Shown here piece after piece: positions 1 through 64,000 of a stretch of DNA of 64,000 nucleotides. Made by a program: the position numbers and the translations under genes. The notes beneath the pieces were generated by a model. The model was not told the origin of the DNA. It made no database searches and was given only the letters and a program-made list of their open reading frames with translations. The DNA lies in assembly GCA_021848145.1 (NCBI GenBank), contig JAJZMX010000002.1, positions 62,001 through 126,000 on the forward strand, written 5' to 3'. Every line of letters starts with the position of its first letter. The stretch's first letter is position 1. This stretch comes from a bacterium (GTDB taxonomy: Bacteria; Patescibacteriota; Saccharimonadia; Saccharimonadales; UBA4665).

Positions 1-589
1 CGAACAAGACCGAAGTATTGCTGAATCCAACATAACTAACAAGTCCTCTTAGGTATCTATCGTGCTCCCTAAACTGGTTTAAAGCGTCAACCACTCTTCT
101 GTCCATAAGCCTAAAATCACCTATATTTCGAGGTATGTCTATATCAGAAAGTTTACTCAGAATTCGGTAATAAATGTTGGCTGTAAACTTTTTGAAAACC
201 GTGTCCTGCCTTGTTCTTCTCTGGGCATAAACGATATCATAACCTTTTTCCCACATAGAAATTAGCTCAAGGCTAACGGAGGGAGGATCTTGTAAATCAC
301 TGTCCATTACTATAACGGCATTTCCCTTAGAGTAGTCCATGCCAGCAGTGACCGCTACTTGATGGCCAAAATTTCTAGCGAAATTTATAACCTTCACTCT
401 TTTGTCTTTATTGCTCAATTCCCGGAGGATGCTTAATGATCTGTCTGTACTGCCGTCATTTATAAATATAAATTCAAGATCGTACTTATTTCTTATTTTT
501 TCAACGCTACTACATAGTGTTTCATAAAGAAGCCTAATATTGCCCTCTTCGTTATATACAGGAAAGATATATGTAATTGTTTTCTTCAA
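1..589 (-). CDS. Family 2 glycosyltransferase (GtrB/DPM1-like), partial
   Basis: This partial gene runs off the left edge; only its N-terminal ~196 residues are visible. I read a TTG start at 587-589 preceded by a GGAGGT ribosome site 5 nt away; the nearer ATG at 593-595 is followed at once by an in-frame stop. The translation begins MKKTITYIFPVYNEEG and continues with FINDGSTD, NFGHQVAVTAGMDY and VIVMDSDLQDPP. These are the GT-A nucleotide-binding and DxD motifs of polyprenyl-phosphate glycosyltransferases, which move a sugar from a nucleotide donor to a lipid carrier. The C-terminal membrane segments typical of GtrB-type members would lie outside the window. It starts the glycan region and is divergent from the next gene. 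Confidence 0.85.
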   Translation of the reverse strand, partial: MKKTITYIFPVYNEEGNIRLLYETLCSSVEKIRNKYDLEFIFINDGSTDRSLSILRELSNKDKRVKVINFARNFGHQVAVTAGMDYSKGNAVIVMDSDLQDPPSVSLELISMWEKGYDIVYAQRRTRQDTVFKKFTANIYYRILSKLSDIDIPRNIGDFRLMDRRVVDALNQFREHDRYLRGLVSYVGFSNTSVLF

Positions 590-750
590 TGCATACCTCC
601 AACGCCCCTAATAGTAGATGGAAAAATTGATTTAATATTAGCACGAACGTGTTTTATGGTTATATTTATAACAATTATTGATTTTAAGGTACAATTTTAA
701 TTAATTAAGTTTTGGACTCGAACATTCATCGCTAAAATGGCAGCCTGTTA

Positions 751-779
751 TTGAGAAAAAGGCAAAAATCTATTATTTA
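751..779 (+). promoter_or_regulatory. Probable promoter of the 590-aa membrane protein gene
   Basis: TTGAGA (751-756), a 17-nt spacer and TATTTA (774-779) lie 8 nt before the ATG at 788. There is no ribosome site, so the transcript would be nearly leaderless. The rest of the 590-787 gap shows only AT-rich sequence with the divergent glycosyltransferase's leader. Confidence 0.4.
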
Positions 780-787
780 TTACAACT

Positions 788-2560
788 ATGCAAATACCTA
801 CAACAGCTAAGAAGAGACTAGATGTCACAGAATTTGCAAAGGATAAATATGGACTGTTGAAAGATTATGAACTTAAAATAATCAAAAATAAGAAACTACT
901 ATTCTTTATTCTTAGCGTTCTGATGGGCCTAATTCTTCTGTCTGCTGCAATATACGTTTCAGTTAATACCAACTATCAACTGACCAACGACTCTGATGCA
1001 ATAATATACCCTTACTTGTTTAAACATTTTACTCTTAACAATATTATCCTCCCGGGGCACCATAGCAATGTGCTATTGTTTCCGTTATACCTAATACAGG
1101 GACTTCTTCCTTACAATTATGCAACTTTTTCTGCTGTAACTATAAGCTTAACTATTGTAACTATAGCTCTTTGGACTTTCTTTACAACTTTTATTGTGGG
1201 AAAGAAGTACTTTCCAGTTGTTTGTGCTTCTTTAACGCTATTCTTAATAGCATCGCCAACATTGGTTAGTTCTATGACGGGGAACACCATACGAAATATC
1301 GAATACCCCATTGGTCTTGCCTTTCTACTGAGCATAGCTTGGATAATTAAAGACAGGCTAAAAACTTGGCAAAAAATAGTAGCGGTTCTTTCTTCTATCC
1401 TCTTGTGCCTGGCACTAGCTGGCGACGAGCTAGTGTTATTTTGCTTTATTATCCCAATAATACTATCTATTATCTTATACATATTAAAGGGTCATAAAAT
1501 AAATAGACGACTCTTTTTATCCTTGTCTTTGGTTGGGGGCGTCTTTTTGTTTTCTTTTATACTAAACGACTTAATTCAACATGTAGGCATCGCAGACTAC
1601 TATTATGCCGCCGTTTTTAGTCCACATACAGTACCCTTAAATGAACTAAGCTTTTCATTCACTACTGCTACGCGCCAACTTTTAAAACTAACCGGTGCAA
1701 ATATTTTTGGGCTCCCTAAGATTAGCTCTGGCACAATTATCTTATTTGTTAACTTCGCGCTATTAGCAAGTGCAGTAATGGGCTTTTGTATTTTACTAAA
1801 ACAATCTCTTTTTGACAGAAAAAAAGAGAACTTCGAAGTAAAGGATCTAATTTTAGTAGCACTAGCTATTAGTTTTTTCTTAATTTTTGGCGTGTACATA
1901 CTGTCCGGCCAAGTAGTGCACTTAACACCCTCCGGCACTCTTGTAAGTAGTAGTCAATTTAGATATATGAGTCTTATGCCACTTTTAGCTATCATAGGTA
2001 TTGTTTATCTATTTAAACAGCTGTTCAAGCGGTTAGATCTCTTAATTGTTGGTTTTTCTATATTATCAATCATAATTATGGGTATATCTTTGCCCTACAT
2101 ATCAAAAAATGAAAGTAGTTTAAATAATAAAACAGCTAACGCTAGGAACGTTATAAATGAAATAATCAATACTTCCGCGCATAACCATGTTAATTTCCTT
2201 CTTACCGGTTATTGGTATGGAGCTACTACTCGCTTTTGGTCAAATGACACAGTTAAAACGGCTAGCGTGGCTCAGTGCAATGTTGCTTCACCAACATTTA
2301 ACACTTCTCTATCTTGGTACAAGCCTTTAACAACCGTTACAAGATCCGCTCTAGTTATAGATAGAAGCGGGCCTGATATAGGTTACTGGTTGGGTTGTTC
2401 TAGTAATCAGATTAAGGCTATTTATGGTAAGCCAGCCAAAATAGTTTATCTAAATGGAGTAAATGCTAATAATACGCCCGTTAAAAATTCAATTGAATAC
2501 TGGATATACAACTATAATGTTATGTCCAAGGTCAATAGTTCTGACCTAATAAATATATAG
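788..2560 (+). CDS. Polytopic membrane protein, GT-C-like, unknown substrate
   Basis: A 590-residue protein with a basic N-terminus (about 1-40) followed by roughly ten to eleven hydrophobic segments up to residue ~440 and a C-terminal soluble, probably extracytoplasmic domain of ~140 residues. The first external loop contains NDSDAIIYPYLF and a HHSN motif. An acidic pair in the first loop is typical of the GT-C fold glycosyltransferases that use lipid-linked sugars, but I do not recognise a specific family. The position between a GtrB-like enzyme and exported proteins fits a role in surface glycan assembly or protein glycosylation. Function is inference; the membrane topology is visible in the sequence. 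Confidence 0.6.
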   Translation: MQIPTTAKKRLDVTEFAKDKYGLLKDYELKIIKNKKLLFFILSVLMGLILLSAAIYVSVNTNYQLTNDSDAIIYPYLFKHFTLNNIILPGHHSNVLLFPLYLIQGLLPYNYATFSAVTISLTIVTIALWTFFTTFIVGKKYFPVVCASLTLFLIASPTLVSSMTGNTIRNIEYPIGLAFLLSIAWIIKDRLKTWQKIVAVLSSILLCLALAGDELVLFCFIIPIILSIILYILKGHKINRRLFLSLSLVGGVFLFSFILNDLIQHVGIADYYYAAVFSPHTVPLNELSFSFTTATRQLLKLTGANIFGLPKISSGTIILFVNFALLASAVMGFCILLKQSLFDRKKENFEVKDLILVALAISFFLIFGVYILSGQVVHLTPSGTLVSSSQFRYMSLMPLLAIIGIVYLFKQLFKRLDLLIVGFSILSIIIMGISLPYISKNESSLNNKTANARNVINEIINTSAHNHVNFLLTGYWYGATTRFWSNDTVKTASVAQCNVASPTFNTSLSWYKPLTTVTRSALVIDRSGPDIGYWLGCSSNQIKAIYGKPAKIVYLNGVNANNTPVKNSIEYWIYNYNVMSKVNSSDLINI

Positions 2561-2590
2561 AAAACTACAACTTACTTGAATTACAGTTTC

Positions 2591-2599
2591 TGATATAAT
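2591..2599 (+). promoter_or_regulatory. Extended -10 element upstream of the two exported protein genes
   Basis: TG-A-TATAAT (2591-2599) is an extended -10 in the 79-nt gap; no convincing -35 is present. It lies 40 nt before the ATG at 2640 and could drive both 2640-3251 and 3248-6283. Confidence 0.45.
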
Positions 2600-2639
2600 T
2601 TTAGAATTAAAACAAAAACGATATCTAGATAAAAGAATT

Positions 2640-3251
2640 ATGAAAAGTACAATTGGAAAGTTTTTTTCTTCACCCCTTAAAATCATTATTACTTTAATAA
2701 TTCTTGGCGCCTTGTCTATAACCGGATTAGAACTGACTAATACAACCCATTTATTCCATAGCGGCCCTAAGTCAAATTTCCCGACTACATCCACTAAGGG
2801 TGGAGGAAGTACCTATAATCAAAAGGGACAGTCTCAAGCCTCACCTAGCTCAAATAGCTCGTCATCATCCTCAACAACGAATAGTTCTACTAACTCAAGC
2901 AATCCAGTCAATAAGACACCTGGGCAAAACACTGCAAACACTTACTTAATAACTCCTTGGGGTAATTTTGTTAGCAACCACCACCCAGGACAAAATGGGA
3001 CACCGTTAACGGAGACTTCTGTTTGTAATACCACGCAGGGCGCCACTTGTGACATCTCATTTACAAATGGAACCGCCACAGAATCATTACCAGCTCAGGT
3101 TGCAAGCTCAAACGGTGCTACATTTTGGAGCAATTGGTCTCTTTCAAGCATTGGACTGACACCCGGAAACTGGAAGATAACAGCGACAGCAACTCTAGAT
3201 GGTCAAACTAAAACAGCCACTGACCCAATGGAGTTAGTTGTTCCACAATGA
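2640..3251 (+). CDS. Membrane-anchored exported protein with Ser/Thr/Asn-rich linker
   Basis: A 203-residue protein I do not recognise. Residues ~12-32 form one hydrophobic segment after a short basic start, so it is either an N-terminal anchor or an uncleaved signal. Residues ~50-105 are a low-complexity Ser/Asn/Thr linker of the kind found in surface-exposed proteins. Residues ~110-203 form a compact domain with two cysteines (VCNTTQGATCD) that could be disulphide-bonded, and a beta-rich pattern suggestive of an Ig-like fold. Its stop overlaps the next start by 4 bp (ATGA), so it is probably translated together with the 1011-aa repeat protein. Confidence 0.65.
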   Translation: MKSTIGKFFSSPLKIIITLIILGALSITGLELTNTTHLFHSGPKSNFPTTSTKGGGSTYNQKGQSQASPSSNSSSSSSTTNSSTNSSNPVNKTPGQNTANTYLITPWGNFVSNHHPGQNGTPLTETSVCNTTQGATCDISFTNGTATESLPAQVASSNGATFWSNWSLSSIGLTPGNWKITATATLDGQTKTATDPMELVVPQ

Positions 3252-6200
3252 AACATAAATACAAACTTCTACTATTAATATTATTTACTGTAAGTAGTCT
3301 ATCCAGTTTGTTCGTGGGTTCTGAGGTTCATGCTCAAACTTTTAATAGCAGTAACATTATTAGCGACAGTGTCTTTGGTAATACGAGCACTATGACCATA
3401 TCCCAAATCAATAGCTTTCTTAATCAATTTTCAGGTAGCTGTATAAGTACAAATAGTGGATTTAGTGCTCCTGACCCAACTGGTTATAATCCCACACAGG
3501 GATTCCTTTATGGGGCAAATGTATCAGCAGGACAAGTGATCTATGATGCATCATTGGCCTATGGATTAAACCCTCAGGTCCTAATAACCACCTTACAAAA
3601 AGAGCAAAGCCTAATTACCGGTGGAGGCGGATATGGCTGTACGGCCAACGCATACGCCGCTTCGGTAGGGTATGGCTGTCCTGATGGGGGCACAACATAT
3701 AGTTACAGCAACGTAGACATTGGAACGGTCAAAGGAACAGAGATTACTTCTGTAAGCAATACATGCGTCGATTCTTCTCTAGATGTAGGATTCACGCAGC
3801 AAGTAATTAGAGCGGCTTGGTTATTAAGGTTTGCCGAGCAACGATCCCAAGGAAATATAGGCTGGAATGTCCAGGCAACCAACTATCCACAACAAGGCGA
3901 CAGTTGGAATAATTCTGATGACCCCCAATCTTGTTACAGCGGGCCAATGACTCAAGGCACCTGGCAAGTTTGTCCTAATTCCAGCAGTACATATTATGAC
4001 GGATACACGACCATAGATAGTACATCAGTATATTTAGACAACGGAGCTACTGCCGCTCTATATTGGTATACCCCCCATTTTGCTGGCAATGAAAACTTCG
4101 ATAATATCTTTACTTCTTGGTTTGGTGGCTTATATTCAACAAGCTATTATGATGCCCCATTTTCTCAATCGGGAACTCAACAGCTTAACCCCGGTCAACA
4201 AGCGACCGTATTTATTGAATACCAAAACTTAGGATCTCAGCCATGGTACGATAACAATTCCTTGAGTGGCGCCCCCTCAGGAACAGACCCCGTCCATCTA
4301 GCAACAGATAGCCCCGTCAATAGTGCTAGTCCGTTTTCAGCAACTTGGCCATCTAATGATAGGCCAGCACTTAATTTTTCAGCTGTTTACGAATCAAATG
4401 GTACTACTTTAACTAGCAACCAAAACGTAGTGGAACCAGGCCAAGTGGGAGAATTTAGCTTTACAGTTTCTGTTCCTTCTAATATGGCTGCAGGGTCATA
4501 TTATGCTCATTTCGTGCCAGTACTAGAAGGTTCCAGTGGAACTTTCAATGACGAAGGATCGTATTTACTCATAGACGTTAATCCAGTACCTGCCCTTAGT
4601 TTAACTTCCCAGAGTTCTAGCCCTACAATTACTGCCGGTATTTCTTCAAACGCATACTTAGAGATGCAGAACACTGGCAATACTCCTTTATACGACAGCA
4701 CTTCATTGAGTGGTGCACCCTCAGGAACATACCCGGTGCATTTAGCTACAGCAAACCCTATTAACAGCACAAGCCCGTTTTCCGCAACTTGGCCATCTAA
4801 TGATAGGCTGGCACTAAATTTCTCAGCCGTATATGAATCTAATGGGACTACACTAGCTTCAAATCAGCACATTGCACAGCCAGGACAAATAATTAAATGG
4901 GCTTTTAAATTAACAGTACCTGATCAATATGCTGCTGGCTCGTATAGTTTGTACGTACAACCTATACTCGAGGGGACAAGTTCCGGTTATTTCCCCTATA
5001 CAGGTATTAGTTGGTCGATTACAGTTCCAACTGCCGCTGCTTACTCAATAACAAATAGTTCAAACAGTATGGCCTTGATATCTGGTGAACCTAGTCAAAT
5101 TAGCCTAACTATAGAAAACGTTGGAAACTCATCAACAGATGCAAATACACAAATTGACGCCTCGAATTCAGCTTTTCAGGCACCTACTTGGCTCTCTAGT
5201 AGTGAAATATCAACACTAACATCAAGCCTATCCGCAGGCTCGTCGACCACCGTAAATATTCCGATCTTGGCACCAATTGAAAGTTCTAATAAAAACCTAT
5301 TATTTAGTTGTAGCTTTAATGATAATGGCAGCCCAGTTCAACTTACCAACAACTGTACTTTCACGATAAGCATAACTGCTTATAGCTATACCGCATCGTA
5401 CTATAAAGAGTCAACCTGGCCAACAGTTGTGCCCGGTGATTCAGCTGGTGTTTATTTGGAATACACGAATACTGGCAACCAGCCATGGTACGATAACTCT
5501 TCCCTAAGCTCAGCGACATGGCGTAATCTGGGTCCTGTACACTTGGCCACCCAAAACCCTTTAAATCGACCTAGTAATTTTGACAGTGGGTGGCCTAGCA
5601 ATAATAGGCCAGACATTAACTTCTCTGCAGTATATGAATCCAACGGAACTACACTAGCCCCAGATCAACATGTTGTGCAACCAGGAGAGATAGTTGAATT
5701 TAGCTTTAATGTTAGCCCTTCTTTAGTTGTATGGCCTGGACTTTTTCATGAATTCTTCCAACCGATAGTTGAGGGGACATCTGGGCTTTTTAATTACACA
5801 TGGACATTTATAGGTATAACAGTGCCTACCCCCGTTTATGAGGATACATTCTTTAGCCAATCGTCTCCATCACAAATAGCTCCCAATGGCCAAGCTGCAG
5901 GTTATTTCATGTTTAAAAACTCAGGTAATCAACTGTGGTTTGATAATGCTTCCTTAAATAGTGCCCCTCCTGGGACATATCCAATACATCTAGCAACAGA
6001 TGACCCTATTAATAGAACTAGTCAGTTTTCAGCCTCTTGGCCTAGCAATAATAGGCCAGACATTAACTTCTCTGCAGTATATGAATCCAACGGAACTACA
6101 CTAGCTGCTAATCAAAACATCGTTTACCCTGGTGAAATTGCAAAATTTAACATCACTTTCTCTGCACCATCCAATATTTCATCAGGAACATACTATGAGC

Positions 6201-6283
6201 ATTTCCGTCCAATTCTAGAAGGAACTTCAAGCGGCATATTAAATGATGTTGGTGCCTATTTAAGGGTTATTGTTTCTCCGTAA
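3248..6283 (+). CDS. Large secreted protein: actinobacterial-type N-terminal domain plus repeated Ig-like modules
   Basis: A 1011-residue secreted protein with a signal peptide (about 1-30, ending near VHAQ). Residues ~33-300 match the pattern of a domain I know from secreted Actinobacteria proteins often labelled hemagglutinin: an ISDSVF-type start, NPQVLITTLQKEQSLI, a GYGCPD motif, FTQQVIRAAW and a closing ATAALYWYTPHF. The KEQ glutamate looks like a lysozyme-type catalytic residue, but this is inference. Four repeats of ~140 residues follow, at about 300-450, 450-595, 710-860 and 860-1011, each with a W-PSN-RP-NFSAVYESNGTTL core. They resemble the Ig-like domain of NBR1/FW type. A divergent module sits at ~595-710. 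It is probably a cell-surface or adhesive protein. Confidence 0.75.
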   Translation: MKHKYKLLLLILFTVSSLSSLFVGSEVHAQTFNSSNIISDSVFGNTSTMTISQINSFLNQFSGSCISTNSGFSAPDPTGYNPTQGFLYGANVSAGQVIYDASLAYGLNPQVLITTLQKEQSLITGGGGYGCTANAYAASVGYGCPDGGTTYSYSNVDIGTVKGTEITSVSNTCVDSSLDVGFTQQVIRAAWLLRFAEQRSQGNIGWNVQATNYPQQGDSWNNSDDPQSCYSGPMTQGTWQVCPNSSSTYYDGYTTIDSTSVYLDNGATAALYWYTPHFAGNENFDNIFTSWFGGLYSTSYYDAPFSQSGTQQLNPGQQATVFIEYQNLGSQPWYDNNSLSGAPSGTDPVHLATDSPVNSASPFSATWPSNDRPALNFSAVYESNGTTLTSNQNVVEPGQVGEFSFTVSVPSNMAAGSYYAHFVPVLEGSSGTFNDEGSYLLIDVNPVPALSLTSQSSSPTITAGISSNAYLEMQNTGNTPLYDSTSLSGAPSGTYPVHLATANPINSTSPFSATWPSNDRLALNFSAVYESNGTTLASNQHIAQPGQIIKWAFKLTVPDQYAAGSYSLYVQPILEGTSSGYFPYTGISWSITVPTAAAYSITNSSNSMALISGEPSQISLTIENVGNSSTDANTQIDASNSAFQAPTWLSSSEISTLTSSLSAGSSTTVNIPILAPIESSNKNLLFSCSFNDNGSPVQLTNNCTFTISITAYSYTASYYKESTWPTVVPGDSAGVYLEYTNTGNQPWYDNSSLSSATWRNLGPVHLATQNPLNRPSNFDSGWPSNNRPDINFSAVYESNGTTLAPDQHVVQPGEIVEFSFNVSPSLVVWPGLFHEFFQPIVEGTSGLFNYTWTFIGITVPTPVYEDTFFSQSSPSQIAPNGQAAGYFMFKNSGNQLWFDNASLNSAPPGTYPIHLATDDPINRTSQFSASWPSNNRPDINFSAVYESNGTTLAANQNIVYPGEIAKFNITFSAPSNISSGTYYEHFRPILEGTSSGILNDVGAYLRVIVSP
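5591..5658 (+). repeat. 68-bp exact direct repeat, copy 1 (inside the repeat protein gene)
   Basis: Identical to 6038-6105 at every position. It encodes the core of the Ig-like module (from WPSNNRPDINF to GTTLA). Flanking bases differ at once on both sides, so the identity is sharply bounded, consistent with recent duplication or gene conversion. Confidence 0.9.
6038..6105 (+). repeat. 68-bp exact direct repeat, copy 2 (inside the repeat protein gene)
   Basis: Second copy of the 68-bp repeat, 447 bp downstream of and in frame with copy 1, in the last Ig-like module. Confidence 0.9.
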
Positions 6284-6316
6284 TTAATATATTTCTTTTG
6301 TAATAATAACTAGCTC

Positions 6317-7474
6317 TTATTTACTCATTAATTGCCTGTAAAAATCGGCAAATTCTATTGCCTCCTTGTCATAAGTATGTCTTATTGCATATTTTTCGGT
6401 TGCTTTAGCTTGTTTTTTAATATTAATTTTTTTAATTTTATTAGCTAGCTCAATGTAGTCCGGGTGATCGCATAGTACAATAATTGGCTCTTCCTTGTTT
6501 AGTTCTTCGAATGTATCTGTTGGATAGGCAATTGTAGCTTTATGGTTGGCTATGGCCATGTGTAGTGCACCTGAAGACACATAAGAATAATACTTAGAAT
6601 CATAGGGATACACACAAATATCGCACTCTCGCACAAAAGCGTTTAGCCTGTCGTCGTCTTCAACGTATCCAGTAATAACCACACGTTGGTCAAGTTCGTG
6701 TTTTTTTATATAAGCTTTAAGTTCTTCAAGAAAACCCTTATCATTGCCCCTAGGATGAAGCCCTCCTATTATTGCAAGCTTATAGTTATCAGGAAGAATA
6801 GTTAAAGCCTTAAGTGCCTGATCTACACCCTTGGTTTTTGAAACAAATCCCACTGTACAGAAAATTATATCTCCTGCTTTATAGTCTAAAGATCTCTTTA
6901 TATAATTTGTTTTTAATTTGAAAGAGACTCTGGGTACTGGGTGTCTGATTTGCCTAATTTTACCTGCCCTGAAACCATGACTTATTAGACTTTTCTTAGT
7001 GTTGATATTGTGAACAATCACCATATCTGCTTGCTTTAGAGGATTAAGATGAATATCTTCAAATTTCTTTTGTGACTTTAGTGATCTAAGATAATCTTTT
7101 AACGAAGAAGCCGATATACCTTCCAGCTTAGCTTTTTTATACTCAACATCCAACGACGTGTGGATTGTTACTATAACCTTTTTGTTTAACTTATGTGCTA
7201 GGCTAATTACACTTTTCAGTTCCTTGTGTTTATAAAATGATAGTTCATGTTGAATATGGAGTATATCAAACTGTCTAAGTTGACTATAGAAACGCTTAAG
7301 AACTGCTGAATATTCTTTTTTAGTCATAAACCTAGTAATGTTAGGAGAAACATCAAAAAAAACATTCTCAATATCACTAGCAGCTTTCATGCCCTCCACG
7401 AACTGTTCTTGATATCTGGCAATTCCGCATTCCTCGTTATGTGTAGTTAGATGCAAAACCTTGATTGTTTTCAT
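6317..7474 (-). CDS. Family 4 glycosyltransferase
   Basis: A 385-residue GT-B fold glycosyltransferase. The N-terminal half has THNEECGIARY and DILHIQHELSFY, patterns of the acceptor domain of GT4 enzymes. The C-terminal half has CTVGFVSKTKGVDQAL, AIIGGLHPRG and ECDICVYPYDSKYYSYVSSGALHMAI, the donor-binding region. The EX7E element is degenerate because the usual glycine-rich stretch is replaced by SSGALHMAIAN. It is last in the minus-strand operon that begins with the ABC exporter near 14.2 kb; its start overlaps the upstream stop by 4 bp (ATGA). It should add a sugar to the exported polysaccharide; the sugar cannot be read from the sequence. Confidence 0.8.
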   Translation of the reverse strand: MKTIKVLHLTTHNEECGIARYQEQFVEGMKAASDIENVFFDVSPNITRFMTKKEYSAVLKRFYSQLRQFDILHIQHELSFYKHKELKSVISLAHKLNKKVIVTIHTSLDVEYKKAKLEGISASSLKDYLRSLKSQKKFEDIHLNPLKQADMVIVHNINTKKSLISHGFRAGKIRQIRHPVPRVSFKLKTNYIKRSLDYKAGDIIFCTVGFVSKTKGVDQALKALTILPDNYKLAIIGGLHPRGNDKGFLEELKAYIKKHELDQRVVITGYVEDDDRLNAFVRECDICVYPYDSKYYSYVSSGALHMAIANHKATIAYPTDTFEELNKEEPIIVLCDHPDYIELANKIKKINIKKQAKATEKYAIRHTYDKEAIEFADFYRQLMSK

Positions 7475-8742
7475 ATGCTAGTTTTAATTATAGCTTTTAC
7501 TTGTTCGTAAGTTTCATCCCATGATGTTGTTTTGTAGTCCTTAAGTTTTTTTTCGGCTTTGGCCAAATTTCCAAATTTTAATAGAGTCATAATTCCACTT
7601 AAACAATCGTCAACCGAAAAAGGACTGAAGTAAGTTATCAGGTCGCCAGCGACTTCTGGCATACTGCTAGTACTGCTACACAAACAAGTCCTATCGTGCG
7701 CGATACTTTCAGCAATTGGTAGGCCCCATCCTTCATAAAAACTTGGGTATATTGTGAATAAGCAATTATCATATAGCCAACTAAGTACATTATCATTTAT
7801 ATCGTGCATGAATATAATTTGATTATTTACATCAGGGTCGTTTGAGATGGTATCAATAAAACATTCACTACCCCAGCCCTTTCTGCCAACAAGAAGTAGC
7901 TTTGGTAAATTAACCCCTCTATGGGATGCTAATTTATAGGTATAATATAACAACATATGATTTTTGCGGCTCTCGATAGTTCCTACACAAAGCAGGAAAT
8001 CTCCCCCTTTCAGTCCAGTTTTCAAGAATTCTACATTAGTTGGTTTATGGGGTTTAGTTATCTTGAAATCATCACCTAATCTTACTACTTCAATCTTGGG
8101 AGTCTTTAACTTTTCTTTATTTAGCCAATTTTCAATATCCTTCTTTGTATGTTTTGAATTTACTAATATTAGGGAGCAATGCGGATAGATTCGCCTAGCG
8201 TAATTCTTGAAGTATCCTGTAGCATGACCTGTATACTGAGGAGCTACAATAGGTAATAAATCATGAGAAAAATGTATTAATCTTACCCCCGAACTCTTTA
8301 TACGTCTTAAGTATTCGATAAAAGTAGGATTATTCCCATGCCACTCCGACAAAATAAAAAGTAAGTCCCCTTTAATGGGATTAATCTCCTCAACACGAGT
8401 AGTTATTAACACTAACTTGCGTTTTAAGCGTCTAATTGATCCGATCGACACCTCGGTGAACAGGCTAAGAAATCTAGAGCTTCTTATTATTTTTTTGATG
8501 GAATTTAGGACATAATCATCTCTACTTTTTTGTTTATTTTTACTATCTTCATACAAGAATTGCTCTGGCACGGTGTTGATTTTTCGCATAACCTTTCTTT
8601 CCTTGTCCCACGAACAAAAACAAACCTCATATTCATCGTCTTTTTCAAATCTAATTGCCAGTTCATGCATGACCCGAGGCACACCCGTAAGCTTACCTCC
8701 CCAACCCACCAACTCGGTTATGTCAATAAATAACGTATTCAT
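7471..8742 (-). CDS. Family 4 glycosyltransferase
   Basis: A 423-residue GT-B enzyme. It starts with a TGVPRVMHELA pattern typical of mannosyl/rhamnosyl transferases of the GT4 family. The C-terminal domain has LLCVGTIESRKNHMLLY and TIYPSFYEGWGLPIAESIAHDRTCLCS, the classic EGxGLPxxE element. Only 1 nt separates it from the 713-aa gene upstream, and it overlaps the next gene by 4 bp, so it belongs to the same operon. Acceptor and sugar are unknown. Confidence 0.88.
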   Translation of the reverse strand: MNTLFIDITELVGWGGKLTGVPRVMHELAIRFEKDDEYEVCFCSWDKERKVMRKINTVPEQFLYEDSKNKQKSRDDYVLNSIKKIIRSSRFLSLFTEVSIGSIRRLKRKLVLITTRVEEINPIKGDLLFILSEWHGNNPTFIEYLRRIKSSGVRLIHFSHDLLPIVAPQYTGHATGYFKNYARRIYPHCSLILVNSKHTKKDIENWLNKEKLKTPKIEVVRLGDDFKITKPHKPTNVEFLKTGLKGGDFLLCVGTIESRKNHMLLYYTYKLASHRGVNLPKLLLVGRKGWGSECFIDTISNDPDVNNQIIFMHDINDNVLSWLYDNCLFTIYPSFYEGWGLPIAESIAHDRTCLCSSTSSMPEVAGDLITYFSPFSVDDCLSGIMTLLKFGNLAKAEKKLKDYKTTSWDETYEQVKAIIKTSI

Positions 8743-8743
8743 A

Positions 8744-10885
8744 TTAATCTCTTGTTTCTGGTTTAGCTTCTATTATTTTAGATAGATCGTACGCAAAGTT
8801 CATATAGCTATAATGATTATCTATAAAATCCTGTACCTTGTTGCGCCTAGACAATAAAGTATCAGCATCAATATTTAATTCTAGCTCTTCTGCTGTCTTC
8901 ACGGATCTTTTGTTTGAAGGATACAATATAAACCCTTCATTAAGAGAAAGTTTTTTAGCAACTACCTGACTACAACATGGCACAACTCCAAAAATCATAC
9001 CATCGAGTAATTTAGTGACTGATGCATTTTTGTTATTGATTAGAATTTCGGTTTTTGAAAGTTCTAGAATGTATTCATAGTCCGTTATATTATTTGAGAA
9101 AATTCTATCATCCGTTCCTCTAAGTCGAATAGTTTTATGTGGAAGAACATTATCATACACTAGCGCTTTAACAGGAAACTGTCTCAACGTAATCCTTAGA
9201 TCGGGGTTTATTGTTGTAGATACCTTATTAATTTCACTATAAGCATCATCGTCGAACACCACTACCTCGTTCTGTTTTGATAGCAAAGAGGCCACCCCAA
9301 TATGGGATAAACCAACTGCTTTAGTTAACCGCTCTTCAAGTTTATAGCGATCATTATTTATGAGGTTTTTATTAAGCAACTCTTTCCAGGGCTTATCTAG
9401 GCTAGTACCATACAGTATAACAATTCCGGGATTAGCCAGGGCTATTAATAGAAGACCAGCAGCATTTGAACTATTGTCTATATGATAAATAATCTTGTCG
9501 TAATTAGATATTTTAAACTGCGTCCCGGGTTCTATGAACTTAACTGGTGAAACATACGGAAGATAGTCTATTCGTTTTTCATATTTTGAGTCAGGAACAC
9601 TTAAAAAATAATCGCAGTTGCATAACCTAGAAAGTTCAGCATGCAGTCCTAGGGCTAATCTCCCAGCACCCTCTTCCAGAGAGGGATTAGGAGAAAAAAC
9701 AGCAACTTTTGGCTTCTTGGGATTATTCCTTGATTGTATATAGCTAGTCTTAATCGCCTTAACTGCTTTTTGTGCGGTACTTTCCCAGGAATATTTTTTT
9801 AAGATCATCTTATATGATTTGCTGTCTATACTATGTTTAGTTGCAGACTCAAGTGCGAGCGCTATTTCAGAAATTGAATAAGTATCAAAATATAAAAAGG
9901 CCGTTTCTGACATTTCTCTAAACACAGAAATATTAGAACAAACCACTGGTTTACTGTACTCAAGAGCTTCTAATATAGGCATGCCCAACCCTTCGTATTC
10001 CGAAGGAAAGAGCAGCATGTCACATTCTTTATAGAGATACCCTAATTCAGCACCAGAAACATTACCAGTGAAAATAACGTCAGAAGATAATTTTTTTAAG
10101 TCTTCGAGTTGGTAGTTCTTAAAATAAGATGTCACAACCAGTTTATATCGCTTATTGTTTTTTTGATTAAAGGCATCAAATCCCAGTATTGCCCTTTCGT
10201 TATTTTTTCGAAGGTCGTTTCCTGTTGGCATAAGTATAAAAGGTTTGGGTATATCAACTTTTTTAACAGTAGACGTATAATGTTTTGCCGGACCACCATC
10301 AATGGAGATTATTTTGCTTCTGTCTACACCAAGATAGATCGCTAAATCGTTTGCAACAGTTTTGGATATTGCAAAGTATTTGTCTGCCAATAGAAGTTCT
10401 TTTATCTTCGATAAATACTCAGTTCTTGTAATTGGATTATCGAGGTACATTTTATGAAACATAAGAGGAACTAGGTCATAAAATAAAAGAATTTTTTGAG
10501 TATTTATTGTTGAGGGGAATACTGGATATATCTCACCTTGCATAAGAGAAAGAATTATAAAGTCTATAGAATCAAACGAATCTAAATTGCTTAAGTGAGT
10601 ATTAATTACTTCACGGTTATGTGAAGGAACTTCTAGATTACCTATTTGGTTTGGCATCAAGTCAAGGTAAGTTATTGAGGTATTTTTTAGTTTTTTATTA
10701 ATCTCAGCTATTAAATTTGGGTTTTTAGGAGATTGTCTTGATAGAATTAACTCTATTTCGGACCATCCCTCTTTTAGGGCAAGAGGTTCTAGTGACGAAA
10801 GGAAGTCAAGAGAGTACTTGCCCATTCCCCTATGCCATGCTGGCGTCTGAAAAACCTGACCGTCAACAAGTAACTTCCTCCTCAA
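8744..10885 (-). CDS. Two-domain glycosyltransferase (GT4 N-terminal half)
   Basis: A 713-residue protein. The first ~385 residues are a full GT4 enzyme, starting with HRGMGKYSLDFL and containing MPTGNDLRKNNERAI and LLFPSEYEGLGMPILEALEYSKPVVCSN. The remaining ~325 residues look like a second GT-B-related module, with a glycine-rich GAGRLALGLHAEL loop near its start and a DDDAY element, but lack a clear EX7E motif. Double glycosyltransferases of this size are common in polysaccharide loci with Wzm/Wzt exporters, where they often build repeat units processively. Its start overlaps the FkbM gene stop by 4 bp. Confidence 0.8.
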   Translation of the reverse strand: MRRKLLVDGQVFQTPAWHRGMGKYSLDFLSSLEPLALKEGWSEIELILSRQSPKNPNLIAEINKKLKNTSITYLDLMPNQIGNLEVPSHNREVINTHLSNLDSFDSIDFIILSLMQGEIYPVFPSTINTQKILLFYDLVPLMFHKMYLDNPITRTEYLSKIKELLLADKYFAISKTVANDLAIYLGVDRSKIISIDGGPAKHYTSTVKKVDIPKPFILMPTGNDLRKNNERAILGFDAFNQKNNKRYKLVVTSYFKNYQLEDLKKLSSDVIFTGNVSGAELGYLYKECDMLLFPSEYEGLGMPILEALEYSKPVVCSNISVFREMSETAFLYFDTYSISEIALALESATKHSIDSKSYKMILKKYSWESTAQKAVKAIKTSYIQSRNNPKKPKVAVFSPNPSLEEGAGRLALGLHAELSRLCNCDYFLSVPDSKYEKRIDYLPYVSPVKFIEPGTQFKISNYDKIIYHIDNSSNAAGLLLIALANPGIVILYGTSLDKPWKELLNKNLINNDRYKLEERLTKAVGLSHIGVASLLSKQNEVVVFDDDAYSEINKVSTTINPDLRITLRQFPVKALVYDNVLPHKTIRLRGTDDRIFSNNITDYEYILELSKTEILINNKNASVTKLLDGMIFGVVPCCSQVVAKKLSLNEGFILYPSNKRSVKTAEELELNIDADTLLSRRNKVQDFIDNHYSYMNFAYDLSKIIEAKPETRD

Positions 10886-12024
10886 TTATTTGTCCTTTTA
10901 TTGTTACCTATTATTTTTCTATAACATTTAATTATTACATATTTTGCCTTGTTGTATATCAGTAAGGTAATTGGTAGATGATTTTTTTTAGCATAACTAG
11001 TAAAATTAGCTAGATCGTACTTTTGAGCCGCTTGCTGCATATCTTTTATATTATGTATATCATAATTATCAGATATATTGACCTTACTTACCTTCTGACC
11101 CGACCCTCCCAACAAAGCAGAAATTTTTTTGTCTATTAAAATAAGTCTATTTTTTAAAGTTCGTTTAAAATGCCGTTTAAATGGTGTTATTTCGTTTAGT
11201 TGACCTTGTAGAGTAGTTATCTGAGCCTGGGCATTATTAAGAGCCACTCTTGCGTGTCCTAATTCTGCTTCCAGATTTGTGTTAATAGATTTTAGCCAAG
11301 ACACTGCTTCGTCTCTCTTTTTAAAATCGTCAAGTAATTCAAAGTGGACTATAGGCTCTTTATATATCACAGACTCTACATAATCAAAACTTCTTGGGTT
11401 ATCTACAGATGTGTCAACGTAATATTCGTTCAGGCCATCAAAAAAAACTTTCTTATAGCCCTGATCTATTAACAATTTGCGCCAATCCTTCATTATGTGG
11501 TTGGCTTCAACGCATATAACCTCGGGTCTGTATTTACTCCAGTCATTACCGGAAAGTACCTCATATTCTAATCCCTCAACATCAACCTTCATAAACTGAA
11601 TACTATTAACATCGTATTCTTTAAATAAATTCTTTAAAGTAGTTACATTGACCACATAATCTTTATAGTTTTTAACTAAATGCTCGGCATCTTTAGTATG
11701 CTCAATTTTCATGTCTTCAGAAAAAGTTGAATAGCCAGACCCTTCATATTGTCGAAACTGAAGCGCTCCAGACCTATTAGAGATTCCAAGGTTTACATTT
11801 ATATCGCGAGCACGATCTTTTGTGAACAATTCGTAGCCCTGTTTAATCGGTTCAATATTTATTCCGTGCCACCCTTGATCGTAAAAGATTTTTGTAACTG
11901 AAAGTTTTGTTGGGTGTTCTGCTCCGACATCGACATAAAAGCCCACTTCGTCAGGACTGAAAAAACCCCTTAGAATTATATCTTCCCTGTTTTGAGCATA
12001 AGTAATTATGTGATCCTGTCCCAC
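10882..12024 (-). CDS. FkbM-family methyltransferase with C-terminal coiled coil
   Basis: A 380-residue protein with a GTG start (MGQDHIITYAQNREDIIL). Residues ~30-190 carry the SAM-dependent FkbM fold: FYVDVGAEHP (the nucleotide-binding loop), GINIEPIKQGYE, then FMKVDVEGLEYEVLSG, the signature that places it in this family. Residues ~245-285 form a short coiled coil (ELGHARVALNNAQAQITTLQ), followed by a basic C-terminus. FkbM enzymes O-methylate sugars. In Wzm/Wzt systems a terminal methyl group can cap the chain and be recognised by the exporter's C-terminal domain; that link is inference here. Confidence 0.85.
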   Translation of the reverse strand: MGQDHIITYAQNREDIILRGFFSPDEVGFYVDVGAEHPTKLSVTKIFYDQGWHGINIEPIKQGYELFTKDRARDINVNLGISNRSGALQFRQYEGSGYSTFSEDMKIEHTKDAEHLVKNYKDYVVNVTTLKNLFKEYDVNSIQFMKVDVEGLEYEVLSGNDWSKYRPEVICVEANHIMKDWRKLLIDQGYKKVFFDGLNEYYVDTSVDNPRSFDYVESVIYKEPIVHFELLDDFKKRDEAVSWLKSINTNLEAELGHARVALNNAQAQITTLQGQLNEITPFKRHFKRTLKNRLILIDKKISALLGGSGQKVSKVNISDNYDIHNIKDMQQAAQKYDLANFTSYAKKNHLPITLLIYNKAKYVIIKCYRKIIGNNKRTNN

Positions 12025-12029
12025 GATAC

Positions 12030-12224
12030 CTACTTTCTGCTGTAATACTGCAATAATATGTTTAGGTCTTCCTTATAGGGCCTAAACATAGAAGGGCCAG
12101 TATTAGCGCTGATATCAACGATGAAGTTTTTGTCTCGCTCTTTAATCGTCATTTGAGTAGGATCGTTCGCCAACAATACGTCTATAACATTGCTGTTATA
12201 CTTACGAATAAGCTTTCTGCTCAA
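12030..12224 (-). CDS. Small 64-aa protein between Wzt and FkbM genes, unknown
   Basis: A 64-residue reading frame with a TTG start overlapping the Wzt stop (TTGA), preceded by GAGGAAG as ribosome site, and ending 5 nt before the FkbM start. It contains RDKNFIVDISANTGPSMFRPYKEDL. I recognise no family. The tight coupling on both sides supports translation. It might alternatively be a remnant of a larger methyltransferase or acyl carrier-like gene, but nothing shows this. Confidence 0.55.
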   Translation of the reverse strand: MSRKLIRKYNSNVIDVLLANDPTQMTIKERDKNFIVDISANTGPSMFRPYKEDLNILLQYYSRK

Positions 12225-13411
12225 TTTACTTCCTCAAGATTAATATTTATATCAGGATGAATTGTGTATGTGGTATTCTCTTCTTTTAATATCCTGAAAC
12301 TAGCAGCCTCTTCCCACCAATCCCAAACAGTATTACTTGTGTTGACTGCTGCAAGGTCTACGAAATAATCACCATCTCTAAGTATATTTGGAAAACTCCA
12401 GGATATTTTTATGCGTTGATTAGTTTCTATTCGGGGTATTTTAACTTTTTTGATAATTGAGTTCGTTCCTAGAAGTTTTTGGCCAGTCGCATCAGTAATA
12501 GAAAAACCAAAATTTGCGTCCTTTACATCAACATTAGCTTTCGCGCTAACTATAATTTCTATTAATTTATCCGTAACTGTTATTTTGGGCTTAGAATATT
12601 TAACATCCCCAGTACCCCATCTATTGCTTGAGCTTGTATCTTCTGTTTGTCCCATCTTAGAGTCTTCTATGAACATTCGAGTGTATTTGGTGGCTATTTT
12701 TCCTGCGTTGCCAGAGGCTATAATTTCACTCTTTTCAATCATTATTGCCCGGTCGCAGTATTCTCTCACTGCATTCATGTCATGGCTAACAAAAACAACT
12801 GTTTTTCCTTGCCTCTTTAGCTTCTTAAAGTAATTGAAACACTTCCTTTGAAAATCTGCGTCACCCACCGCAAGCACTTCATCTATAAGCAAGATGTCGG
12901 CATTGGCCCTTGTGGCCATGGAAAAGGCAAGTCTGACCTGCATGCCTGATGAGTAGTTTTTCAGCTTCTGATCCATGAACGGCCTAAGTTCGGCAAATTC
13001 TACTATATCGTCGTACATCTTCTCGACCTCGGCTCTTGAAAAACCTAGCATTGCCCCATTAAGATAAACATTCTCTCTACCTGTTAGTTCGGAGTTAAAC
13101 CCAACCCCAAGCTCAATAAAAGGAACCAACTTACCCTTGATGTCAACCGAGCCTGTTGTTGGTTGATATATGTTTGCCAATATCTTAAGCATTGTGCTTT
13201 TGCCGCTGCCATTACGGCCTACTATTCCAAAAAACTCTCCTTTTTTAACCTGAAAACTTATGTCTTTTAGTGCATGCTGGTTTACTATCTTTGATTTTGG
13301 TTTAAATAAGCTAATAAACACCCCTTTTAAGCTATTAACCTTCTCTTGGGGCAACAGGAAATCCTTTGAAACGTTATTTACGTCGATTACTACTTCTTTA
13401 ACTTCAGCCAT
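12221..13411 (-). CDS. wzt: Polysaccharide ABC exporter, ATP-binding subunit with Wzt C-terminal domain
   Basis: A 396-residue ATPase from the ATG at 13411. The frame is open 20 codons further upstream, but that would overlap the permease, while the ATG at 13411 follows the permease stop by 7 nt and has an AGAGG site. Walker A is GRNGSGKST at ~65-73, the ABC signature YSSGMQVRL near ~165, and Walker B LLIDEVLAVGD. Residues ~255-396 form the Wzt-type carbohydrate-binding extension (DANFGFSITDATGQKLLGTN, SWSFPNILRDGDYFVDLA). In known systems this part recognises the capped chain before export. It works with the adjacent Wzm-like permease at the cytoplasmic membrane. Confidence 0.92.
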   Translation of the reverse strand: MAEVKEVVIDVNNVSKDFLLPQEKVNSLKGVFISLFKPKSKIVNQHALKDISFQVKKGEFFGIVGRNGSGKSTMLKILANIYQPTTGSVDIKGKLVPFIELGVGFNSELTGRENVYLNGAMLGFSRAEVEKMYDDIVEFAELRPFMDQKLKNYSSGMQVRLAFSMATRANADILLIDEVLAVGDADFQRKCFNYFKKLKRQGKTVVFVSHDMNAVREYCDRAIMIEKSEIIASGNAGKIATKYTRMFIEDSKMGQTEDTSSSNRWGTGDVKYSKPKITVTDKLIEIIVSAKANVDVKDANFGFSITDATGQKLLGTNSIIKKVKIPRIETNQRIKISWSFPNILRDGDYFVDLAAVNTSNTVWDWWEEAASFRILKEENTTYTIHPDININLEEVN

Positions 13412-13418
13412 GTTATAT

Positions 13419-14234
13419 TTATACCTCTTCAGCAAAATGATTAGAACGTCTCTTGAAATACCAACCAGCAACAGTAATTAATACAAATGTAAAGCCTATG
13501 GGTATGGCCCAGGCTATATCATTCCCATTAAATACTTGGTTTATTGTTGTCGTTTGATGAGTGACCATGACATAGCGAGCGTCTTGAATAACCTGTGCCA
13601 TTGGGTTGCTCATTACTATCTGCCTTATGAGCTGGTAATGTTGGGGAATACGAGAAAGTGGGTATAGTATTGGTGTTCCGTAAAAAGCACCCTGAATAAA
13701 GACATCCCAAACGTAACCGACATCACGAAACTTCACAAACAATGAGCTCAATAAGAAAGCTATTGCTAAAGAGAAAATATATAACTCAATAATTAACGGA
13801 ATTAAAAGTAAATCGTAAATATTAACACCAACGTGGCTAAAAATCATAAAGATAGCCACAACAATAAAATTTAGGCCTAGATTAATCAGGGCGGCAAACG
13901 AATTAGCAACTACGATATTATATTTTGGAAAGTTGATTTTTCTTATTAGATCACCTTTGCCTACTATTGCACTTACACTGCCAACTGTTAATTCCACAAA
14001 AAAGTTCCAGAAAACTATACCAAGCAGCAAATAAACCGCATAGTGAGGTACCGCATTACCAACCTTCAAGAACTTGGTGAATACTGCATATAGGATAAGG
14101 AATAGTAGTAGTGGCCTCAATAAAGACCAAACATAGCCCAGGAATGAATCCTGGTATCTTATTTTAAAATCAGTGCGAACTAGCTCGCGCAACAATATAA
14201 TTGAATAGCGATAACGCTCTCTAAGTTTTTGCAT
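13419..14234 (-). CDS. wzm: Polysaccharide ABC exporter, permease subunit
   Basis: A 271-residue ABC-2 family permease with about six hydrophobic segments. The N-terminus is amphipathic (LRELVRTDFKIRYQDSFLGYVWSLLRPLL), a hallmark of Wzm/TagG permeases. It should form a homodimeric channel for lipid-linked glycan with the ATPase encoded just downstream. It is the first gene of the long minus-strand glycan operon reaching 6317, and its promoter has a -10 element 6 nt before the ATG, implying a leaderless mRNA. Confidence 0.92.
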   Translation of the reverse strand: MQKLRERYRYSIILLRELVRTDFKIRYQDSFLGYVWSLLRPLLLFLILYAVFTKFLKVGNAVPHYAVYLLLGIVFWNFFVELTVGSVSAIVGKGDLIRKINFPKYNIVVANSFAALINLGLNFIVVAIFMIFSHVGVNIYDLLLIPLIIELYIFSLAIAFLLSSLFVKFRDVGYVWDVFIQGAFYGTPILYPLSRIPQHYQLIRQIVMSNPMAQVIQDARYVMVTHQTTTINQVFNGNDIAWAIPIGFTFVLITVAGWYFKRRSNHFAEEV

Positions 14235-14240
14235 CTATTA

Positions 14241-14246
14241 AATATA
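14241..14246 (-). promoter_or_regulatory. -10 element of the wzm-wzt-glycosyltransferase operon
   Basis: TATATT on the minus strand with 6 nt to the wzm ATG at 14234. No Shine-Dalgarno site is present. This fits the leaderless promoter pattern seen throughout the window. Confidence 0.5.
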
Positions 14247-14310
14247 TTACTGATAATCTATCGGTAGCACAACTTACCAAAAATAAGCTACTAATTACAG
14301 ACGCAAACCT

Positions 14311-14316
14311 TATAAT
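14311..14316 (+). promoter_or_regulatory. -10 element of the 381-aa glycosyltransferase gene
   Basis: A perfect TATAAT 11 nt before the ATG at 14328. The expected 5' leader is only a few nucleotides. Confidence 0.5.
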
Positions 14317-14327
14317 TAAACAAGTCT

Positions 14328-15473
14328 ATGCCCAAAACGGATATTCTTTTTGACGCTAGCCCTATGGTTGACTCCCAGAAAACCGGTGTGGGCTACTATG
14401 TAGATCATTTGATGAAAAGTATTGCCCAGCATTATGGACAAAATGTTTCAATTACGGGTTACTATTTTGATTTCTTGGGCCTCAACAGAAAAAAACCACC
14501 TTATGCTGAAAATATAAACTTCCAGAAAATTTGGGTTGTTCCAGGAAAGCTACTCTCGCTGTGTCGTAGACTTGGTTTTCAGCCCTTTCTAGAATTCTTT
14601 ATACCCAAGAAATCTAGAGTAACGTTGTTCACAAATTATGTAGCATTGCCCCAAATAAACAAGGGGCTTAACTCTGTGTTTATTTATGATCTTAGTTTTT
14701 TGGATTACCCAGAGTTTATAAAGGAAGAAAATCTTAAGTTCTTAAAAAAGTTTTGTCCACCATCAATTTTAGAAGCTGACTCAATAGTTACAATCTCAGA
14801 ATTTACCAAAGGTCGGATAAAACACTATTTCCCAAACATAAAAGCTCCTATAATTGTTGCGCCCATACCGCCTCAAGAGATTAAGAACAAAAGATTACCG
14901 TTATCAAAAAACTTACGTTATATGGGCATAAGCCCCAATAAATATATCCTTTTCATGGGGACAATAGAGCCTCGAAAAAATATCGATACACTAGTGAAAG
15001 GCTACGCTTGGTTGGATAAAAATATTAGGGACAATTATGCCCTCGTAATAGCTGGCGGTAATGGTTGGAAAAACGAACAAACTCTTGAAAATATTTCTAA
15101 ACTTAAAGAAGAAGGGCTTAATATTATCCTTACTGGCTATGTTACCGACAAAGAAAAGAATTTTCTTTATAGCAACGCGTCAGTATTTGTCTTACCGTCT
15201 CATTATGAGGGTTTCGGTATGCCTATATATGAAGCAATGCAGTTTGATATACCGGTTATTTTGAGCGACATCCCTGTTTTCCACGAGGTTGCAAGTGATT
15301 CAGCTCTTTATTTTGCTAAAGACAACCCCAGAGATCTTAGTAGAAAGATCGAGAAGATCCTTAATGACTCAGGATTGCGAAGTGAGCTTATAGAAAAATC
15401 AAAAGAAAGCCTCAATAAGTATAGTTGGGAAGAAAATGCCCGTATTCTTTATGAATTGATCCTTAAAAAATAA
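14328..15473 (+). CDS. Family 4 glycosyltransferase
   Basis: A 381-residue GT-B enzyme. The N-terminus has DSQKTGVGYYVDHL, the acceptor-side glycine loop. The C-terminal half has ILFMGTIEPRKNIDTLVKGY, LVIAGGNGWKNE and VFVLPSHYEGFGMPIYEAMQFDIPVILSD, all standard for GT4 mannosyl/rhamnosyl transferases. It is transcribed divergently from the wzm operon and sits 31 nt before the Rmd-like gene. A role in the same glycan is inferred from the neighbours. Confidence 0.9.
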   Translation: MPKTDILFDASPMVDSQKTGVGYYVDHLMKSIAQHYGQNVSITGYYFDFLGLNRKKPPYAENINFQKIWVVPGKLLSLCRRLGFQPFLEFFIPKKSRVTLFTNYVALPQINKGLNSVFIYDLSFLDYPEFIKEENLKFLKKFCPPSILEADSIVTISEFTKGRIKHYFPNIKAPIIVAPIPPQEIKNKRLPLSKNLRYMGISPNKYILFMGTIEPRKNIDTLVKGYAWLDKNIRDNYALVIAGGNGWKNEQTLENISKLKEEGLNIILTGYVTDKEKNFLYSNASVFVLPSHYEGFGMPIYEAMQFDIPVILSDIPVFHEVASDSALYFAKDNPRDLSRKIEKILNDSGLRSELIEKSKESLNKYSWEENARILYELILKK

Positions 15474-15491
15474 AAATAAACCATAATTAGA

Positions 15492-15497
15492 TATAAT
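15492..15497 (+). promoter_or_regulatory. -10 element of the Rmd-like gene, leaderless arrangement
   Basis: A perfect TATAAT followed by 7 nt and then the GTG start at 15505. Transcription would start at, or within 1 nt of, the start codon. Confidence 0.6.
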
Positions 15498-15504
15498 TTC
15501 CTTT

Positions 15505-16416
15505 GTGATAAAGAAAATACTAGTTACTGGCGTTAATGGGTTTGTCGGAAAGCACTTAGTTAGTGAACTAGAAGGTGTTGGTATTGAAGTTTTAGGTATA
15601 GCCGGTAAGTCTGCCGACCAAGAATCAGGCAAATATATTCAAATAGACTTAACAGACAGGGGGTCTGTTCAAAAAAACATAGACTTCTCTGGTATTGAAG
15701 GCGTAATCCATTTGGCTGGCTTGGCATCTGTTGGGGACTCGTTCAGTAACCCTCTTAAATATATTAACGTTAATTCGTCTATTCAGATTAACCTTATGGA
15801 AACAGCCCTTGAACAAGGTTGTAAGCCTAAGTTTATTGTAGTGAGTAGTGGTAGTGTATATGACCCCTCTATGGCCCTGCCACTAAAAGAAGAATCGCCA
15901 ATAAAGCCGACTTCGCCATATTCGATTAGTAAATTAGTTCAAGAAGATTTAGGACAATACTATACATCTCGTGGGCTCGAATGTGTAATAGCCCGACCCT
16001 TTAATCATATTGGCCCGGGACAAGGTTCGGGTTTTATAGTTCCAGATTTAGCAAAACAGATAGTAGAAGCCAGGAAAAATGGGGAGAGAAGCATAAGGGT
16101 CGGTAACCTTAACACTAAACGTGACTACACAGATGTCCGTGATATTGTTGGGGCATACATATTGCTGCTTAAAAAGGGACGGTCAGGAGAGGTATATAAC
16201 ATATGTTCAGGAACAGCAGTTAGTGGCAAAGAAATACTAGAGGGATTAGAGAAAGCAGCAAAAATAGAGATTAACCCTATTATTGACCCTTCAAAGAACA
16301 GGCCTGTAGACAACCCCGTTATATATGGTGACTACTCAAAATTAAATAATGAAACTGGCTGGAAACCAGAAATTAAACTAGACCAGACCTTAGCAGACAT
16401 TATTGCTTCTATGTAA
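15505..16416 (+). CDS. rmd: NAD-dependent epimerase/dehydratase, GDP-6-deoxy-D-mannose reductase type
   Basis: A 303-residue short-chain dehydrogenase of the extended type with a GTG start. It has the NAD(P)-binding loop VTGVNGFVGKHL at ~7-18, VSSGSVY, the catalytic YSISK tyrosine-lysine pair at ~142-146, and RPFNHIGPGQGSGFIVPDL with RDYTDVRDIVGAY. The RPFNHxGPGQ and RDYTDVRD pattern is typical of Rmd, which reduces GDP-4-keto-6-deoxy-D-mannose to GDP-D-rhamnose. The neighbouring convergent gene encodes Gmd, which makes exactly that substrate, and this supports the call. A dTDP- or UDP-sugar epimerase remains possible. Its end overlaps gmd by 8 bp. Confidence 0.8.
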   Translation: MIKKILVTGVNGFVGKHLVSELEGVGIEVLGIAGKSADQESGKYIQIDLTDRGSVQKNIDFSGIEGVIHLAGLASVGDSFSNPLKYINVNSSIQINLMETALEQGCKPKFIVVSSGSVYDPSMALPLKEESPIKPTSPYSISKLVQEDLGQYYTSRGLECVIARPFNHIGPGQGSGFIVPDLAKQIVEARKNGERSIRVGNLNTKRDYTDVRDIVGAYILLLKKGRSGEVYNICSGTAVSGKEILEGLEKAAKIEINPIIDPSKNRPVDNPVIYGDYSKLNNETGWKPEIKLDQTLADIIASM

Positions 16417-17404
16417 TTATGCGAGGCGCTTCAAGCTCAAGGTCATGCTTAACCATGAGTTTAACTAAATTCTCAAAATCTACTTTTCGCTTCCATCCTA
16501 GAACCCGCTCTGCTTTTTCTGGATTACCCAATAAAATATCTACCTCTGCCGGGCGCATAAACTTTGGGTTTTGCCTTACATAAGGCTTCCAATCGTCAAC
16601 GCCTATTTCCTTAAACGCAAGTTCTAGAAAGTCTTTTATTGAATGAGTCTCCCCAGTTGCAAGGACATAATCACCAGGTTCTTCTTGTTGCAGCATAAGC
16701 CACATACCTTCTACATAATCTCCTGCATAACCCCAATCTCTTTTTGGGTCAAGATTGCCTAATTCAATGTGATCCTGTAGGCCAAGATGTATTTTTGCTA
16801 CGGCATTACTAATTTTCCTAGTGACAAATTCAATCCCCCTTCTTTCACCCTCGTGATTAAAGAGGATGCCACAACTAGCATGCATACCGTAACTCTCACG
16901 GTAGTTCTTGGTTATCCAATGACCGTAGAGCTTAGCTGCTCCATAAGGACTCCTTGGATGGAATAGGGCATTCTCGTCATAGCCCTTGCCTGGCCTGTTG
17001 TAGTCTAGTCCGCCAAACATCTCGGAAGTTGAAGCCTGATAGAAGCGAACCTTCTTTTCCCCGCCAGTGACCCTTATAGCTTCAAGCAGGTTCAGTACAC
17101 CCTTGCCAGTAACTTCCGCGGTTAGGATTGGGTTTCTAAATGAATACCCGACATGACTTACAGCCGCAAGGTTATATACTTCGTCCGGTTGAGCCGTCTC
17201 AATAGCTTGGACCAGAGACGCAGGGTCGGTTAAATCGCCTTCGATTAGGTCAATATATGGCTGTTCTTGTTCGACAATTATTTTCTTAGGATTCTGTTGC
17301 CCCCTAATAAGACCATAAACTTTATATCCCTTATTGTTTAATAGTTCAGAAAGATGGTAGCCGTCTTGTCCGGTAATTCCTGTTATTAATGCAACTTTTG
17401 ACAT
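16409..17404 (-). CDS. gmd: GDP-mannose 4,6-dehydratase
   Basis: A 331-residue enzyme converting GDP-mannose to GDP-4-keto-6-deoxy-mannose. Visible motifs: ALITGITGQDGYHLSELL (the GxTGQDG loop of Gmd), YNLAAVSHVGYSF, the catalytic YGAAKLYGHW, FNHEGERRG and RDWGYAGDYVEGMW, then RPAEVDILLGNPEKA near the C-terminus, which binds GDP. Length and all motifs are complete. It is convergent with the Rmd-like gene (8-bp overlap) and follows the 76-aa gene by 3 nt. The pair points to GDP-D-rhamnose as a donor for the glycosyltransferases nearby. Confidence 0.95.
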   Translation of the reverse strand: MSKVALITGITGQDGYHLSELLNNKGYKVYGLIRGQQNPKKIIVEQEQPYIDLIEGDLTDPASLVQAIETAQPDEVYNLAAVSHVGYSFRNPILTAEVTGKGVLNLLEAIRVTGGEKKVRFYQASTSEMFGGLDYNRPGKGYDENALFHPRSPYGAAKLYGHWITKNYRESYGMHASCGILFNHEGERRGIEFVTRKISNAVAKIHLGLQDHIELGNLDPKRDWGYAGDYVEGMWLMLQQEEPGDYVLATGETHSIKDFLELAFKEIGVDDWKPYVRQNPKFMRPAEVDILLGNPEKAERVLGWKRKVDFENLVKLMVKHDLELEAPRIIT

Positions 17405-17407
17405 GAA

Positions 17408-17638
17408 CTAAGCACTTACCGGTTGAGTTTCTGGTTTTTGTTTATCTTTTAGGTTTGTAAATGAGTCTCCGTGAGGGAAATCTCCGTTATGTAGCTGATC
17501 AAGGGTTATACCCATACTTGCTGCCAGCCTTTCCCTAAAATTTTGTAGCACATAGGGATATTCTTGTGCTGCTTGGCCTGGCTCTAGGTTATGTTTTGCT
17601 GCCCAATCTCGTAATGATCCTGGATTTTCGATTGACAT
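17408..17638 (-). CDS. Conserved-looking 76-aa soluble protein upstream of gmd
   Basis: A 76-residue acidic, soluble protein with an AGGAG ribosome site before its ATG. It reads SLRDWAAKHNLEPGQAAQEYPYVLQNFRERL and later TLDQLHNGDFPHGDSF. I recognise no family. It ends 3 nt before gmd starts and is probably co-transcribed with it. The helical N-terminal half may mediate protein contacts, but that is a guess. Confidence 0.6.
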   Translation of the reverse strand: MSIENPGSLRDWAAKHNLEPGQAAQEYPYVLQNFRERLAASMGITLDQLHNGDFPHGDSFTNLKDKQKPETQPVSA

Positions 17639-17642
17639 TTAT

Positions 17643-17672
17643 TTGCTCCTAATTATCTCTGTACCATATAAT
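17643..17672 (+). promoter_or_regulatory. Promoter of the 362-aa glycosyltransferase gene
   Basis: TTGCTC (17643-17648), an 18-nt spacer and a perfect TATAAT (17667-17672), 12 nt before the ATG at 17685. Confidence 0.5.
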
Positions 17673-17684
17673 ATTACATTAGCT

Positions 17685-18773
17685 ATGGCCAAAATTGTAA
17701 TAGACGCAAGGCAGTACTCTACCTCTACTGGCCGCTACGTTTCTAAACTTGTAGAAAATTTAGAGGTAATAGACGATAAAAATGAATACGTCATCCTTCT
17801 TAAAGAAAAAGACTTAAATAATGCTAATTTTACCAATCCTCATTTCAGTAAATTGCTTTGCCCATACAAGGAATTTACTTTTTCTGAGCAATTAGGGTTC
17901 GCTTTTCAACTATATAAACTAAAGGCCGACTTGGTCCATTTTAGTATTACCCAACAACCTCTTCTTTATTTTAAAAAATCCATAACAACAATAAATGACC
18001 TAACCACCGCACGGTTTACTAATCCTGAAAAGAACCCTTACGTATTCTTTGTAAAGCAACAGGTATACAAGATAGTTATTTGGTATGCAGCATATAAGTC
18101 CAAGCGCGTACTTACTTTCACAAATTATGTAAAAGATGATGTCGTTAAATACACAGGCATAAAACCCAAAAAAATTGACATAACATATTGTGCTGCAGAT
18201 GAAATAATTGAACCGGCCAAGCCAATCAAGAACCTTGAAGGTAAAAATTTTATAATGTATATTGGTCGCCCTACACCGCATAAGAACTTGTGGCGCCTTA
18301 TTCAGGCTTTTGACAATCTAAAAGGCATGCACCCAGATTTAAAGCTAGTTTTGGCTGGCAAGTTTGACAAAAACTATAGCGACATAGAGAGGCGCGTTAA
18401 TAGCAACGATATAGAAGGCGTGGTTTTCACCGACTATATAAGTGAAGGGGAGCTAAGGTGGCTTTACGAGAACTGTCAGGCGTACATCTTCCCCTCTTTA
18501 AGTGAAGGTTTTGGCCTCCCGGGATTAGAAGCCATGACGCATGGTGCCCCGGTCGTGTCTTCCAACGCAACCTGCCTGCCTGAAGTTTATGGCGACGCCG
18601 CCCACTACTTTGACCCACTAGACAAACAGTCTATGGTAAGTGCCATAGCCGAAGTCTTAAATGATGAAAAACTACGCGAGAAGCTAATAATTAATGGTCG
18701 TAAACAAGCAAAGAAGTATTCTTGGAGAAAAACGGCCGAACAAACACTTAAAGCTTACGAGTCGGTTCTGTAG
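17685..18773 (+). CDS. Family 4 glycosyltransferase
   Basis: A 362-residue GT-B enzyme. I chose the ATG at 17685 (MAKIVIDARQYS) over a TTG 42 nt upstream because the TTG falls in the promoter's -35 region. Motifs: STGRYVSKLVENL in the acceptor domain, IMYIGRPTPHKNLWRLIQAF, LVLAGKFDKNYSD, and AYIFPSLSEGFGLPGLEAMTHGAPVVSSN with the EX7E catalytic pair. It is the last gene of the glycan region, ending 2 nt from the convergent jag gene. Confidence 0.9.
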   Translation: MAKIVIDARQYSTSTGRYVSKLVENLEVIDDKNEYVILLKEKDLNNANFTNPHFSKLLCPYKEFTFSEQLGFAFQLYKLKADLVHFSITQQPLLYFKKSITTINDLTTARFTNPEKNPYVFFVKQQVYKIVIWYAAYKSKRVLTFTNYVKDDVVKYTGIKPKKIDITYCAADEIIEPAKPIKNLEGKNFIMYIGRPTPHKNLWRLIQAFDNLKGMHPDLKLVLAGKFDKNYSDIERRVNSNDIEGVVFTDYISEGELRWLYENCQAYIFPSLSEGFGLPGLEAMTHGAPVVSSNATCLPEVYGDAAHYFDPLDKQSMVSAIAEVLNDEKLREKLIINGRKQAKKYSWRKTAEQTLKAYESVL

Positions 18774-18775
18774 GC

Positions 18776-19243
18776 TTATTCTTCGCTGTAACCTAGAACT
18801 ATGTGCCGTTCTCTGCCAAAACCCGCTGATTCGCTAGTTAAGCCGTTCTCGGCAGCTAGTTGATGAATAACTCTTCTGTCTGCCGCGTTCATTGGCTCAA
18901 GCTCAAGTGGTTGTTTAGTGTCTTTAACCTTTTTTACCCAACCTTCGGCCTTATCTCTTAGGCGGTCGGCGCGCTGCTTCTTGTATTCAGCAATATCTAC
19001 ATTAACGCGGTTATAGTCGTGTCCATTGTTCTTTAGAGCTGTTGAGGTTAAATACTGCAGGGATCGCATGTTTTCACCCCGCTGCCCGATCAGAAAGCCA
19101 TTTAGGTGGGTGCTGGGAACATTTAGTTGAATTACTTCGTCGTCACTAGTCGCATAAACGTCTGTGTTTAGTCCGAAAAATGAAAGCAAATCTTCTAAAT
19201 ATTTCTTAGCATAGCGAATTGCTTCTTCCATTTGTTCATTCAT
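18776..19243 (-). CDS. jag: Jag/KhpB-type RNA-binding protein (KH and R3H domains)
   Basis: A 155-residue RNA-binding protein encoded directly after yidC, overlapping it by 4 bp. Residues ~30-85 form a KH-like domain with LIGQRGENMRSLQYL (GxxG loop). Residues ~85-155 contain the R3H domain, with PMNAADRRVIHQLAAENGLTSESAGFGRERHIVL. The N-terminal Jag_N domain of the Firmicutes protein is absent, so this is the short form. In other bacteria it helps control cell elongation and post-transcriptional regulation together with KhpA. Confidence 0.9.
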   Translation of the reverse strand: MNEQMEEAIRYAKKYLEDLLSFFGLNTDVYATSDDEVIQLNVPSTHLNGFLIGQRGENMRSLQYLTSTALKNNGHDYNRVNVDIAEYKKQRADRLRDKAEGWVKKVKDTKQPLELEPMNAADRRVIHQLAAENGLTSESAGFGRERHIVLGYSEE

Positions 19244-20211
19244 TTCTTCTTCCTCCTTTTCTTAGCCTTCGACTTTGAGGTAGAAGATTGTTTTTTGACT
19301 TTTGGTTTGGGGGCCTCTATATCAGCTACGATTGGTTCTGTTACCACTTCCCCTTCGGGAATCTTAGCTAAATCTTTTTTAGGGGTATCGGCGATGGCCT
19401 CTAGTTCCTCCTCGTCTTTGCGGAGGACCATTGTTTGCTGGATAAAGGCAATAAGACCACTCGTAAACCAGTAAAGGCTTAAAGCGGCCGGTAAGTTAAT
19501 TGTAACGATGAGTATCATGACAGGAAGAAGGAATCGGGTGCTACGTGCAACCGAGGCGTTAACCTCAGATTGGTCAGCCTTTTCACCAGATTTGCCAGCA
19601 TCTTTTAGGATGTCTCTTAATTTTCTGGCGTCCTTTTGAGTCGGCATTAACTGTTTGCTCTGATAGTACTGGGCTATCGCGCTTAATAGAACCAGGATCA
19701 TAGCAGGCCAATAGATACTCCCATGGCCCGTGGCGCTTTTAGTCAAGTTTATAAAGCCAAACAGTGTGTCATCAAAACGGTGGATGTTGTTAGATAAAAC
19801 CTGCATCCAAGGAAGGTGAAGTATCGGACCATATGTAAGGGTTAATATGGATTTTGAATTTGTTGCCACCTTTTCAAGTGCATCATAAAGACCAAAAAGA
19901 ATAATAAACTGGGGTATTAATACGCCTATAGACCCAATTGGATTAACCCCCTTCTCTTTATAGAGCTCCATTAGCATGGCTGATTCTTTTTGGCGGTCAC
20001 CCTTAGAATTCTTTTTAATTTCTTTAAGTTTTGGTTGTAGTTCCCGCATAACCTTGGCTTGGCGGAGCTGCTTTTTAACCAGCGGCCACATTGCCAATCG
20101 GGCTATGAGAGTAAATATAATAATGGCTAGGCCGAAGTTATGTCCGGGTATTAGCGCATAAATTGCAACTAACAGGTTAAACAACGGCTTTACAATAATT
20201 GTCGTAAACAT
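19240..20211 (-). CDS. yidC: Membrane protein insertase YidC/OxaI
   Basis: A 323-residue member of the YidC/Oxa1 family in the cytoplasmic membrane. About five hydrophobic segments are present, with ARLAMWPLVKKQLRQAKVMRELQPKLKEI forming the first cytoplasmic loop, whose arginine is near the hydrophilic groove in known structures. The C-terminus is very basic (KPKVKKQSSTSKSKAKKRRKKK), which in other species helps contact ribosomes. There is no large periplasmic domain, as expected for a monoderm-type YidC. Order rpmH-rnpA-yidC-jag is standard. Confidence 0.95.
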   Translation of the reverse strand: MFTTIIVKPLFNLLVAIYALIPGHNFGLAIIIFTLIARLAMWPLVKKQLRQAKVMRELQPKLKEIKKNSKGDRQKESAMLMELYKEKGVNPIGSIGVLIPQFIILFGLYDALEKVATNSKSILTLTYGPILHLPWMQVLSNNIHRFDDTLFGFINLTKSATGHGSIYWPAMILVLLSAIAQYYQSKQLMPTQKDARKLRDILKDAGKSGEKADQSEVNASVARSTRFLLPVMILIVTINLPAALSLYWFTSGLIAFIQQTMVLRKDEEELEAIADTPKKDLAKIPEGEVVTEPIVADIEAPKPKVKKQSSTSKSKAKKRRKKK

Positions 20212-20275
20212 CTTGCTTTAACTTAAGTTCTTTCCTAAATACTATAGCAGAGTGTTGAGGTAGAAACAGCGACCA

Positions 20276-20620
20276 CTAAATTATATTTGCTCGTTTTAGT
20301 AGTCCTTTTACCATAACCTCTAACTCTTTACTTGATATATCTGCCAATTCATCTCCATAAACGCTGAAGATAAGGTCGTAGTTACCTTTTATAGCATCTG
20401 AGTTTGACCTTAAAACTTCGTATATCCTGCGACGAATACGATTACGCACAACTGCAGATTTATTGACTTTACGCGAAATTACCACAGCCACCCTGTAAGT
20501 GTGCCTTCTTTGGTTGTTGGCGTACTTAAGGGACAGTTTGTGGTCACGTATTGTTTCCCCGTGACGATACGCCCAATTTAACGAGCTGTAGCCATGGAAA
20601 CGGTTGTTGCGAGCTAGCAT
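20276..20620 (-). CDS. rnpA: Ribonuclease P protein component
   Basis: A 114-residue basic protein that binds the RNase P RNA during tRNA 5'-end maturation. The family signature is clear: VAVVISRKVNKSAVVRNRIRRRIYEVLR, equivalent to the conserved K-x-A-V-x-R-N-x-x-R-R motif. It starts 7 nt after the rpmH stop, as in most bacteria. The RNA partner gene is not in this window. Confidence 0.95.
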   Translation of the reverse strand: MLARNNRFHGYSSLNWAYRHGETIRDHKLSLKYANNQRRHTYRVAVVISRKVNKSAVVRNRIRRRIYEVLRSNSDAIKGNYDLIFSVYGDELADISSKELEVMVKGLLKRANII

Positions 20621-20627
20621 TGGCTTT

Positions 20628-20765
20628 TTAAGCCGAGAGCTTAGCTCTTCCCCTTTGGCGTCTACTGGCTAATATTTTACGTCCGCTTTTAGAGGACATA
20701 CGCTTCATAAAGCCATGCTCTCGTGCGTGTTTACGTTTTTTTGGTTGATAGGTTCGTTTAGGCAT
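20628..20765 (-). CDS. rpmH: 50S ribosomal protein L34
   Basis: A 45-residue protein too short for routine ORF lists, read on the minus strand from the ATG at 20765: [19 protein letters not shown], then [20 protein letters not shown] and RAKLSA before a TAA at 20628-20630. This is an unmistakable L34, a small basic protein of the large ribosomal subunit. It is the first gene of the rpmH-rnpA-yidC-jag operon and is divergent from dnaA across the presumed origin region. Confidence 0.97.
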
Positions 20766-21007
20766 AATAGTCCTTACATTTAGTGAAATTAACAATATTT
20801 AGCCCACTAATTTTAGCAAGTTTTCCACTTATCGCCAATCTTAATCCACAGAATTAACAGATAACGAAAATGCATGTGCATAAACCTACCTCAGTTTAGT
20901 AAAATAAGTTACTGAACCAACCACTAAAAGTTTTTGGGTGTGGAAAACGGTCGGTTTAGGGACTAAACTTAAGACTAAGACTTAAGAACAGAGAGCTAAA
21001 AAAGCAA
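20766..21007. other. rpmH-dnaA intergenic region with DnaA-box-like sites (part of presumed origin)
   Basis: This 242-nt AT-rich gap between divergent rpmH and dnaA contains a perfect DnaA box on the minus strand (TGTGGAAAA, 20939-20947), and looser sites at 20821-20829 (TTTTCCACT) and 20842-20850 (TAATCCACA). Two CTTAAG-containing repeats lie just before dnaA. It probably holds both promoters and autoregulatory DnaA sites and may be part of oriC. Confidence 0.6.
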
Positions 21008-22363
21008 ATGAACAGTCCTCTTTGGCAGGCGGTTTTGGGGGAAGTTGAACTCTCAATTTCCAAAGCTAACTATCTCACTTGGTTTAAGAACACCAGGTTA
21101 GTTCAACAATCTGATGAGCTAATAGTTATTGGCGTGCCCAATATCTTTATAAAACAACAGCTTGAGAATAAGTTTAATCCTATGGTTAGTGATATCTTAA
21201 AAAGAAACGGTGTATCTCCGGAACGTATTGAATACAAAATCGTGGCGATAGACACTAAATCCAACGAAGAACCAGAACCAATACTAAACCAACCCAAACC
21301 CGTTCAACATAGAACACAAGCAGTAAACGGCATATCCCATTCTTATAGACAAGGGTTGAACGAAAAATATACCTTCGACAACTTCATTGTTGGATCAGCT
21401 AATGAATTAGCGTTTGCCGCATGCCAATCTATAGCGGCCAACCCTGGCAAAAAGTACAATCCCCTTCTTTTATATGGAGGTGTGGGCATTGGCAAAACCC
21501 ACTTAATTCAAGGTGTTGGTAATGCTATTTTAGCTAACAACCCTGGAGCTAAAGTCTTATATATAACTACCGAGCAGTTTGTTCAGGAATTCGTAGAGTC
21601 GCTGCGGTTTCGAAAAACAACTGAGTTCGCTAACCACTACAGGTCTGCGGATGTATTAATTGTTGATGACATTCAGTTTATAGCGGGTAAAGAAAAAATT
21701 CAGGAAGAGTTCTTTCATACTTTTAATACCCTTCATCAAGCAAACAAACAGATTATAATCAGCGCTGACAGACTACCTAAAGACATACCGACACTAGAAG
21801 AAAGGCTGCAAAGCCGTTTCGCTTGGGGTATGAGTATAGACATGCAAAACCCAGACTTTGAAACACGTTGCGCCATCTTGCAATCAAAAGCCCAAAATAA
21901 CGACACCACACTACCAAACGACGTTGTCGATTATTTAGCCACAAACATTAACACCAATGTTCGAGAGCTTGAAGGAGCCTTAAACCAACTCTTGGCTTTT
22001 TGTGAGATGCGCGGTTTAACACCTAACCTGGATATAACGGTTAGTGTGTTAGGTAGTACCCGTAGCAGACCCAAACACCTATCTGCCAAACAGATTATTG
22101 AACGCACCGCAAAACACTTCCAAATACCGATTGAAGACATTTTAGGTCCTAAAAGAGATAAGGACATTGTGATGCCTAGGCAAATTGCTATGTATATGTT
22201 GCGAAGTGAGCTCCATTTAAGTTTCCCTAAAATTGCTCATGAGTTAGGTAGAAAAGACCACACGACGGCCATACATTCCGTGGAGAAGATTTCTAAAGAA
22301 TCTCAAATTGATGCCAGTTTAAGAAATGCTATTTCTGAAATAAAGGAGCGCCTTTATGCTTAG
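21008..22363 (+). CDS. dnaA: Chromosomal replication initiator protein DnaA
   Basis: A complete 451-residue DnaA. Residues ~1-80 form the domain I interaction module; a short linker follows. The AAA+ domain has Walker A GGVGIGKTHL, Walker B VLIVDDIQFIAGK and the box VII region LQSRFAWGMSIDM. The C-terminal DNA-binding domain has the signature GRKDHTTAIHSVEKI, which contacts DnaA boxes. No Shine-Dalgarno sequence is evident before the ATG. Position next to dnaN and recF and opposite rpmH is the classic bacterial origin arrangement. Confidence 0.98.
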   Translation: MNSPLWQAVLGEVELSISKANYLTWFKNTRLVQQSDELIVIGVPNIFIKQQLENKFNPMVSDILKRNGVSPERIEYKIVAIDTKSNEEPEPILNQPKPVQHRTQAVNGISHSYRQGLNEKYTFDNFIVGSANELAFAACQSIAANPGKKYNPLLLYGGVGIGKTHLIQGVGNAILANNPGAKVLYITTEQFVQEFVESLRFRKTTEFANHYRSADVLIVDDIQFIAGKEKIQEEFFHTFNTLHQANKQIIISADRLPKDIPTLEERLQSRFAWGMSIDMQNPDFETRCAILQSKAQNNDTTLPNDVVDYLATNINTNVRELEGALNQLLAFCEMRGLTPNLDITVSVLGSTRSRPKHLSAKQIIERTAKHFQIPIEDILGPKRDKDIVMPRQIAMYMLRSELHLSFPKIAHELGRKDHTTAIHSVEKISKESQIDASLRNAISEIKERLYA

Positions 22364-22621
22364 GGATAACTGGTTTAAAGGTTGTTTATTTACTGTGCAA
22401 AATTGTGTAAAGATTCTTACACTAACCACAAAACAATTGTTATTTTTACTTAACCGTGTGGAATTAACTAATAACTACACACATTTTAACTACTGTTTAT
22501 CCCCAATAAATAATGATGTTTTTACCTTTGTTAACGGGTGGTTTTTACACACAATTCACAACCTTAACTATAAAAACTATTTTTTAAAACTTATTTATTT
22601 TGATGTGAAAGGATTAACCAC
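22364..22621. other. dnaA-dnaN intergenic region, candidate oriC
   Basis: A 258-nt, very AT-rich gap with several DnaA-box-like 9-mers of the form TTTTnCACA: minus-strand 22394-22402 (TTTTGCACA), 22404-22412 (CTTTACACA) and 22457-22465 (AATTCCACA), and plus-strand 22543-22551 (TTTTACACA). T-rich and A-rich tracts near 22560-22600 could be the unwinding element. An 89-codon frame crosses the region but has no protein character. Confidence 0.55.
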
Positions 22622-23713
22622 ATGAAGCTTCAAGTCACGCAAGAAAACCTAAACCTAGCACTAAATTCAGTTGGTCGTGTAGCTAACAGCCGTAACACAC
22701 TTCCTATACTTTCAAATGTCTTGATTCAAACCAAAAACAACCGGCTAAGTTTGTCTGCTACAAATCTTGATATAGCTATAGTTCATTTCATCGGTGCAAA
22801 AATTAACAGTGAAGGATCAATTACAGTACCAGCTCGTCTGATGCAGGACTTTGTGGGAAACTTACCTTCAGGTGTTATTGAGTTAGATTTGGATAATACA
22901 AAACTGAAAGTTACAACTGATCAGTATCATTCAGTAATAAACGGTATCGTTGCAGACGACTTCCCTGTTATGCCTTCAATAACTGAAGGTAGAACTTGGA
23001 AAATTGAGGCCGGTGTTTTTAAAAAGGGTCTACAGCAAGTTGTTATTGCCGCTAGTGGTGATGAGACAAGACAAGTGCTAACAGGAGTGTATATGCACAC
23101 TAAAGATGGAAAGTTATATATTGCCGCAACAGACAGTTACAGGCTTGCTGAAAAGGATCTTGGTAAAAATGATGAAGAAGTATCTATATTAGTTCCTGCT
23201 AACGCTATTCAAGATCTCCTTCGAGTTATTGGAGATTACGAAGGAGATGTCGTGATTACACACGACGGCCAACAAATTCTTTTTCAGATGGGTGACATTG
23301 AATTAACCGCACGATTAGTTGAAGGTAATTATCCTGATTACCAAAAATTAATACCCTCTGAGTTTACTAGTTCCGTTGACCTTAAACGCGCAGACTTATT
23401 AAACGTAACGAAAGTGTCAAGTCTATTTGCTAGAGAAAGCGCGGGTAGTGTAACTATAGAATTGAACGAGAAAGAGGGTACGTTAAGTATTCGTTCTGTT
23501 GCATCTCAACTTGGAGAAAACACCGCTATAGCAAAAGGTAAAGTGGTTGGTAGTGGTAGCATAACCCTAAATTCTCGATACTTACTTGATGCGCTTAGTG
23601 CTATAAGTGGTGAAGATATATTTTTTGGTTTTAATGGAAAGCTAGAGCCAACTATCCTTAAAAACCCCAAAGAACAAACCTACAGACATATAATAATGCC
23701 CTTAAAAAGCTAA
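22622..23713 (+). CDS. dnaN: DNA polymerase III beta sliding clamp
   Basis: A 363-residue clamp protein, full length, with the three repeated clamp domains. Recognisable segments are LNLALNSVGRVANSRNTLPILSNVLI at the start, the VLTGVYMHTKDGKLYIAATDSYRLA segment in the middle, and the C-terminal ending YRHIIMPLKS, matching the family's MP-R/L pattern. An AAAGGA ribosome site precedes the ATG. It encircles DNA and tethers the replicative polymerase. recF follows 9 nt later. Confidence 0.97.
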   Translation: MKLQVTQENLNLALNSVGRVANSRNTLPILSNVLIQTKNNRLSLSATNLDIAIVHFIGAKINSEGSITVPARLMQDFVGNLPSGVIELDLDNTKLKVTTDQYHSVINGIVADDFPVMPSITEGRTWKIEAGVFKKGLQQVVIAASGDETRQVLTGVYMHTKDGKLYIAATDSYRLAEKDLGKNDEEVSILVPANAIQDLLRVIGDYEGDVVITHDGQQILFQMGDIELTARLVEGNYPDYQKLIPSEFTSSVDLKRADLLNVTKVSSLFARESAGSVTIELNEKEGTLSIRSVASQLGENTAIAKGKVVGSGSITLNSRYLLDALSAISGEDIFFGFNGKLEPTILKNPKEQTYRHIIMPLKS

Positions 23714-23722
23714 AATAGATTA

Positions 23723-24769
23723 ATGATTGCCGAAGTCCGGCTACAACAGTACCGTTCATACCTAGATAAAAAGTTCCAGTTTTCTCCTGGGGTTAATATT
23801 ATTGTTGGACCTAACGCCAGCGGTAAAACAAACTTATTAGAGGCTGTTGAAGTTATATGTAAAGGCGGCTCTTACCGAGCCTCAGACATTGACCTTATTA
23901 TGCACTCTAAAAACTGGTCAAGAATTGATGCCACAGGAAGTTTTGGTAACAGGACACTAAAACTACACGACAATACACAATTAAAAAAAGAATTTATCTT
24001 AGATGACAAAACATATAAAAGACTTAGGATTAACCAACAAATACCTATAGTGCTCTTTGAGCCCAATAACTTGCTTATGTTGTCTGGGTCACCTGAACTC
24101 AGGAGGAATTATTTAGACGGTATACTCGAGCTAACTAAAATAGGATATAAGCAGACAAAAAATAACTACATAAAAACCCTTAAACAACGAAACGCTCTTT
24201 TAAAAAGAGGGAAGACGACCACAAGTGAGCTGTTTCCCTGGAACGTTCGTTTAAGCCATTTAGGAGGCTATATAGCCGCTTCAAGAGTCGAATTAGTAAC
24301 CGATTTAAATAAAAACATTAGCGGTGTCTATACAGCCCTCTCAAGCAGTAAAGATAATATATCACTGAGCTACAAGACGAGCCTGGATGTTGAATCTTAC
24401 GAGAGCTCATTACTAAAAAAACTAGAAACAAGCTTGCAACTAGATTTAATTAAAGGATTTACAACTTACGGACCACACCGTGACGACCTTGAAATTTTAA
24501 TAAACAATCACTCACCATCTGTGGTTGCTTCAAGGGGCGAAAACCGAACCATAACAATATCTCTAAAAACTCTAGAAACAGACATACTCAATAAAGAATT
24601 AGGCAAAAAACCAATTGTTTTAATGGATGATGTGTTTAGTGAGTTAGACAAAGAAAGAAGCAAGCAACTATCTTTGTTTATGACAGGTTACCAGTCGATC
24701 ATAACTACAACCGACATGCATTCAGTTCCTAGACTAAAAAACATTAAGTCAATAAAAATCAGCAACTAG
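23723..24769 (+). CDS. recF: DNA replication and repair protein RecF
   Basis: A 348-residue SMC-like ATPase. Walker A is GPNASGKTNLLEAVE at ~29-43. The C-terminal part has YGPHRDDLEI, the signature SRGENRTITISLKTLE (in place of SxGQ) and Walker B LMDDVFSELDKER. It loads RecA-type recombinases at gaps with RecO/RecR. It is somewhat shorter than the ~370 residues usual elsewhere but complete. It ends overlapping the convergent PEGA-protein gene by 4 bp. Confidence 0.95.
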   Translation: MIAEVRLQQYRSYLDKKFQFSPGVNIIVGPNASGKTNLLEAVEVICKGGSYRASDIDLIMHSKNWSRIDATGSFGNRTLKLHDNTQLKKEFILDDKTYKRLRINQQIPIVLFEPNNLLMLSGSPELRRNYLDGILELTKIGYKQTKNNYIKTLKQRNALLKRGKTTTSELFPWNVRLSHLGGYIAASRVELVTDLNKNISGVYTALSSSKDNISLSYKTSLDVESYESSLLKKLETSLQLDLIKGFTTYGPHRDDLEILINNHSPSVVASRGENRTITISLKTLETDILNKELGKKPIVLMDDVFSELDKERSKQLSLFMTGYQSIITTTDMHSVPRLKNIKSIKISN

Positions 24770-26184
24770 TATTTGTTAGCCAACACGCTACTATTTTCCA
24801 CGCTTAAATTGTTAATACCGTATTGTGAAAGATAATTTGGCGTATTACTGCAAGTGGATGGTAGGGGGTTAATAAAAGACTGTATGAGTAGTTGAGTTGA
24901 GGTGAAATTAATGTATCCCAACCTACAAAAACCCAACACCACAGGAAGGTGTTGTCCTAGCTGCATTGCAGTTTGAGAGACGGTCTGGTTTTTTAAACCG
25001 ATTCGGTAAATTGATGATGAAGCTAGTGTTCTTGGTTGACCAGTTAAATAGATATATGAACCCCGTGAACTCAAAGTTATATTTTGGAGGTTATAGTCTG
25101 ATGTGGCTATAATGGTCGACCTTTGTTTTTTATAGTTATAAGACCACACTTTGTTTCCAGACGCATATACAAGTGTGTTTTCGTTAATCCAAGTTGGATC
25201 AACGAAATTAGTGTTAGGAATAAGAGCTAGTTGTTGCATGGACTTATTAAACACGCCACCATAAGATTCTCCAAAAACCGCCACTAAATTGCCGTTTGTT
25301 GACCAAGTAAACCCAGTTGCTGGTGTGGCTCCTTTGTATATAAGAGAGCCATCCTTAGACATAACTATAGCGTTGTTGTTAGAACCTGAAGGCCAACTTA
25401 CGCTAACATATTGAGTACCGGCACTTATTGAAGCCGGGTAATGCCCTTCTTTGTAGATCAGTTTAAATCCATTGGTAGTTGTGTATGAATAAACACCAGA
25501 TTTGTTAACGAAATATGCTGTTTGATCAGGCGACACTGTGTAGTTAAAGTTGCTGTCACTAATATAGCCAGGCAGACTTAAGGGCTGTATGTTGCCGTTA
25601 CTAACAGTATAGAGGCTTCCATTAAAAGTCTTGGCAATACCATAATTAGTGTTTGACCAAACAACTGTTTGAAAGGAATAGTTTGAGTTAACAGAGCTTA
25701 GTTGATTATTGGTTATTGTTTCCAGGTTGTTGTTGCTGGCGTCAATGAAGTTTAGGGTGTTGGAGCTCACAGACAATTGGTTTGCCGCAACTGATGCTAC
25801 CGGCTCAATAGGCATCTGTTTGTTATTTAATGAAATATTAGTGGTAGTAGTAGAAAAACTTTTAACTTTTACTACTTGTTTTGTGACGTAAAGTCCATAA
25901 GATACCGTTACTATATAAGTACCTGGTTTAACTTTCTGTGGTTCGTTAGCTTTTATTTTAATGGGCTTAGAGGATGTACTAGATAACTCGTTTGTAATCA
26001 AGGCCGTAACACTATTGTTGGCAGCTGTTTTAACAAAAATACTTCCCTCAGATACGTAGCTAAACAAATAATATACACCTATGAGCATTAACAAAACAAT
26101 CACACCCAATAAAACAAACCTGAACAGTCTAACAGAGTTGTCTTGCCCTTGTGGCGTGCCTGAATAATATATTTCATTGTTCAT
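24766..26184 (-). CDS. Membrane-anchored PEGA-domain protein with beta-propeller-like region
   Basis: A 472-residue protein with a short cytoplasmic start, one hydrophobic segment at ~24-47, and an external region. Residues ~50-120 resemble a PEGA domain (SIFVKTAANNS, then VKPGTYIVTVSYGLYVTKQVVKV), a surface-layer type carbohydrate or protein binding fold. The remaining ~330 residues show repeating short beta motifs (SPDQTAYFVNKSGVYSYTT, TWINENTLVYASGNKVWSYN) like a WD40/TolB-type propeller. It overlaps the upstream lysozyme-like gene by 4 bp and is the last gene of the secretion operon. It may be a surface component of that machine; this is inferred from position. Confidence 0.7.
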   Translation of the reverse strand: MNNEIYYSGTPQGQDNSVRLFRFVLLGVIVLLMLIGVYYLFSYVSEGSIFVKTAANNSVTALITNELSSTSSKPIKIKANEPQKVKPGTYIVTVSYGLYVTKQVVKVKSFSTTTTNISLNNKQMPIEPVASVAANQLSVSSNTLNFIDASNNNLETITNNQLSSVNSNYSFQTVVWSNTNYGIAKTFNGSLYTVSNGNIQPLSLPGYISDSNFNYTVSPDQTAYFVNKSGVYSYTTTNGFKLIYKEGHYPASISAGTQYVSVSWPSGSNNNAIVMSKDGSLIYKGATPATGFTWSTNGNLVAVFGESYGGVFNKSMQQLALIPNTNFVDPTWINENTLVYASGNKVWSYNYKKQRSTIIATSDYNLQNITLSSRGSYIYLTGQPRTLASSSIYRIGLKNQTVSQTAMQLGQHLPVVLGFCRLGYINFTSTQLLIQSFINPLPSTCSNTPNYLSQYGINNLSVENSSVLANKY

Positions 26185-27515
26185 AACGCCGTATTACCCC
26201 ATGTTGGCCAACCAGCTGGCAAAGAACCGGTTGTTGTTCCTTGCATTGTACCAGGAGGAGCTCCTAAACTTTGTAACAATTGAGAATAGTTTTCACCAAG
26301 TGCTGTCGGGTCTTTCCCATCAAATTGTGGTTTTGCTAAAGCCGTGCCATTACCCGGTGGCGTTGCCCATCCTGTTTCTATCCCTGTTGTGCTTGGAGCT
26401 GCCATAGTACAAAGCGGAGTTGAGCTGGTTACAGATTCACCTATAGTTAAGGATGGGTCAGGAATACACCCCTCTGCGACGTAAACGTAGTCCCCTGCGG
26501 CGGGACCACTAGTTAGTTTTTCTGATATGAAGGCGTCATATCCACCAAAATTCCAGCCACCGTTGGTTAAGTTCTCAATAGTGCCACTACCAAGTGCATA
26601 TATGGTTCCCAAGCCCGTATAATCTACGCCTTGATCTATGCGTCCTGGAGTTAAGTTTGTTATGGAGCGAAGAGGATTTTGGTAGCCGCTTGCGGATGTT
26701 GTAGTTGCGGAACAAGGAGATGAAGCGATTGGGCCATTAGGGTTGTTGGGTGATACGCTTGAACCGTACTTAAGCTCACTATATGGCACATGCATGTTGT
26801 CATACTGTTCATATTTACTGGTACCCATTTCTGTTGAAGCCTCTTGGTCATAATTGCTTCGTGCTTGAGCCACGTTTGCTTCTAAGCCGTTAAAGTATTG
26901 CTGTTGGTTTGCGGTATCTGCTCCTGCCCATGCCTTATTTCCTTGGTAATTTTGGTAATACGTTATTGCCTGCATAACCTGATCGGCGGTAGTGTTGGGG
27001 TTAATAAGCGCTTGGGCTATACGGTTTTGGTATGAATTTACCATTGTTTGGACTGTAGCCTGAATACCACTATTGAAGCTTTCGTAGGCCATGTTACCAG
27101 TTAACTGTACACTAGACCCAGGTTCCCCTTGAGATGAGTTAAGAGGGTTAAATAGATCTGAGTTTGCTATATCTCCTCCCTCGCTCCAGAACCAAGCAAC
27201 TAAAGCAATGACATGCTCTTGCGTGACTACAGCTGTTTGGCTCGTGTTTGTGGTTTTAGCTAAGTCCTCTAGCACATTAATCGCAAACTCTTCTAGATAG
27301 TATGGTGGCTGAGTGTTGCTATTCCATGCAGCTTTACCGGTTGTATTTAATGTAACACCGAAACCAACAATACCACATAGGTTTTGTTTGCCGTTATAGT
27401 AAATACTGTCATTCAGTATTGAGTTCCAGTCGTATGTAGTTATGGCGAATGCGCTACTTATAGTTAATACAAGGGACATTGAAACGGTTATTATAAAAAC
27501 TAGAAACTTTTTCAT
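26181..27515 (-). CDS. Exported lysozyme-like and degenerate M23 peptidase-like protein
   Basis: A 444-residue exported protein. A signal peptide spans ~1-25. Residues ~95-225 look like a lysozyme-type or bacteriophage-type domain, with WFWSEGGD (Glu112 a candidate acid) and NPLNSSQG, then a helical stretch. Residues ~280-420 resemble a LytM/M23 domain (PGRIDQGVDYTGLGTIYALGSG), but the zinc-binding His of the usual HxGxD element is Asp294, so peptidase activity is doubtful. Such proteins open or remodel peptidoglycan, the role VirB1 plays in type IV secretion. It overlaps both neighbours by 4 bp, within the secretion operon. Confidence 0.7.
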   Translation of the reverse strand: MKKFLVFIITVSMSLVLTISSAFAITTYDWNSILNDSIYYNGKQNLCGIVGFGVTLNTTGKAAWNSNTQPPYYLEEFAINVLEDLAKTTNTSQTAVVTQEHVIALVAWFWSEGGDIANSDLFNPLNSSQGEPGSSVQLTGNMAYESFNSGIQATVQTMVNSYQNRIAQALINPNTTADQVMQAITYYQNYQGNKAWAGADTANQQQYFNGLEANVAQARSNYDQEASTEMGTSKYEQYDNMHVPYSELKYGSSVSPNNPNGPIASSPCSATTTSASGYQNPLRSITNLTPGRIDQGVDYTGLGTIYALGSGTIENLTNGGWNFGGYDAFISEKLTSGPAAGDYVYVAEGCIPDPSLTIGESVTSSTPLCTMAAPSTTGIETGWATPPGNGTALAKPQFDGKDPTALGENYSQLLQSLGAPPGTMQGTTTGSLPAGWPTWGNTAL

Positions 27516-30025
27516 TTACTATTCATTAAACTTGTGTAAAAACCCGTTACTTCGTCATCGAGTATATACTGCCTAAACCTTGTAGCTAAACCTTGTAATT
27601 GTGGGTATGATGGCAATGAAGCTAAACACCCACCAAAATAACGTCCAGGGGCAAGCCGTAAACAAAAGGAATACGCAATATTTTCTTTAGTGATTGGTTG
27701 TGGGGCTACCTGGCTGTCAAAAATACCCATAGTCCCACAAATAGGATCAGCTGTTGTATTGGATGCTGTGTTGTAATACCCCTGAGTGAAACAGTGGAGA
27801 ACATCTTGGCTGTTGTTGTCATCGCTCGCATTCGGGTATTTGTTGGGATTACCAAGTAGGTTAATTAACGTGTCGGTGCTTCCACCGTATGAAATGGTTG
27901 TATTAAAGAGATACTGCTCGTTACTTATGGGATCATATTTTGTAATGTCACCAGGATTAAAACCATACTGGGTAAAGCCATAAGCTTGACCTGGATTTGT
28001 AGGCGTGGTCGATGCATAGGCTTTTGCACCAGCAAGCAAAATTCCTAAATCATGAAACAACATAGAAGGCGCATTAAATATGACACCAAAGAAAGAGTTT
28101 ATCATGCCTATTCTAGAAAGCGGTAAATCAACCATTAGTTTTGATACCAGAGAATTCGGGTTAGAAAAAGCAAAGGTACGGTTCAAAAATGACCGATTCG
28201 AATTTGTAACTTGTTGCATTTGTGATCCTTTAGTGTATAAAGCTGTGGCTTGGCCTTGTGTTAATGGTGAGCCTCCTAGCCTTTGTGCGTACATGTTAAA
28301 AGCTAGATTGGCTCCAGCATCGCTGTTGTTCATCCACTGAACTGCATTTTCTAGGCCATCTAAACCTACTGGAGTAAGGTATTTAACTAGTAAAGGAATG
28401 GCTTGTTTTATGATTACAGTATTAGCTACCACTAGGACTGCGGATTCGGCCAACTGTGAAAGTCCTGCGCTTACGCCATCAGCTATAAACTGCCCAGCTG
28501 TGCCAACAACTCCTACTATGCCGCCCAGTATGCTATTGTTCATAACGCCACAAGCCTGAGTTAGATGGGACTGATTAAATATAGAATGGATCTTGTTTAT
28601 TATTGTTGTTGCTGCTGTAGCTACAGGCAGTGCCGTGGAGGATATTCCAGGGTTTTTATTTGTTACGTGCCCTCCCGAAATCCGCTTCCATGCTGCCGAC
28701 ATGCTGAAAGGAAGGCGAGATTGACTGCCTTTTGGCGCGCTAGAATTACCATTAAACATACTCGTGACCTTGGATATCTCACCCCCACTTAGTTTTCCGC
28801 CCACCTTCATCTCGTCGGCTATGCTAATTAATGTGGTAGCATGTCTAACAAGAAAACTCATAATGGTTGGGATTCTCGATTTACTTAAACCAGATGCAAC
28901 CCCTTCAACATCACACATGTCTGACAATCCAGTTGTAATTAACGCATCTTTACCGATGCCTCCGCTTTCTGCTGCTGTTTGAGCATCTGCTATGACTTGG
29001 GATTCTGGTTGGCCTTCGCTAATTCCTTTGTTTGCTGCTTCTAGGATACTGTTACTTTCCCCACTTATGCTCTGATCCAATTGGGCTTGTGCTTGCTCTT
29101 GAGGAGTTGCGTTTGCTGAAGTCTGGTTGTTATCTTCTGCTTGGGCGTCGGCTAGCTGCGCGCCTGTATCTTCAGTTCCCGAAAGGTCGGCAGTAACATT
29201 ATCCTGAACGTCTTTATTGTTTTCGTCTGGACTTGTAATAGGGTCAAAGGTTGCTCCTGAATGTTCAATCATGAGTGACCTAAAAGTAGCTTCTTGCCCA
29301 ACATCCCATTCTGGTATGGCACTTTGTATTCTTGCGGCTAGTTCAGGGTTGCTGAAATCTTCCGGTGTTATCATTCTTCCGGTTTGGAGATCTTTTAAAC
29401 CAGTGAAATTACCACTAGCATCCTTTTCTACTTGAATGCCTTCATTGGAAAGTCCAGCCTCAACTCTAGGGTCCGTAAAACTAAACTGGTCAATTTCTGA
29501 TGTCATTGGATCTTTTGGGTTTGTGACGTCTTCCTCGGTGTTTACACTTTTACAGCCTGAAGATGATGCTAAAGAATGGCACATCATTCTTTTCATTATC
29601 TGGTTGCCCGCCTTTTTTACAATATAAGAAACGCCCTTATCTTCGTATTTAAGCATGTCCTGTTGAATAGTAACTAGTTCATGCGAAGCTATAAAACCAA
29701 ACAGAGCAACTATGCCAATAATAAAGGTCGTAATTCCTCCACCAACACCCGCGGCGCCCTTCTTGTGTTTACCCGCGAACTTAAGTACCTTTCCCCATGG
29801 GGTGGCACCAGCAATTGCGTTTAGGCCTGCTGACTTGAGTTTTCCGCCAGACTCTGCTTTATAAAGTCCTCCGCGATCTATTGACTTGCCATTATCCGAG
29901 GCATTTGTTTTGTTGTCTGGCCGGTAAAAAGACCTTTCCTTTTTCTTTAACTCGTCAGAGGAATCTCTCTTTTTGTTCCAGTCATCGCCCGGATTGTGGC
30001 TGTAGCGTCCCTCTTTTTCATCCAT
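27512..30025 (-). CDS. Large membrane protein of the secretion locus, unknown
   Basis: An 837-residue protein. The first ~80 residues are strongly hydrophilic and basic. A hydrophobic segment at ~95-118 (GGGITTFIIGIVALFGFIA) and further ones around 510-560 and 640-665 suggest a multi-pass or loop-rich membrane protein. Residues ~270-350 are Gln/Glu/Ala-rich and probably helical. Several cysteines occur in the distal part. I recognise no family. Its place directly after the VirB4 ATPase gene (20 nt gap) and before the lysozyme-like gene (4-bp overlap) makes it a likely structural part of the same export machine. Confidence 0.65.
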   Translation of the reverse strand: MDEKEGRYSHNPGDDWNKKRDSSDELKKKERSFYRPDNKTNASDNGKSIDRGGLYKAESGGKLKSAGLNAIAGATPWGKVLKFAGKHKKGAAGVGGGITTFIIGIVALFGFIASHELVTIQQDMLKYEDKGVSYIVKKAGNQIMKRMMCHSLASSSGCKSVNTEEDVTNPKDPMTSEIDQFSFTDPRVEAGLSNEGIQVEKDASGNFTGLKDLQTGRMITPEDFSNPELAARIQSAIPEWDVGQEATFRSLMIEHSGATFDPITSPDENNKDVQDNVTADLSGTEDTGAQLADAQAEDNNQTSANATPQEQAQAQLDQSISGESNSILEAANKGISEGQPESQVIADAQTAAESGGIGKDALITTGLSDMCDVEGVASGLSKSRIPTIMSFLVRHATTLISIADEMKVGGKLSGGEISKVTSMFNGNSSAPKGSQSRLPFSMSAAWKRISGGHVTNKNPGISSTALPVATAATTIINKIHSIFNQSHLTQACGVMNNSILGGIVGVVGTAGQFIADGVSAGLSQLAESAVLVVANTVIIKQAIPLLVKYLTPVGLDGLENAVQWMNNSDAGANLAFNMYAQRLGGSPLTQGQATALYTKGSQMQQVTNSNRSFLNRTFAFSNPNSLVSKLMVDLPLSRIGMINSFFGVIFNAPSMLFHDLGILLAGAKAYASTTPTNPGQAYGFTQYGFNPGDITKYDPISNEQYLFNTTISYGGSTDTLINLLGNPNKYPNASDDNNSQDVLHCFTQGYYNTASNTTADPICGTMGIFDSQVAPQPITKENIAYSFCLRLAPGRYFGGCLASLPSYPQLQGLATRFRQYILDDEVTGFYTSLMNSK

Positions 30026-30045
30026 AACAGATTATTTTAAAAATC

Positions 30046-31971
30046 TTATACTCCTGGCGATAGGCGGTTTGCTAAATCTAAGACCCCAGAAGCACTTCCT
30101 TGAGTAGCTTGTAAGTCAACGGATCCTTGATCTGTACTTCTTTGTACTGAAGCGGGTGTAGTAGAAATTAGACTTGTTTCTGTAGGGCTAGCTATAACTT
30201 GGATATGAACATGGTTTTGTCCAGCAAAGAACAACCCTTGACCAACTGGGAACTGGCTCAGTCGCTTAGTTTCTTCTGTTGTGAGTTTGAAAACGTCAGC
30301 CAATACGTCTACGGCGGAAGGCGACTGCTTCATTAAAAACTGCATAGATGCATTTGCAACTACGGCCCTACCCATTCTACTACCCATGAAGTCTTCAACG
30401 TCTTGAGAAACAGTTGTTATACCTAGGCCATATTTACGGGCGCGTTTGGCTATACTGAAAAGGAAAGCTGCAGAATCTTCGTATTTCATTAACTGCCAGG
30501 CCTCATCAACAATTAGGATTCTTTTTTTCTTGTCTGTTTTTGTCTTGTTCCAGATGTAGTTTAGAACAATATACATTGCAACTGGCCTTAGTTCATCCTC
30601 TAAGTCCCTAATATTAAAGACCACAAACGGGTTATTAATGTCTATGTTAGATTGTTGGCTGAAAATTCCTGCAAAAGTACCCGAGGTATATTTACGTAGC
30701 CTTTGAGCAAGTTGTGGACCAGTACCTCCCATATGAAGCAATGTGTCATAGAGGTCGTTGATTGTTGGTGGTGTTCCAGTATGGGTAAGAGGATCATTCG
30801 TAATGCCCACTTTGGCATAGGTGTCGATTAGTGCCGAATCTAGATCGGCCTCTTCTGAGGGTGCGAGCGCCGGCATAAGAGCCGCAGAGCCACCAACCAT
30901 TTGGGCTTGTGCCCCACCCATCATTAACCTTAATAATCCGTGAAGCGTAATTAGGTTTGATCGCAATGCATTGTCGGCCTCCTCGTTGTCGACAACTCTA
31001 GGTAGGTCAAAGGGGTTAATCCGCACGGAGCTACTCAAACTAAGCCTGGCATAGGCACCACCCACCGCCTCGCTAAGCTTTTCATATTCGTTTTCAGGAT
31101 CAACGATAATTATCTCTGTTCCAAGCATTAATGAGCGTACAGCCTCTAGCTTTACGGTAAAAGATTTACCCGCTCCGGATTTAGCGAAAATAACCGAATT
31201 GCCGTTTTCTAGGGAAAAACGGTCAAATATCACTAAGCCAGAGTTATGCATATTTAGCCCATATAAAATTCCGTTTTCTTGGCTTAGATCTGCTGAGGTA
31301 AAAGGAAAACTTGTGCTTAAAGCTCCGGTGCTCATGTTTCGACGTATTTGTAGTTGATCAATAAATTGCGGGACAGTTGAGTTAAGACCCTGTTCTTGTT
31401 GAGATGTTGCTGGCTTACTGTAGACTAATTGCTGTCCAAGCATAGATTCAACCTTGTGAGACACAAACTCAAGTTCATCTCTCGAGTCGGCATAAAGCGT
31501 GAAATAGAGCCCAAAACGGAAAAACCTTTCCTCTCCTACCTGGAGTTTGTCGCGCATTTCCTCCGCATCCATTACAGCCGCTTCTTTACCCGGGTCTCTA
31601 ACTCTGCCTTTTTCAGCATCAATCTGTAGCCCGGCTTCAAGCTGGGTTACCTTTTTGCGCAGATTCTCTAATACCACCTGGCTTTCAACGGGATAGACAT
31701 ACATGCTAATATCCATGACTTCATCCAGGTTTACCATGCCACTTAACCAGCCAGTGTATACCTGCCTTGGGTAGCCATACACGTAGTAGGTTCTAGCATA
31801 TCTAGTGCCTATTTGAAAAAAAGAAGAACTAAACTCCACTGAACTGGGGGCAATAAAATCACGAAGTGCAGTGATTCCTTTTTGGAAGGCGGCTTGTACT
31901 TCCATCGCTTCTTGCTCACGTTGTTGTTGAGCTATAACGATTGGATCGTTAGAAGCTTTTTTGTGTGCCAT
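30046..31971 (-). CDS. virB4: VirB4/TraE-family type IV secretion ATPase
   Basis: A 641-residue ATPase from the ATG at 31971 (MAHKKASNDP). The open frame extends 21 codons upstream, but this ATG follows the previous stop by 1 nt. Residues ~30-230 form the VirB4 N-terminal domain. Walker A is FAKSGAGKSFTVK at about residue 255; IIVDPENEYEKL follows and Walker B is RILIVDEAWQLMKYED, then SQDVEDF and a terminal region with QFLMKQSPSAVDVL. VirB4 proteins power assembly and substrate transfer at the cytoplasmic membrane. This is the strongest marker of the type IV secretion locus. Confidence 0.93.
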   Translation of the reverse strand: MAHKKASNDPIVIAQQQREQEAMEVQAAFQKGITALRDFIAPSSVEFSSSFFQIGTRYARTYYVYGYPRQVYTGWLSGMVNLDEVMDISMYVYPVESQVVLENLRKKVTQLEAGLQIDAEKGRVRDPGKEAAVMDAEEMRDKLQVGEERFFRFGLYFTLYADSRDELEFVSHKVESMLGQQLVYSKPATSQQEQGLNSTVPQFIDQLQIRRNMSTGALSTSFPFTSADLSQENGILYGLNMHNSGLVIFDRFSLENGNSVIFAKSGAGKSFTVKLEAVRSLMLGTEIIIVDPENEYEKLSEAVGGAYARLSLSSSVRINPFDLPRVVDNEEADNALRSNLITLHGLLRLMMGGAQAQMVGGSAALMPALAPSEEADLDSALIDTYAKVGITNDPLTHTGTPPTINDLYDTLLHMGGTGPQLAQRLRKYTSGTFAGIFSQQSNIDINNPFVVFNIRDLEDELRPVAMYIVLNYIWNKTKTDKKKRILIVDEAWQLMKYEDSAAFLFSIAKRARKYGLGITTVSQDVEDFMGSRMGRAVVANASMQFLMKQSPSAVDVLADVFKLTTEETKRLSQFPVGQGLFFAGQNHVHIQVIASPTETSLISTTPASVQRSTDQGSVDLQATQGSASGVLDLANRLSPGV

Positions 31972-31972
31972 A

Positions 31973-32836
31973 CTACTGTAGTCCCCCTCTAAGGTGTTCT
32001 TGGGATGCCACACCCTCTCCCTTAGTAACAACATCTACGGTTAGATCCTCGATGTCGCCTAGCTGTTGTCTGGTTGCAGTGTCTGGGTTGTAAGTGTCGT
32101 AATAAAGCTCAATTAATTCACGGGTATCTAGGGGCAGTCCCTGTATGCCGGCCTGTGTTAAACCTCCAAGAACTGCTTGAACTCTATTTCGGAGCTCGTT
32201 TTTAGCTGTTTCAAGAGTAGCTTCGTTAATTACGACGTGTTTTTCGGCCTTGCTAAACATTTCTGCTAGACCAGTAACAAAGGTTTTTCCCTTTGCCGCT
32301 CCCCTAGACTCGTCCCCGATTATATTAAAGTAAGGAACTACTACGTAGAATTTTTTGTCCATAATATTAGTTTGCTGGCTTAATTGATCAATATATCCAA
32401 TGTAGTCGTCCATCATCATGGCTAGGAGCATGTTGTCGTGCTCACTGCGGATCTTGTCTAGTTTTTCTATATAAGGCTGCATGTCGATTCGCTGGGTACG
32501 AATACATATCTGAACTGGAAAATCGAGAGAATTTAAGAAGCCCTGGTAAGCAAACTCTACAGCTTCTTGCTCCTGGGAGCTCATGAGATCAAAGTTAATG
32601 CTCTTAACCATAATTACAGATCGGAAGCTGCCGTCATTCATAATAATTATGCCGTCTCTAATTTCAGCTATCTCAAGTAAGTTCTGGGTGCTGTTTGGGT
32701 TTGTTTTTGAAACAGGTTTTTTTACAGGCCCCACGCCCCGCTTCATATGAGACAGGTTTGGGCGACCGACCGTCGGTTGTTGTCCACCGGTTGTAGGGCC
32801 ATAGTTTTGTATCTGGTTATATTGTTGGGGGTTCAT
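31973..32836 (-). CDS. TraC/VirB4 N-terminal-like protein of the secretion locus
   Basis: A 287-residue soluble protein. Residues ~55-250 resemble the N-terminal domain found in TraC/VirB4 proteins (DGIIIMNDGSFRSVIMVKSINFDLMSSQEQ, then FYVVVPYF), without any Walker motif. The first ~45 residues are a Gln/Asn/Pro-rich tail. The gene sits between the PrgI-like gene and the complete VirB4 gene and its stop is 1 nt from the VirB4 start. I infer that it is an accessory partner of the ATPase, or the result of an ancient split or duplication. Confidence 0.75.
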   Translation of the reverse strand: MNPQQYNQIQNYGPTTGGQQPTVGRPNLSHMKRGVGPVKKPVSKTNPNSTQNLLEIAEIRDGIIIMNDGSFRSVIMVKSINFDLMSSQEQEAVEFAYQGFLNSLDFPVQICIRTQRIDMQPYIEKLDKIRSEHDNMLLAMMMDDYIGYIDQLSQQTNIMDKKFYVVVPYFNIIGDESRGAAKGKTFVTGLAEMFSKAEKHVVINEATLETAKNELRNRVQAVLGGLTQAGIQGLPLDTRELIELYYDTYNPDTATRQQLGDIEDLTVDVVTKGEGVASQEHLRGGLQ

Positions 32837-32853
32837 AAAACTTCCGCTTATTT

Positions 32854-33801
32854 CTAGTGTAGCTTGATAACGACTTCTTTTGAAGCTTCATGTGCAAGTG
32901 TTTGTACACTTAGCCCTTTACTGTTAAGTGCAAGGTTCAAAATTTCAGGGTCAATCTTCTTGGGCGAATCTTTGGTCTCTGGACTCACTTCGGCACTCGT
33001 CTGCTTTAACTTTGGCTTGGGCGGCTTTGCTGTAACGGTGTGAAGGTTCGATAGCGACATTTTAAGCTCATCTGAGCGGTTTTTTAGCTCCTTAGCTATA
33101 GCTTCTTCAGAAGAGGTGTTCACATTCTCTTGGTTGACGTACTGTTGCTGACTGGCGTTTAGGTCGCTCATAAGGGAAATGAGCTCTTGTCTGTGTTCTT
33201 GACTCTTGTGTTTAAGTTCTTCTCCCAGGTGTGTGTATTTTGGGCTAGTGTCATCAAATAAGTCATCATTAGGGGTGGTTTCGTAGTCGGCAACCGGCTT
33301 AGGAATTGACCCAACACTAATTAGTCTGTCTGAATCATTTGAATTAGGAGTATAGACTTGAGGTGCTGCTTGCATATTCTTTACAGCCCAACCCCTAGTG
33401 TCGATTGTCAGGGCAAGCGCTTGCAGTCGGCTCTGGACTTCGTCTGGGGACAGTTCTTTTGTTAGTCTGCGCTCTACCTTTATAGGGGCGGTAATTGTGA
33501 CAAGTTCATTTACTCCGCTTTGATTCCAGATACGTTTTCGGGGTTTAAACATAAAGCGTATTTTGGCTAATGCCCAAACTTCGGTAGGTTGATCCCTTTT
33601 AAACGGAAATGCAAAAAAACTAGCCGCGAGAGCGGGTGGTAAGAAGAGTACCAATAAAAATACAACATGCTTACTTATAACCAAAAAACAGATGTAGTAA
33701 AGGAAAACTGCGACTAAACCATAAATAAATTGACGTAAAGTTAAGGGGCCAAGAATATGATCCTCGGCCTCTATATCCTGCATCAATTTGTATGTTGCCA
33801 T
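32854..33801 (-). CDS. PrgI-family (VirB3-like) membrane protein with long cytoplasmic tail
   Basis: A 315-residue protein whose first ~100 residues match the PrgI family (DIEAEDHILGPLTLRQFIYGLVAVFLYYICFLVI, two hydrophobic segments, PTEVWALAKIRFMFKPRKRIW). PrgI is the Gram-positive counterpart of VirB3 and normally pairs with VirB4, whose gene follows. The remaining ~200 residues are hydrophilic, charged and probably disordered, longer than in typical members. The gene appears to have its own -10 element 8 nt before the ATG. Confidence 0.85.
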   Translation of the reverse strand: MATYKLMQDIEAEDHILGPLTLRQFIYGLVAVFLYYICFLVISKHVVFLLVLFLPPALAASFFAFPFKRDQPTEVWALAKIRFMFKPRKRIWNQSGVNELVTITAPIKVERRLTKELSPDEVQSRLQALALTIDTRGWAVKNMQAAPQVYTPNSNDSDRLISVGSIPKPVADYETTPNDDLFDDTSPKYTHLGEELKHKSQEHRQELISLMSDLNASQQQYVNQENVNTSSEEAIAKELKNRSDELKMSLSNLHTVTAKPPKPKLKQTSAEVSPETKDSPKKIDPEILNLALNSKGLSVQTLAHEASKEVVIKLH

Positions 33802-33809
33802 TTACTTCT

Positions 33810-33815
33810 AGTATA
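33810..33815 (-). promoter_or_regulatory. -10 element of the prgI-virB4 operon
   Basis: TATACT with an upstream TGG (extended -10 type) on the minus strand, 8 nt before the ATG at 33801. There is no ribosome site. Confidence 0.5.
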
Positions 33816-33845
33816 CCAAAGTAAATGGCCCAAAGATCAGTAGAG

Positions 33846-34424
33846 CTAGATGTCTTTAGGTAAGAATTTATACAAAGTGTCGACAAGTTTTGGCAACACC
33901 ACAGGAAGGTCTTCTTCTGGCATTTCCGGAAGTCTGCCATAGCCCATTCCATAGCTTGACGCAAAGGATTGCGGATCTCGGTCACATCTTAGCTCGCCGA
34001 CCATTCTTCCGGCACCCTTCCTAAAAGGACTTAACATTAAGTTGCATCTGCCAATACCAAGCGCAACGCTACCGATTGAATAACCTATGCCCTTCCATAC
34101 TGTTCTATGGTCGAAGCGCCTAAAGGGTGCATTTGAAAAGTTTTTCGGTTTGCTCCAGGCATGCCTCAATGCAACACCACCAAATCTTCTATGCTGCATG
34201 CTAATAATTGAGGCGTTAGGAAAGTCCTTTCTCTCTGCCAGTCTAAGGAAGTCCCTGCAGCTTTCTACGTCTTCCTCACAGAGAAACTCTTCTAGGGGTG
34301 ATCCTGAAAAATCTCCCGATATTCGCTCTAGCTCCTTCTGAAACTCTGTTGTAGCTTTTCTCTCGGGAAAATCTTGTGCAAAAGATATAATACGCTTCTC
34401 GAAAGCCTCTGAAAACTCACTCAT
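33846..34424 (-). CDS. Uncharacterised 192-aa soluble protein in the secretion locus
   Basis: I place the start at the ATG at 34424 (MSEFSEAFEKRI) because a -10 element ends 6 nt before it; the frame is open 8 codons further. The protein is soluble, mixed charged, with SGSPLEEFLCEEDVESCRDFLRLAER in the first half and a basic middle (HRRFGGVALRHAW). It has no signal peptide, membrane segment or motif I know. It lies between the TrbL-like and PrgI-like genes but has its own promoter, so a link to secretion is only positional. Confidence 0.6.
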   Translation of the reverse strand: MSEFSEAFEKRIISFAQDFPERKATTEFQKELERISGDFSGSPLEEFLCEEDVESCRDFLRLAERKDFPNASIISMQHRRFGGVALRHAWSKPKNFSNAPFRRFDHRTVWKGIGYSIGSVALGIGRCNLMLSPFRKGAGRMVGELRCDRDPQSFASSYGMGYGRLPEMPEEDLPVVLPKLVDTLYKFLPKDI

Positions 34425-34430
34425 GCACCT

Positions 34431-34436
34431 TTTATA
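34431..34436 (-). promoter_or_regulatory. -10 element of the 192-aa gene, leaderless arrangement
   Basis: TATAAA with upstream TGG on the minus strand, 6 nt before the ATG at 34424. Confidence 0.5.
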
Positions 34437-34594
34437 CCACATTAACATAAAAAAGTAAATACTAATTTTAGGTCTTTATCTTTTCAGCTGAAAGTCTATC
34501 TAGCTTATAGCTTCACTGGCTAGGTCTTGATTCTGTAGCCAAAAAACTGTGTGTCCAAGTTGGCCTAGGGAAGTTAACTTTTGTCGGCGCATTA

Positions 34595-37500
34595 TTAGGG
34601 TCCGCCTCCAGCACCGCCGCCTCCAGCAGCACCTCCAGCACCGCCGCCTCCAGCACCACCGCCTCCAGCACCACCAGCACGGTTAAGTCGCTCTAGTTCT
34701 GCCGAAGAGTTCCTTACTCTTCTTCCGATCCTAGCTGCCCTTTCTTCACCTACGTAATTGGCGTTTGGAATAGGGGATCCTGTGGTGGGCATTCTTGTTC
34801 GAGCGTTAAAAGCCGGGGCTGATGCAACCGAGGGACTCAAAAGGTTGGCAACAAAGTTTTCAGTGGTTACTGTTCCGGCAGCATTTGTTTGTTCAAGTGC
34901 TTGGGCAGTTCGTTCCCTGACCTCTCCTTTGGCAACACCTTTTAGCTGGGATAGTTCCTGGAAAAATGCTATTGCTCTATCTTGTTCGTCTGTTTGGGCA
35001 TCAGTTAGGGGTCCGGTGGCTTCCATATGCAACATAGGGGTAAAGTGAGCTATGGCAGCATCTATATCTGCGGGTTTATCGTTAGCATGTTCGTAAATAC
35101 TACCACTTTGCCAGGCTGATTCTACGTTGCGTCCTCTTATTGTGTTAAGTTGGTCGTCGACATTAACAGTGTGGCCTTGCGCATCTTGGATTGTTGCTTG
35201 ACCCCTGCCCCTTGCGTCATATAGATCTGCGGCTTCGTTAATATTCCCAAAACCAGCAGCAAGGTCGTGGCGACCTGTTTGCTTAACGATACTATTTAGG
35301 TCGCCAGATAAGCTTGATCTAATACTGGCATTACCAGCTGCGGTTTGTGCAATAGTCCGTTCCATTTGATCAAGGCTGGCATACCCAGTCCCGGTTACGC
35401 CTCTTTGTCTGGCAGCCCAAACTGCCTGTGACTGCCCAAAGCCTACGGCTGTTCTGGCTGCAGAAATAGCTCTACGAGCCTCAGCTTGGGCAGCGTCATC
35501 GGTCATTTGATTGCCTCTAAGCCTAGCACTTTCTTGTATCTCTCTCCAAGTCCTATTAAAGTCACCCCTGTTTGTTAGAGCGACCAGTGCATTATCATCA
35601 TGCTCTACTGTTCTTGCATTTGGTAGTTGGCCGGTTTCGCCCGCCGCTAAGGTAGCCCTTTGAGTGGCTCTCGTGGCTCTACCTTGGTAAGCCCTACCAA
35701 TGACAGGGACGCCCCTCCCTCCTCTGGCATTAAGCAGTGCTCTTCCGGCTCTAGTGTTGTTTAGCCAACCATACTGTCTTGCTACATCCCCTGCATGGCG
35801 TAGTTGATAGGCTTGTCTTGCGGTCTTGCGCCTATTGGCATGAAGCTTGGACGCAGCAGATCTACCATTTTCAACAAAACTATGTATACGACCAAGTGTA
35901 TCTCCTGCAAACTTAAAACTAAAAGGCACCAAAACTAGGGGTATTATCGTGAAGGCTAAAGACATAAGTGCATTTGCTCCACTTTGAAGAGGATTAATGT
36001 TCGCACTCGGTAGGGTGATTAGCACCGACATGACGCTACTTACGGCAAAAATTAGTACAATTATTGGGTATATCATCAGCATTTCCATCAAGACATCCCA
36101 CCAGCGTTTAAAGTATTTTTGGGTGTTCGGCAGGCAATAGAATGCAAACGCAATGGGGGAAAGTATTAGAAGTGCCACAAGAATTGTTTTTCTGATGATT
36201 ATAGTTATAAGGATCGCTAAGAATATTAAAATAGCAGGAACAAGTACCAAGTTGACAAGAAGGGCTCCTCCTTGAGCCGAGAAAATACTCGAGAGGCTTG
36301 TAAGGCCGAAAATTAGTCCACCTGCGCCAGCAGCCGCCAGTACTCCTCCCCCAATATTAACCCCGCCTGACGGGCTTATCTTAAAAGCTGCTGCAGAGCT
36401 TAAGGGGCTAGTGATAACTGCGCCAATACTACCGCCAATAATGTTTGTTACGTCTATTAGTGCAGCAAATATATATATGGATAAGTTTAATAGTATTCCT
36501 GCCACCAAAATGCGTGGCAACATTTTTCTAACTGTATAGGCATCAAGCAACCCTCCTCCGGCTGCCTCACTAATTACCACTACTAAGAGGGCTATAACTA
36601 AGATAATGTCCCCATACAAGCGGAAGTTTGCCCATATTTGATAAGTGGGGTCTCCACTTTGGCAACCCGATCCCGTAGAGCTAATACAGATTGGGTTTGT
36701 GCGAAGTTCTGGCATTATAAAGTCAGTGAGCACAACGCTAGTAATCTTGTTGAGAGCGTTAAAGGTCGCACAAAAAACCCAGTCAAGTACACCCCCCGAT
36801 GCCTCGCATGTTGGTGTTGAAGATGCAGAACTAGAGGTAGAACTTCCTCCGCTTTTTTGTGAAACCGCTGCACTTGAGCTTGATTTTAATAAACTACTTT
36901 GACCATTGGTACTACAAACCATGCCATACTGATTGTTTTGAACGACAGATAAATTATGGATGGCTATATTTATTTGTTGAGGTGGCCCTATTTCTCCAGA
37001 ACTTCCATAAGAAGCTAATACCGCTGAACCACACTGGGATCCTACGGTAATAGTGTCTTGTGAGCTTAAACCCGGACAATTTAGTTGATTGCAAATAAAT
37101 TCATTGGGGTTACCGGATTTGTTTTGACCGAATACTGTTGAGCATGTTTTGTCGTTTGGATTATTTGATTGACAAACAAGCAGACTACCACCACTAACTT
37201 CATAATTGTAAAATTTTTGGAGAGTACCAGATAACTTCAGGTTTCCTATTACGTGTTCGGGTATGGTTAAATAACTGCCGTTCGTGTTACCCGCATCTAG
37301 AGGGTTTAGCACGCAATTGCTTCCAGAACTAAAACCACTACCAGAGGTGCAGATTCTGAAATTTTCATATTCATAACTTTTCTTGACTTTGTATGAAGGA
37401 TCTGACATTCCCGCAATAAATGTCTCGTAAGTTAACTGGTGGTTACTGGAGTTTATAAACGGCCCTAAGCTCTGATGACCGCCGGTGGATATGAAATAAC

Positions 37501-37888
37501 CGGACTTATTAGGATCTTGTTTCCATGTGTCTAGATTAATTCCACTTTTTGTGCCATGTATCGTTACCGTAAGACTATTGGGCAATTGACCCATGATATT
37601 GCCCTGTCCATCTGTTAAGTAGTAGTTTTTACCATTTTGTATGATCTTATATCCTGAAAAGTTTGTAATTTTTTGTCCATTATCTAAAGTAACGGACGCC
37701 ATAGTGTTAAACTCAGACATCCAACAGACCGGAATTTGTGATGCTGGGCTGTAATTAGTCGGACAACTAGACGCATAAGCTTTGTGTGTTGGCAAAACCA
37801 ACGACAGAAGACCTAAAAATAACAATATTGAAGCTGACACGAAAACATAAAGACGTCGTTTGTTTTCGCTAGTTTTTGTTCGCCACAT
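34595..37888 (-). CDS. TrbL/VirB6-like polytopic membrane protein
   Basis: A 1097-residue protein. A signal or first membrane segment lies at ~14-38. Residues ~40-370 form an external domain with many Cys, Ser and Gly. Residues ~370-670 contain about seven hydrophobic segments, including a glycine-rich loop (GGVNIGGGVLAAAGAGGLIFGL), like the channel-forming TrbL/VirB6 family. Residues ~680-1060 are a long hydrophilic, Arg/Ala-rich cytoplasmic region. The C-terminal ~25 residues are almost only Gly and Ala with Pro at the end. Combined with the downstream PrgI and VirB4 genes it is a good candidate for the inner-membrane channel of the system. Confidence 0.75.
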   Translation of the reverse strand: MWRTKTSENKRRLYVFVSASILLFLGLLSLVLPTHKAYASSCPTNYSPASQIPVCWMSEFNTMASVTLDNGQKITNFSGYKIIQNGKNYYLTDGQGNIMGQLPNSLTVTIHGTKSGINLDTWKQDPNKSGYFISTGGHQSLGPFINSSNHQLTYETFIAGMSDPSYKVKKSYEYENFRICTSGSGFSSGSNCVLNPLDAGNTNGSYLTIPEHVIGNLKLSGTLQKFYNYEVSGGSLLVCQSNNPNDKTCSTVFGQNKSGNPNEFICNQLNCPGLSSQDTITVGSQCGSAVLASYGSSGEIGPPQQINIAIHNLSVVQNNQYGMVCSTNGQSSLLKSSSSAAVSQKSGGSSTSSSASSTPTCEASGGVLDWVFCATFNALNKITSVVLTDFIMPELRTNPICISSTGSGCQSGDPTYQIWANFRLYGDIILVIALLVVVISEAAGGGLLDAYTVRKMLPRILVAGILLNLSIYIFAALIDVTNIIGGSIGAVITSPLSSAAAFKISPSGGVNIGGGVLAAAGAGGLIFGLTSLSSIFSAQGGALLVNLVLVPAILIFLAILITIIIRKTILVALLILSPIAFAFYCLPNTQKYFKRWWDVLMEMLMIYPIIVLIFAVSSVMSVLITLPSANINPLQSGANALMSLAFTIIPLVLVPFSFKFAGDTLGRIHSFVENGRSAASKLHANRRKTARQAYQLRHAGDVARQYGWLNNTRAGRALLNARGGRGVPVIGRAYQGRATRATQRATLAAGETGQLPNARTVEHDDNALVALTNRGDFNRTWREIQESARLRGNQMTDDAAQAEARRAISAARTAVGFGQSQAVWAARQRGVTGTGYASLDQMERTIAQTAAGNASIRSSLSGDLNSIVKQTGRHDLAAGFGNINEAADLYDARGRGQATIQDAQGHTVNVDDQLNTIRGRNVESAWQSGSIYEHANDKPADIDAAIAHFTPMLHMEATGPLTDAQTDEQDRAIAFFQELSQLKGVAKGEVRERTAQALEQTNAAGTVTTENFVANLLSPSVASAPAFNARTRMPTTGSPIPNANYVGEERAARIGRRVRNSSAELERLNRAGGAGGGGAGGGGAGGAAGGGGAGGGP
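34596..34680 (-). repeat. GC-rich low-complexity repeat encoding a Gly/Ala tail
   Basis: Short tandem variations of a CCAGCACC/CCGCCTCC unit give a run of Gly-Gly-Ala-Gly at the C-terminus of the TrbL-like protein. The base composition is far above the AT-rich surroundings. It is coding, not a CRISPR. Confidence 0.75.
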
Positions 37889-38079
37889 TACTGGTTTTGT
37901 TATACCATAATATACCTGTAAATTATAAGTGTTTTCTTAGATGATGTTCTTTAGCTATGGTTAAATGCCCTAAACTCATTGAGATGCCAATGGACTAAGA
38001 CAATTAACAAAGAATTATTAGTAAATGTAGCTAGTTGGCTATAGTAGGCGATTGTTTTATAGTTGATACAAGAAAGTGA

Positions 38080-38085
38080 TAAAAT
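38080..38085 (+). promoter_or_regulatory. -10 element of the pilin operon
   Basis: TAAAAT with upstream TGA (extended -10 type), 8 nt before the ATG at 38094. It lies in the 205-nt gap between the divergent TrbL-like and pilin genes; no other structure is apparent in this gap. Confidence 0.5.
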
Positions 38086-38093
38086 TTGCTGAA

Positions 38094-38564
38094 ATGCGCA
38101 AAATTAAAAATATGACAAGGTTTATTGCACTAGTTGTTGCTATTACAGGAACCCTAATGCTAGCTGTTCCTTATGCCAGTGCTAATGCGGTCGCATTGCC
38201 CGTTTCTACGTTTGCTGATTCTCAGTGCGGCAGCGGAAAAGATGCCATAACTACGAGTATTAATTTTGGCTGTAATGGTGCAGTTTGTCCGACAAGCCCT
38301 TCTGCTCCTTACTGCACTTCTAGCCACAATGCCATGATAGACCTGACGTTTGCGATTATTCGCTTCCTGTCTGATGGGGTTGGTTTGATAATTATAGCCT
38401 CTGTGATAATTGCCGGCATACAATATACATTCTCCAGGGGGGAGCCACAATCAATAGCCAATGCTTCTAAGAGGATACAGAGTTCTGTGACGGCCTTATT
38501 GATATTTATTTTTGCCTATGCACTTTTAAACTACATAATACCCAACGGTTTTCTAGGCCAATGA
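38094..38564 (+). CDS. Type IV secretion pilin-like protein 1 (VirB2-like)
   Basis: A 156-residue protein from the ATG at 38094; a GTG 18 nt upstream is also open but sits across the promoter. It has a signal peptide (~1-33, ending near YASA), a Cys-rich external loop (QCGSGK, FGCNGAVCP, APYC), then two hydrophobic segments separated by a polar loop SRGEPQSIANASKRIQSS. Two hydrophobic helices with a G-E/D-P-Q type loop and a C-terminal helix match the VirB2/T4SS pilin family. It is first in a run of six such genes. Confidence 0.8.
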   Translation: MRKIKNMTRFIALVVAITGTLMLAVPYASANAVALPVSTFADSQCGSGKDAITTSINFGCNGAVCPTSPSAPYCTSSHNAMIDLTFAIIRFLSDGVGLIIIASVIIAGIQYTFSRGEPQSIANASKRIQSSVTALLIFIFAYALLNYIIPNGFLGQ

Positions 38565-38579
38565 TTTGAGTGTCGAATT

Positions 38580-39071
38580 ATGAACAACATACTATATGCA
38601 AAAAACAGGACAAAGCTTCTTAAGGCTTTTGCTTGCCTCCTAATCATGCTAACTCCCTTGTTTACGTTTACGGCTGTTTATGCGGGTTCGAATAATGGCA
38701 GTCAGTGCAGTCCAACCTCTGGTAATTTTTTTAATTTCCCTAGTTGGTATGAATATCTTCCTGGTCAAAAAGAGACAACCCAATTTAGCCCAAATTCACC
38801 TTCAACCACCAAGTGTGTGCCTTTGGTAAATAATATTGGTGACGTTTGGCTAATAGTGGCTGCAGTTATAGACATGCTCCTTTGGGTAGCTGGTATTGGG
38901 GCTGTGTTTATGGTTATTTACGGTGGCGTAAAATATACTACGAGTATGGGTGAGCCGGACGCAACGGCGCAGGCGCGGAACACTATTATTTACGCTTTAG
39001 TCGGTCTGCTCTTAGCAATATCGGCATCATTATTGGTAACCTTTATAGCCAAGAGTGTAGGTGCTACATGA
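38580..39071 (+). CDS. Type IV secretion pilin-like protein 2
   Basis: A 163-residue protein: signal peptide (~1-36), a polar loop with two cysteines (SQCSPTSG, TTKCVPL), then two hydrophobic helices with the family core VIYGGVKYTTSMGEPDATAQARNTIIYALVGLLLAIS. It lies 15 nt after pilin 1 and overlaps pilin 3 by 4 bp. The loop sequence FFNFPSWYEYLPGQ is specific to this copy. Confidence 0.82.
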   Translation: MNNILYAKNRTKLLKAFACLLIMLTPLFTFTAVYAGSNNGSQCSPTSGNFFNFPSWYEYLPGQKETTQFSPNSPSTTKCVPLVNNIGDVWLIVAAVIDMLLWVAGIGAVFMVIYGGVKYTTSMGEPDATAQARNTIIYALVGLLLAISASLLVTFIAKSVGAT

Positions 39072-39397
39072 TCTTTGAGACCCTAAACGCAGTAGCCAGT
39101 GCATGTACCGGTAACCAAATTTATTCTGAGGTTCATGGCTCGTGTTATAGCACGGGCCTGCCCACCGTAAGTGCATCTCATAACGAACTTACAACTATAT
39201 TACAGATCTTTTTTGCAATACTTGGCGCTATCGCAGTGCTGTTCGTGGTTATTGGTGGATTTAGGTATGTAATATCCGGCGGTGACTCCCAGTCTATGCA
39301 GAAAGCCAAGAACACAATTATGTATTCGATCATTGGTCTTGTGGTGGCAATCTTCGCCGAAGCGATAGTAACTTTTGTGTTGAGTTTTATAAAATGA
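39068..39397 (+). CDS. Type IV secretion pilin-like protein 3 (short form)
   Basis: A 109-residue member, the shortest of the six. It has no ordinary signal peptide: the N-terminus MIFETLNAVASACTGN is only weakly hydrophobic. The two helices and core are clear (VVIGGFRYVISGGDSQSMQKAKNTIMYSIIGLVVAI). It overlaps pilins 2 and 4 by 4 bp each, showing strict translational coupling. The missing signal peptide suggests either insertion through its first helix or a distinct role. Confidence 0.8.
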   Translation: MIFETLNAVASACTGNQIYSEVHGSCYSTGLPTVSASHNELTTILQIFFAILGAIAVLFVVIGGFRYVISGGDSQSMQKAKNTIMYSIIGLVVAIFAEAIVTFVLSFIK

Positions 39398-39795
39398 GAA
39401 GAATCTATAAATATATTATTGTAATAATGCTATTTTTAGCGCCACTTCTATCAACAGGGACATCATATGCTTCGTCGACAGACTTCTTGCCTGCCTGTAG
39501 TAGTGGGGGTATAGCTAGTAATACCAAAGTGTGTGGAGGTGTCCAAAAGCAAACCAAAAATAATTCAAACGTGGTTATAACAATTATTAAAGATGCAATA
39601 AATATTCTTTCCTATATAGTAGGTATCGCTTCAATAATCATTATCATTATCAGCGGTTTTACGATGATTGTTGCTGGAGGTGACAGTAATTCTACAGCAA
39701 ACGCAAAGAAAGGCTTGCTGGCTGCTGTTATAGGTATTCTAGTTGTAGCATTGGCCCAGGCATTGGTAGTATTTGTATTAGACTATATAAAATGA
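39394..39795 (+). CDS. Type IV secretion pilin-like protein 4
   Basis: A 133-residue member with a signal peptide (~1-27), a short loop with two cysteines (PACSSGG, KVCGG) and two hydrophobic helices around IIISGFTMIVAGGDSNSTANAKKGLLAAVIGILVVALAQ. The usual R/K-Y-V/T before the turn is replaced by TMIV. It overlaps the next gene by 4 bp. Confidence 0.8.
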   Translation: MRRIYKYIIVIMLFLAPLLSTGTSYASSTDFLPACSSGGIASNTKVCGGVQKQTKNNSNVVITIIKDAINILSYIVGIASIIIIIISGFTMIVAGGDSNSTANAKKGLLAAVIGILVVALAQALVVFVLDYIK

Positions 39796-40286
39796 AGCAT
39801 ATTAAAAGCACAATTATCCTATTAGCTGCCTCCTTTGTTTTGGTTTTGGCTAACTTAACGCTTGTCCCTCAGGTTTTGGCTGCACCTAATGTTAACCCTT
39901 CTGGGTCTTCTAGTAGTAGTCCTTCTAGCTCTGGCGGAGCGTTTTCTTCTGCAAAAGGCAGCGCATGCAACGGAATTAGCGAAATAGATAGCTCGCAGGG
40001 GTGTCAAACTAAGGGTTCAGCAATACATAACCTATTCGTCACCACGGTTAATGTTCTTAGTTTTGTTGTAGGCATCGTTGCCATAATTATGTTAATTATA
40101 AGCGGGATAAGGTTTGTTACGTCAGCAGGTAACTCTAATTCTGTTAGTGCAGCAAAGTCGACCTTAATTTATGCAATAGTAGGCCTTGTAATAGTTGCAC
40201 TTGCTCAGATTATAGTCCGATGGGTTATTGGTACCTCTACTAAGATAACTGGCATAGTTTTATTACATATTATTGATTTTCTATAG
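39792..40286 (+). CDS. Type IV secretion pilin-like protein 5
   Basis: A 164-residue member: signal peptide (~1-31), a Pro/Ser-rich segment (NPSGSSSSSPSSSGG), two cysteines, then the core LIISGIRFVTSAGNSNSVSAAKSTLIYAIVGLVIVALAQIIVRWVIG. The coding sequence for the end of this core is identical over 76 bp to that of pilin 6. A 20-nt gap with a possible -10 element separates it from pilin 6. Confidence 0.82.
   Translation: MKHIKSTIILLAASFVLVLANLTLVPQVLAAPNVNPSGSSSSSPSSSGGAFSSAKGSACNGISEIDSSQGCQTKGSAIHNLFVTTVNVLSFVVGIVAIIMLIISGIRFVTSAGNSNSVSAAKSTLIYAIVGLVIVALAQIIVRWVIGTSTKITGIVLLHIIDFL
40172..40247 (+). repeat. 76-bp exact direct repeat, copy 1 (pilin 5)
   Basis: Identical to 40666-40741. It encodes the last hydrophobic helix of pilin 5. 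The bases next to each end differ between the copies. Confidence 0.9.
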
Positions 40287-40294
40287 GGGCGTGA

Positions 40295-40300
40295 TAGTAT
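40295..40300 (+). promoter_or_regulatory. Possible internal -10 element before pilin 6
   Basis: TAGTAT with upstream TGA, 6 nt before the ATG at 40307, in the only non-overlapping gap of the distal pilin genes. It could give pilin 6 separate, leaderless expression. Confidence 0.3.
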
Positions 40301-40306
40301 AAATTT

Positions 40307-40774
40307 ATGATTAAAAACCCATTTAAAAATATTTCTAACCAATTTATCAACTATTTCAAAGTACTGTTTACGATACTTGCATTCGCAGTGCCTATTATGT
40401 TGCCTGCAACCTCTTTCGCATCTTCCTGTAATACGATCACTAGCCAAGTAAACAACGGAGCCAACGCAGCAACTAACTCCCAAGGCACTTGTGGTTCTAC
40501 TGATCTGACGTCAGGAATTAAAAATACAGCGGTCGTAGTAGTTGATATTCTTTCGGTTGTTGTTGGGGTTGTTGCCGTAATTATGATTATCTACGGTGGT
40601 TTGCGCTACGTAACGTCTGGTGGAGAAAGTGGAAATGTATCAAGCGCCAAGAATACATTACTATTTGCAATAGTAGGCCTTGTAATAGTTGCACTTGCTC
40701 AGATTATAGTCCGATGGGTTATTGGTACCTCTACTAAGATAGCTGCTCCAACGGGCTTTATACACTTTCTTTAG
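40307..40774 (+). CDS. Type IV secretion pilin-like protein 6
   Basis: A 155-residue member. It has a longer basic start (MIKNPFKNISNQFINYFKV) before the signal helix, a loop with two cysteines (SSCNTIT, GTCGST), and the most canonical core of the set: MIIYGGLRYVTSGGESGNVSSAKNTLLFAIVGLVIVALAQ. It is the last gene before the strong terminator at 40821-40857. Confidence 0.85.
   Translation: MIKNPFKNISNQFINYFKVLFTILAFAVPIMLPATSFASSCNTITSQVNNGANAATNSQGTCGSTDLTSGIKNTAVVVVDILSVVVGVVAVIMIIYGGLRYVTSGGESGNVSSAKNTLLFAIVGLVIVALAQIIVRWVIGTSTKIAAPTGFIHFL
40666..40741 (+). repeat. 76-bp exact direct repeat, copy 2 (pilin 6)
   Basis: Second copy of the pilin C-terminal repeat, 494 bp downstream of copy 1 and in the same reading frame. 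Confidence 0.9.
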
Positions 40775-40820
40775 TGTCGCTCGAGCCCTTTAGCAGTCAC
40801 TAATATACGAGATTGGTAAT

Positions 40821-40857
40821 AAATTAAAACCCCCTCTTGATTAGGGGGTTTTAATTT
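40821..40857. terminator. Bidirectional intrinsic terminator between pilin operon and hsp20
   Basis: A perfect 15-bp stem (40821-40835 with 40843-40857) and a 7-nt loop. The stem carries five C:G pairs flanked by A/T tracts, giving TTTTAATTT on either strand, so it can end both the plus-strand pilin operon and the minus-strand hsp20 transcript. Confidence 0.92.
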
Positions 40858-40879
40858 AGGTACCTAGCTCCGTCTGGAG

Positions 40880-41371
40880 CTAAAGGACTTGTATTTTCTT
40901 AACGGTGTCTTGTTTGACCTTACCGAAGCTTATTGTCAATACTCCATCCTTAAGAAGTGCTTCGATCTCTTCTTCTTTTACAGGCACAGGTAGGGCTATG
41001 GTTCGAGAGAACTCTCCCCAATAACATTCCTGCAAGAAATAGTTTTCAACATCGTCTTCATTCCCAGCACTTAGTGTACCCCGGATAGTTAATTGATTGT
41101 CAGAAATGCTAACATCTAGTTCGTCTTTTTTTACGCCTGCTGTACGAGCTTTTACTACTAGTCTTTCTTTAGTCTCATAGACGTCGACTGCTAGTTGGCC
41201 TGGGACTGCTTCTTCTTCGTCCCATTGCTCATCTGCTGGGTTGCCTTCCGGCTGTTGTTGAGTGTCATCGTCTGTAGTTACCAATGCGGTAGTGTCGTCG
41301 TCACCCAAAAAGGCAGCGGTTAATTCATCTTCTTCTAATAATAAGTCGTCGTCATGATTACGGCGCGCCAT
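40880..41371 (-). CDS. hsp20: Small heat-shock protein, Hsp20/alpha-crystallin family
   Basis: A 163-residue chaperone. Residues ~1-65 are acidic and low in complexity (LLLEEDELTAAFLGDDDTTALV). The alpha-crystallin domain spans ~65-160, starting VDVYETKERLVVKARTAGVKKDELDVSI and including the family's ALLKDGVLTISFGK (A-x-x-x-x-G-V-L) motif. The usual C-terminal I-x-I is reduced to KKIQVL. A GGAGGG site precedes the ATG. Its promoter is TTGCTA-N18-TATACT; no CIRCE element is visible. Confidence 0.92.
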   Translation of the reverse strand: MARRNHDDDLLLEEDELTAAFLGDDDTTALVTTDDDTQQQPEGNPADEQWDEEEAVPGQLAVDVYETKERLVVKARTAGVKKDELDVSISDNQLTIRGTLSAGNEDDVENYFLQECYWGEFSRTIALPVPVKEEEIEALLKDGVLTISFGKVKQDTVKKIQVL

Positions 41372-41432
41372 ATATTTTACCCTCCGTTAGAGTTGTTGTT
41401 TTCTGAGTCTCTTGCCTTTTTGTCTTACTTGC

Positions 41433-41462
41433 AGTATAGCTTAGACCTTTTAGGCATAGCAA
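41433..41462 (-). promoter_or_regulatory. hsp20 promoter
   Basis: On the minus strand, TTGCTA (41457-41462), an 18-nt spacer and TATACT (41433-41438). A ~55-60 nt leader follows, with a GGAGGG ribosome site before the ATG at 41371. Confidence 0.5.
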
Positions 41463-41521
41463 TGACTATAACTATATTTACAACACAATAATAACAACAC
41501 TAACTCTTACCTCTTACCTGA

Positions 41522-41527
41522 TATAAT
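41522..41527 (+). promoter_or_regulatory. -10 element of tRNA-Ser(TGA)
   Basis: TATAAT preceded by TGA (extended -10 type), 19 nt before the mature tRNA 5' end. Confidence 0.55.
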
Positions 41528-41546
41528 TTGTTGCATTGTTCCTCTT

Positions 41547-41638
41547 GGAAGGGTGTCCGAGTGGTTTAAGGAAATGGTCTTGAAAACCATCGTGCCGCGC
41601 AAGTGGTACCGTGGGTTCGAATCCCACCCCTTCCGCCA
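41547..41638 (+). tRNA. tRNA-Ser (anticodon TGA)
   Basis: A 92-nt class II tRNA. The acceptor stem is GGAAGGG with CCCTTCC, discriminator G and an encoded CCA. The anticodon arm is ATGGT-CTTGAAA-ACCAT, giving anticodon TGA for UCA codons. A long variable arm (around CGTGCCGCGCAAGTGGTACC) and the GGTTCGAATCC T-arm are present. Confidence 0.97.
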
Positions 41639-41644
41639 GATAAA

Positions 41645-43039
41645 TTAAGTTTGTTTAAGTAATACCCCCCCCTGTTGGTCTCTGACTACGACTTTCCAGT
41701 TATGTTGAAGCAATTCTCTGTATAGCTTGTAGTCCATCTTTTGAGAAAGTAGAGCGCATCTAATATCGTATTTAGAGAATTGACCATAATAGTATTTTTG
41801 CGGATCATTCATTACCTTTAAATAGGTATTCATGTGATCTATCCAGGTCACCATTCTACCGTCTATATAATCTGGCACTCCAGGTAGCTTCCAGATGAGG
41901 AAACCTCCATAGTTATAATCATTGAACAGGTTGCCGTTGCAGCTGTGTTGCTTTAGATAGGCAACTTCCTTAACAGGATATCCGGTAAAACGATTTTGAA
42001 GTGGGAAGAATGCAACAACAATAACGAACACCAAAACACTTATTGATAAAGTAATCGATATTAAGTACATAAACTTGTTTAGGGTTTTTAGTTTGAAGAA
42101 TGAAACCCTCTTAAAAATATCCGTAACATATTGGTCAAAATTTCCAACAGTAGCTACGATAAAGAACGGCAAATTTCTTGTAGCTATTAGTGCGGTTATT
42201 AGCAACAAGGGACCTAATCCTATAAAACGCCTCCAGCGAGGTTTTTCGAACAAAATAAAACCTATGATCCAAAGGGCTATATATGGTTTTGAAGGGTCTA
42301 CAACAAGAAAAGAACTCCACTCGATAATCTGGTTATGTATAACGGGGTCGAATATTGTCCTTGCTACCTCAAGATATAAGCTTGTTCCATACGGGTTTAT
42401 TAGCGTTAATGCTCCAGATAGCAGTAATATGGCAAGAAGTTTTAGATCCATCTCTATTACAGCGAAGTAGATAATTAAAGCTAAGCCAGCTATAAAGCCA
42501 GCGTGCAAGTTTGCCCAGGGCAAGAAGATTAAAGGCAAAATCCATCGCCATTTTTTATTTTTAGATTGAATAATTCGTAAGACGACAGCAAACAAGAATA
42601 CACTCCATGCAACGGGCCTAATGCCTGCATAGGGTGTTATTGCTAGGGCAGCTATAAACAATACCCAAACACGACGACGCCAACCCATTATCATTAGAGC
42701 CGAGGTCCACAGAATTGCGAAAAAGGCTGCACTCAAAAGATAACCGCCAATGTTATACAAGATGGCCAAAATAAGATCATTCCCCCATTCGTGATCAATC
42801 CATGAGTGATTTACGGCAGTGTATGAGAATATTCCTTTGCGGGGTATTCCACTTGTTAATATGTGGTTACCTGTTGCAAGGTGCCACCCGAAGTCTGGGT
42901 CAAGCCTCGTCCAGGAGATAAAGAAGAAAACGGCATAGACAACCGTCCCTCCAATCAGTGCAAATATAAAACGATGGGTGTTATATAAATCCTTGTAATC
43001 ACTCCACAAACCATTAAGTGTTTGGTCTATGTTCTTCAT
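41645..43039 (-). CDS. Polytopic membrane protein, GT-C-like
   Basis: A 464-residue protein with about ten hydrophobic segments and a C-terminal soluble domain of ~110 residues. The first external loop reads TRLDPDFGWHLATGNHIL and then YTAVNHSWIDHEWGNDLI, an acidic/His pattern reminiscent of GT-C enzymes. The C-terminal portion contains LFNDYNYGGFLIWKLPGVPDYIDGRM, which I associate with uncharacterised membrane proteins annotated as possible dolichyl-phosphate-mannose transferase relatives. Only 3 nt separate it from the upstream membrane protein gene. Substrate unknown. Confidence 0.65.
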   Translation of the reverse strand: MKNIDQTLNGLWSDYKDLYNTHRFIFALIGGTVVYAVFFFISWTRLDPDFGWHLATGNHILTSGIPRKGIFSYTAVNHSWIDHEWGNDLILAILYNIGGYLLSAAFFAILWTSALMIMGWRRRVWVLFIAALAITPYAGIRPVAWSVFLFAVVLRIIQSKNKKWRWILPLIFLPWANLHAGFIAGLALIIYFAVIEMDLKLLAILLLSGALTLINPYGTSLYLEVARTIFDPVIHNQIIEWSSFLVVDPSKPYIALWIIGFILFEKPRWRRFIGLGPLLLITALIATRNLPFFIVATVGNFDQYVTDIFKRVSFFKLKTLNKFMYLISITLSISVLVFVIVVAFFPLQNRFTGYPVKEVAYLKQHSCNGNLFNDYNYGGFLIWKLPGVPDYIDGRMVTWIDHMNTYLKVMNDPQKYYYGQFSKYDIRCALLSQKMDYKLYRELLQHNWKVVVRDQQGGVLLKQT

Positions 43040-43042
43040 TGG

Positions 43043-44287
43043 TCAAAAGATGTACGTTAAAACTAAATAGAAGTTGAAAAATATCGAGAATACCATCAGG
43101 CTTTTCATGCCTGTATTAATTTTTGAGTGGTGGTCCTTGTATATGGCCATAAATAGATAGAACAGTAGTGGCATAAAGTCCAGTTGGTAGCGGTATCCGT
43201 ACTGATTCATTCCGATGCCAAAATAGCAAACAACTCCAGCCAGGCTTATTAATGCTGCAATTAAGAGAAACTTGTATTCCCTTTTTTTATAGTCGTTCCA
43301 TTTGCGAGTAAAAAAGTAAATAAAATAAGGTGATGTCACGAATATACTCATGCCCAAGGAGTTATTTTCAATAAAAGGGAATTTTAAAGTCCAACCTTTT
43401 GCGCTACGCAACACACCTAAAGGTGACCTAAGCAATAGACTGTATAGGTTTGCGGGGATGTGGATAGGGCTAATTGTTCCAAGGTTTCTTGAGTTAATTG
43501 AGATTGGGTTAAGCAGGATATATTTAAAACCTGTTTCAAAAATATTATGAAAGCGCAGGTAATTGTATAGGGCAACAATGCCTATCGAGGCAATAACAAA
43601 AGGAGCCAACTGCAACAATTTAGACATGCCCCACTTCCAGCTATCTTTTTTTGAAAGATAAAATAACTCTAGTAAAAAAAAGATAAAAATTGGGGCTGCA
43701 GTCGGTCTAGTTAAGACCAGTAGACCCGAGATTACGCCGAGTAGCCACCAATGGATTTTTTCTCTACCAAAAAATTCATATAACCCCCAAAATAGTAAAA
43801 AAGTTGTGACTACTTGTTCGTAGTACCATGATGCACTAATAGCACTAACGCCAATAAATACACTGCCAAGTGTAAAAACCAATCCAAATAGAATGCTGTC
43901 TTCGCTGCTATACTGTAGTTTTCTTGCGAGCTTATAAATAAACCAGATGATACCTAAGGTAAGGAAAAGACTTAGGTATCCTTGGTAAAAAAATGCATTA
44001 AACAAATTAGCTATCGCCACGAACGGTACTAGAGCCAATGCTGGGAATATTCCTTCACTCCAATAGATATGGCTGCCAAAAAACACCGGATCAGATCCTA
44101 GCCCGCCTATTGGATGGAGAAAATAAAGCTTTCCGTGAAGAAGGGACTGAGCAAGCATACTAAATTGTTGCTGATGGTGTATTGTCAGTCCGCTGGCAAG
44201 AACAAAAATTAAAACCGCTAATATTGGAGCAAATAGGATAGTCTGTTGCCATGTGGGGGCAAAAAAACCACTAAGTTTTTCTCTCAT
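43043..44287 (-). CDS. Polytopic membrane protein, GT-C-like
   Basis: I start this 414-residue protein at the ATG at 44287 (MREKLSGFFAPTWQQT). The frame is open 70 codons further, but that extension reads antisense through tRNA-Ser(GCT) and yields the well-known false peptide AEREGFEPSRG. About ten to eleven hydrophobic segments span the length. The first long loop has YFLHPIGGLGSDPVFFGSHIYWSEG, and a cytoplasmic loop has RPTAAPIFIF. The pattern fits GT-C glycosyltransferases without a clear subfamily. It forms a pair with the next gene. Confidence 0.65.
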   Translation of the reverse strand: MREKLSGFFAPTWQQTILFAPILAVLIFVLASGLTIHHQQQFSMLAQSLLHGKLYFLHPIGGLGSDPVFFGSHIYWSEGIFPALALVPFVAIANLFNAFFYQGYLSLFLTLGIIWFIYKLARKLQYSSEDSILFGLVFTLGSVFIGVSAISASWYYEQVVTTFLLFWGLYEFFGREKIHWWLLGVISGLLVLTRPTAAPIFIFFLLELFYLSKKDSWKWGMSKLLQLAPFVIASIGIVALYNYLRFHNIFETGFKYILLNPISINSRNLGTISPIHIPANLYSLLLRSPLGVLRSAKGWTLKFPFIENNSLGMSIFVTSPYFIYFFTRKWNDYKKREYKFLLIAALISLAGVVCYFGIGMNQYGYRYQLDFMPLLFYLFMAIYKDHHSKINTGMKSLMVFSIFFNFYLVLTYIF

Positions 44288-44355
44288 TATCAATAAAGTA
44301 TATATGTTAATGGGAATTTCGATGATATTGTGATCGCCAAATACAAAAACATTGG

Positions 44356-44361
44356 TATAAT
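44356..44361 (+). promoter_or_regulatory. -10 element of tRNA-Ser(GCT)
   Basis: A perfect TATAAT, 21 nt before the mature tRNA 5' end, on the plus strand. Confidence 0.55.
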
Positions 44362-44382
44362 GTGACCCTGATAGCCCCAGAT

Positions 44383-44475
44383 GGAGAGGTACCCAAGAGG
44401 CTGAAGGGGTCGGTTTGCTAAATCGATAGGGGGGAGCAATCCCTCGCGAGGGTTCGAATCCCTCCCTCTCCGCCA
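44383..44475 (+). tRNA. tRNA-Ser (anticodon GCT)
   Basis: A 93-nt class II tRNA: acceptor GGAGAGG with CCTCTCC, discriminator G and encoded CCA. The anticodon arm is TCGGT-TTGCTAA-ATCGA (one G:U pair), giving GCT for AGC/AGU codons. The long variable arm and the GGTTCGAATCC T-arm are present. Confidence 0.97.
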
Positions 44476-44551
44476 TCACTTTGTGTAATGATTCCAAACA
44501 AAGCAGTGTATTATTCTCGTTCGGGTTTTGGCCTGTCGATGTATTCTACGG

Positions 44552-44557
44552 TACAAT
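44552..44557 (+). promoter_or_regulatory. -10 element of the 193-aa gene, leaderless arrangement
   Basis: TACAAT followed by 7 nt and the ATG at 44565; a TTGGCC lies 18 nt upstream at 44528-44533. Confidence 0.5.
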
Positions 44558-44564
44558 AGCGACA

Positions 44565-45146
44565 ATGACCGAAGAACAATCTGCTGGAAACAAAAGATCT
44601 CAAGAAGGGACAATTGACAATAGTGGCATTTCGGATACGCAAAAAGATGCCAGGCAATTAACTACTGCAATCCCGCCAAAAAGTTCAGAAGGCTCAATTA
44701 CATGGACTGCCAGTGAATTCGTAGCGCACCAAAAAAGCGCATCGTGGTATATGATTCTAATAACTTGTTCAATAGTACTAGCGTTCATTGTATGGTTATT
44801 AACTAAAGATAAGATAACATCAGGGGTTTTTGTCGTTGCCGGAATAGTTCTTGCCATTTTTGCAGCTAAAAAGCCCCGAGAAGAAGAATACCGACTAGAT
44901 AAGGATGGCTTAACCATAGGCCAAAAACTATATCCGTATGGGAGCTTTAGATCTTTTGCCATAGTACACACGGGAGCTTTTTCAAGCTTAGTATTTTCTC
45001 CAATGAAACGGTTTTCTTTACTGACAACTGTGTACTATGATCCCCAGGATGAACAGAAGATTGTTGCTATAGCTTCAAAGTACATACCCCTAGAAGAGAG
45101 AAAAAAAGACTTACTCGATGATCTACTTTGGAGAATTCGTTTTTAG
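44565..45146 (+). CDS. Membrane protein with two N-proximal helices and a PH-like C-terminal domain
   Basis: A 193-residue protein from the ATG at 44565 (MTEEQSAGNKR), chosen because a -10 element ends 7 nt before it; an upstream in-frame ATG lies close to the tRNA. After ~60 hydrophilic residues come two hydrophobic segments (WYMILITCSIVLAFIVWLL and GVFVVAGIVLAIFAA). The C-terminal ~85 residues (EYRLDKDGLTIGQKLYPYGSFRSFAIV) form a beta-rich domain like the PH-like domains of uncharacterised bacterial membrane proteins. Function unknown. Confidence 0.65.
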   Translation: MTEEQSAGNKRSQEGTIDNSGISDTQKDARQLTTAIPPKSSEGSITWTASEFVAHQKSASWYMILITCSIVLAFIVWLLTKDKITSGVFVVAGIVLAIFAAKKPREEEYRLDKDGLTIGQKLYPYGSFRSFAIVHTGAFSSLVFSPMKRFSLLTTVYYDPQDEQKIVAIASKYIPLEERKKDLLDDLLWRIRF

Positions 45147-45157
45147 TAACTAAAAAA

Positions 45158-45179
45158 CCGCGTCCTGGGGCGGACGCGG
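45158..45179 (-). terminator. Intrinsic terminator of the 46-aa gene
   Basis: Minus strand: an 8-bp all-perfect GC stem CCGCGTCC/GGACGCGG with a 6-nt loop, followed directly by TTTTTT. It lies 24 nt after the stop of the 46-aa gene, and 11 nt after the convergent 193-aa gene, which it may also help to end. Confidence 0.88.
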
Positions 45180-45203
45180 CTTACTATTTGGAATATTGTC
45201 TAT

Positions 45204-45344
45204 CTATCGTGAGCGGTGTTGACTATATGACTTGTCACGCTTAAACATTTTTCGTTCCATGCGTTCTATGAAGTCATGTTTGGCCTGTTTCTGGTCCCAT
45301 TTTTCAAATCGTTTTGCTATTAATTCAGCTTCACTTTCAGACAT
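45204..45344 (-). CDS. Small 46-aa charged protein, unknown
   Basis: A short gene in a 356-nt gap. On the minus strand, AAGGAGGG is followed 6 nt later by an ATG and a 46-codon frame, MSESEAELIAKRFEKW, then DQKQAKHDFIERMERKMFKR and DKSYSQHRSR. An intrinsic terminator follows 24 nt after the stop. The protein is highly charged and likely one amphipathic helix, with a basic C-terminus that could bind nucleic acid. The strong ribosome site and dedicated terminator argue that it is a real, well-expressed gene. I know no family. Confidence 0.7.
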   Translation of the reverse strand: MSESEAELIAKRFEKWDQKQAKHDFIERMERKMFKRDKSYSQHRSR

Positions 45345-45502
45345 TTAAAACCCTCCTTTTATCTGTCTAGCGGACCATTTCCGCATGGTTAGTATCTCTC
45401 TTAAAGCTTTTGATCAACTGTAATTTTTATTACTTAAGTGTTGTGATTTCGGACTAATCCAACCGTTTGCTAATATTAATCTAAACCTAAAAAGATAAAA
45501 TT

Positions 45503-46378
45503 TTGAAAAACCTACCCCAAATATTTGACGATTTCCAATACAGGCATAAAGCTTTTGGGTTCATAGTTGCTGTAATTAAGCGTTATAGCAGTGATAAAGG
45601 CGGCAGAAATGCCGCACTAATAACGTACTATTTGTTTCTTTCCCTTTTTCCTTTGCTTTTTTGGCTATCGCTCATAGCCAATCTTTTAAACACATATCTG
45701 CCTGGGTCTGCTTCGTCACTTATACATGGGGCGACCAATTACTTTCCGGTGTTAGGACAACAGCTTTACCGCATAGCCCATGGCGCCCACCGTTCAATAC
45801 TAGGCATTGTAGTTTCTGGCCTAGTCACTATATATGGCGCCAGAGGAACAGCTATGGTGTTTATGGAAATTGTCAACGATGTTTTCAGTGTTCCAATGAA
45901 GCAGCGTCTTGGTTTTCCTTGGAACTGGCTAAGGGGCATAGGGATTGTGCTTATGGGAGGGGGTGGATTTGTATTGACTGCAGCTGGCTATAGCTGGGCG
46001 CTAACACAAGGACATACGGTCTGGTTTAAGGCCTTAATTGGATTGCTAGGTGTAATCGTGCTAACAGTTGTTTTTATAGCCATTTTGAAACTAAGCTTGC
46101 CGAAGCATACAAAAATTCACCACGTTCTTAGCGGATCTCTATCTATGGCTGTTGCGCTTGGCTTGCTGCAGTTTCTGGGAGGCTTTATTGTCACTCACAG
46201 CCTAAAACACTATACCGACACCTATACGGCCTTGTTTGCCACGACATTGGGATTAATTGCGTGGATTTATTTGGAAGCTCAGATTCTTCTCTACTCAATA
46301 GAAGTTACCGTAGTTGCTGAACGTAAACTATGGCCTATACGTCTAATCACATCTCAGGATAGTGGTAAAGCTAACTGA
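45503..46378 (+). CDS. YihY/BrkB-family membrane protein
   Basis: A 291-residue protein with a TTG start. About six hydrophobic segments. Family marks are visible: RNAALITYYLFLSLFPLLFWLS near the N-terminus, TIYGARGTAMVFMEIVNDVF, and the last segment LGLIAWIYLEAQILLYSIEVTVV, which corresponds to the conserved I-W-x-x-x-x-x-x-I-L-L-Y-G-A-E motif. Members were called ribonuclease BN or virulence factor BrkB, but the true role is not established. No ribosome site is visible, so the start is less certain. Confidence 0.88.
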   Translation: MKNLPQIFDDFQYRHKAFGFIVAVIKRYSSDKGGRNAALITYYLFLSLFPLLFWLSLIANLLNTYLPGSASSLIHGATNYFPVLGQQLYRIAHGAHRSILGIVVSGLVTIYGARGTAMVFMEIVNDVFSVPMKQRLGFPWNWLRGIGIVLMGGGGFVLTAAGYSWALTQGHTVWFKALIGLLGVIVLTVVFIAILKLSLPKHTKIHHVLSGSLSMAVALGLLQFLGGFIVTHSLKHYTDTYTALFATTLGLIAWIYLEAQILLYSIEVTVVAERKLWPIRLITSQDSGKAN

Positions 46379-46423
46379 ATCTAGACATTACAATTGTTTT
46401 AATTTGTTTAGAACGGAGGACGC

Positions 46424-46747
46424 ATGCCTGAAGACGATAACGGAGATAGCAATAAGAATAAAGAATCATCAGATAGCAAAGAAGATAAAAGAAAGAAGAA
46501 ACAAAAGTCTGCTATCGAGAAGGCCACTGGAATAGACCCAAAAGACTTGCTTAAGGCTCCAATCGAGCCTCCGAACATTAAAGATGATAGGCCGGCCACC
46601 AACAAGCAGAAAGGTTATTTTTTCTTAGGAATAGCAATTTTATTAATTGGGGCAGCATTTTTTGCCTTTAGTATTTATTTTGCTGTTGCAGTTGGTTTAA
46701 TAGGGCTGGCCATAATAATTGTTAGTGTGTTAATTAGGTTTGATTGA
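46424..46747 (+). CDS. Small membrane protein with charged N-terminus
   Basis: A 107-residue protein with a strong GGAGG site 4 nt from the ATG. Residues 1-65 are extremely charged (Asp/Glu/Lys/Ser-rich). Residues ~66-104 form two hydrophobic segments (GYFFLGIAILLIGAAFFAFSIYFAVAV, AIIIVSVLI). It follows the BrkB-family gene by 45 nt and is probably co-transcribed. Function unknown. Confidence 0.65.
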   Translation: MPEDDNGDSNKNKESSDSKEDKRKKKQKSAIEKATGIDPKDLLKAPIEPPNIKDDRPATNKQKGYFFLGIAILLIGAAFFAFSIYFAVAVGLIGLAIIIVSVLIRFD

Positions 46748-46748
46748 G

Positions 46749-47063
46749 CTAGAAGGTTTTTTCTAGAAAAATACGTAATTTGAAAGATCCTCTTTCTGTA
46801 GCTTTTTTCTTTCTAGCATCTTCAATCTGTTCCTTGCTATAGCCGAGAACTTCGCCAATTGCATATAAGACTTCTAGCTTATCTACTAATTCTTCTAAAT
46901 TAGGTACACTTCGTAGCTCTGATCCTTCTTCTAAGTCCTTATCAAATAAGCATTCCAAATACTCATTGTCATCTTTAAGCTGGTGATATATAGGGGTTTC
47001 TCCATTATCAACTATGATGTTTGGTATTTTGTCCCTAACTAACTTGTTGTGTTCCTGTTTCAT
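46749..47063 (-). CDS. MazG-like / phosphoribosyl-ATP pyrophosphohydrolase-like protein
   Basis: A 104-residue protein from the ATG at 47063 (MKQEHNKLVRDKIPNIIVDNG); the frame is open 66 codons further but that part overlaps the GNAT gene. NKLVRDKIP and the helical LEELVDKLEVLYAIGEVLGYS with DARKKKATERGSF match the family of short alpha-helical NTP pyrophosphohydrolases, usually annotated phosphoribosyl-ATP pyrophosphohydrolase although they are not in histidine operons. The likely role is hydrolysis of abnormal nucleotides. It follows the GNAT gene by 7 nt. Confidence 0.85.
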   Translation of the reverse strand: MKQEHNKLVRDKIPNIIVDNGETPIYHQLKDDNEYLECLFDKDLEEGSELRSVPNLEELVDKLEVLYAIGEVLGYSKEQIEDARKKKATERGSFKLRIFLEKTF

Positions 47064-47070
47064 GATTAGA

Positions 47071-47538
47071 CTAGCTAGTTTTAATGGGTACAATGAAGGA
47101 AGTTGTTGGTCTAATTTCTGCACCACGTTTAAGATAGAATCTATGAGCCATAGATCTATTGGGGTTTGAAGTGAAACTAAGATCAACGCCCCATTCTCTA
47201 CACCAGTCAACCATCTCATTCCATATTGATGCCCCAACTCCCCTGCTTTGAATAGAACCATCTACAACGAAGTCTTCAAGGTAGCCCATTCTTCCGACAG
47301 CGGGGCCCAACAAAAGATTCATAGTTGCAGCGCCAACTATTATCCCATCAATGCGTGCAACTAACTGTTCATGATAAGGGGAACTAATTATGGCTTGTAG
47401 AAGTTTACTGTCCATGGGCTCTTCGCTTAGGCGTTCGTCTAAATAAGGCATCAACCTGCCAATACCAACGGCATCAGTGGGGTTATATGTAATAAGCCTT
47501 TCGACTTGTACTTCATTAGTGTTTAAGCTAGATTCCAC
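47071..47538 (-). CDS. GNAT-family N-acetyltransferase
   Basis: A 155-residue GNAT protein. I prefer the GTG at 47538 because a perfect TATAAT ends 6 nt upstream; a TTG 18 nt further out would put the -10 inside the gene. Motif A reads GYLEDFVVDGSIQSRGVGASIWNEMVDWC, the acetyl-CoA binding R-G-x-G-x-S loop, and LSFTSNPNRSMAHRFYLKRGAEIR is motif B. The acceptor substrate is unknown. It is co-transcribed with the MazG-like gene. Confidence 0.88.
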   Translation of the reverse strand: MESSLNTNEVQVERLITYNPTDAVGIGRLMPYLDERLSEEPMDSKLLQAIISSPYHEQLVARIDGIIVGAATMNLLLGPAVGRMGYLEDFVVDGSIQSRGVGASIWNEMVDWCREWGVDLSFTSNPNRSMAHRFYLKRGAEIRPTTSFIVPIKTS

Positions 47539-47544
47539 ACTTGC

Positions 47545-47550
47545 ATTATA
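47545..47550 (-). promoter_or_regulatory. -10 element of the GNAT gene, leaderless arrangement
   Basis: A perfect TATAAT on the minus strand with 6 nt to the proposed GTG start at 47538. Confidence 0.55.
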
Positions 47551-47580
47551 GAGCAAACCGACTCGACAGTAATATGGTCT

Positions 47581-47709
47581 CTAAATAATACGTAACCCGA
47601 ATAAAATCCACATAACTACAGATACAAGAACAATAATTACGCTTACAACTTGTTGCCAACGTGGCTCAGGTATGTGGGTATTAAACTGCGAATCTGTTCT
47701 GTTTTTCAC
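47581..47709 (-). CDS. Small 42-aa single-pass membrane protein
   Basis: A short gene directly abutting the ybjQ-like gene: the upstream TAA stop is followed with no gap by a GTG start at 47709. The product reads MKNRTDSQFNTHIPEPRWQQ, then VVSVIIVLVSVVMWILFGLR and II, that is 20 polar residues and one membrane helix. The zero-nt spacing suggests translational coupling. It is too short for family assignment and lies in a frame with no other explanation. Confidence 0.55.
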   Translation of the reverse strand: MKNRTDSQFNTHIPEPRWQQVVSVIIVLVSVVMWILFGLRII

Positions 47710-48048
47710 TTAGTTTTTTAGAGGCTCAATCCTAGCGGCTGTTCCATAGGCTGAAGTCTCATTCATTTGGCCCGCTATTTCACTGCTATCGAAACGAAAC
47801 ATTAAGACTGCGTTGGCTCCTTTCGCTGCGGCGGCTTGCTTCATACGTTCAATTGCCTCTGTGCGACTGTCGCTGACAAGTTTAGTATAGGCACCAATTT
47901 CACCACCAATAATAGACTTTAGGCCAGCTCCAATGTTACTCACTACATTTCGGCTTCGGGTCATTATGCCGAACACCTCTCCATAAACTTCAACAACTTT
48001 ATAACCGGGCACTTCGTTTGTGGTGACTACTAGAACATTTTTATTCAT
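47710..48048 (-). CDS. ybjQ: YbjQ-family (UPF0145) protein
   Basis: A 112-residue protein. VLVVTTNEVPGYKVVEVYGEVFGIMTRSRN and GGEIGAYTKLVSDSRTEAIERMKQAAAAKGANAVLMFRFDSSEI are the diagnostic segments of the UPF0145/YbjQ family, which forms pentameric rings. It has been described as a possible heavy-metal-binding domain, but the function is unproven. It lies 5 nt after the 105-aa gene. Confidence 0.9.
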   Translation of the reverse strand: MNKNVLVVTTNEVPGYKVVEVYGEVFGIMTRSRNVVSNIGAGLKSIIGGEIGAYTKLVSDSRTEAIERMKQAAAAKGANAVLMFRFDSSEIAGQMNETSAYGTAARIEPLKN

Positions 48049-48053
48049 AATTA

Positions 48054-48371
48054 TTAAGTTTTCCGATTTTGTATAGCACGCTCAGTGCCAGTATATTGTT
48101 TCAGAACTATTTCACCAACTTCATTAGCTGTCGTATTTAAAAAATCAGTTCTTGTTATTTTATTTGGGTCTTTAGGGAATTCTTTTGCTGTATCTAATGA
48201 TTCGACTTTGATGTCAATTACATCGGGTACAACAACATCCTGTCCAACAAATTGAGACCATTTGCCTTTGTTTGCCGCATCATCTGCTGCTCTTTCAGCC
48301 TGCACGTCCGCAAGGGTTCGAGGCATCGTGGTGTTTGTAGTAGGATTTTTCGGTGTTTGTTTTGTTTTCAT
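48054..48371 (-). CDS. Uncharacterised 105-aa soluble protein
   Basis: A 105-residue hydrophilic protein with a Thr/Asn/Pro-rich start (MKTKQTPKNPTTNTTMPRTL) and a compact remainder (WSQFVGQDVVVPDVIDIKVESLD). I recognise no family. A -10 element ends 6 nt before its ATG, making it the first gene of a three-gene unit with the ybjQ-like and the 42-aa genes. Confidence 0.6.
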   Translation of the reverse strand: MKTKQTPKNPTTNTTMPRTLADVQAERAADDAANKGKWSQFVGQDVVVPDVIDIKVESLDTAKEFPKDPNKITRTDFLNTTANEVGEIVLKQYTGTERAIQNRKT

Positions 48372-48377
48372 TATCTA

Positions 48378-48383
48378 ATGATA
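48378..48383 (-). promoter_or_regulatory. -10 element of the 105-aa/ybjQ unit, leaderless arrangement
   Basis: TATCAT with upstream TGG on the minus strand and 6 nt to the ATG at 48371. Confidence 0.5.
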
Positions 48384-48655
48384 CCACATAAAGCAGAATA
48401 AAGCAACTATAGTTTAAAATAAGATTTTGATTTTGGTAATCAAGCCTAGTTTGAGTAGGATTAGTCTGGCTCAAGTTTACTGAGTGCTCTACAAATGACA
48501 ATTTAGATAGGCAGACTCTAGTAATCCATCGGTCCTGTATTGAGTTAATCTTTAGTACTCTAGTTAAGTTCAACTTTTCCGACTCAATAACATGACATCA
48601 AGATTATGATTTGGGTTAAGTTGTGCGTTTATAGCACAGGCGAAACGGTTTTGCA

Positions 48656-48736
48656 TGGTACTTTTTGCTGTTTCGGCTGAAACCTTCTCAAGATAGGGTC
48701 GATGCGGCGGTATAAAAGATTTGAAGCATCGCACCT
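48656..48736 (+). pseudogene. Decayed copy of a short coding segment (paralogous to 51567-51646)
   Basis: Nucleotides align with 51567-51646 apart from one single-base gap and scattered changes; both contain TTTGAAGCATC. One frame here gives RRYKRFEASHLLIVAQLRTELDLN, comparable with LRWYETFEASPLP at the other locus. Stops in the other part of the frame and the lack of a start show it is not intact. It is probably the tail of a toxin-antitoxin-associated gene. Confidence 0.4.
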
Positions 48737-48801
48737 GTTAATTGTGGCACAGCTAAGAACTGAACTAGATTTGAACTAAAAAAATTTCTGATCGTTGACA
48801 A

Positions 48802-49401
48802 TTATCTGCTATTTACAACAATAGACTGGGCGAATTTATCACCTAGCCTTTGGCGTTTATTGTTTGTAGACATTACTATCATGCCCAATAAGTAAGGTAC
48901 TATATATGGGAATCCGTCTACTATTCTGCTTATATTCCTTACCACTACCCCACCAATACCTAACTTCGTACCATCAACTTTTGTGACTTTTATTCCGGCA
49001 GCCAACTTGCCGATGGTTGCTCCTTTGATGGCTTCAAAAATTATGAAATAAAGAGCTATCACAATAACAGTTATTAATCCCTTTAATCCAACTAAAGAAA
49101 TAATTGGTCCGGCGTGAATATTGTAACCACTAGCTGAGAAGCTAAATTCCAAGAGGCCGCCCTGGTTAGTTAGTGAAAGTAATATAAAAATCAGCACTAA
49201 GTCTATTAGTGCTGCTCCAATCCTCTTGCCATAAACTTGCGTATCAAGCGTAAGGTCGCTAGCTTCATTAAAAGTCGGATTGGCGGACAATGAAGCGGCT
49301 GGTATTACTGTCTGCTGCTGGTTTTGCGTGCGTAATACTTGTGGCGGTGGTGATTGAGGCTGAGCAACCTGGGGTTTGTAATTATTCTGAGTCGGTTCCA
49401 T
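48802..49401 (-). CDS. RDD-family membrane protein
   Basis: A 199-residue protein. The first ~60 residues are Gln/Pro/Asn-rich and cytoplasmic. From YGKRIGAALIDLVLIFILLSL onward it is an RDD-family protein (the R-x-x-A-x-x-I-D pattern), with three hydrophobic segments, GATIGKLAAGIKVTKVDGTK and RNISRIVDGFPYIVPYLLGM. Members are membrane proteins of uncertain role, some linked to ion exchange. A perfect TATAAT lies 6 nt before the ATG. Confidence 0.88.
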   Translation of the reverse strand: MEPTQNNYKPQVAQPQSPPPQVLRTQNQQQTVIPAASLSANPTFNEASDLTLDTQVYGKRIGAALIDLVLIFILLSLTNQGGLLEFSFSASGYNIHAGPIISLVGLKGLITVIVIALYFIIFEAIKGATIGKLAAGIKVTKVDGTKLGIGGVVVRNISRIVDGFPYIVPYLLGMIVMSTNNKRQRLGDKFAQSIVVNSR

Positions 49402-49407
49402 GCGTAA

Positions 49408-49413
49408 ATTATA
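49408..49413 (-). promoter_or_regulatory. -10 element of the RDD gene, leaderless arrangement
   Basis: A perfect TATAAT on the minus strand with 6 nt to the ATG at 49401. Confidence 0.6.
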
Positions 49414-49490
49414 ACATCATGCTAATGCTGGTACGATCTAGTCAAGTAAATCAAAACCCGTATTAAGCATAGTGAACCGAAGCCTAACGC

Positions 49491-49760
49491 TTAACGTCTT
49501 CGGCTGTTGGTGATATACCTAATTCTGCTCCAATCCTCTTGCCATTCAACAGAGGTTAATCCTAGCTCACTGGCAGCTCTAGCTATGTTAACCCTTTCGG
49601 CAACAGCCAGTGCTTCCTGGCGTTGCGCTTCGCTTGAATAATGTGACTGGTCTGCACCAGGCAAAGGGATCTCTTCTAAATGTCGGCCTACATAAAGGGC
49701 TGCATCCCTTTCTTCTTCAGTATTATAATGGGGTGCTTGTTCAAGTAAATTTAGTTTTTC
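49491..49760 (-). pseudogene. Open 89-codon frame with no usable start (remnant or non-canonical start)
   Basis: In the 446-nt gap, the minus strand is open from the TAA at 49761-49763 to a TAA at 49491-49493. The product has a normal soluble-protein composition: LLEQAPHYNTEEERDAALY, then VGRHLEEIPLPGADQ and ERVNIARAASELGLTSVEWQ. There is no ATG, GTG or TTG near the N-terminus, only an internal TTG. It is probably a gene that lost its 5' end, or one with an unusual start. The family is unknown. Confidence 0.45.
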
Positions 49761-49811
49761 TTAATTCTGGTACACCATAGTGAACGAGGTTCGAAGTGGT
49801 TTGCTATGCTA

Positions 49812-49841
49812 TTGACAGCGTAGGCATAAATAGAGTATCAT
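49812..49841 (+). promoter_or_regulatory. Promoter of the plus-strand VapBC module, leaderless arrangement
   Basis: TTGACA (49812-49817), an 18-nt spacer and TATCAT (49836-49841), followed by 6 nt and the ATG at 49848. No ribosome site precedes the antitoxin. Confidence 0.6.
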
Positions 49842-49847
49842 GTAGGC

Positions 49848-50090
49848 ATGAACAGCATACAATATACTATCCGCTCAATTCCTGCTAAGCTTGACCAGGC
49901 TCTGAGGCGAGAGTCTCAGGCTACCGGCAAGAGTCTTAACGAAGTAGTGGTTTCTACCCTAGAAAAAGGGGCTGGAGTTTCTCCTGATACTAGTTTTGAC
50001 GATTTAAACTGGTTCATAGGAAACAAGTCGTTAAGTAGTTCGTTCGAAGATAACATGGAATGGCTCAATAGCGTACCTAAGGAAATTTAA
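49848..50090 (+). CDS. vapB: Ribbon-helix-helix-type antitoxin (VapB-like)
   Basis: An 80-residue protein. The first ~40 residues (MNSIQYTIRSIPAKLDQALRRESQATGKSLNEVVVSTLEKG) form a ribbon-helix-helix DNA-binding fold of the Arc/FitA kind. The C-terminal ~40 residues are acidic and aromatic (SFDDLNWFIGNKSLSSSFEDNMEWLN), like the toxin-binding tails of antitoxins. It overlaps the PIN toxin by 1 bp, the usual antitoxin-first order. It should repress its own promoter together with the toxin. Confidence 0.85.
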   Translation: MNSIQYTIRSIPAKLDQALRRESQATGKSLNEVVVSTLEKGAGVSPDTSFDDLNWFIGNKSLSSSFEDNMEWLNSVPKEI

Positions 50091-50485
50091 TGCTACCTAA
50101 ATTAGCACTGGACACTAATGCATACAGAGCGCTTGATGATGGTAATAATAAACTAAGTAAGTACGTTAAATCTGCGGCAAAACTTGGACTGCCCATTATC
50201 GTGCTAGGTGAACTCTATTACGGGATTTTTCTAGGCAATAAACAGGAAGACAACCTAGTCAACCTTAATCGATTTATAACACTTCCTCGTCTGGATATAC
50301 TGCACGTTACTGAGGATACTGCTCGCATATTTGGGGAAATTGCTACAGAATTGCGTCAAAAAGGTAAGCCCATCCAACAAGACGATATGTGGATAGCCGC
50401 ACTTTGCAAGCAGTACGGTTACGCATTAGCTACTGCCGATAAGGGGTTTGTAGGGATAATAGGTCTTGAGCTGCTAAGCTTTTAG
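50090..50485 (+). CDS. vapC: PIN-domain ribonuclease toxin (VapC-like)
   Basis: A 131-residue PIN-domain protein. The acidic active-site residues are all visible: Asp8 (LALDTNAYRAL), Glu41 (VLGELYYGI), Asp98/Asp99 (QQDDMWIAAL) and Asp117 (ALATADKGF). VapC toxins cut tRNA or rRNA and are held inactive by the cognate antitoxin encoded just upstream. It begins on the antitoxin's last base. A plasmid-style mobile context is not evident. Confidence 0.92.
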   Translation: MLPKLALDTNAYRALDDGNNKLSKYVKSAAKLGLPIIVLGELYYGIFLGNKQEDNLVNLNRFITLPRLDILHVTEDTARIFGEIATELRQKGKPIQQDDMWIAALCKQYGYALATADKGFVGIIGLELLSF

Positions 50486-50489
50486 ACAA

Positions 50490-50510
50490 ACGCCTAGCAG
50501 GATTCGAACC
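50490..50510 (-). repeat. tRNA-Arg 3'-end-like fragment, copy 1
   Basis: On the minus strand, 21 nt match the T-arm/acceptor end of tRNA-Arg(GCG) (52246-52266) at 19 of 21 positions, including GGTTCGAATCCTGC. No other tRNA arms are present, so it is a fragment in the same orientation as the intact gene. Confidence 0.65.
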
Positions 50511-50589
50511 AAGTTTAAGGTGTTAGCAAATCACCTAATTTGAGCAAAACAAAAACAGAGGTCAAAACACTTATGGTACCGGGTAGTAA

Positions 50590-50608
50590 GAGAAGTCAGA
50601 AACTCTAT
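50590..50608 (+). repeat. 19-bp direct repeat flanking the minus-strand toxin-antitoxin module, left copy
   Basis: GAGAAGTCAGAAACTCTAT matches 51294-51312 at 18 of 19 positions. It overlaps the last bases of the PIN toxin gene. Confidence 0.7.
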
Positions 50609-50976
50609 CTTAGAGGATTGTGAAGTTTTAACCCCTCAATATTAGAAAAATCGGAGGTGTTGGCTGTCCATAATTCCGAATCATTAACGAGTGCTGTAGC
50701 GGCAATGACTGCATCGGGTATTTTAATTTTGTATTTTTGTCGTAGCTTGATAGTTAGTTGAGCTATAACGTCATCAATATATACTAATCCACCTGTATCA
50801 AGCATTCTACTAACTGCTTTAATTTCGTCATTAGTTATTTCTCTAAATCCTAGGGCCTCAATCTTAGTAATAATTGAAAATATGGGAGTTATGCTAGCTA
50901 AGTCTTTGCTATTTGAGATAGCACCAGACTTATACCAGCTTATAAGTACGTTGGTATCGATAACTGCTCGGTTCAT
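50605..50976 (-). CDS. vapC: PIN-domain ribonuclease toxin (VapC-like)
   Basis: A 123-residue PIN-domain protein. Active-site residues: Asp7 (VIDTNVLISWY), Glu40 (IITKIEALGF), Asp88 (KIPDAVIAAT) and Asp109 (ANTSDF). The first part of the last motif has Asn-Thr where many relatives have Asn-x-Asp, but the acidic residue is kept. It follows an AbrB/MazE-type antitoxin by 6 nt. It is a different subtype from the plus-strand toxin at 50090 and pairs with a different antitoxin fold. Confidence 0.92.
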   Translation of the reverse strand: MNRAVIDTNVLISWYKSGAISNSKDLASITPIFSIITKIEALGFREITNDEIKAVSRMLDTGGLVYIDDVIAQLTIKLRQKYKIKIPDAVIAATALVNDSELWTANTSDFSNIEGLKLHNPLR

Positions 50977-50982
50977 TATGTT

Positions 50983-51237
50983 TTAATTCCAATTGTCGCG
51001 CTCAGCTTGCTGCCACTCCGATGGATTGGTTATTTTATCCCAAACGGTTATACCACCTTTATTACGAGAATTCTTAATGCTGGCTTGCAAGTCAGCAAGC
51101 GTACCACCTGAAATCTGTGGGTCTTGAAGGATAACCTTTGCTCCTGGTCGAAGGTTATTACGTTCAGCATAAGATTTAGGCACCCTTAACGCGTAAGAGT
51201 TACCTGTTTTTATAACTGTTGCAGTTGAGGTTGCCAT
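50983..51237 (-). CDS. AbrB/MazE-type antitoxin
   Basis: An 84-residue protein from the ATG at 51237 (MATSTATVIKTGNSYALRVP); an open extension of 32 codons runs through the promoter and is rejected. Residues ~5-50 form a SpoVT/AbrB swapped-hairpin DNA-binding fold (KTGNSYALRVPKSYAERNNLRPGAKVIL). The C-terminal ~35 residues (GGITVWDKITNPSEWQQAERDNW) form a toxin-binding tail. It is likely to autoregulate through the palindrome at 51247-51266. Confidence 0.85.
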   Translation of the reverse strand: MATSTATVIKTGNSYALRVPKSYAERNNLRPGAKVILQDPQISGGTLADLQASIKNSRNKGGITVWDKITNPSEWQQAERDNWN

Positions 51238-51246
51238 AATATATAC

Positions 51247-51266
51247 TATTGTATATACATACAATA
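51247..51266. promoter_or_regulatory. Palindromic operator of the AbrB/PIN module
   Basis: A perfect palindrome TATTGTAT-N4-ATACAATA overlaps the -10 (TACAAT at 51248-51253, minus strand) and the spacer of the module's promoter. This is what an autoregulatory antitoxin operator should look like. Confidence 0.7.
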
Positions 51267-51276
51267 AACTTGTCAA
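51248..51276 (-). promoter_or_regulatory. Promoter of the AbrB/PIN module
   Basis: On the minus strand, TTGACA (51271-51276), an exact 17-nt spacer and TACAAT (51248-51253), 10 nt before the ATG at 51237. The best-scoring promoter of the accessory patch by eye. Confidence 0.75.
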
Positions 51277-51293
51277 TAACTTTTTTGTAATCC

Positions 51294-51312
51294 GAGAGGT
51301 CAGAAACTCTAT
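51294..51312 (+). repeat. 19-bp direct repeat flanking the minus-strand toxin-antitoxin module, right copy
   Basis: GAGAGGTCAGAAACTCTAT, one mismatch from 50590-50608. The two copies bracket the AbrB/PIN module and its promoter. Confidence 0.7.
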
Positions 51313-51321
51313 TGAATATGA

Positions 51322-51327
51322 TATGAT
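51322..51327 (+). promoter_or_regulatory. -10 element of the 72-aa gene, leaderless arrangement
   Basis: TATGAT followed by 6 nt and the ATG at 51334; a second TATGAT overlaps at 51317-51322. Confidence 0.4.
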
Positions 51328-51333
51328 TTGCAT

Positions 51334-51552
51334 ATGAGTGGTATAGGGACAGGAAAAGTCCCAAGCGATGATTATTTAAGACAGCTTGAAAGCAGGCTTA
51401 ATGACGACCCGCAGTTTAATATAGAGCTACTTACTTTTCGACTTTTTGAACTTGCATCTCATGCTGATAGGACTGAAGCTGTTTCAATCATGGAAGAAAT
51501 GGGTAGGTGGCAAGCAATCGCAGATGGTAGTGAACATTCACCAACAAAGTAA
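51334..51552 (+). CDS. Small 72-aa soluble protein, unknown
   Basis: A 72-residue acidic helical protein (MSGIGTGKVPSDDYLRQL, then ELLTFRLFELASHADRTEAV, EEMGRWQAIA). I chose the ATG at 51334, six bases after a -10 element, over a TTG two codons upstream. No family recognised. It lies divergent from the AbrB/PIN module and could be part of another small toxin-antitoxin-like unit with the frame at 51524. Confidence 0.45.
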   Translation: MSGIGTGKVPSDDYLRQLESRLNDDPQFNIELLTFRLFELASHADRTEAVSIMEEMGRWQAIADGSEHSPTK

Positions 51553-51667
51553 TACTAAACTGAGACTGGTACACCTTCCAGTTTCGACTTGGGACCGCCT
51601 TAAGAACGAATTACTGCGGTGGTATGAAACATTTGAAGCATCACCTCTGCCAAGTCTAGAACAGTAA
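51524..51667 (+). CDS. Possible 47-aa protein overlapping the 72-aa gene
   Basis: A 47-residue frame starting at an ATG inside the end of the previous gene (29-bp overlap, different frame). It encodes KLRLVHLPVSTWDRLKNELL and RWYETFEASPLPSLEQ. The distal part is related to the decayed copy at 48656-48736, showing it was once part of a conserved coding sequence. It may be a genuine small protein or a fragment. Evidence is modest. Confidence 0.35.
   Translation: MVVNIHQQSNTKLRLVHLPVSTWDRLKNELLRWYETFEASPLPSLEQ
51567..51646 (+). repeat. ~80-nt dispersed repeat, copy with open frame
   Basis: Partner of 48656-48736; the longest shared run includes ATTTGAAGCATC. See the 47-aa frame. Confidence 0.45.
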
Positions 51668-51672
51668 CTACC

Positions 51673-51689
51673 GTGCCGGATTAGAACCA
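51673..51689 (-). repeat. tRNA T-arm-like fragment, degenerate copy
   Basis: On the minus strand, GGTTCTAATCC followed by GGCACG resembles the T-arm/acceptor end of the tRNA-Arg gene with a few changes and one missing base. The third such piece in 1.8 kb. Confidence 0.35.
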
Positions 51690-51740
51690 GGCTAGCTCGC
51701 TCAGGACTAACAATACATCAATGTGCCGCAAAGCTCTTGT

Positions 51741-52214
51741 CTAGCTGGAGGGCTTCAGTGCTTTTCTAATAGCTAGAAGTGCCCTTATGATCATTATCCA
51801 CAAAATGAGTACTAAAAATCCTATAGATTGTTGGGTTAATGCACTGTTTGCAACTGCTACCACTAATATTGAAAAGAAAAGCACCCATAAGTTTCTTTTT
51901 GCTTCGTTGACGTTGACACTGGGTCTTTTTAGCTCACGACCCAACACAATCATTAATATAGACACGATTAATGAAATTATTACAGCGAATATGTATTTGA
52001 CAAGAGTGGCTTTGCTGATTTTACTATCATGATAGTCTACATAACTTATGAACACTAAGATAAATGTAGCTGCTAAAGAAACCCAGCCTAGAATTACAGA
52101 TAAATCCCCCGTATTTTTTACCCAATTGGAGGCTTTTGTTTGAGCATCATTTTTAGGTCGTACAGGATTTTGTTGGTTTGGTGAAGTGTAATTACTAATG
52201 TTTTGGTTGTCCAT
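51741..52214 (-). CDS. Small four-helix membrane protein, unknown
   Basis: A 157-residue protein. The first ~35 residues are Asn/Gln/Pro-rich; four hydrophobic segments follow (VILGWVSLAATFILVFISYV, YIFAVIISLIVSILMIVLG, LWVLFFSILVVAVANSAL, IGFLVLILWIMIIRALLAI). I recognise no family. An extended -10 element (TGCTATAAT) lies 9 nt before the ATG. It sits between the accessory patch and tRNA-Arg. Confidence 0.6.
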   Translation of the reverse strand: MDNQNISNYTSPNQQNPVRPKNDAQTKASNWVKNTGDLSVILGWVSLAATFILVFISYVDYHDSKISKATLVKYIFAVIISLIVSILMIVLGRELKRPSVNVNEAKRNLWVLFFSILVVAVANSALTQQSIGFLVLILWIMIIRALLAIRKALKPSS

Positions 52215-52241
52215 TTTGCAATAATTATAGCATAAGCTTTA

Positions 52242-52318
52242 TGGTACGCGTGGCAGGATTCGAACCTACGACCTTTGGCTCCGCAAGCCAACGCTCTATC
52301 CAGCTGAGCTACACGCGC
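52242..52318 (-). tRNA. tRNA-Arg (anticodon GCG)
   Basis: A 77-nt tRNA on the minus strand. Acceptor GCGCGTG pairs with CACGCGT (one G:U), discriminator A and encoded CCA. The D-arm is AGCTCAGCTGGATAGAGC, the anticodon arm TTGGC-TTGCGGA-GCCAA gives GCG (Arg, CGC), and the T-arm is GTAGGTTCGAATCCTGC. Its 3' end is echoed in fragments at 50490-50510 and 51673-51689. Confidence 0.97.
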
Positions 52319-52373
52319 TTATAAAGGGTTAGTTTAACACTTTTTAAGGTGATCCACCAACTGAACATTTAAA

Positions 52374-52382
52374 TGCTAAAAT
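52374..52382 (+). promoter_or_regulatory. Extended -10 element of tRNA-Ser(CGA)
   Basis: TGC-TAAAAT, 21 nt before the mature tRNA 5' end. Confidence 0.45.
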
Positions 52383-52403
52383 GAATTCTGTTAACACCCC
52401 TAA

Positions 52404-52496
<93 letters not shown>

Positions 52497-52505
52497 ACAC
52501 GTATT

Positions 52506-52534
52506 TTGACAGAGTCTCAAACATATGCTAATAA
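52506..52534 (+). promoter_or_regulatory. Promoter of the zincin-like gene
   Basis: TTGACA (52506-52511), a 17-nt spacer and TAATAA (52529-52534), 27 nt before the ATG at 52562. Confidence 0.5.
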
Positions 52535-52561
52535 TATGTCCAGTTAGCTAAAACAAAAAAA

Positions 52562-54004
52562 ATGACAAATTTCGAAAATCCTTCTCTCCCTTCTCCGGAA
52601 GATGTATATCAGTCGAATTCTGAAGCTTTTAGCGTGTTTGGCGGCGTTATGGATAGATTAATACAGACAATGCCAGAAGTTGCCGCCAGCCAGGAAATTA
52701 TACATCAAGGCGCAGCTTCACTAATTGAAGATTTTGAACTAAAGCCAAGTTTATTTGAGGATCCTGGGAGAAGCATAGTTTTTGCCAGCCTTGCAAAAAA
52801 ATATGGTGACTTGATGCATAGTGATAACGGGGATGAGAGAGAATATGATTTTATTGGTTCAGCGCTAGTATTGTTAGCACGGAATCATTCAGATAAACTA
52901 GGCAGCGAGCAAGAAGACGACCCTGAGGCCTCGCTTTCCGAAACCTATAAACTTAGCGTTTATGACAAGTACACAGACAAAGAACTAACTGAAAAACTTA
53001 GAGTAGCTATAGATAACGGCATGCTTGATGCGGTTAAAGAACGTTTACAGATAACCAGTGAGAACGAACAGCCATATGAAGTCCGGGTATTAAATGTCGC
53101 CTCCTCTGATCTAGATTTTCTTGGTTTGAGCGCCCCAAAGCTTGAAGATACAGAATTAAATACCGAACAAGGCTTAAGAGAAATATTAGATAAGTTGAAA
53201 GAACATGGTGATTTAGTCGAACAGATTAATGCATTCAAAAAAGGCTGCATCCAGCGTGGCGCGAATTTCGCTAAGGAAAGGGGTCATGATGGTTTAACTG
53301 CGCCTGCCTGGGTAACCACTATTGCCGGCAGACGCTTTTTGTGCGTAAATATGCCCCTGGCAGAAAAATTAATTGATCCAGAATTAACTCAGAACGCGTC
53401 TTATTATAGTCAAGATTATAGAGCAAGAGATTTTGCTACCCTAGAGCACGAATACACCCATTCCCAGGGCGGATTAAATGTAGATAATGGTATTTCCTTT
53501 GGAATAGGCCTGGAAGAGTTAAGGGCGGAATATTTTTCGGGAAGCATGCAAGGATATCAAGACATGAAGGGCTTGTTTTTAGACATATTTGTCATTACGG
53601 GTTATCACCCAGACGAATTGTTTGAACAGAGCCCTATAGGAGGCAGCGCTGAAGAGCATTATGCAAAACTTGCCGATATAGTAGGGTTAGATAATTTAAC
53701 AGAGGTATTACTGTCTGTGCCAATGGCTTACTTATCTGATCAGCCTGATAAGTATACTCGAAAGGCATTTGAAAGTTTCGGGGGTTACGATGGTTTGCTT
53801 AGTCGTTTACTACATAGGCAATATGAAGCTGGTAAAGAGGGTGAGATAGAAGATCGCATTGAAAGAAGAGTTAGTATTCTTCAATCCATTGACGGTGATG
53901 CTAGCTGGGTTTTGAACCATCGGCGTAAATTTGGCCTCAATATAGTTACTGATTTAATAGAAGCCAGATACAATCAAGTGGCTGGACAACCCGAGCAGTC
54001 TTAA
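52562..54004 (+). CDS. Zincin-like protein with HEYTH motif, intracellular
   Basis: A 480-residue soluble protein without signal peptide or membrane segment. Residues ~296-300 (ATLEHEYTHSQGG) carry the HExxH zinc-binding helix, and a downstream GLEELRAEYFSG at ~316-327 supplies a candidate third glutamate ligand, as in gluzincin metallopeptidases. The N-terminal ~250 residues are acidic and helical with no clear homology. I infer a cytoplasmic metallopeptidase-like protein; the family and substrate are unknown. It is preceded by a TTGACA-type promoter. Confidence 0.65.
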   Translation: MTNFENPSLPSPEDVYQSNSEAFSVFGGVMDRLIQTMPEVAASQEIIHQGAASLIEDFELKPSLFEDPGRSIVFASLAKKYGDLMHSDNGDEREYDFIGSALVLLARNHSDKLGSEQEDDPEASLSETYKLSVYDKYTDKELTEKLRVAIDNGMLDAVKERLQITSENEQPYEVRVLNVASSDLDFLGLSAPKLEDTELNTEQGLREILDKLKEHGDLVEQINAFKKGCIQRGANFAKERGHDGLTAPAWVTTIAGRRFLCVNMPLAEKLIDPELTQNASYYSQDYRARDFATLEHEYTHSQGGLNVDNGISFGIGLEELRAEYFSGSMQGYQDMKGLFLDIFVITGYHPDELFEQSPIGGSAEEHYAKLADIVGLDNLTEVLLSVPMAYLSDQPDKYTRKAFESFGGYDGLLSRLLHRQYEAGKEGEIEDRIERRVSILQSIDGDASWVLNHRRKFGLNIVTDLIEARYNQVAGQPEQS

Positions 54005-54028
54005 ACAATATAATACTTGAGTTGATTA

Positions 54029-54034
54029 TATAAT
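54029..54034 (+). promoter_or_regulatory. -10 element of the HIT gene, leaderless arrangement
   Basis: TATAAT with 6 nt to the ATG at 54041; another TATAAT is at 54009-54014. Confidence 0.55.
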
Positions 54035-54040
54035 TGAGTT

Positions 54041-54427
54041 ATGGCTAGCATTTTTACAAAGATAATAAATGGCGAAATTCCATCAATAAAAGTTCATGAA
54101 GATGGTAAAACTTTAGCAATTATGGACATTAACCCTATACAAGAAGGTCAGATACTGGTGATCCCTAAAACTGAAGTTTCTTTTGTTTGGGATCTGAATC
54201 CCAAAGACTATCAGGCTTTGATGGATACTGTTCGTAGGGCTGGTATAAGCATTAGGAAGGCTTTTCCAAACAAAACCCATGTTGGAGTTATGATTGAAGG
54301 CCTGGAAGTGGTTGACCATGCTCATGTGAAGGTGTTTCCATTCTCTAATGCCGTAGAATACCACGCTGAGGCGCGTCCCGCAGACCAGTCAGATCTAATT
54401 AAACTAGCCACTAGACTAACGTTCTAG
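54041..54427 (+). CDS. HIT-family nucleotide hydrolase/transferase
   Basis: A 128-residue HIT protein. The start MASIFTKIINGEIPSIKVHED is the standard HIT N-terminus. The catalytic triad motif is changed: the usual H-x-H-x-H-x-x reads VDHAHVKVFPF, so the first and second His are kept and the third is Lys. HIT proteins split nucleotide-phosphoramide or dinucleotide bonds. The altered third His may reduce or change activity. Length is normal. Confidence 0.88.
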   Translation: MASIFTKIINGEIPSIKVHEDGKTLAIMDINPIQEGQILVIPKTEVSFVWDLNPKDYQALMDTVRRAGISIRKAFPNKTHVGVMIEGLEVVDHAHVKVFPFSNAVEYHAEARPADQSDLIKLATRLTF

Positions 54428-54441
54428 TAAACTGATGTTGA

Positions 54442-54624
54442 ATGTCAAATAACCTAATAGCTCTCATAATTGCCGCTGGTATTGCAGCTTTTGTATACCA
54501 TACTATTGGTAAAAGATTGGGTTATGGGGATAACCAAAAGAGAGTTTGGACCGTCACGGGCACTGTTTTCGTTGTGGGGTATCTTGTTTTGATATTTACT
54601 TTTACATGGCTAATTCATTTCTAA
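54442..54624 (+). CDS. Small 60-aa two-helix membrane protein
   Basis: A 60-residue protein with two hydrophobic segments (LIALIIAAGIAAFVYHTIG and VWTVTGTVFVVGYLVLIFTFTWLI) joined by a basic loop (KRLGYGDNQKR). It starts 14 nt after the HIT gene and is probably co-transcribed. Function unknown. Confidence 0.55.
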   Translation: MSNNLIALIIAAGIAAFVYHTIGKRLGYGDNQKRVWTVTGTVFVVGYLVLIFTFTWLIHF

Positions 54625-54663
54625 ACTAGCAATACATTACTGGTTTAGGAAGGCCTTAACTGG

Positions 54664-54669
54664 TATTAT
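54664..54669 (+). promoter_or_regulatory. -10 element of the XRE-HAD gene, leaderless arrangement
   Basis: TATTAT with 6 nt to the ATG at 54676. An ATG at 54670 directly abuts the hexamer and cannot be on a transcript started from it. Confidence 0.55.
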
Positions 54670-54675
54670 ATGGCT

Positions 54676-55581
54676 ATGGACGAGAAGGGGTTGGGCAAGC
54701 GTCTGCAGAATATGCGTAGACAGGCTGGTTTAACACAGCAGCAGTTGTGCCAGGCTGCTAACCTTAGCTTTTCTACTCTTACTAAAATTGAACGTGGGGC
54801 AATTAAGTCACCTTCTATCTTTACTATTCAGAGCATTGCTAATGCTCTTGGATTAGGTCTGGATGAATTAGTTGGGAGTAAGGGGGGCTCTAAATTAATA
54901 AAAAATAAAGAAACTAAGTCAGGCGTGAAATTTATCTTCTTTGACGTTAATGGTTGTATGGTTCGTTTTTACCATAGGGCCTTTGCGCAAGTAGCGAGGG
55001 ATTACGGAGTCTCTCCAGATTTAGTAGAAATGGCCTTCTTGCACTATAACTCAGATGCCTGCAAAGGGTTGCTTACTATGCATGATTTCAACAAGGCAAT
55101 AGCCATGCGCCTGGGCATACCATCGTTGGATTGGGCTAAGTATTATTTATCCGCCGTTGAGCCAATGCCTGGTATGACTGAGGTTGTTAAGTGGGCTAGT
55201 AATAATTACGGTATTGGTCTGCTAACTAATATTATGCCTGGTTTGTTAGGCGAGCTAAAAATGAATAAGGTCATCCCGGATCTTGATTATGATGTTGTCA
55301 TTGATTCCTCTGAAGTTGGGCTAATTAAGCCTGACCCTGGAATTTTTGAGCTGGCAGCTTCAAGGTCAGGAGTACCTAAGGAAAAGTTACTTCTCGTTGA
55401 TGACACTCGGGAGAATGTGGCACAGGCTGAGAGCATTGGTTGGCATGTATTGTGGTTTGATTACGCCCAACCTGACGAGTCAGTCGACCAGGTAAAAATG
55501 GCTATAGAGATGATCAATACTAATTCGAGAAACGAAATTTCTCCTGCAAGTAATTCTCTAGAATTTGCTCAGATTCAATAA
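54676..55581 (+). CDS. XRE-family HTH domain fused to a HAD-like hydrolase domain
   Basis: A 301-residue fusion. Residues ~5-66 form an XRE helix-turn-helix (LGKRLQNMRRQAGLTQQQLCQAANLSFSTLTKIERGAIKSPSIFTIQSIANALG). Residues ~83-285 are a HAD domain with motif I FFDVNGCMVRF (nucleophile Asp90, but Asn92 in place of the usual second Asp), LLTNIMPG (motif II region), GLIKPDPGIFEL (motif III) and LLVDDTRENVAQAESIGW (motif IV). The change at the acid/base position suggests an altered or binding-only role. A ligand-sensing transcription factor is a reasonable inference. Its 3' end overlaps valS by 62 bp on the opposite strand. Confidence 0.85.
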   Translation: MDEKGLGKRLQNMRRQAGLTQQQLCQAANLSFSTLTKIERGAIKSPSIFTIQSIANALGLGLDELVGSKGGSKLIKNKETKSGVKFIFFDVNGCMVRFYHRAFAQVARDYGVSPDLVEMAFLHYNSDACKGLLTMHDFNKAIAMRLGIPSLDWAKYYLSAVEPMPGMTEVVKWASNNYGIGLLTNIMPGLLGELKMNKVIPDLDYDVVIDSSEVGLIKPDPGIFELAASRSGVPKEKLLLVDDTRENVAQAESIGWHVLWFDYAQPDESVDQVKMAIEMINTNSRNEISPASNSLEFAQIQ

Positions 55582-58072
55582 GTTGATCTCGGCTTTCATT
55601 GACTAATTCTTCTGGAGCCTGGGCAATATAAGAAGGGTTATCCAATCTTGCTTGTAATTGCTTAAGTCTCCCTTGTTCAATAGATATTTTTTCATTTAAG
55701 CGAACTAAGTATTTATCTATTTGCTCCTTTGAGATATCTAACCATACGTTAAGGTTTGCTTCGGTTACCGCCATTCCATGCTCCGGCTCCCCTTCTTCAA
55801 CGCCAATGACGCCAGCTAACTGTTTAATTAATGTTGAATAAAGTTCAACAATAGGTTCTTCGTGATAATACAGCTTTATGCCACTTGAGCCAGTTGCCTT
55901 AATAATAGACCTAACAGAAGTTATAAGATTTTTAGCTATTTTGAACCGCTCGGACTTTGCATGGTCTCCTTGTGGCAATTCTATTAGCTGTTGATTAGCT
56001 AAAATGGTATTCGGTTCTAAATTTAAGGTTTGCCAGATCGTTTCAGTTAAGAAAGGCGCAAATGGATGAACCATTACTAGTATGCCTTTAAGTAGTGCTA
56101 GTAATAAGTTGATGTTTGGTTGATTCTTGCTGGATTCAATATACCAGTCTGCCACATCATCCCAGATAAAATGATAAATGAGGTCATATGCTTCAGAAAA
56201 TCGATAAGAATCCATAAGCTTTAAGTAATTTATTTTTGTTAATTGGTAAACTTGAAGTATCCAGTGGTCAGGGTCGGTTATGGCTTCAATTTGGTCCATA
56301 GTGCCAATAGTTGATTTATCCTCAATAAAACGAGCAATATTCCAGAGCTTGTTACAAAAGTTCCGCCCGCCAATTACCTTAGATTGGACGTAAGGTTGAT
56401 TGCTTCCAGGCGTGTGTCCACTGAGAACTCCTAACCTAAGAGCATCCGAGCCGTATAGCTCTATAATTTCCATTGGGTCTATGACGTTCCCTACGCTTTT
56501 GCTCATCTTCTTGCCACGTTCATCAGTTATCATTCCATGAAGATAAATTCGTTTAAATGGTACGTTTCCCGTCACATATATCCCCAGCATTATCATGCGA
56601 CTTATCCAAGGCATAACCAGGTCAATGCCAGACTCCATTACGGATAACGGATAAAAGTCCTTAAAGTCTTGCCGGTCTGGGTATCCTAGAGTCGAATAAG
56701 GCCAAGAAGATGAAGAGAACCAAGTATCAAATACGTCTGGATCACGGCGATAAGTTTTGTTATTAACGGTAATGATTTCTTGATCCACGCGTTCGTCATA
56801 AATCCAATCACCAGGGTCATCTTCATTTTGGAATACCGGAATAGGTATTCCCCAAACTATTTGGCGACTAATATTCCAGTCCTTAATGTTTTCAAGGTAA
56901 CGCTCAAGTTGAGTTTGCTTAGAGGATGGCATGAAAGTAATGTCCCCTTCCCTAATGCGCTCCAGAGCTTTATTGGCCAAGGGTTTTATATCTATAAACC
57001 ACTGTTCTTTAAGGAGGGGTTCTATTATCGTTCCGCACTTATAGCAATGACCTACGCTATGGGTGTAATCTTCGCTATTTGTGAGAAAACCCTGTTTTTC
57101 GATTTCATTTACTACTGCTGCCCTGCCCTCCTGTACGGTTAGGCTTCTAAAAGCTACTGGTACATCATGGGTTAATTTCCCGTCAAAACCTATTACTGTC
57201 ATAAACGGGAGGTCGTGGCGTTTCGCTACGTCGTAATCATTTGGATCGTGAGCAGGAGTTATCTTTACCGCCCCTGTTCCGAATTTTGGATCAACATATT
57301 CATCGGCAATCACAGGTATTTCCCTGTTGGTTAATGGTAGTTTGACGGTTTTTCCGACCATATTGCTGTATCGACTGTCTTTTGGGTTTACAGCTACGGC
57401 AGTATCACCTAGCATTGTTTCGGGTCTAGTTGTTGCTACAACAATTTCACCACTGGAATCAGTCAAAGGATATCGAATTTGCCAAAGCTTCCCCTGCTCT
57501 TCTTTGTAGTCCACTTCAATATCTGCAAATGCCGTACCGTGGAAGGTACAGAAGTTAACTAATCTTTCTCCTCTGTATATTAGCCCTTCCTCAAACATTT
57601 TTTTAAATGTTGCAAAAGCACGCTTGACTATTGGGTCGTCGAGAGTAAAGGTGTAATGTCCCCAGTCTACGCTTGCCCCTAGCTTTCGTATCTGGCTTTG
57701 GAAATTGTCTTTGTTCTGCTCTACGAATGAATAGACATTTCGATAGAGCTCTTCACGTGAATAATCAAAGCGGCTCTTGCCTTCCTTTTCTAGCTGTCGT
57801 TCGTATACTACCTGTGTCTCAAAACCAGCGTGGTCAGCTCCTGGGAGAAACAAGACTCGATCACCTTTTATTCGGTGGTAGCGTGCCATTATATCTTCAA
57901 TTGCAAATGTTAGGGCGTGACCCATATGAAGGTTGCCGTTAGCATTAGGAGGGGGTACGACAATGGAGTAAGGCTCGCCAGACCCTTGAGGAGTAAAGAT
58001 ACTGCTTTTTTCCCATAAGGAATAAATACCTGCTTCGTAATCCTCTGGCTGATAACTTTTAGCTAGCTTCAT
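55520..58072 (-). CDS. valS: Valyl-tRNA synthetase
   Basis: An 850-residue class Ia synthetase, complete. The HIGH-type motif is NGNLHMGHALTF at ~45-56, KMSKS is present in DERGKKMSKSVGNVIDPME. The editing domain includes TTRPETMLGDTAVAV. The anticodon-binding region and a C-terminal coiled-coil arm (EKISIEQGRLKQLQARLDNP) close the protein. It charges tRNA-Val. The last 62 bp are convergent with the XRE-HAD gene. A TATATT -10 element lies 7 nt before the ATG. Confidence 0.97.
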   Translation of the reverse strand: MKLAKSYQPEDYEAGIYSLWEKSSIFTPQGSGEPYSIVVPPPNANGNLHMGHALTFAIEDIMARYHRIKGDRVLFLPGADHAGFETQVVYERQLEKEGKSRFDYSREELYRNVYSFVEQNKDNFQSQIRKLGASVDWGHYTFTLDDPIVKRAFATFKKMFEEGLIYRGERLVNFCTFHGTAFADIEVDYKEEQGKLWQIRYPLTDSSGEIVVATTRPETMLGDTAVAVNPKDSRYSNMVGKTVKLPLTNREIPVIADEYVDPKFGTGAVKITPAHDPNDYDVAKRHDLPFMTVIGFDGKLTHDVPVAFRSLTVQEGRAAVVNEIEKQGFLTNSEDYTHSVGHCYKCGTIIEPLLKEQWFIDIKPLANKALERIREGDITFMPSSKQTQLERYLENIKDWNISRQIVWGIPIPVFQNEDDPGDWIYDERVDQEIITVNNKTYRRDPDVFDTWFSSSSWPYSTLGYPDRQDFKDFYPLSVMESGIDLVMPWISRMIMLGIYVTGNVPFKRIYLHGMITDERGKKMSKSVGNVIDPMEIIELYGSDALRLGVLSGHTPGSNQPYVQSKVIGGRNFCNKLWNIARFIEDKSTIGTMDQIEAITDPDHWILQVYQLTKINYLKLMDSYRFSEAYDLIYHFIWDDVADWYIESSKNQPNINLLLALLKGILVMVHPFAPFLTETIWQTLNLEPNTILANQQLIELPQGDHAKSERFKIAKNLITSVRSIIKATGSSGIKLYYHEEPIVELYSTLIKQLAGVIGVEEGEPEHGMAVTEANLNVWLDISKEQIDKYLVRLNEKISIEQGRLKQLQARLDNPSYIAQAPEELVNESRDQLIESEQILENYLQEKFRFSN

Positions 58073-58079
58073 CTTTATT

Positions 58080-58085
58080 AATATA
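58080..58085 (-). promoter_or_regulatory. -10 element of valS, leaderless arrangement
   Basis: TATATT on the minus strand, 7 nt before the ATG at 58072. Confidence 0.5.
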
Positions 58086-58101
58086 CCTTGTAGGGAGTAA
58101 C

Positions 58102-59157
58102 CTACATAGAAAGATTAGGAGCAATTTCTAACAAATACGGATTTGCAAGGGGTTTATTTAGCTTAAACTGCCATTCTCCTAGAGAAGCTATCATGGCTCC
58201 GTTGTCGGTACATAGTTTTGGGTCTGGTACGAATAATGGGCAGGGAAGAGCGTCGGCAAGCGATTCCCTAAGCATAGTATTGGCGGCAACTCCACCGGCT
58301 AAAAGTACACATCTAGGAGTGTATTCTTCGTAAGCTAAAAGAACCTTGTCTACAACGCTACTTATTGCTGTAGACTGAAAGCTGGCGGCAATATTAGCTT
58401 TCTGAGCTTCAGAAAGCCTTTCTGGCAGGTTATATGATGGGAAGTCGAATCCAACACCTGCCTGAGCTTGAGCCAGCCTTAAAACGGCTGTTTTTAGGCC
58501 GGAAAAACTAAAATCATATTTTCCTACCTTTGCTTTTGGTAGCATATGGCTAGAGGGGTCTCCTTTTAGTGCAGTAGCCGAAATAGATGGCCCACCAGGG
58601 TAGGGAAGCCCTAGAATTTTAGCTACCTTATCAAAAGCCTCTCCTATAGCGTCATCTTGAGTTCTTCCTAGAAGGGTGTAGTCTAGATGGTTTCTAAAAA
58701 GTACTAATTGGCTATGTCCTCCTGATAAAATAACTGCAATAAGAGGAAATTTAGGATTTTTTTCCTGAACCATATATTCTTTTATAGAAGTTTTGTTAAT
58801 AAAATTAACGTAAATGTGCCCAAGTACGTGATTACATCCCATGAGCGGCTTATCCTTGACTATAGCTAGTGTGCGAGCTGTCATTACACCTATTAGTAGA
58901 GATCCTCCTAGCCCAGCACCATAAGTAACGGCAATCCCATCGATGTCTGCCCATCGGCTTTTAGATATTTCGAGTGATTCTTTTATAACCGGCAGTATAG
59001 TTTCAATTTGGGCCCTAGCAGCAATTTCTGGTACAACGCCGCCGTATTTTTGGTGTAGATCCATGCTTGAAGACACGACATTGCTAAGAAGATTGCCATT
59101 GTCTATTACTGCTGCTGATGTTTCGTCGCAACTCGTTTCAATCCCTAATATCCGCAT
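58102..59157 (-). CDS. tsaD: tRNA N6-threonylcarbamoyladenosine transferase TsaD
   Basis: A 351-residue ASKHA-fold protein from the ATG at 59157 (MRILGIETSCDETSAAVID); the upstream 19-codon extension lacks homology. Key elements: ETSCDETS, the metal-binding pair NHVLGHIYV, ILSGGHSQLV, PGGPSISATA and VLLAGGVAANTMLRESL. It completes the t6A modification at position 37 of ANN-decoding tRNAs with TsaB, TsaC and TsaE, none of which is here. valS follows 29 nt downstream. Confidence 0.97.
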   Translation of the reverse strand: MRILGIETSCDETSAAVIDNGNLLSNVVSSSMDLHQKYGGVVPEIAARAQIETILPVIKESLEISKSRWADIDGIAVTYGAGLGGSLLIGVMTARTLAIVKDKPLMGCNHVLGHIYVNFINKTSIKEYMVQEKNPKFPLIAVILSGGHSQLVLFRNHLDYTLLGRTQDDAIGEAFDKVAKILGLPYPGGPSISATALKGDPSSHMLPKAKVGKYDFSFSGLKTAVLRLAQAQAGVGFDFPSYNLPERLSEAQKANIAASFQSTAISSVVDKVLLAYEEYTPRCVLLAGGVAANTMLRESLADALPCPLFVPDPKLCTDNGAMIASLGEWQFKLNKPLANPYLLEIAPNLSM

Positions 59158-59194
59158 CTCAAATAGCCTACCAGAGCTAAATAGGACTAGCAAA

Positions 59195-59223
59195 TTGACA
59201 AAAGATACAATCAATGTTAATAT
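59195..59223 (+). promoter_or_regulatory. Promoter of the 589-aa gene
   Basis: TTGACA (59195-59200), an exact 17-nt spacer and TAATAT (59218-59223), giving a leader of about 50 nt. It lies in the tsaD/589-aa divergent gap. Confidence 0.65.
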
Positions 59224-59278
59224 TATGCACTATAAGTAATATGGTAGGTGTTAGGCAAGTTGCCAGCAGAATAAATTT

Positions 59279-61048
59279 ATGAGTGAGAGAATTGAGTATT
59301 ACAGTAGCCAAGACGGTTTATCTAATAACCAAGTTGAATTAACAAGGAACCGGATACAGACTCTCTTATCTAATTATGCATTTAGCGAGGCTGATGGTGG
59401 GGTATTGGATGAAGTGAGTTCGCTTAGGGATTTTGAGAGTTTTCTTCTAACTAGGCCTTATCTTAACAACAAAGGTAAGTTAAAAAACACAAGATCAAAT
59501 AATGAAGAAAGTCCAGACTCATTACAAAATCCATATGATGCCAACTATGAAGGTTACAAGACCGCACCTATAACTGGAGATAATAGCCTTGTAAGCATGT
59601 GGGCTGATGCAGAGTTAGTGAAGGATAAAACACTTTCTCTAACTATTCAGGATGTGATTTTTGATAGGATTAATGTCCCCAATATGAGCGATGGTATTAA
59701 GTTAACGCTTATTGATCGGGTGGTCAGGGCTATGGAAAAACAAGTTGCAGAGACCGCAGTCTCTAAGTCAGGAGTTTTCGAACCTGATAAACCAAAACCA
59801 CAAGCTCCTACTGCACCAGTTTCTTCGCCGATTGAGAAGCCGGTTACTTCTAATCCTCGCAAAACAACAGAACAACTACCTGGAGAAGGTCAAGATTTAA
59901 GTCCGGCCAGAGATGGGGTAATCGAGGCATCATCCACTATCGTTGAATCTCCTACTAATAAGGATGATTACACTGAGCCGACAGATGAAATTATAACGAC
60001 AACTGAAGCCGCTCCTATAAATTTTGCATCAACGGTTGACGTGGCTGACAAAGTTGTTGAATTCTCTTCAATGTGCCCAGACAAAAATAGGACAGTACCA
60101 GAGGATGTAGCTGGAGTTATAAAGAACCTTCGCTATATCTTCGACCAAGCCCAGAGTGAGGCTTATGCGCTTAAGGCTTATACCGAATCGCTTGCGATTA
60201 GAGATGGTACGATTTCAGTTCCTTTACGAAATAAGGTTTTCCAGAATCGGTTGCGATTCATTAGACCTGGCCAACGCATTACTCAGTCGGAGCTACTAAG
60301 AGCACAGATTGAATTTGAAGGCGCGAGAGACGAAAACCATAAGGCCATGCGAGAACGATTGGCTAAGATAGGTGGATTTACTCAAAGCCAGGTCAATTCC
60401 ATCTTGTGCAACCAAGACTTGCAGCTTGTTCGTTTTATTTCTAGGGATCAGGCAGAGACAATGCTGAAGTATTCAAAGAAAGACAATTCAAGTAAACTTA
60501 GTGGAACTATAGCCAAGCATTGGGCTAATCAGGAAAAAGTTGTGAACCCCGGAAAATGGAATAGGGTCAAAGGATCGATCAAGAGGGCAGCGATGTTTTC
60601 TGCCCTTGGCGTACCCGCTGGTGTGGTTGGTGTATTCGCCTCCCCTGTGGCTGGGATAGGACTGGGTATTGCCGGATTCGGAGTAGCGTATATGTCTGCA
60701 GCAAAAGGCATACGGAACTGGCGCATGAATAAAGTTATTGAAACTGAACATGTTGACCCTGAGTCAGGTAAAAACCTGTTTTCTTCAGTCTTAGGAGCAC
60801 AGATGACGAAGAGGTATGTCGAAAGCTATAGTAGGATCAATAAAGCTTACGAGGGCCGGAATGACGAAAGCTTCAGTGGCCCTGAAACAGTAGCCGATTA
60901 TTTTACTGAAAGCGTTGAGCGTGACGTCAAAAAGAACCGCAAAGAGATGAGTGGAGCTATGGTTTCATTCTTGGGAGGCGCAGCTGCTAGCTCGTCCTTT
61001 ACTATTCTTGGGCTGTCTTTAGCTGGTGGCTCGGTAGCTAGTTTTTAG
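59279..61048 (+). CDS. Uncharacterised 589-aa protein with C-terminal membrane segments
   Basis: A 589-residue protein I do not recognise. Residues ~1-260 are hydrophilic; ~175-250 are Pro/Thr/Ser-rich and probably disordered. Residues ~260-430 form a helical region (YIFDQAQSEAYALKAYTESLAI). Two adjacent hydrophobic stretches are at ~440-478 (MFSALGVPAGVVGVFASPVAGIGLGIAGFGVAYMSA), and another at the extreme C-terminus (MVSFLGGAAASSSFTILGLSLAGG). The long cytoplasmic-looking region and paired C-proximal helices suggest a membrane-tethered scaffold, as inference. Confidence 0.6.
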   Translation: MSERIEYYSSQDGLSNNQVELTRNRIQTLLSNYAFSEADGGVLDEVSSLRDFESFLLTRPYLNNKGKLKNTRSNNEESPDSLQNPYDANYEGYKTAPITGDNSLVSMWADAELVKDKTLSLTIQDVIFDRINVPNMSDGIKLTLIDRVVRAMEKQVAETAVSKSGVFEPDKPKPQAPTAPVSSPIEKPVTSNPRKTTEQLPGEGQDLSPARDGVIEASSTIVESPTNKDDYTEPTDEIITTTEAAPINFASTVDVADKVVEFSSMCPDKNRTVPEDVAGVIKNLRYIFDQAQSEAYALKAYTESLAIRDGTISVPLRNKVFQNRLRFIRPGQRITQSELLRAQIEFEGARDENHKAMRERLAKIGGFTQSQVNSILCNQDLQLVRFISRDQAETMLKYSKKDNSSKLSGTIAKHWANQEKVVNPGKWNRVKGSIKRAAMFSALGVPAGVVGVFASPVAGIGLGIAGFGVAYMSAAKGIRNWRMNKVIETEHVDPESGKNLFSSVLGAQMTKRYVESYSRINKAYEGRNDESFSGPETVADYFTESVERDVKKNRKEMSGAMVSFLGGAAASSSFTILGLSLAGGSVASF

Positions 61049-61093
61049 TAGATAGTTATTTACAAAAATTAGCTTTAGGGACCACTAGATATA

Positions 61094-61099
61094 TATACT
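61094..61099 (+). promoter_or_regulatory. -10 element of the murE-like gene, leaderless arrangement
   Basis: TATACT with 7 nt to the ATG at 61107. Confidence 0.5.
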
Positions 61100-61106
61100 T
61101 GGTTTC

Positions 61107-62405
61107 ATGAATCCTCGTAAGCTAGTAAAAGGGCTAATACCTAAAGCCTTATTTGAAATACTAGAGCCTTATGGGCACCTAGTTGAGGCGATAATCTATC
61201 AATCACTAAATGGATTTCCGGCTAAAGAGCTCAAGGTTATAGGCGTAACCGGCACTAATGGTAAAACTACTACTTGCTTTCTGATCCACAGGATGCTCCA
61301 TGAAGCTGGCTTTAAAGTGGGGCTAATGACTACAGTTGGCTACGGTGTTGGGCAGGATATAAAGCCTCAAATAGAACATATGACAACTGTGAGCGTACCT
61401 CAGCTAGTTAAGCGTGTTAGAGATATGCGCTCTCAAGGTATTGAATGGCTTGTGCTTGAAACAACTAGTCATGCTCTTGCACAACACAGAGTGTGGGGAA
61501 TACCTTATGACATTGCTGTAATGACTAATGTTACCCATGAGCATCTTGATTACCATAAGACGTTTGAGAGGTATAGGGATGCCAAACGGATGCTTTTCAA
61601 GCAAACTAATAGCTATAGGAAGGGAATGAGAGCTGGTGTTATAAATGCCGAAGACCCTAGCGCCGGTCTTTTTGCGTCAGACATTAAACATCCCTTACTA
61701 TACGGTGTTAAAAGTGGAGACATAAGAGCAGAATCTGTGAAGCTTGATCCTAAAGGCGTCCAATACATGGCCAGGTATAAGGAGGTAGGATATGACATCA
61801 AGTGCCATATCCCTGGTAGTTTCAACGTATATAACTCACTCGCTGCAGTGTGTGTAGGAAACTTACTCGGCCTAAGTAAATCTCAAATAGAGCAGGGGAT
61901 TGCCGCTCTTGAAAGCGTAGAGGGTCGTATGACCAGCATAAAGGAAGGGCAGGACTTTTCTGTAATAGTTGATTTTGCCCATACTCCAGACAGCTTTGAA
62001 AAACTTTTCGCGGACATTAGGCCAGTTATCAAGGGTAAATTAATTGTGATGTTTGGTAGTGCGGGTAGGCGGGATGAATCAAAAAGGGCAGAGCAGGGGA
62101 GAATAGCTGGTAAGTATGCCGACGAAGTAGTCGTCACTGAAGAAGACGATCGTGATGTAGATGGTGTAGAAATCATGGAGCAGATCGCATCAGGAGCAAA
62201 AGAAGCTGGAAAAGAGTTAGATAAGAATCTTTTTCTTGTTCATGATCGAAGCAAGGCAATCGAATTCACTTTAAGACGTGCAAGCAAAGGGGATACAGTG
62301 CTCTTGTTAGGTAAAGGACACGAAAAAACTATTGAGAGATCTGATGGCGAGCATCCATGGAACGAAATTGAAAGTACCAAAAAAATACTAGCTAGTTTAG
62401 TGTAA
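61107..62405 (+). CDS. murE: UDP-N-acetylmuramyl peptide ligase, MurE-like with reduced N-terminus
   Basis: A 432-residue Mur ligase. The ATP-binding loop GVTGTNGKTTT is at 46-56, only ~45 residues from the start, whereas ordinary MurE has ~100 residues of UMP-binding domain before it. Further marks: TTSHALAQHRVWG, MTNVTHEHLDYHKTFERY, IPGSFNVYNSLAA, VDFAHTPDSFEKL, GSAGRRDESKR and GKGHEK. The region deciding the third amino acid is TEEDDRDVDG where meso-DAP enzymes usually have DNPR, so the amino acid added is uncertain. It acts in peptidoglycan precursor synthesis. Confidence 0.88.
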   Translation: MNPRKLVKGLIPKALFEILEPYGHLVEAIIYQSLNGFPAKELKVIGVTGTNGKTTTCFLIHRMLHEAGFKVGLMTTVGYGVGQDIKPQIEHMTTVSVPQLVKRVRDMRSQGIEWLVLETTSHALAQHRVWGIPYDIAVMTNVTHEHLDYHKTFERYRDAKRMLFKQTNSYRKGMRAGVINAEDPSAGLFASDIKHPLLYGVKSGDIRAESVKLDPKGVQYMARYKEVGYDIKCHIPGSFNVYNSLAAVCVGNLLGLSKSQIEQGIAALESVEGRMTSIKEGQDFSVIVDFAHTPDSFEKLFADIRPVIKGKLIVMFGSAGRRDESKRAEQGRIAGKYADEVVVTEEDDRDVDGVEIMEQIASGAKEAGKELDKNLFLVHDRSKAIEFTLRRASKGDTVLLLGKGHEKTIERSDGEHPWNEIESTKKILASLV

Positions 62406-62572
62406 ATATTGTATAAATTAGTTAAATTACGGTTGAGAGTTATAAGCTATTGGAATTTACTACGGCTTGGTAGCCTTTAGTATTGGGTAATGCTGACTTT
62501 CCATGTACGTTTTGCCTAATTATATAATTACGATCACGATACATTAAAAAGCCAATTTTATAGAGTTTGTAG

Positions 62573-63421
62573 TTAATCTAAAGTTAGACTGCAACAGCGA
62601 ATATATCCGCCCCCTTTTTTTAACTCTTTAATAGAAGGTGTTATGGTATTAAGCCCTCTTTTATCTAATTCTGATTTTAGGTTTGGCGCTAAGTCGCTCA
62701 TTATTACAGTCTCGCCTGTTGAGACTAGATTACATGCAAACCCTCCTTTAGCTTCCTCTAAAGAGACCTCAATCTTTTCTATTTGAAGGTCATTAATCTT
62801 TGATCGACTTTCTGGCGTAAATGCATCAGGACACCAAGCAATAAGTTCAGGGGTAATGATGGATAATGCCAGATCCAGGTCATAGAAATAACTATCTGGC
62901 CATCCCGTAATTGCATTATTTAAAGGGCGACCATCTGTAGTAGTTACGGGTACGGTTTGCAAACCAACTACTATACATCCATATAGATCTTTTAAAAATT
63001 GGTGCATCTCCGTATCAGTACGGTAGTGGCTACCTACGAATAGATAGTTACCACAAGGCAGACAATCACCCTGTCCGCTGAACCTATAGGGTGGTTTTAT
63101 GGTCTCATAGCCCATCGATTCTAGAACATGCCTGGCGTAAGGTTCTTCTAGCTGCCGCTGCTTAGGCAAGGAAGATAAAACTGCCTTTCCTTTCCAACAA
63201 ATAGCCCAATTTGCGGTGTAAATCCCATCTTGGCAATGGTCGGGGGCTGGCACTTTGACAACATTAATTCCGGCTTGCTCAAGAGCATCTTTTACGTTAC
63301 TGTGCTCAAGCTTAGATTGCTCTATATTGGGTTGTTCGTCCTTATTTTCGTATGGATTTAATTCTTTGACACTGAAGTGGTCAGCTCCAGACATTAATAC
63401 GGTTTGGTTTATTTTCGGCAT
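62573..63421 (-). CDS. Amidinotransferase/dimethylargininase-superfamily protein
   Basis: A 282-residue member of the guanidino-modifying superfamily. DGIYTANWAICW resembles the D-x-x-F-T-A-N element of arginine-binding members, FSGQGDCL the EGxGD element, FACNLVSTGE a core strand, and GGGYIRCCSL the catalytic cysteine loop (Cys276/Cys277). The usual catalytic His of the Y/F-H-L-D motif reads YDLDLAL, with Asp181 at that place. It may therefore have altered chemistry. Possible roles include arginine or methylarginine breakdown. It stands alone, with no arginine-pathway neighbours. Confidence 0.8.
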   Translation of the reverse strand: MPKINQTVLMSGADHFSVKELNPYENKDEQPNIEQSKLEHSNVKDALEQAGINVVKVPAPDHCQDGIYTANWAICWKGKAVLSSLPKQRQLEEPYARHVLESMGYETIKPPYRFSGQGDCLPCGNYLFVGSHYRTDTEMHQFLKDLYGCIVVGLQTVPVTTTDGRPLNNAITGWPDSYFYDLDLALSIITPELIAWCPDAFTPESRSKINDLQIEKIEVSLEEAKGGFACNLVSTGETVIMSDLAPNLKSELDKRGLNTITPSIKELKKGGGYIRCCSLTLD

Positions 63422-63563
63422 TATCTTAACAATTTTAACAAAACGGCCATTTGAATGAATATGTTTAAGTTAAAACTATTAGTAGCTAAATACCTGAAAT
63501 GGTGATGCAGGAATTTTGGTCCGTATATTCAGGGATTACTATTAGCCTTATCTAAACACAGTC

Positions 63564-63593
63564 TTGACAGATATTTTAGCGCTCCGCTATAGT
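63564..63593 (+). promoter_or_regulatory. groESL promoter
   Basis: TTGACA (63564-63569), an 18-nt spacer and TATAGT (63588-63593). The first CIRCE element overlaps its spacer and -10. Confidence 0.8.
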
Positions 63594-63602
63594 GAGTGCT
63601 GA
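63576..63602. promoter_or_regulatory. CIRCE operator 1 (HrcA site)
   Basis: TTAGCGCTC-N9-GAGTGCTGA, one mismatch per arm from the CIRCE consensus TTAGCACTC-N9-GAGTGCTAA. It covers the -10 hexamer and start-site region, where HrcA would block transcription. Confidence 0.85.
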
Positions 63603-63605
63603 AAG

Positions 63606-63632
63606 TTGGCACTTTGCATTAAAGAGTGCCAA
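63606..63632. promoter_or_regulatory. CIRCE operator 2 (HrcA site)
   Basis: TTGGCACTT-N9-GAGTGCCAA, with the exact CIRCE spacing, 3 nt after the first element and inside the 5' leader. Its arms also form a 9-bp palindrome in the leader RNA. Confidence 0.85.
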
Positions 63633-63666
63633 CAAACAGTTAATCCAAGAAGGAGGAATACAGTTT

Positions 63667-63933
63667 ATGAGCTCACCTTTGCAGCCACTAGCCGACTATG
63701 TTGTCGCTCAAGCCGAGGAAGCAGACACTAAAACGGCAAGCGGCCTATATTTACCAGATAATGCTACCGAAAAGCCTAAAACAGCGAAGATTGTTGCAGT
63801 AGGCAAGGAAGTAAAGCAAGTTAAAGCTGGGGATAAAATTGTATACAAGAGTTACAGCACTACAGAAGTTAAAGTAGGAGCAGAAGAGTACATATTAGTT
63901 AAAGAAGAAGATATTTTAGCGACTGTAAAGTAA
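63667..63933 (+). CDS. groS: Co-chaperonin GroES
   Basis: An 88-residue co-chaperonin from the ATG at 63667, chosen because AGGAGG lies 8-9 nt upstream; the open frame extends 25 codons further into the CIRCE leader. LQPLADYVVAQAEEADTKTASGLYLPDNATEKPKTAKIVAVG contains the mobile loop and family core; GDKIVYKSYSTTEVKVGAEEYILVKEEDILATV is the conserved C-terminal half. It caps GroEL. groEL follows 10 nt later. Heat-induced control by HrcA is indicated by the two CIRCE sites. Confidence 0.97.
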   Translation: MSSPLQPLADYVVAQAEEADTKTASGLYLPDNATEKPKTAKIVAVGKEVKQVKAGDKIVYKSYSTTEVKVGAEEYILVKEEDILATVK

Positions 63934-63943
63934 GGAGCATAGA

Positions 63944-64000
63944 ATGGCTAAAAAAGTATTTTACGATGATGATGCAAGGCGCCGTGTATTATTGGGTGCT
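63944..64000 (+). CDS. groL: Chaperonin GroEL, partial (N-terminus only)
   Basis: An ATG at 63944 with an AAGGAG site begins MAKKVFYDDDARRRVLLGA, the start of a GroEL/Cpn60 chain, cut by the window edge after 19 codons. It is the second gene of the CIRCE-controlled groESL operon. Confidence 0.9.
   Translation, partial: MAKKVFYDDDARRRVLLGA

Follow-up and report, generated by a model that had tools for sequence, protein, structure and literature searches.

The gene cluster beside dnaA in this Saccharibacterium (Patescibacteria) is almost certainly a resident Saccharibacteria type IV secretion system (T4SS) that derives from Gram-positive conjugation machinery of the MPF_FATA class and is used in epibiont–host interaction. 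A T4SS that is essential and non-conjugative is already known from host-dependent ultrasmall bacteria, and the novelty implied by the original prediction does not hold, as loci of this kind were described in published accounts of 2023 (PMC10633639) and 2025 (PMC12102498). What is possibly new, judging from sequence comparisons, is the swapping of wall-attacking and surface parts at the end of the cluster between species that keep a constant engine.

In the window, by which we mean the entire 64,000-nucleotide stretch that was analysed, seven minus-strand genes at 24766–37888 encode VirB6-like, PrgI/VirB3, TrsD, VirB4, 837-aa, wall-hydrolase-like and PEGA/propeller proteins. All seven are open reading frames at the positions claimed earlier, and together with the family matches they bear out the predicted content of the cluster. 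Its predicted boundaries were too narrow: an array of six divergent VirB2-like pilin genes on the plus strand (38076–40774), five of which score over the PF18895 cut-off, belongs to the system too. These genes and a 200-aa gene at 33846–34448 were missing from the earlier list. The last three genes of the cluster, downstream of virB4, are numbered here as slots 1 to 3. The features are the following:

24766–26184, minus strand: surface protein, slot 3; TM helix, PEGA-like domain, seven-bladed β-propeller, C-terminal α/β domain (AlphaFold2, Foldseek/VIA-align)
26181–27515, minus strand: exported wall-hydrolase-like protein, slot 2; signal peptide, lysozyme-like and M23-like domains
27512–30025, minus strand: 837-aa protein, slot 1; homologues in relatives, hydropathy
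30046–31971, minus strand: VirB4 ATPase; PF19044 and NCBIfam CD1110 over cut-off, 80 homologues
31973–32836, minus strand: TrsD-like protein, a detached N-terminal domain of VirB4; NCBIfam TrsD 1.9e-7, below cut-off
32854–33801, minus strand: PrgI/VirB3-like protein; PF12666 2.2e-12, over cut-off
33846–34448, minus strand: 200-aa gene; kept beside PrgI in the nearest relative
34595–37888, minus strand: VirB6/TrbL-like polytopic membrane protein; PF04610 1.3e-5, signal peptide, Gly-rich tail
38076–38564, plus strand: VirB2-like pilin 1; PF18895 3.9e-5, slightly under cut-off
38580–39071, plus strand: VirB2-like pilin 2; PF18895 6.5e-9
39068–39397, plus strand: VirB2-like pilin 3; PF18895 6e-16
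39394–39795, plus strand: VirB2-like pilin 4; PF18895 4.9e-8
39792–40286, plus strand: VirB2-like pilin 5; PF18895 2.4e-10
40307–40774, plus strand: VirB2-like pilin 6; PF18895 6.8e-11
40880–41371, minus strand: Hsp20-type small heat-shock protein beside the pilin array; conserved neighbour only

VirB4 matches PF19044 (9.8e-26) and the NCBIfam CD1110 VirB4 family (1.7e-106, over cut-off), and its nearest relatives are 80 Saccharibacteria homologues with 75–87% identity. Its open reading frame opens at 32034, but the true start is probably 31971 because the homologues align from residue 21–25. TrsD, PrgI/VirB3 and VirB6 adjoin VirB4, as the Patescibacteria-clade T4SS requires, and the pilin array expected of that clade is present as well. 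The TrsD gene is the one that had been predicted as TraC-N-like. Taken alone, the PF04610 score of VirB6 is borderline (25.5 bits, where the cut-off is 25.9); VirB6 and TrsD both fall under curated cut-offs, yet both are syntenic in relatives. The 200-aa gene has no Pfam match and aligns with a gene of the nearest relative (49% identity over 87 aa, E 1.6e-20). An Hsp20 homologue lies beside the pilins in 39 of 80 loci, and many loci stop short of this position.

The cluster directly adjoins recF (23723–24769), which is followed by dnaN and dnaA (from 21008), and the same order recurs among 80 related loci: pilins, then VirB6-PrgI-TrsD-VirB4-big protein-hydrolase-surface protein, then recF-dnaN-dnaA. 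Of the 80 Saccharibacteria loci retrieved, 56 extend in this arrangement to recF, and in 53 of these the stretch from VirB4 to recF holds the three distal genes. The predicted place beside dnaA thus recurs in relatives, and the recurrent order marks a resident locus rather than a mobile island. The 837-aa gene starts 20 bp past VirB4, and the predicted 4-bp overlaps between it and the hydrolase gene, and between the hydrolase and propeller genes, were confirmed. In Mantel tests on distances, VirB4 agreed moderately with DnaN (r 0.49) and RecF (r 0.62), and its correlation with DnaA (r 0.31) was not above shuffles. Vertical descent of VirB4 is therefore only moderately supported, and local exchange within the Saccharibacteria group may have occurred.

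An integrative conjugative element, or the decaying remnant of one, could have come to lie near dnaA by chance. Most parts of the cluster are homologous to Gram-positive conjugation genes, its VirB4 matches the CD1110 family of such elements, and VirD4-like genes are present in the genome. Nevertheless, this explanation is largely refuted by synteny, as the cluster keeps a fixed, not a mobile, position by recF-dnaN-dnaA across Saccharibacteria. Furthermore, its genes are intact and conserved, and no relaxase was found among the families tested, which makes such an origin highly improbable.

The original prediction that relaxase and VirD4 genes are lacking stands for the window, where neither was seen within the locus, so that the coupling protein found among the transfer genes of conjugative elements is missing here. 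Genome-wide, the VirD4 part fails: three membrane-anchored VirD4-like ATPases are encoded on contig C5 and elsewhere on contig C3, one of them inside a second, compact T4SS on C5. The relaxase part extends to the genome for PF03432, PF03389 and PF08751, which were absent with working controls; for PF13814 and PF01076 the controls were silent and the searches uninformative. Together with the synteny in relatives, this supports the predicted resident, non-conjugative apparatus. The genome carries a third T4SS cluster as well and has three VirB4 proteins, whereas the published survey gives about one per genome (PMC12102498). No compact VirB4 cluster was found in the VirD4 neighbourhoods of 12 relatives, a pattern scan of viral contigs returned no relative of the compact VirB4, and its plasmid-borne relatives are distant (<60% identity).

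One of the closest described counterparts is the SEML1_0006-0019 locus of Candidatus Southlakia epibionticum ML1, a T4SS reported by Wang 2023 to be essential for epibiotic growth in that species (PMC10633639). By its published description, that homologous cluster has a pilin series, a Gram-positive-type composition and neither relaxase nor coupling protein, and its low gene numbers suggest a near-origin place, as here (PMC10633639); it also has peptidase and lysozyme genes past virB4 (cited in PMC12102498). The phylum-wide T4SS survey of Quinonero-Coronel 2025 describes a Patescibacteria-clade MPF_FATA-like system that shares VirB4, TrsD, PrgI, VirB6 and VirB2 arrays with our locus, mostly lacks a relaxase and lies near dnaA (PMC12102498); the position near dnaA/dnaN reported for some classes of this clade is the one found here. 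The MPF_FATA systems themselves (pCF10 Prg, pGO1 Trs and C. difficile CD1110-type ICEs) have PrgI, TrsD, VirB4 and VirB6 in common with it, together with a wall hydrolase of two functions. In contrast to these conjugation systems, the present locus has a pilin array, no relaxase that we found and a conserved chromosomal position.

Of the three distal genes, the first and the last belong to families (837-aa and propeller) for which neither Pfam nor NCBIfam has a dedicated model, in agreement with the prediction that these parts are undescribed even though the locus itself is published; the portion of the survey available to us (PMC12102498) gave no description of either family or of domain switching. 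The 837-aa family is specific to Saccharimonadia. Hydropathy indicates a single strong N-terminal TM segment (about residues 90–121), a long extracytoplasmic part and a weakly hydrophobic helix near 521–550. The AlphaFold2 model is poor (pLDDT 54.2), and a Foldseek search with it returned nothing below E 2, neither being informative on the fold. The protein itself has no match in Pfam or NCBIfam, and a weak match of its family profile to a cytolytic protein (E 0.13) was not significant and was dropped. About 19 of 43 homologues of this large protein carry D,D-carboxypeptidase, M23 or amidase modules.

The predicted exported lysozyme/M23-like protein is supported by its family profile, which matches the phage phi29 gp13 lysozyme/M23 tail enzyme (9e-20) and M23 enzymes; the lysozyme part of the window copy is recognised through this profile only. 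In the family, the EGG of the lysozyme-like domain is conserved, and hydrolase domains occur in most slot-2 homologues. The two-domain layout is that of gp13, but the context differs and the M23-like domain of the window copy is a variant: in the alignment, RIDQGVD and IETGW replace the HxxxD and HxH zinc ligands in this protein and its near relatives, though a variant metal site may exist.

The propeller prediction is borne out by an AlphaFold2 model (mean pLDDT 84.6) with one TM helix (15–44), a PEGA-like sandwich (47–116), 28 strands forming seven four-stranded blades (126–396), as in β-propeller proteins, and a small C-terminal α/β domain; VIA-align gave Z ~20 against known propellers. An assignment of this form to VirB8, which has a single TM and an NTF2-like fold, is unsupported by this model.

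Among relatives, the enzyme domains of the last three genes comprise lysozyme, SLT, M23, C39, NlpC, CHAP, VanY and GDSL, and they switch repeatedly from species to species. We counted at least 15 domain-type switches among 29 loci (shuffled mean 18.4), an approximate figure that omits loci without a peptidase hit and uses labels taken from Pfam matches with E values of at most 0.01, some under curated cut-offs, with the variant M23 class assigned by eye from the alignment. By analogy with VirB1, the hydrolases may act on the cell's own wall only. An ordinary VirB1/PrgK role of this kind during assembly has somewhat less than an even chance: two-domain glycosidase-peptidase enzymes are, in the survey's account, normal for Gram-positive T4SSs (PMC12102498), but so much switching beside a near-constant VirB4, and the additional esterase, phosphoesterase or GH3 domains in distal proteins of relatives, speak against it, since own-wall chemistry would be expected to vary less. 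Such a mosaic would fit tools directed at changing host envelopes. Tentatively, the three genes after virB4 may form a module for penetrating the target envelope, with enzyme heads exchanged across Saccharibacteria as host wall chemistry changes, so that a swappable wall-opening tip on a constant secretion engine partly sets host range. The surface protein would take the propeller as one optional insertion, flanked by a PEGA base and a common C-terminal domain. Phage tail tips follow a similar logic.

Combining these findings, we propose that VirB4 drives the building of a pilus or channel out of the pilins. Where the two cells touch, the distal module would open peptidoglycan, probably that of the host in addition to the cell's own, while the outer face would be bound or organised by the propeller protein. 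Proteins, or with lower probability nucleic acid, would then pass through the channel from one partner to the other; a coupling ATPase, if required, could be supplied by a VirD4-like protein encoded elsewhere. We judge the chances about evenly balanced that protein translocation is the main job. Wang 2023 regards systems without relaxase and coupling protein as more likely protein exporters (PMC10633639). This tells against uptake of host DNA or other macromolecules in the manner of the archaeal Ced system, as put forward by Quinonero-Coronel 2025, who note that these bacteria lack nucleotide synthesis (PMC12102498). VirB4 does resemble CedB weakly (6e-16), yet it is much closer to the CD1110 conjugation ATPases, and we consider such import unlikely. 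A pilus with a propeller adhesin could also serve mainly as an attachment organelle without translocation, in keeping with six pilins, a surface propeller and a locus free of a coupling protein; as the channel parts VirB4, TrsD and VirB6 are as constant as the pilins, and type IV pili already perform attachment (PMC12206443), this is rather improbable.

Wall enzymes that switch fast next to an ATPase that hardly changes offer a testable handle. If enzyme type does track host wall chemistry, the machine would breach the envelope of the host, and for uncultured Saccharibacteria the distal genes would partly predict which hosts they live on.

All seven minus-strand genes named in the original prediction (24766–37888) are present, and the 4-bp overlaps it reported, between the 837-aa and hydrolase genes and between the hydrolase and propeller genes, are confirmed. 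The VirB4 and PrgI identities both exceed curated family cut-offs. The TrbL-like gene is assigned to VirB6/TrbL, although its score falls 0.4 bit under the curated cut-off, and the gene called TraC-N-like is identified as TrsD, a detached VirB4 N-terminal domain. The gene content was, however, incomplete: six divergent pilin genes (PF18895; 38076–40774, plus strand) had been overlooked, as had a 200-aa gene. The locus is real and, with the pilins added, well delimited.

33846–34448, minus strand: 200-aa gene between VirB6 and PrgI, with a homologue in the nearest relative (sister locus L033) and no known family
40880–41371, minus strand: Hsp20-type small heat-shock gene, which often adjoins the pilin array in Saccharibacteria

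The small heat-shock protein HspL of Agrobacterium is described as a chaperone of VirB8 (PMC3504140).

Wang et al. 2023 (PMC10633639) report that the SEML1_0006–0019 locus is required for growth as an epibiont; it includes a pilin series that is likewise essential, and neither a coupling protein nor a relaxase could be recognised. For the Patescibacteria, the survey by Quinonero-Coronel et al. 2025 (PMC12102498) describes T4SSs with MPF_FATA-related VirB4, TrsD, PrgI, VirB6 and pilin arrays, few relaxases, dnaA frequently close, and lysozyme and peptidase genes downstream of virB4. A 2025 review counts the Patescibacteria-type T4SS among the recent additions to the T4SS superfamily (PMC12857230), and two T4SS components of Nanosynbacter lyticus TM7x are expressed more in initial encounter than in recovery (PMC10768705). 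The system is therefore already known in kind, and the window locus is another member.

The closest VirB4 relatives (75–87% identity, 80 loci) are, where the organism is named, nearly all Saccharibacteria/Saccharimonadia; the records of the remainder say no more than bacterium or Patescibacteria MAG. The window accordingly belongs to a Saccharibacterium, within the phylum Patescibacteria. A recurrent order runs through these loci: Hsp20, divergent pilins, VirB6-PrgI-TrsD-VirB4, large protein, hydrolase, a third distal protein and recF-dnaN-dnaA. This recurrence bears out the proposal that the locus is resident rather than mobile. Among the 56 loci that reach recF, the distal genes lie between VirB4 and recF in 53, and VirB4 directly abuts recF in 3. 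In relatives' loci L041, L095 and L107, the VirB4 stop abuts recF, leaving the usual site without distal genes; L041 carries two large genes between VirB6 and PrgI instead. Local order does change, since VirB6 is relocated behind VirB4 in five close relatives (L035, L036, L039, L057, L065). VirB4 distances correlate with those of RecF (r 0.62) and DnaN (r 0.49) beyond all shuffles, but the correlation with DnaA, in a smaller set, is not above all shuffles; these comparisons thus suggest that descent has been largely vertical and that there may have been some exchange.

The whole genome (0.95 Mb, five contigs, 98% complete) was searched for relaxases and VirD4. Three relaxase families, with working controls, were not found anywhere in it, the search for two further families being uninformative. 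The claim that VirD4 is missing holds for the locus and the window but not for the genome: PF02534 gave no VirD4 at its threshold, and PF10412 and PF12696 recovered three VirD4-like ATPases (866, 759 and 1037 aa). The N-terminal segment is hydrophobic in all three, and the 866-aa protein lies inside a second T4SS cluster.

Contig C5, 376371–384247 (L113:6372–14248), minus strand: second, compact T4SS with pilin, VirB6, PrgI, TrsD, VirB4, CHAP-like protein and VirD4
Contig C1, 26762–31669 (L122:6762–11669), plus strand: third compact T4SS cluster, without VirD4
Contig C3, 197022–200135: VirD4/HerA-like ATPase, 1037 aa
Contig C5, 218147–220426: VirD4/HerA-like ATPase, 759 aa

Components of the C5 and C1 clusters were named by similarity to the window proteins and to each other and by gene order, the PrgI-like and CHAP-like proteins by eye. 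In the C5 cluster, VirB6 bears an N-terminal pilin-like segment and the CHAP-like protein is exported. Their VirB4 proteins share 68% identity with one another but 36–38% with that of the window. This Saccharibacterium thus has three VirB4 genes, in contrast to the average of roughly one that the 2025 survey gives for each genome (PMC12102498). DNA-modification and HNH-type genes lie near the C5 cluster, and the C1 cluster adjoins glycolysis genes (pyruvate kinase, PGK, TPI). VirD4-like genes occur in 52 of 61 relatives' genomes, and none stood beside a compact T4SS cluster in the 12 neighbourhoods checked.

The enzymatic domains of the distal module vary among relatives. The hydrolase profile (35 homologues) matches phi29 gp13 at 9e-20, and per-locus scans find two enzymatic parts: a glycosidase of phage-tail lysozyme, SLT or glucosaminidase type, and a peptidase or amidase of type M23, C39, NlpC, CHAP, VanY or Amidase_3. 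A GDSL esterase often lies ahead of them. On the VirB4 tree, peptidase type changes at least 15 times over 29 loci (shuffled mean 18.4). Despite about 86% VirB4 identity, the window hydrolase (lysozyme-like plus variant M23) differs in domains from those of L035 (GDSL, phage lysozyme and variant M23) and L036 (CHAP). Its lysozyme-like part is common to L076 and L098, and in alignment its M23-like part lacks the His ligands. A GH3 domain is added to the hydrolase at L038:15009–18413, an unusual enzyme fused to a T4SS module protein; another is the phosphoesterase domain on one homologue of the 837-aa protein.

The 837-aa family has a single strong transmembrane segment near residue 100 and is class-restricted, found in 11 of the 15 same-class genomes listed and in none outside the class among 192 genomes. 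Structure prediction and fold search gave no confident fold. Among 43 homologues in relatives are 13 with VanY, 4 with M23, 2 with amidase, 1 with phosphoesterase and 1 with GDSL domains, none of which the window copy carries. The third distal protein has an N-terminal hydrophobic segment in 42 of 42 proteins checked, 16 of them long and the remainder short; the window's long form was modelled as PEGA plus a seven-bladed propeller. The two forms have their N-terminal part in common (hhalign 89.7%), and small searches add a weaker resemblance in a C-terminal domain (best E about 1e-6 to 1e-8). The propeller therefore seems to be a module that was inserted.

Beyond the parts, their order, their conservation and the domain switching, which are established, we propose a model in which VirB4 would power a pilus or channel, the distal enzymes would open the wall locally, the propeller protein would make surface contact, and substrate would pass between epibiont and host. 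The most interesting reading is that the distal enzymes may be aimed at the host wall. The interest of the locus lies in its mosaic distal module, together with the presence of three T4SS clusters in this genome.
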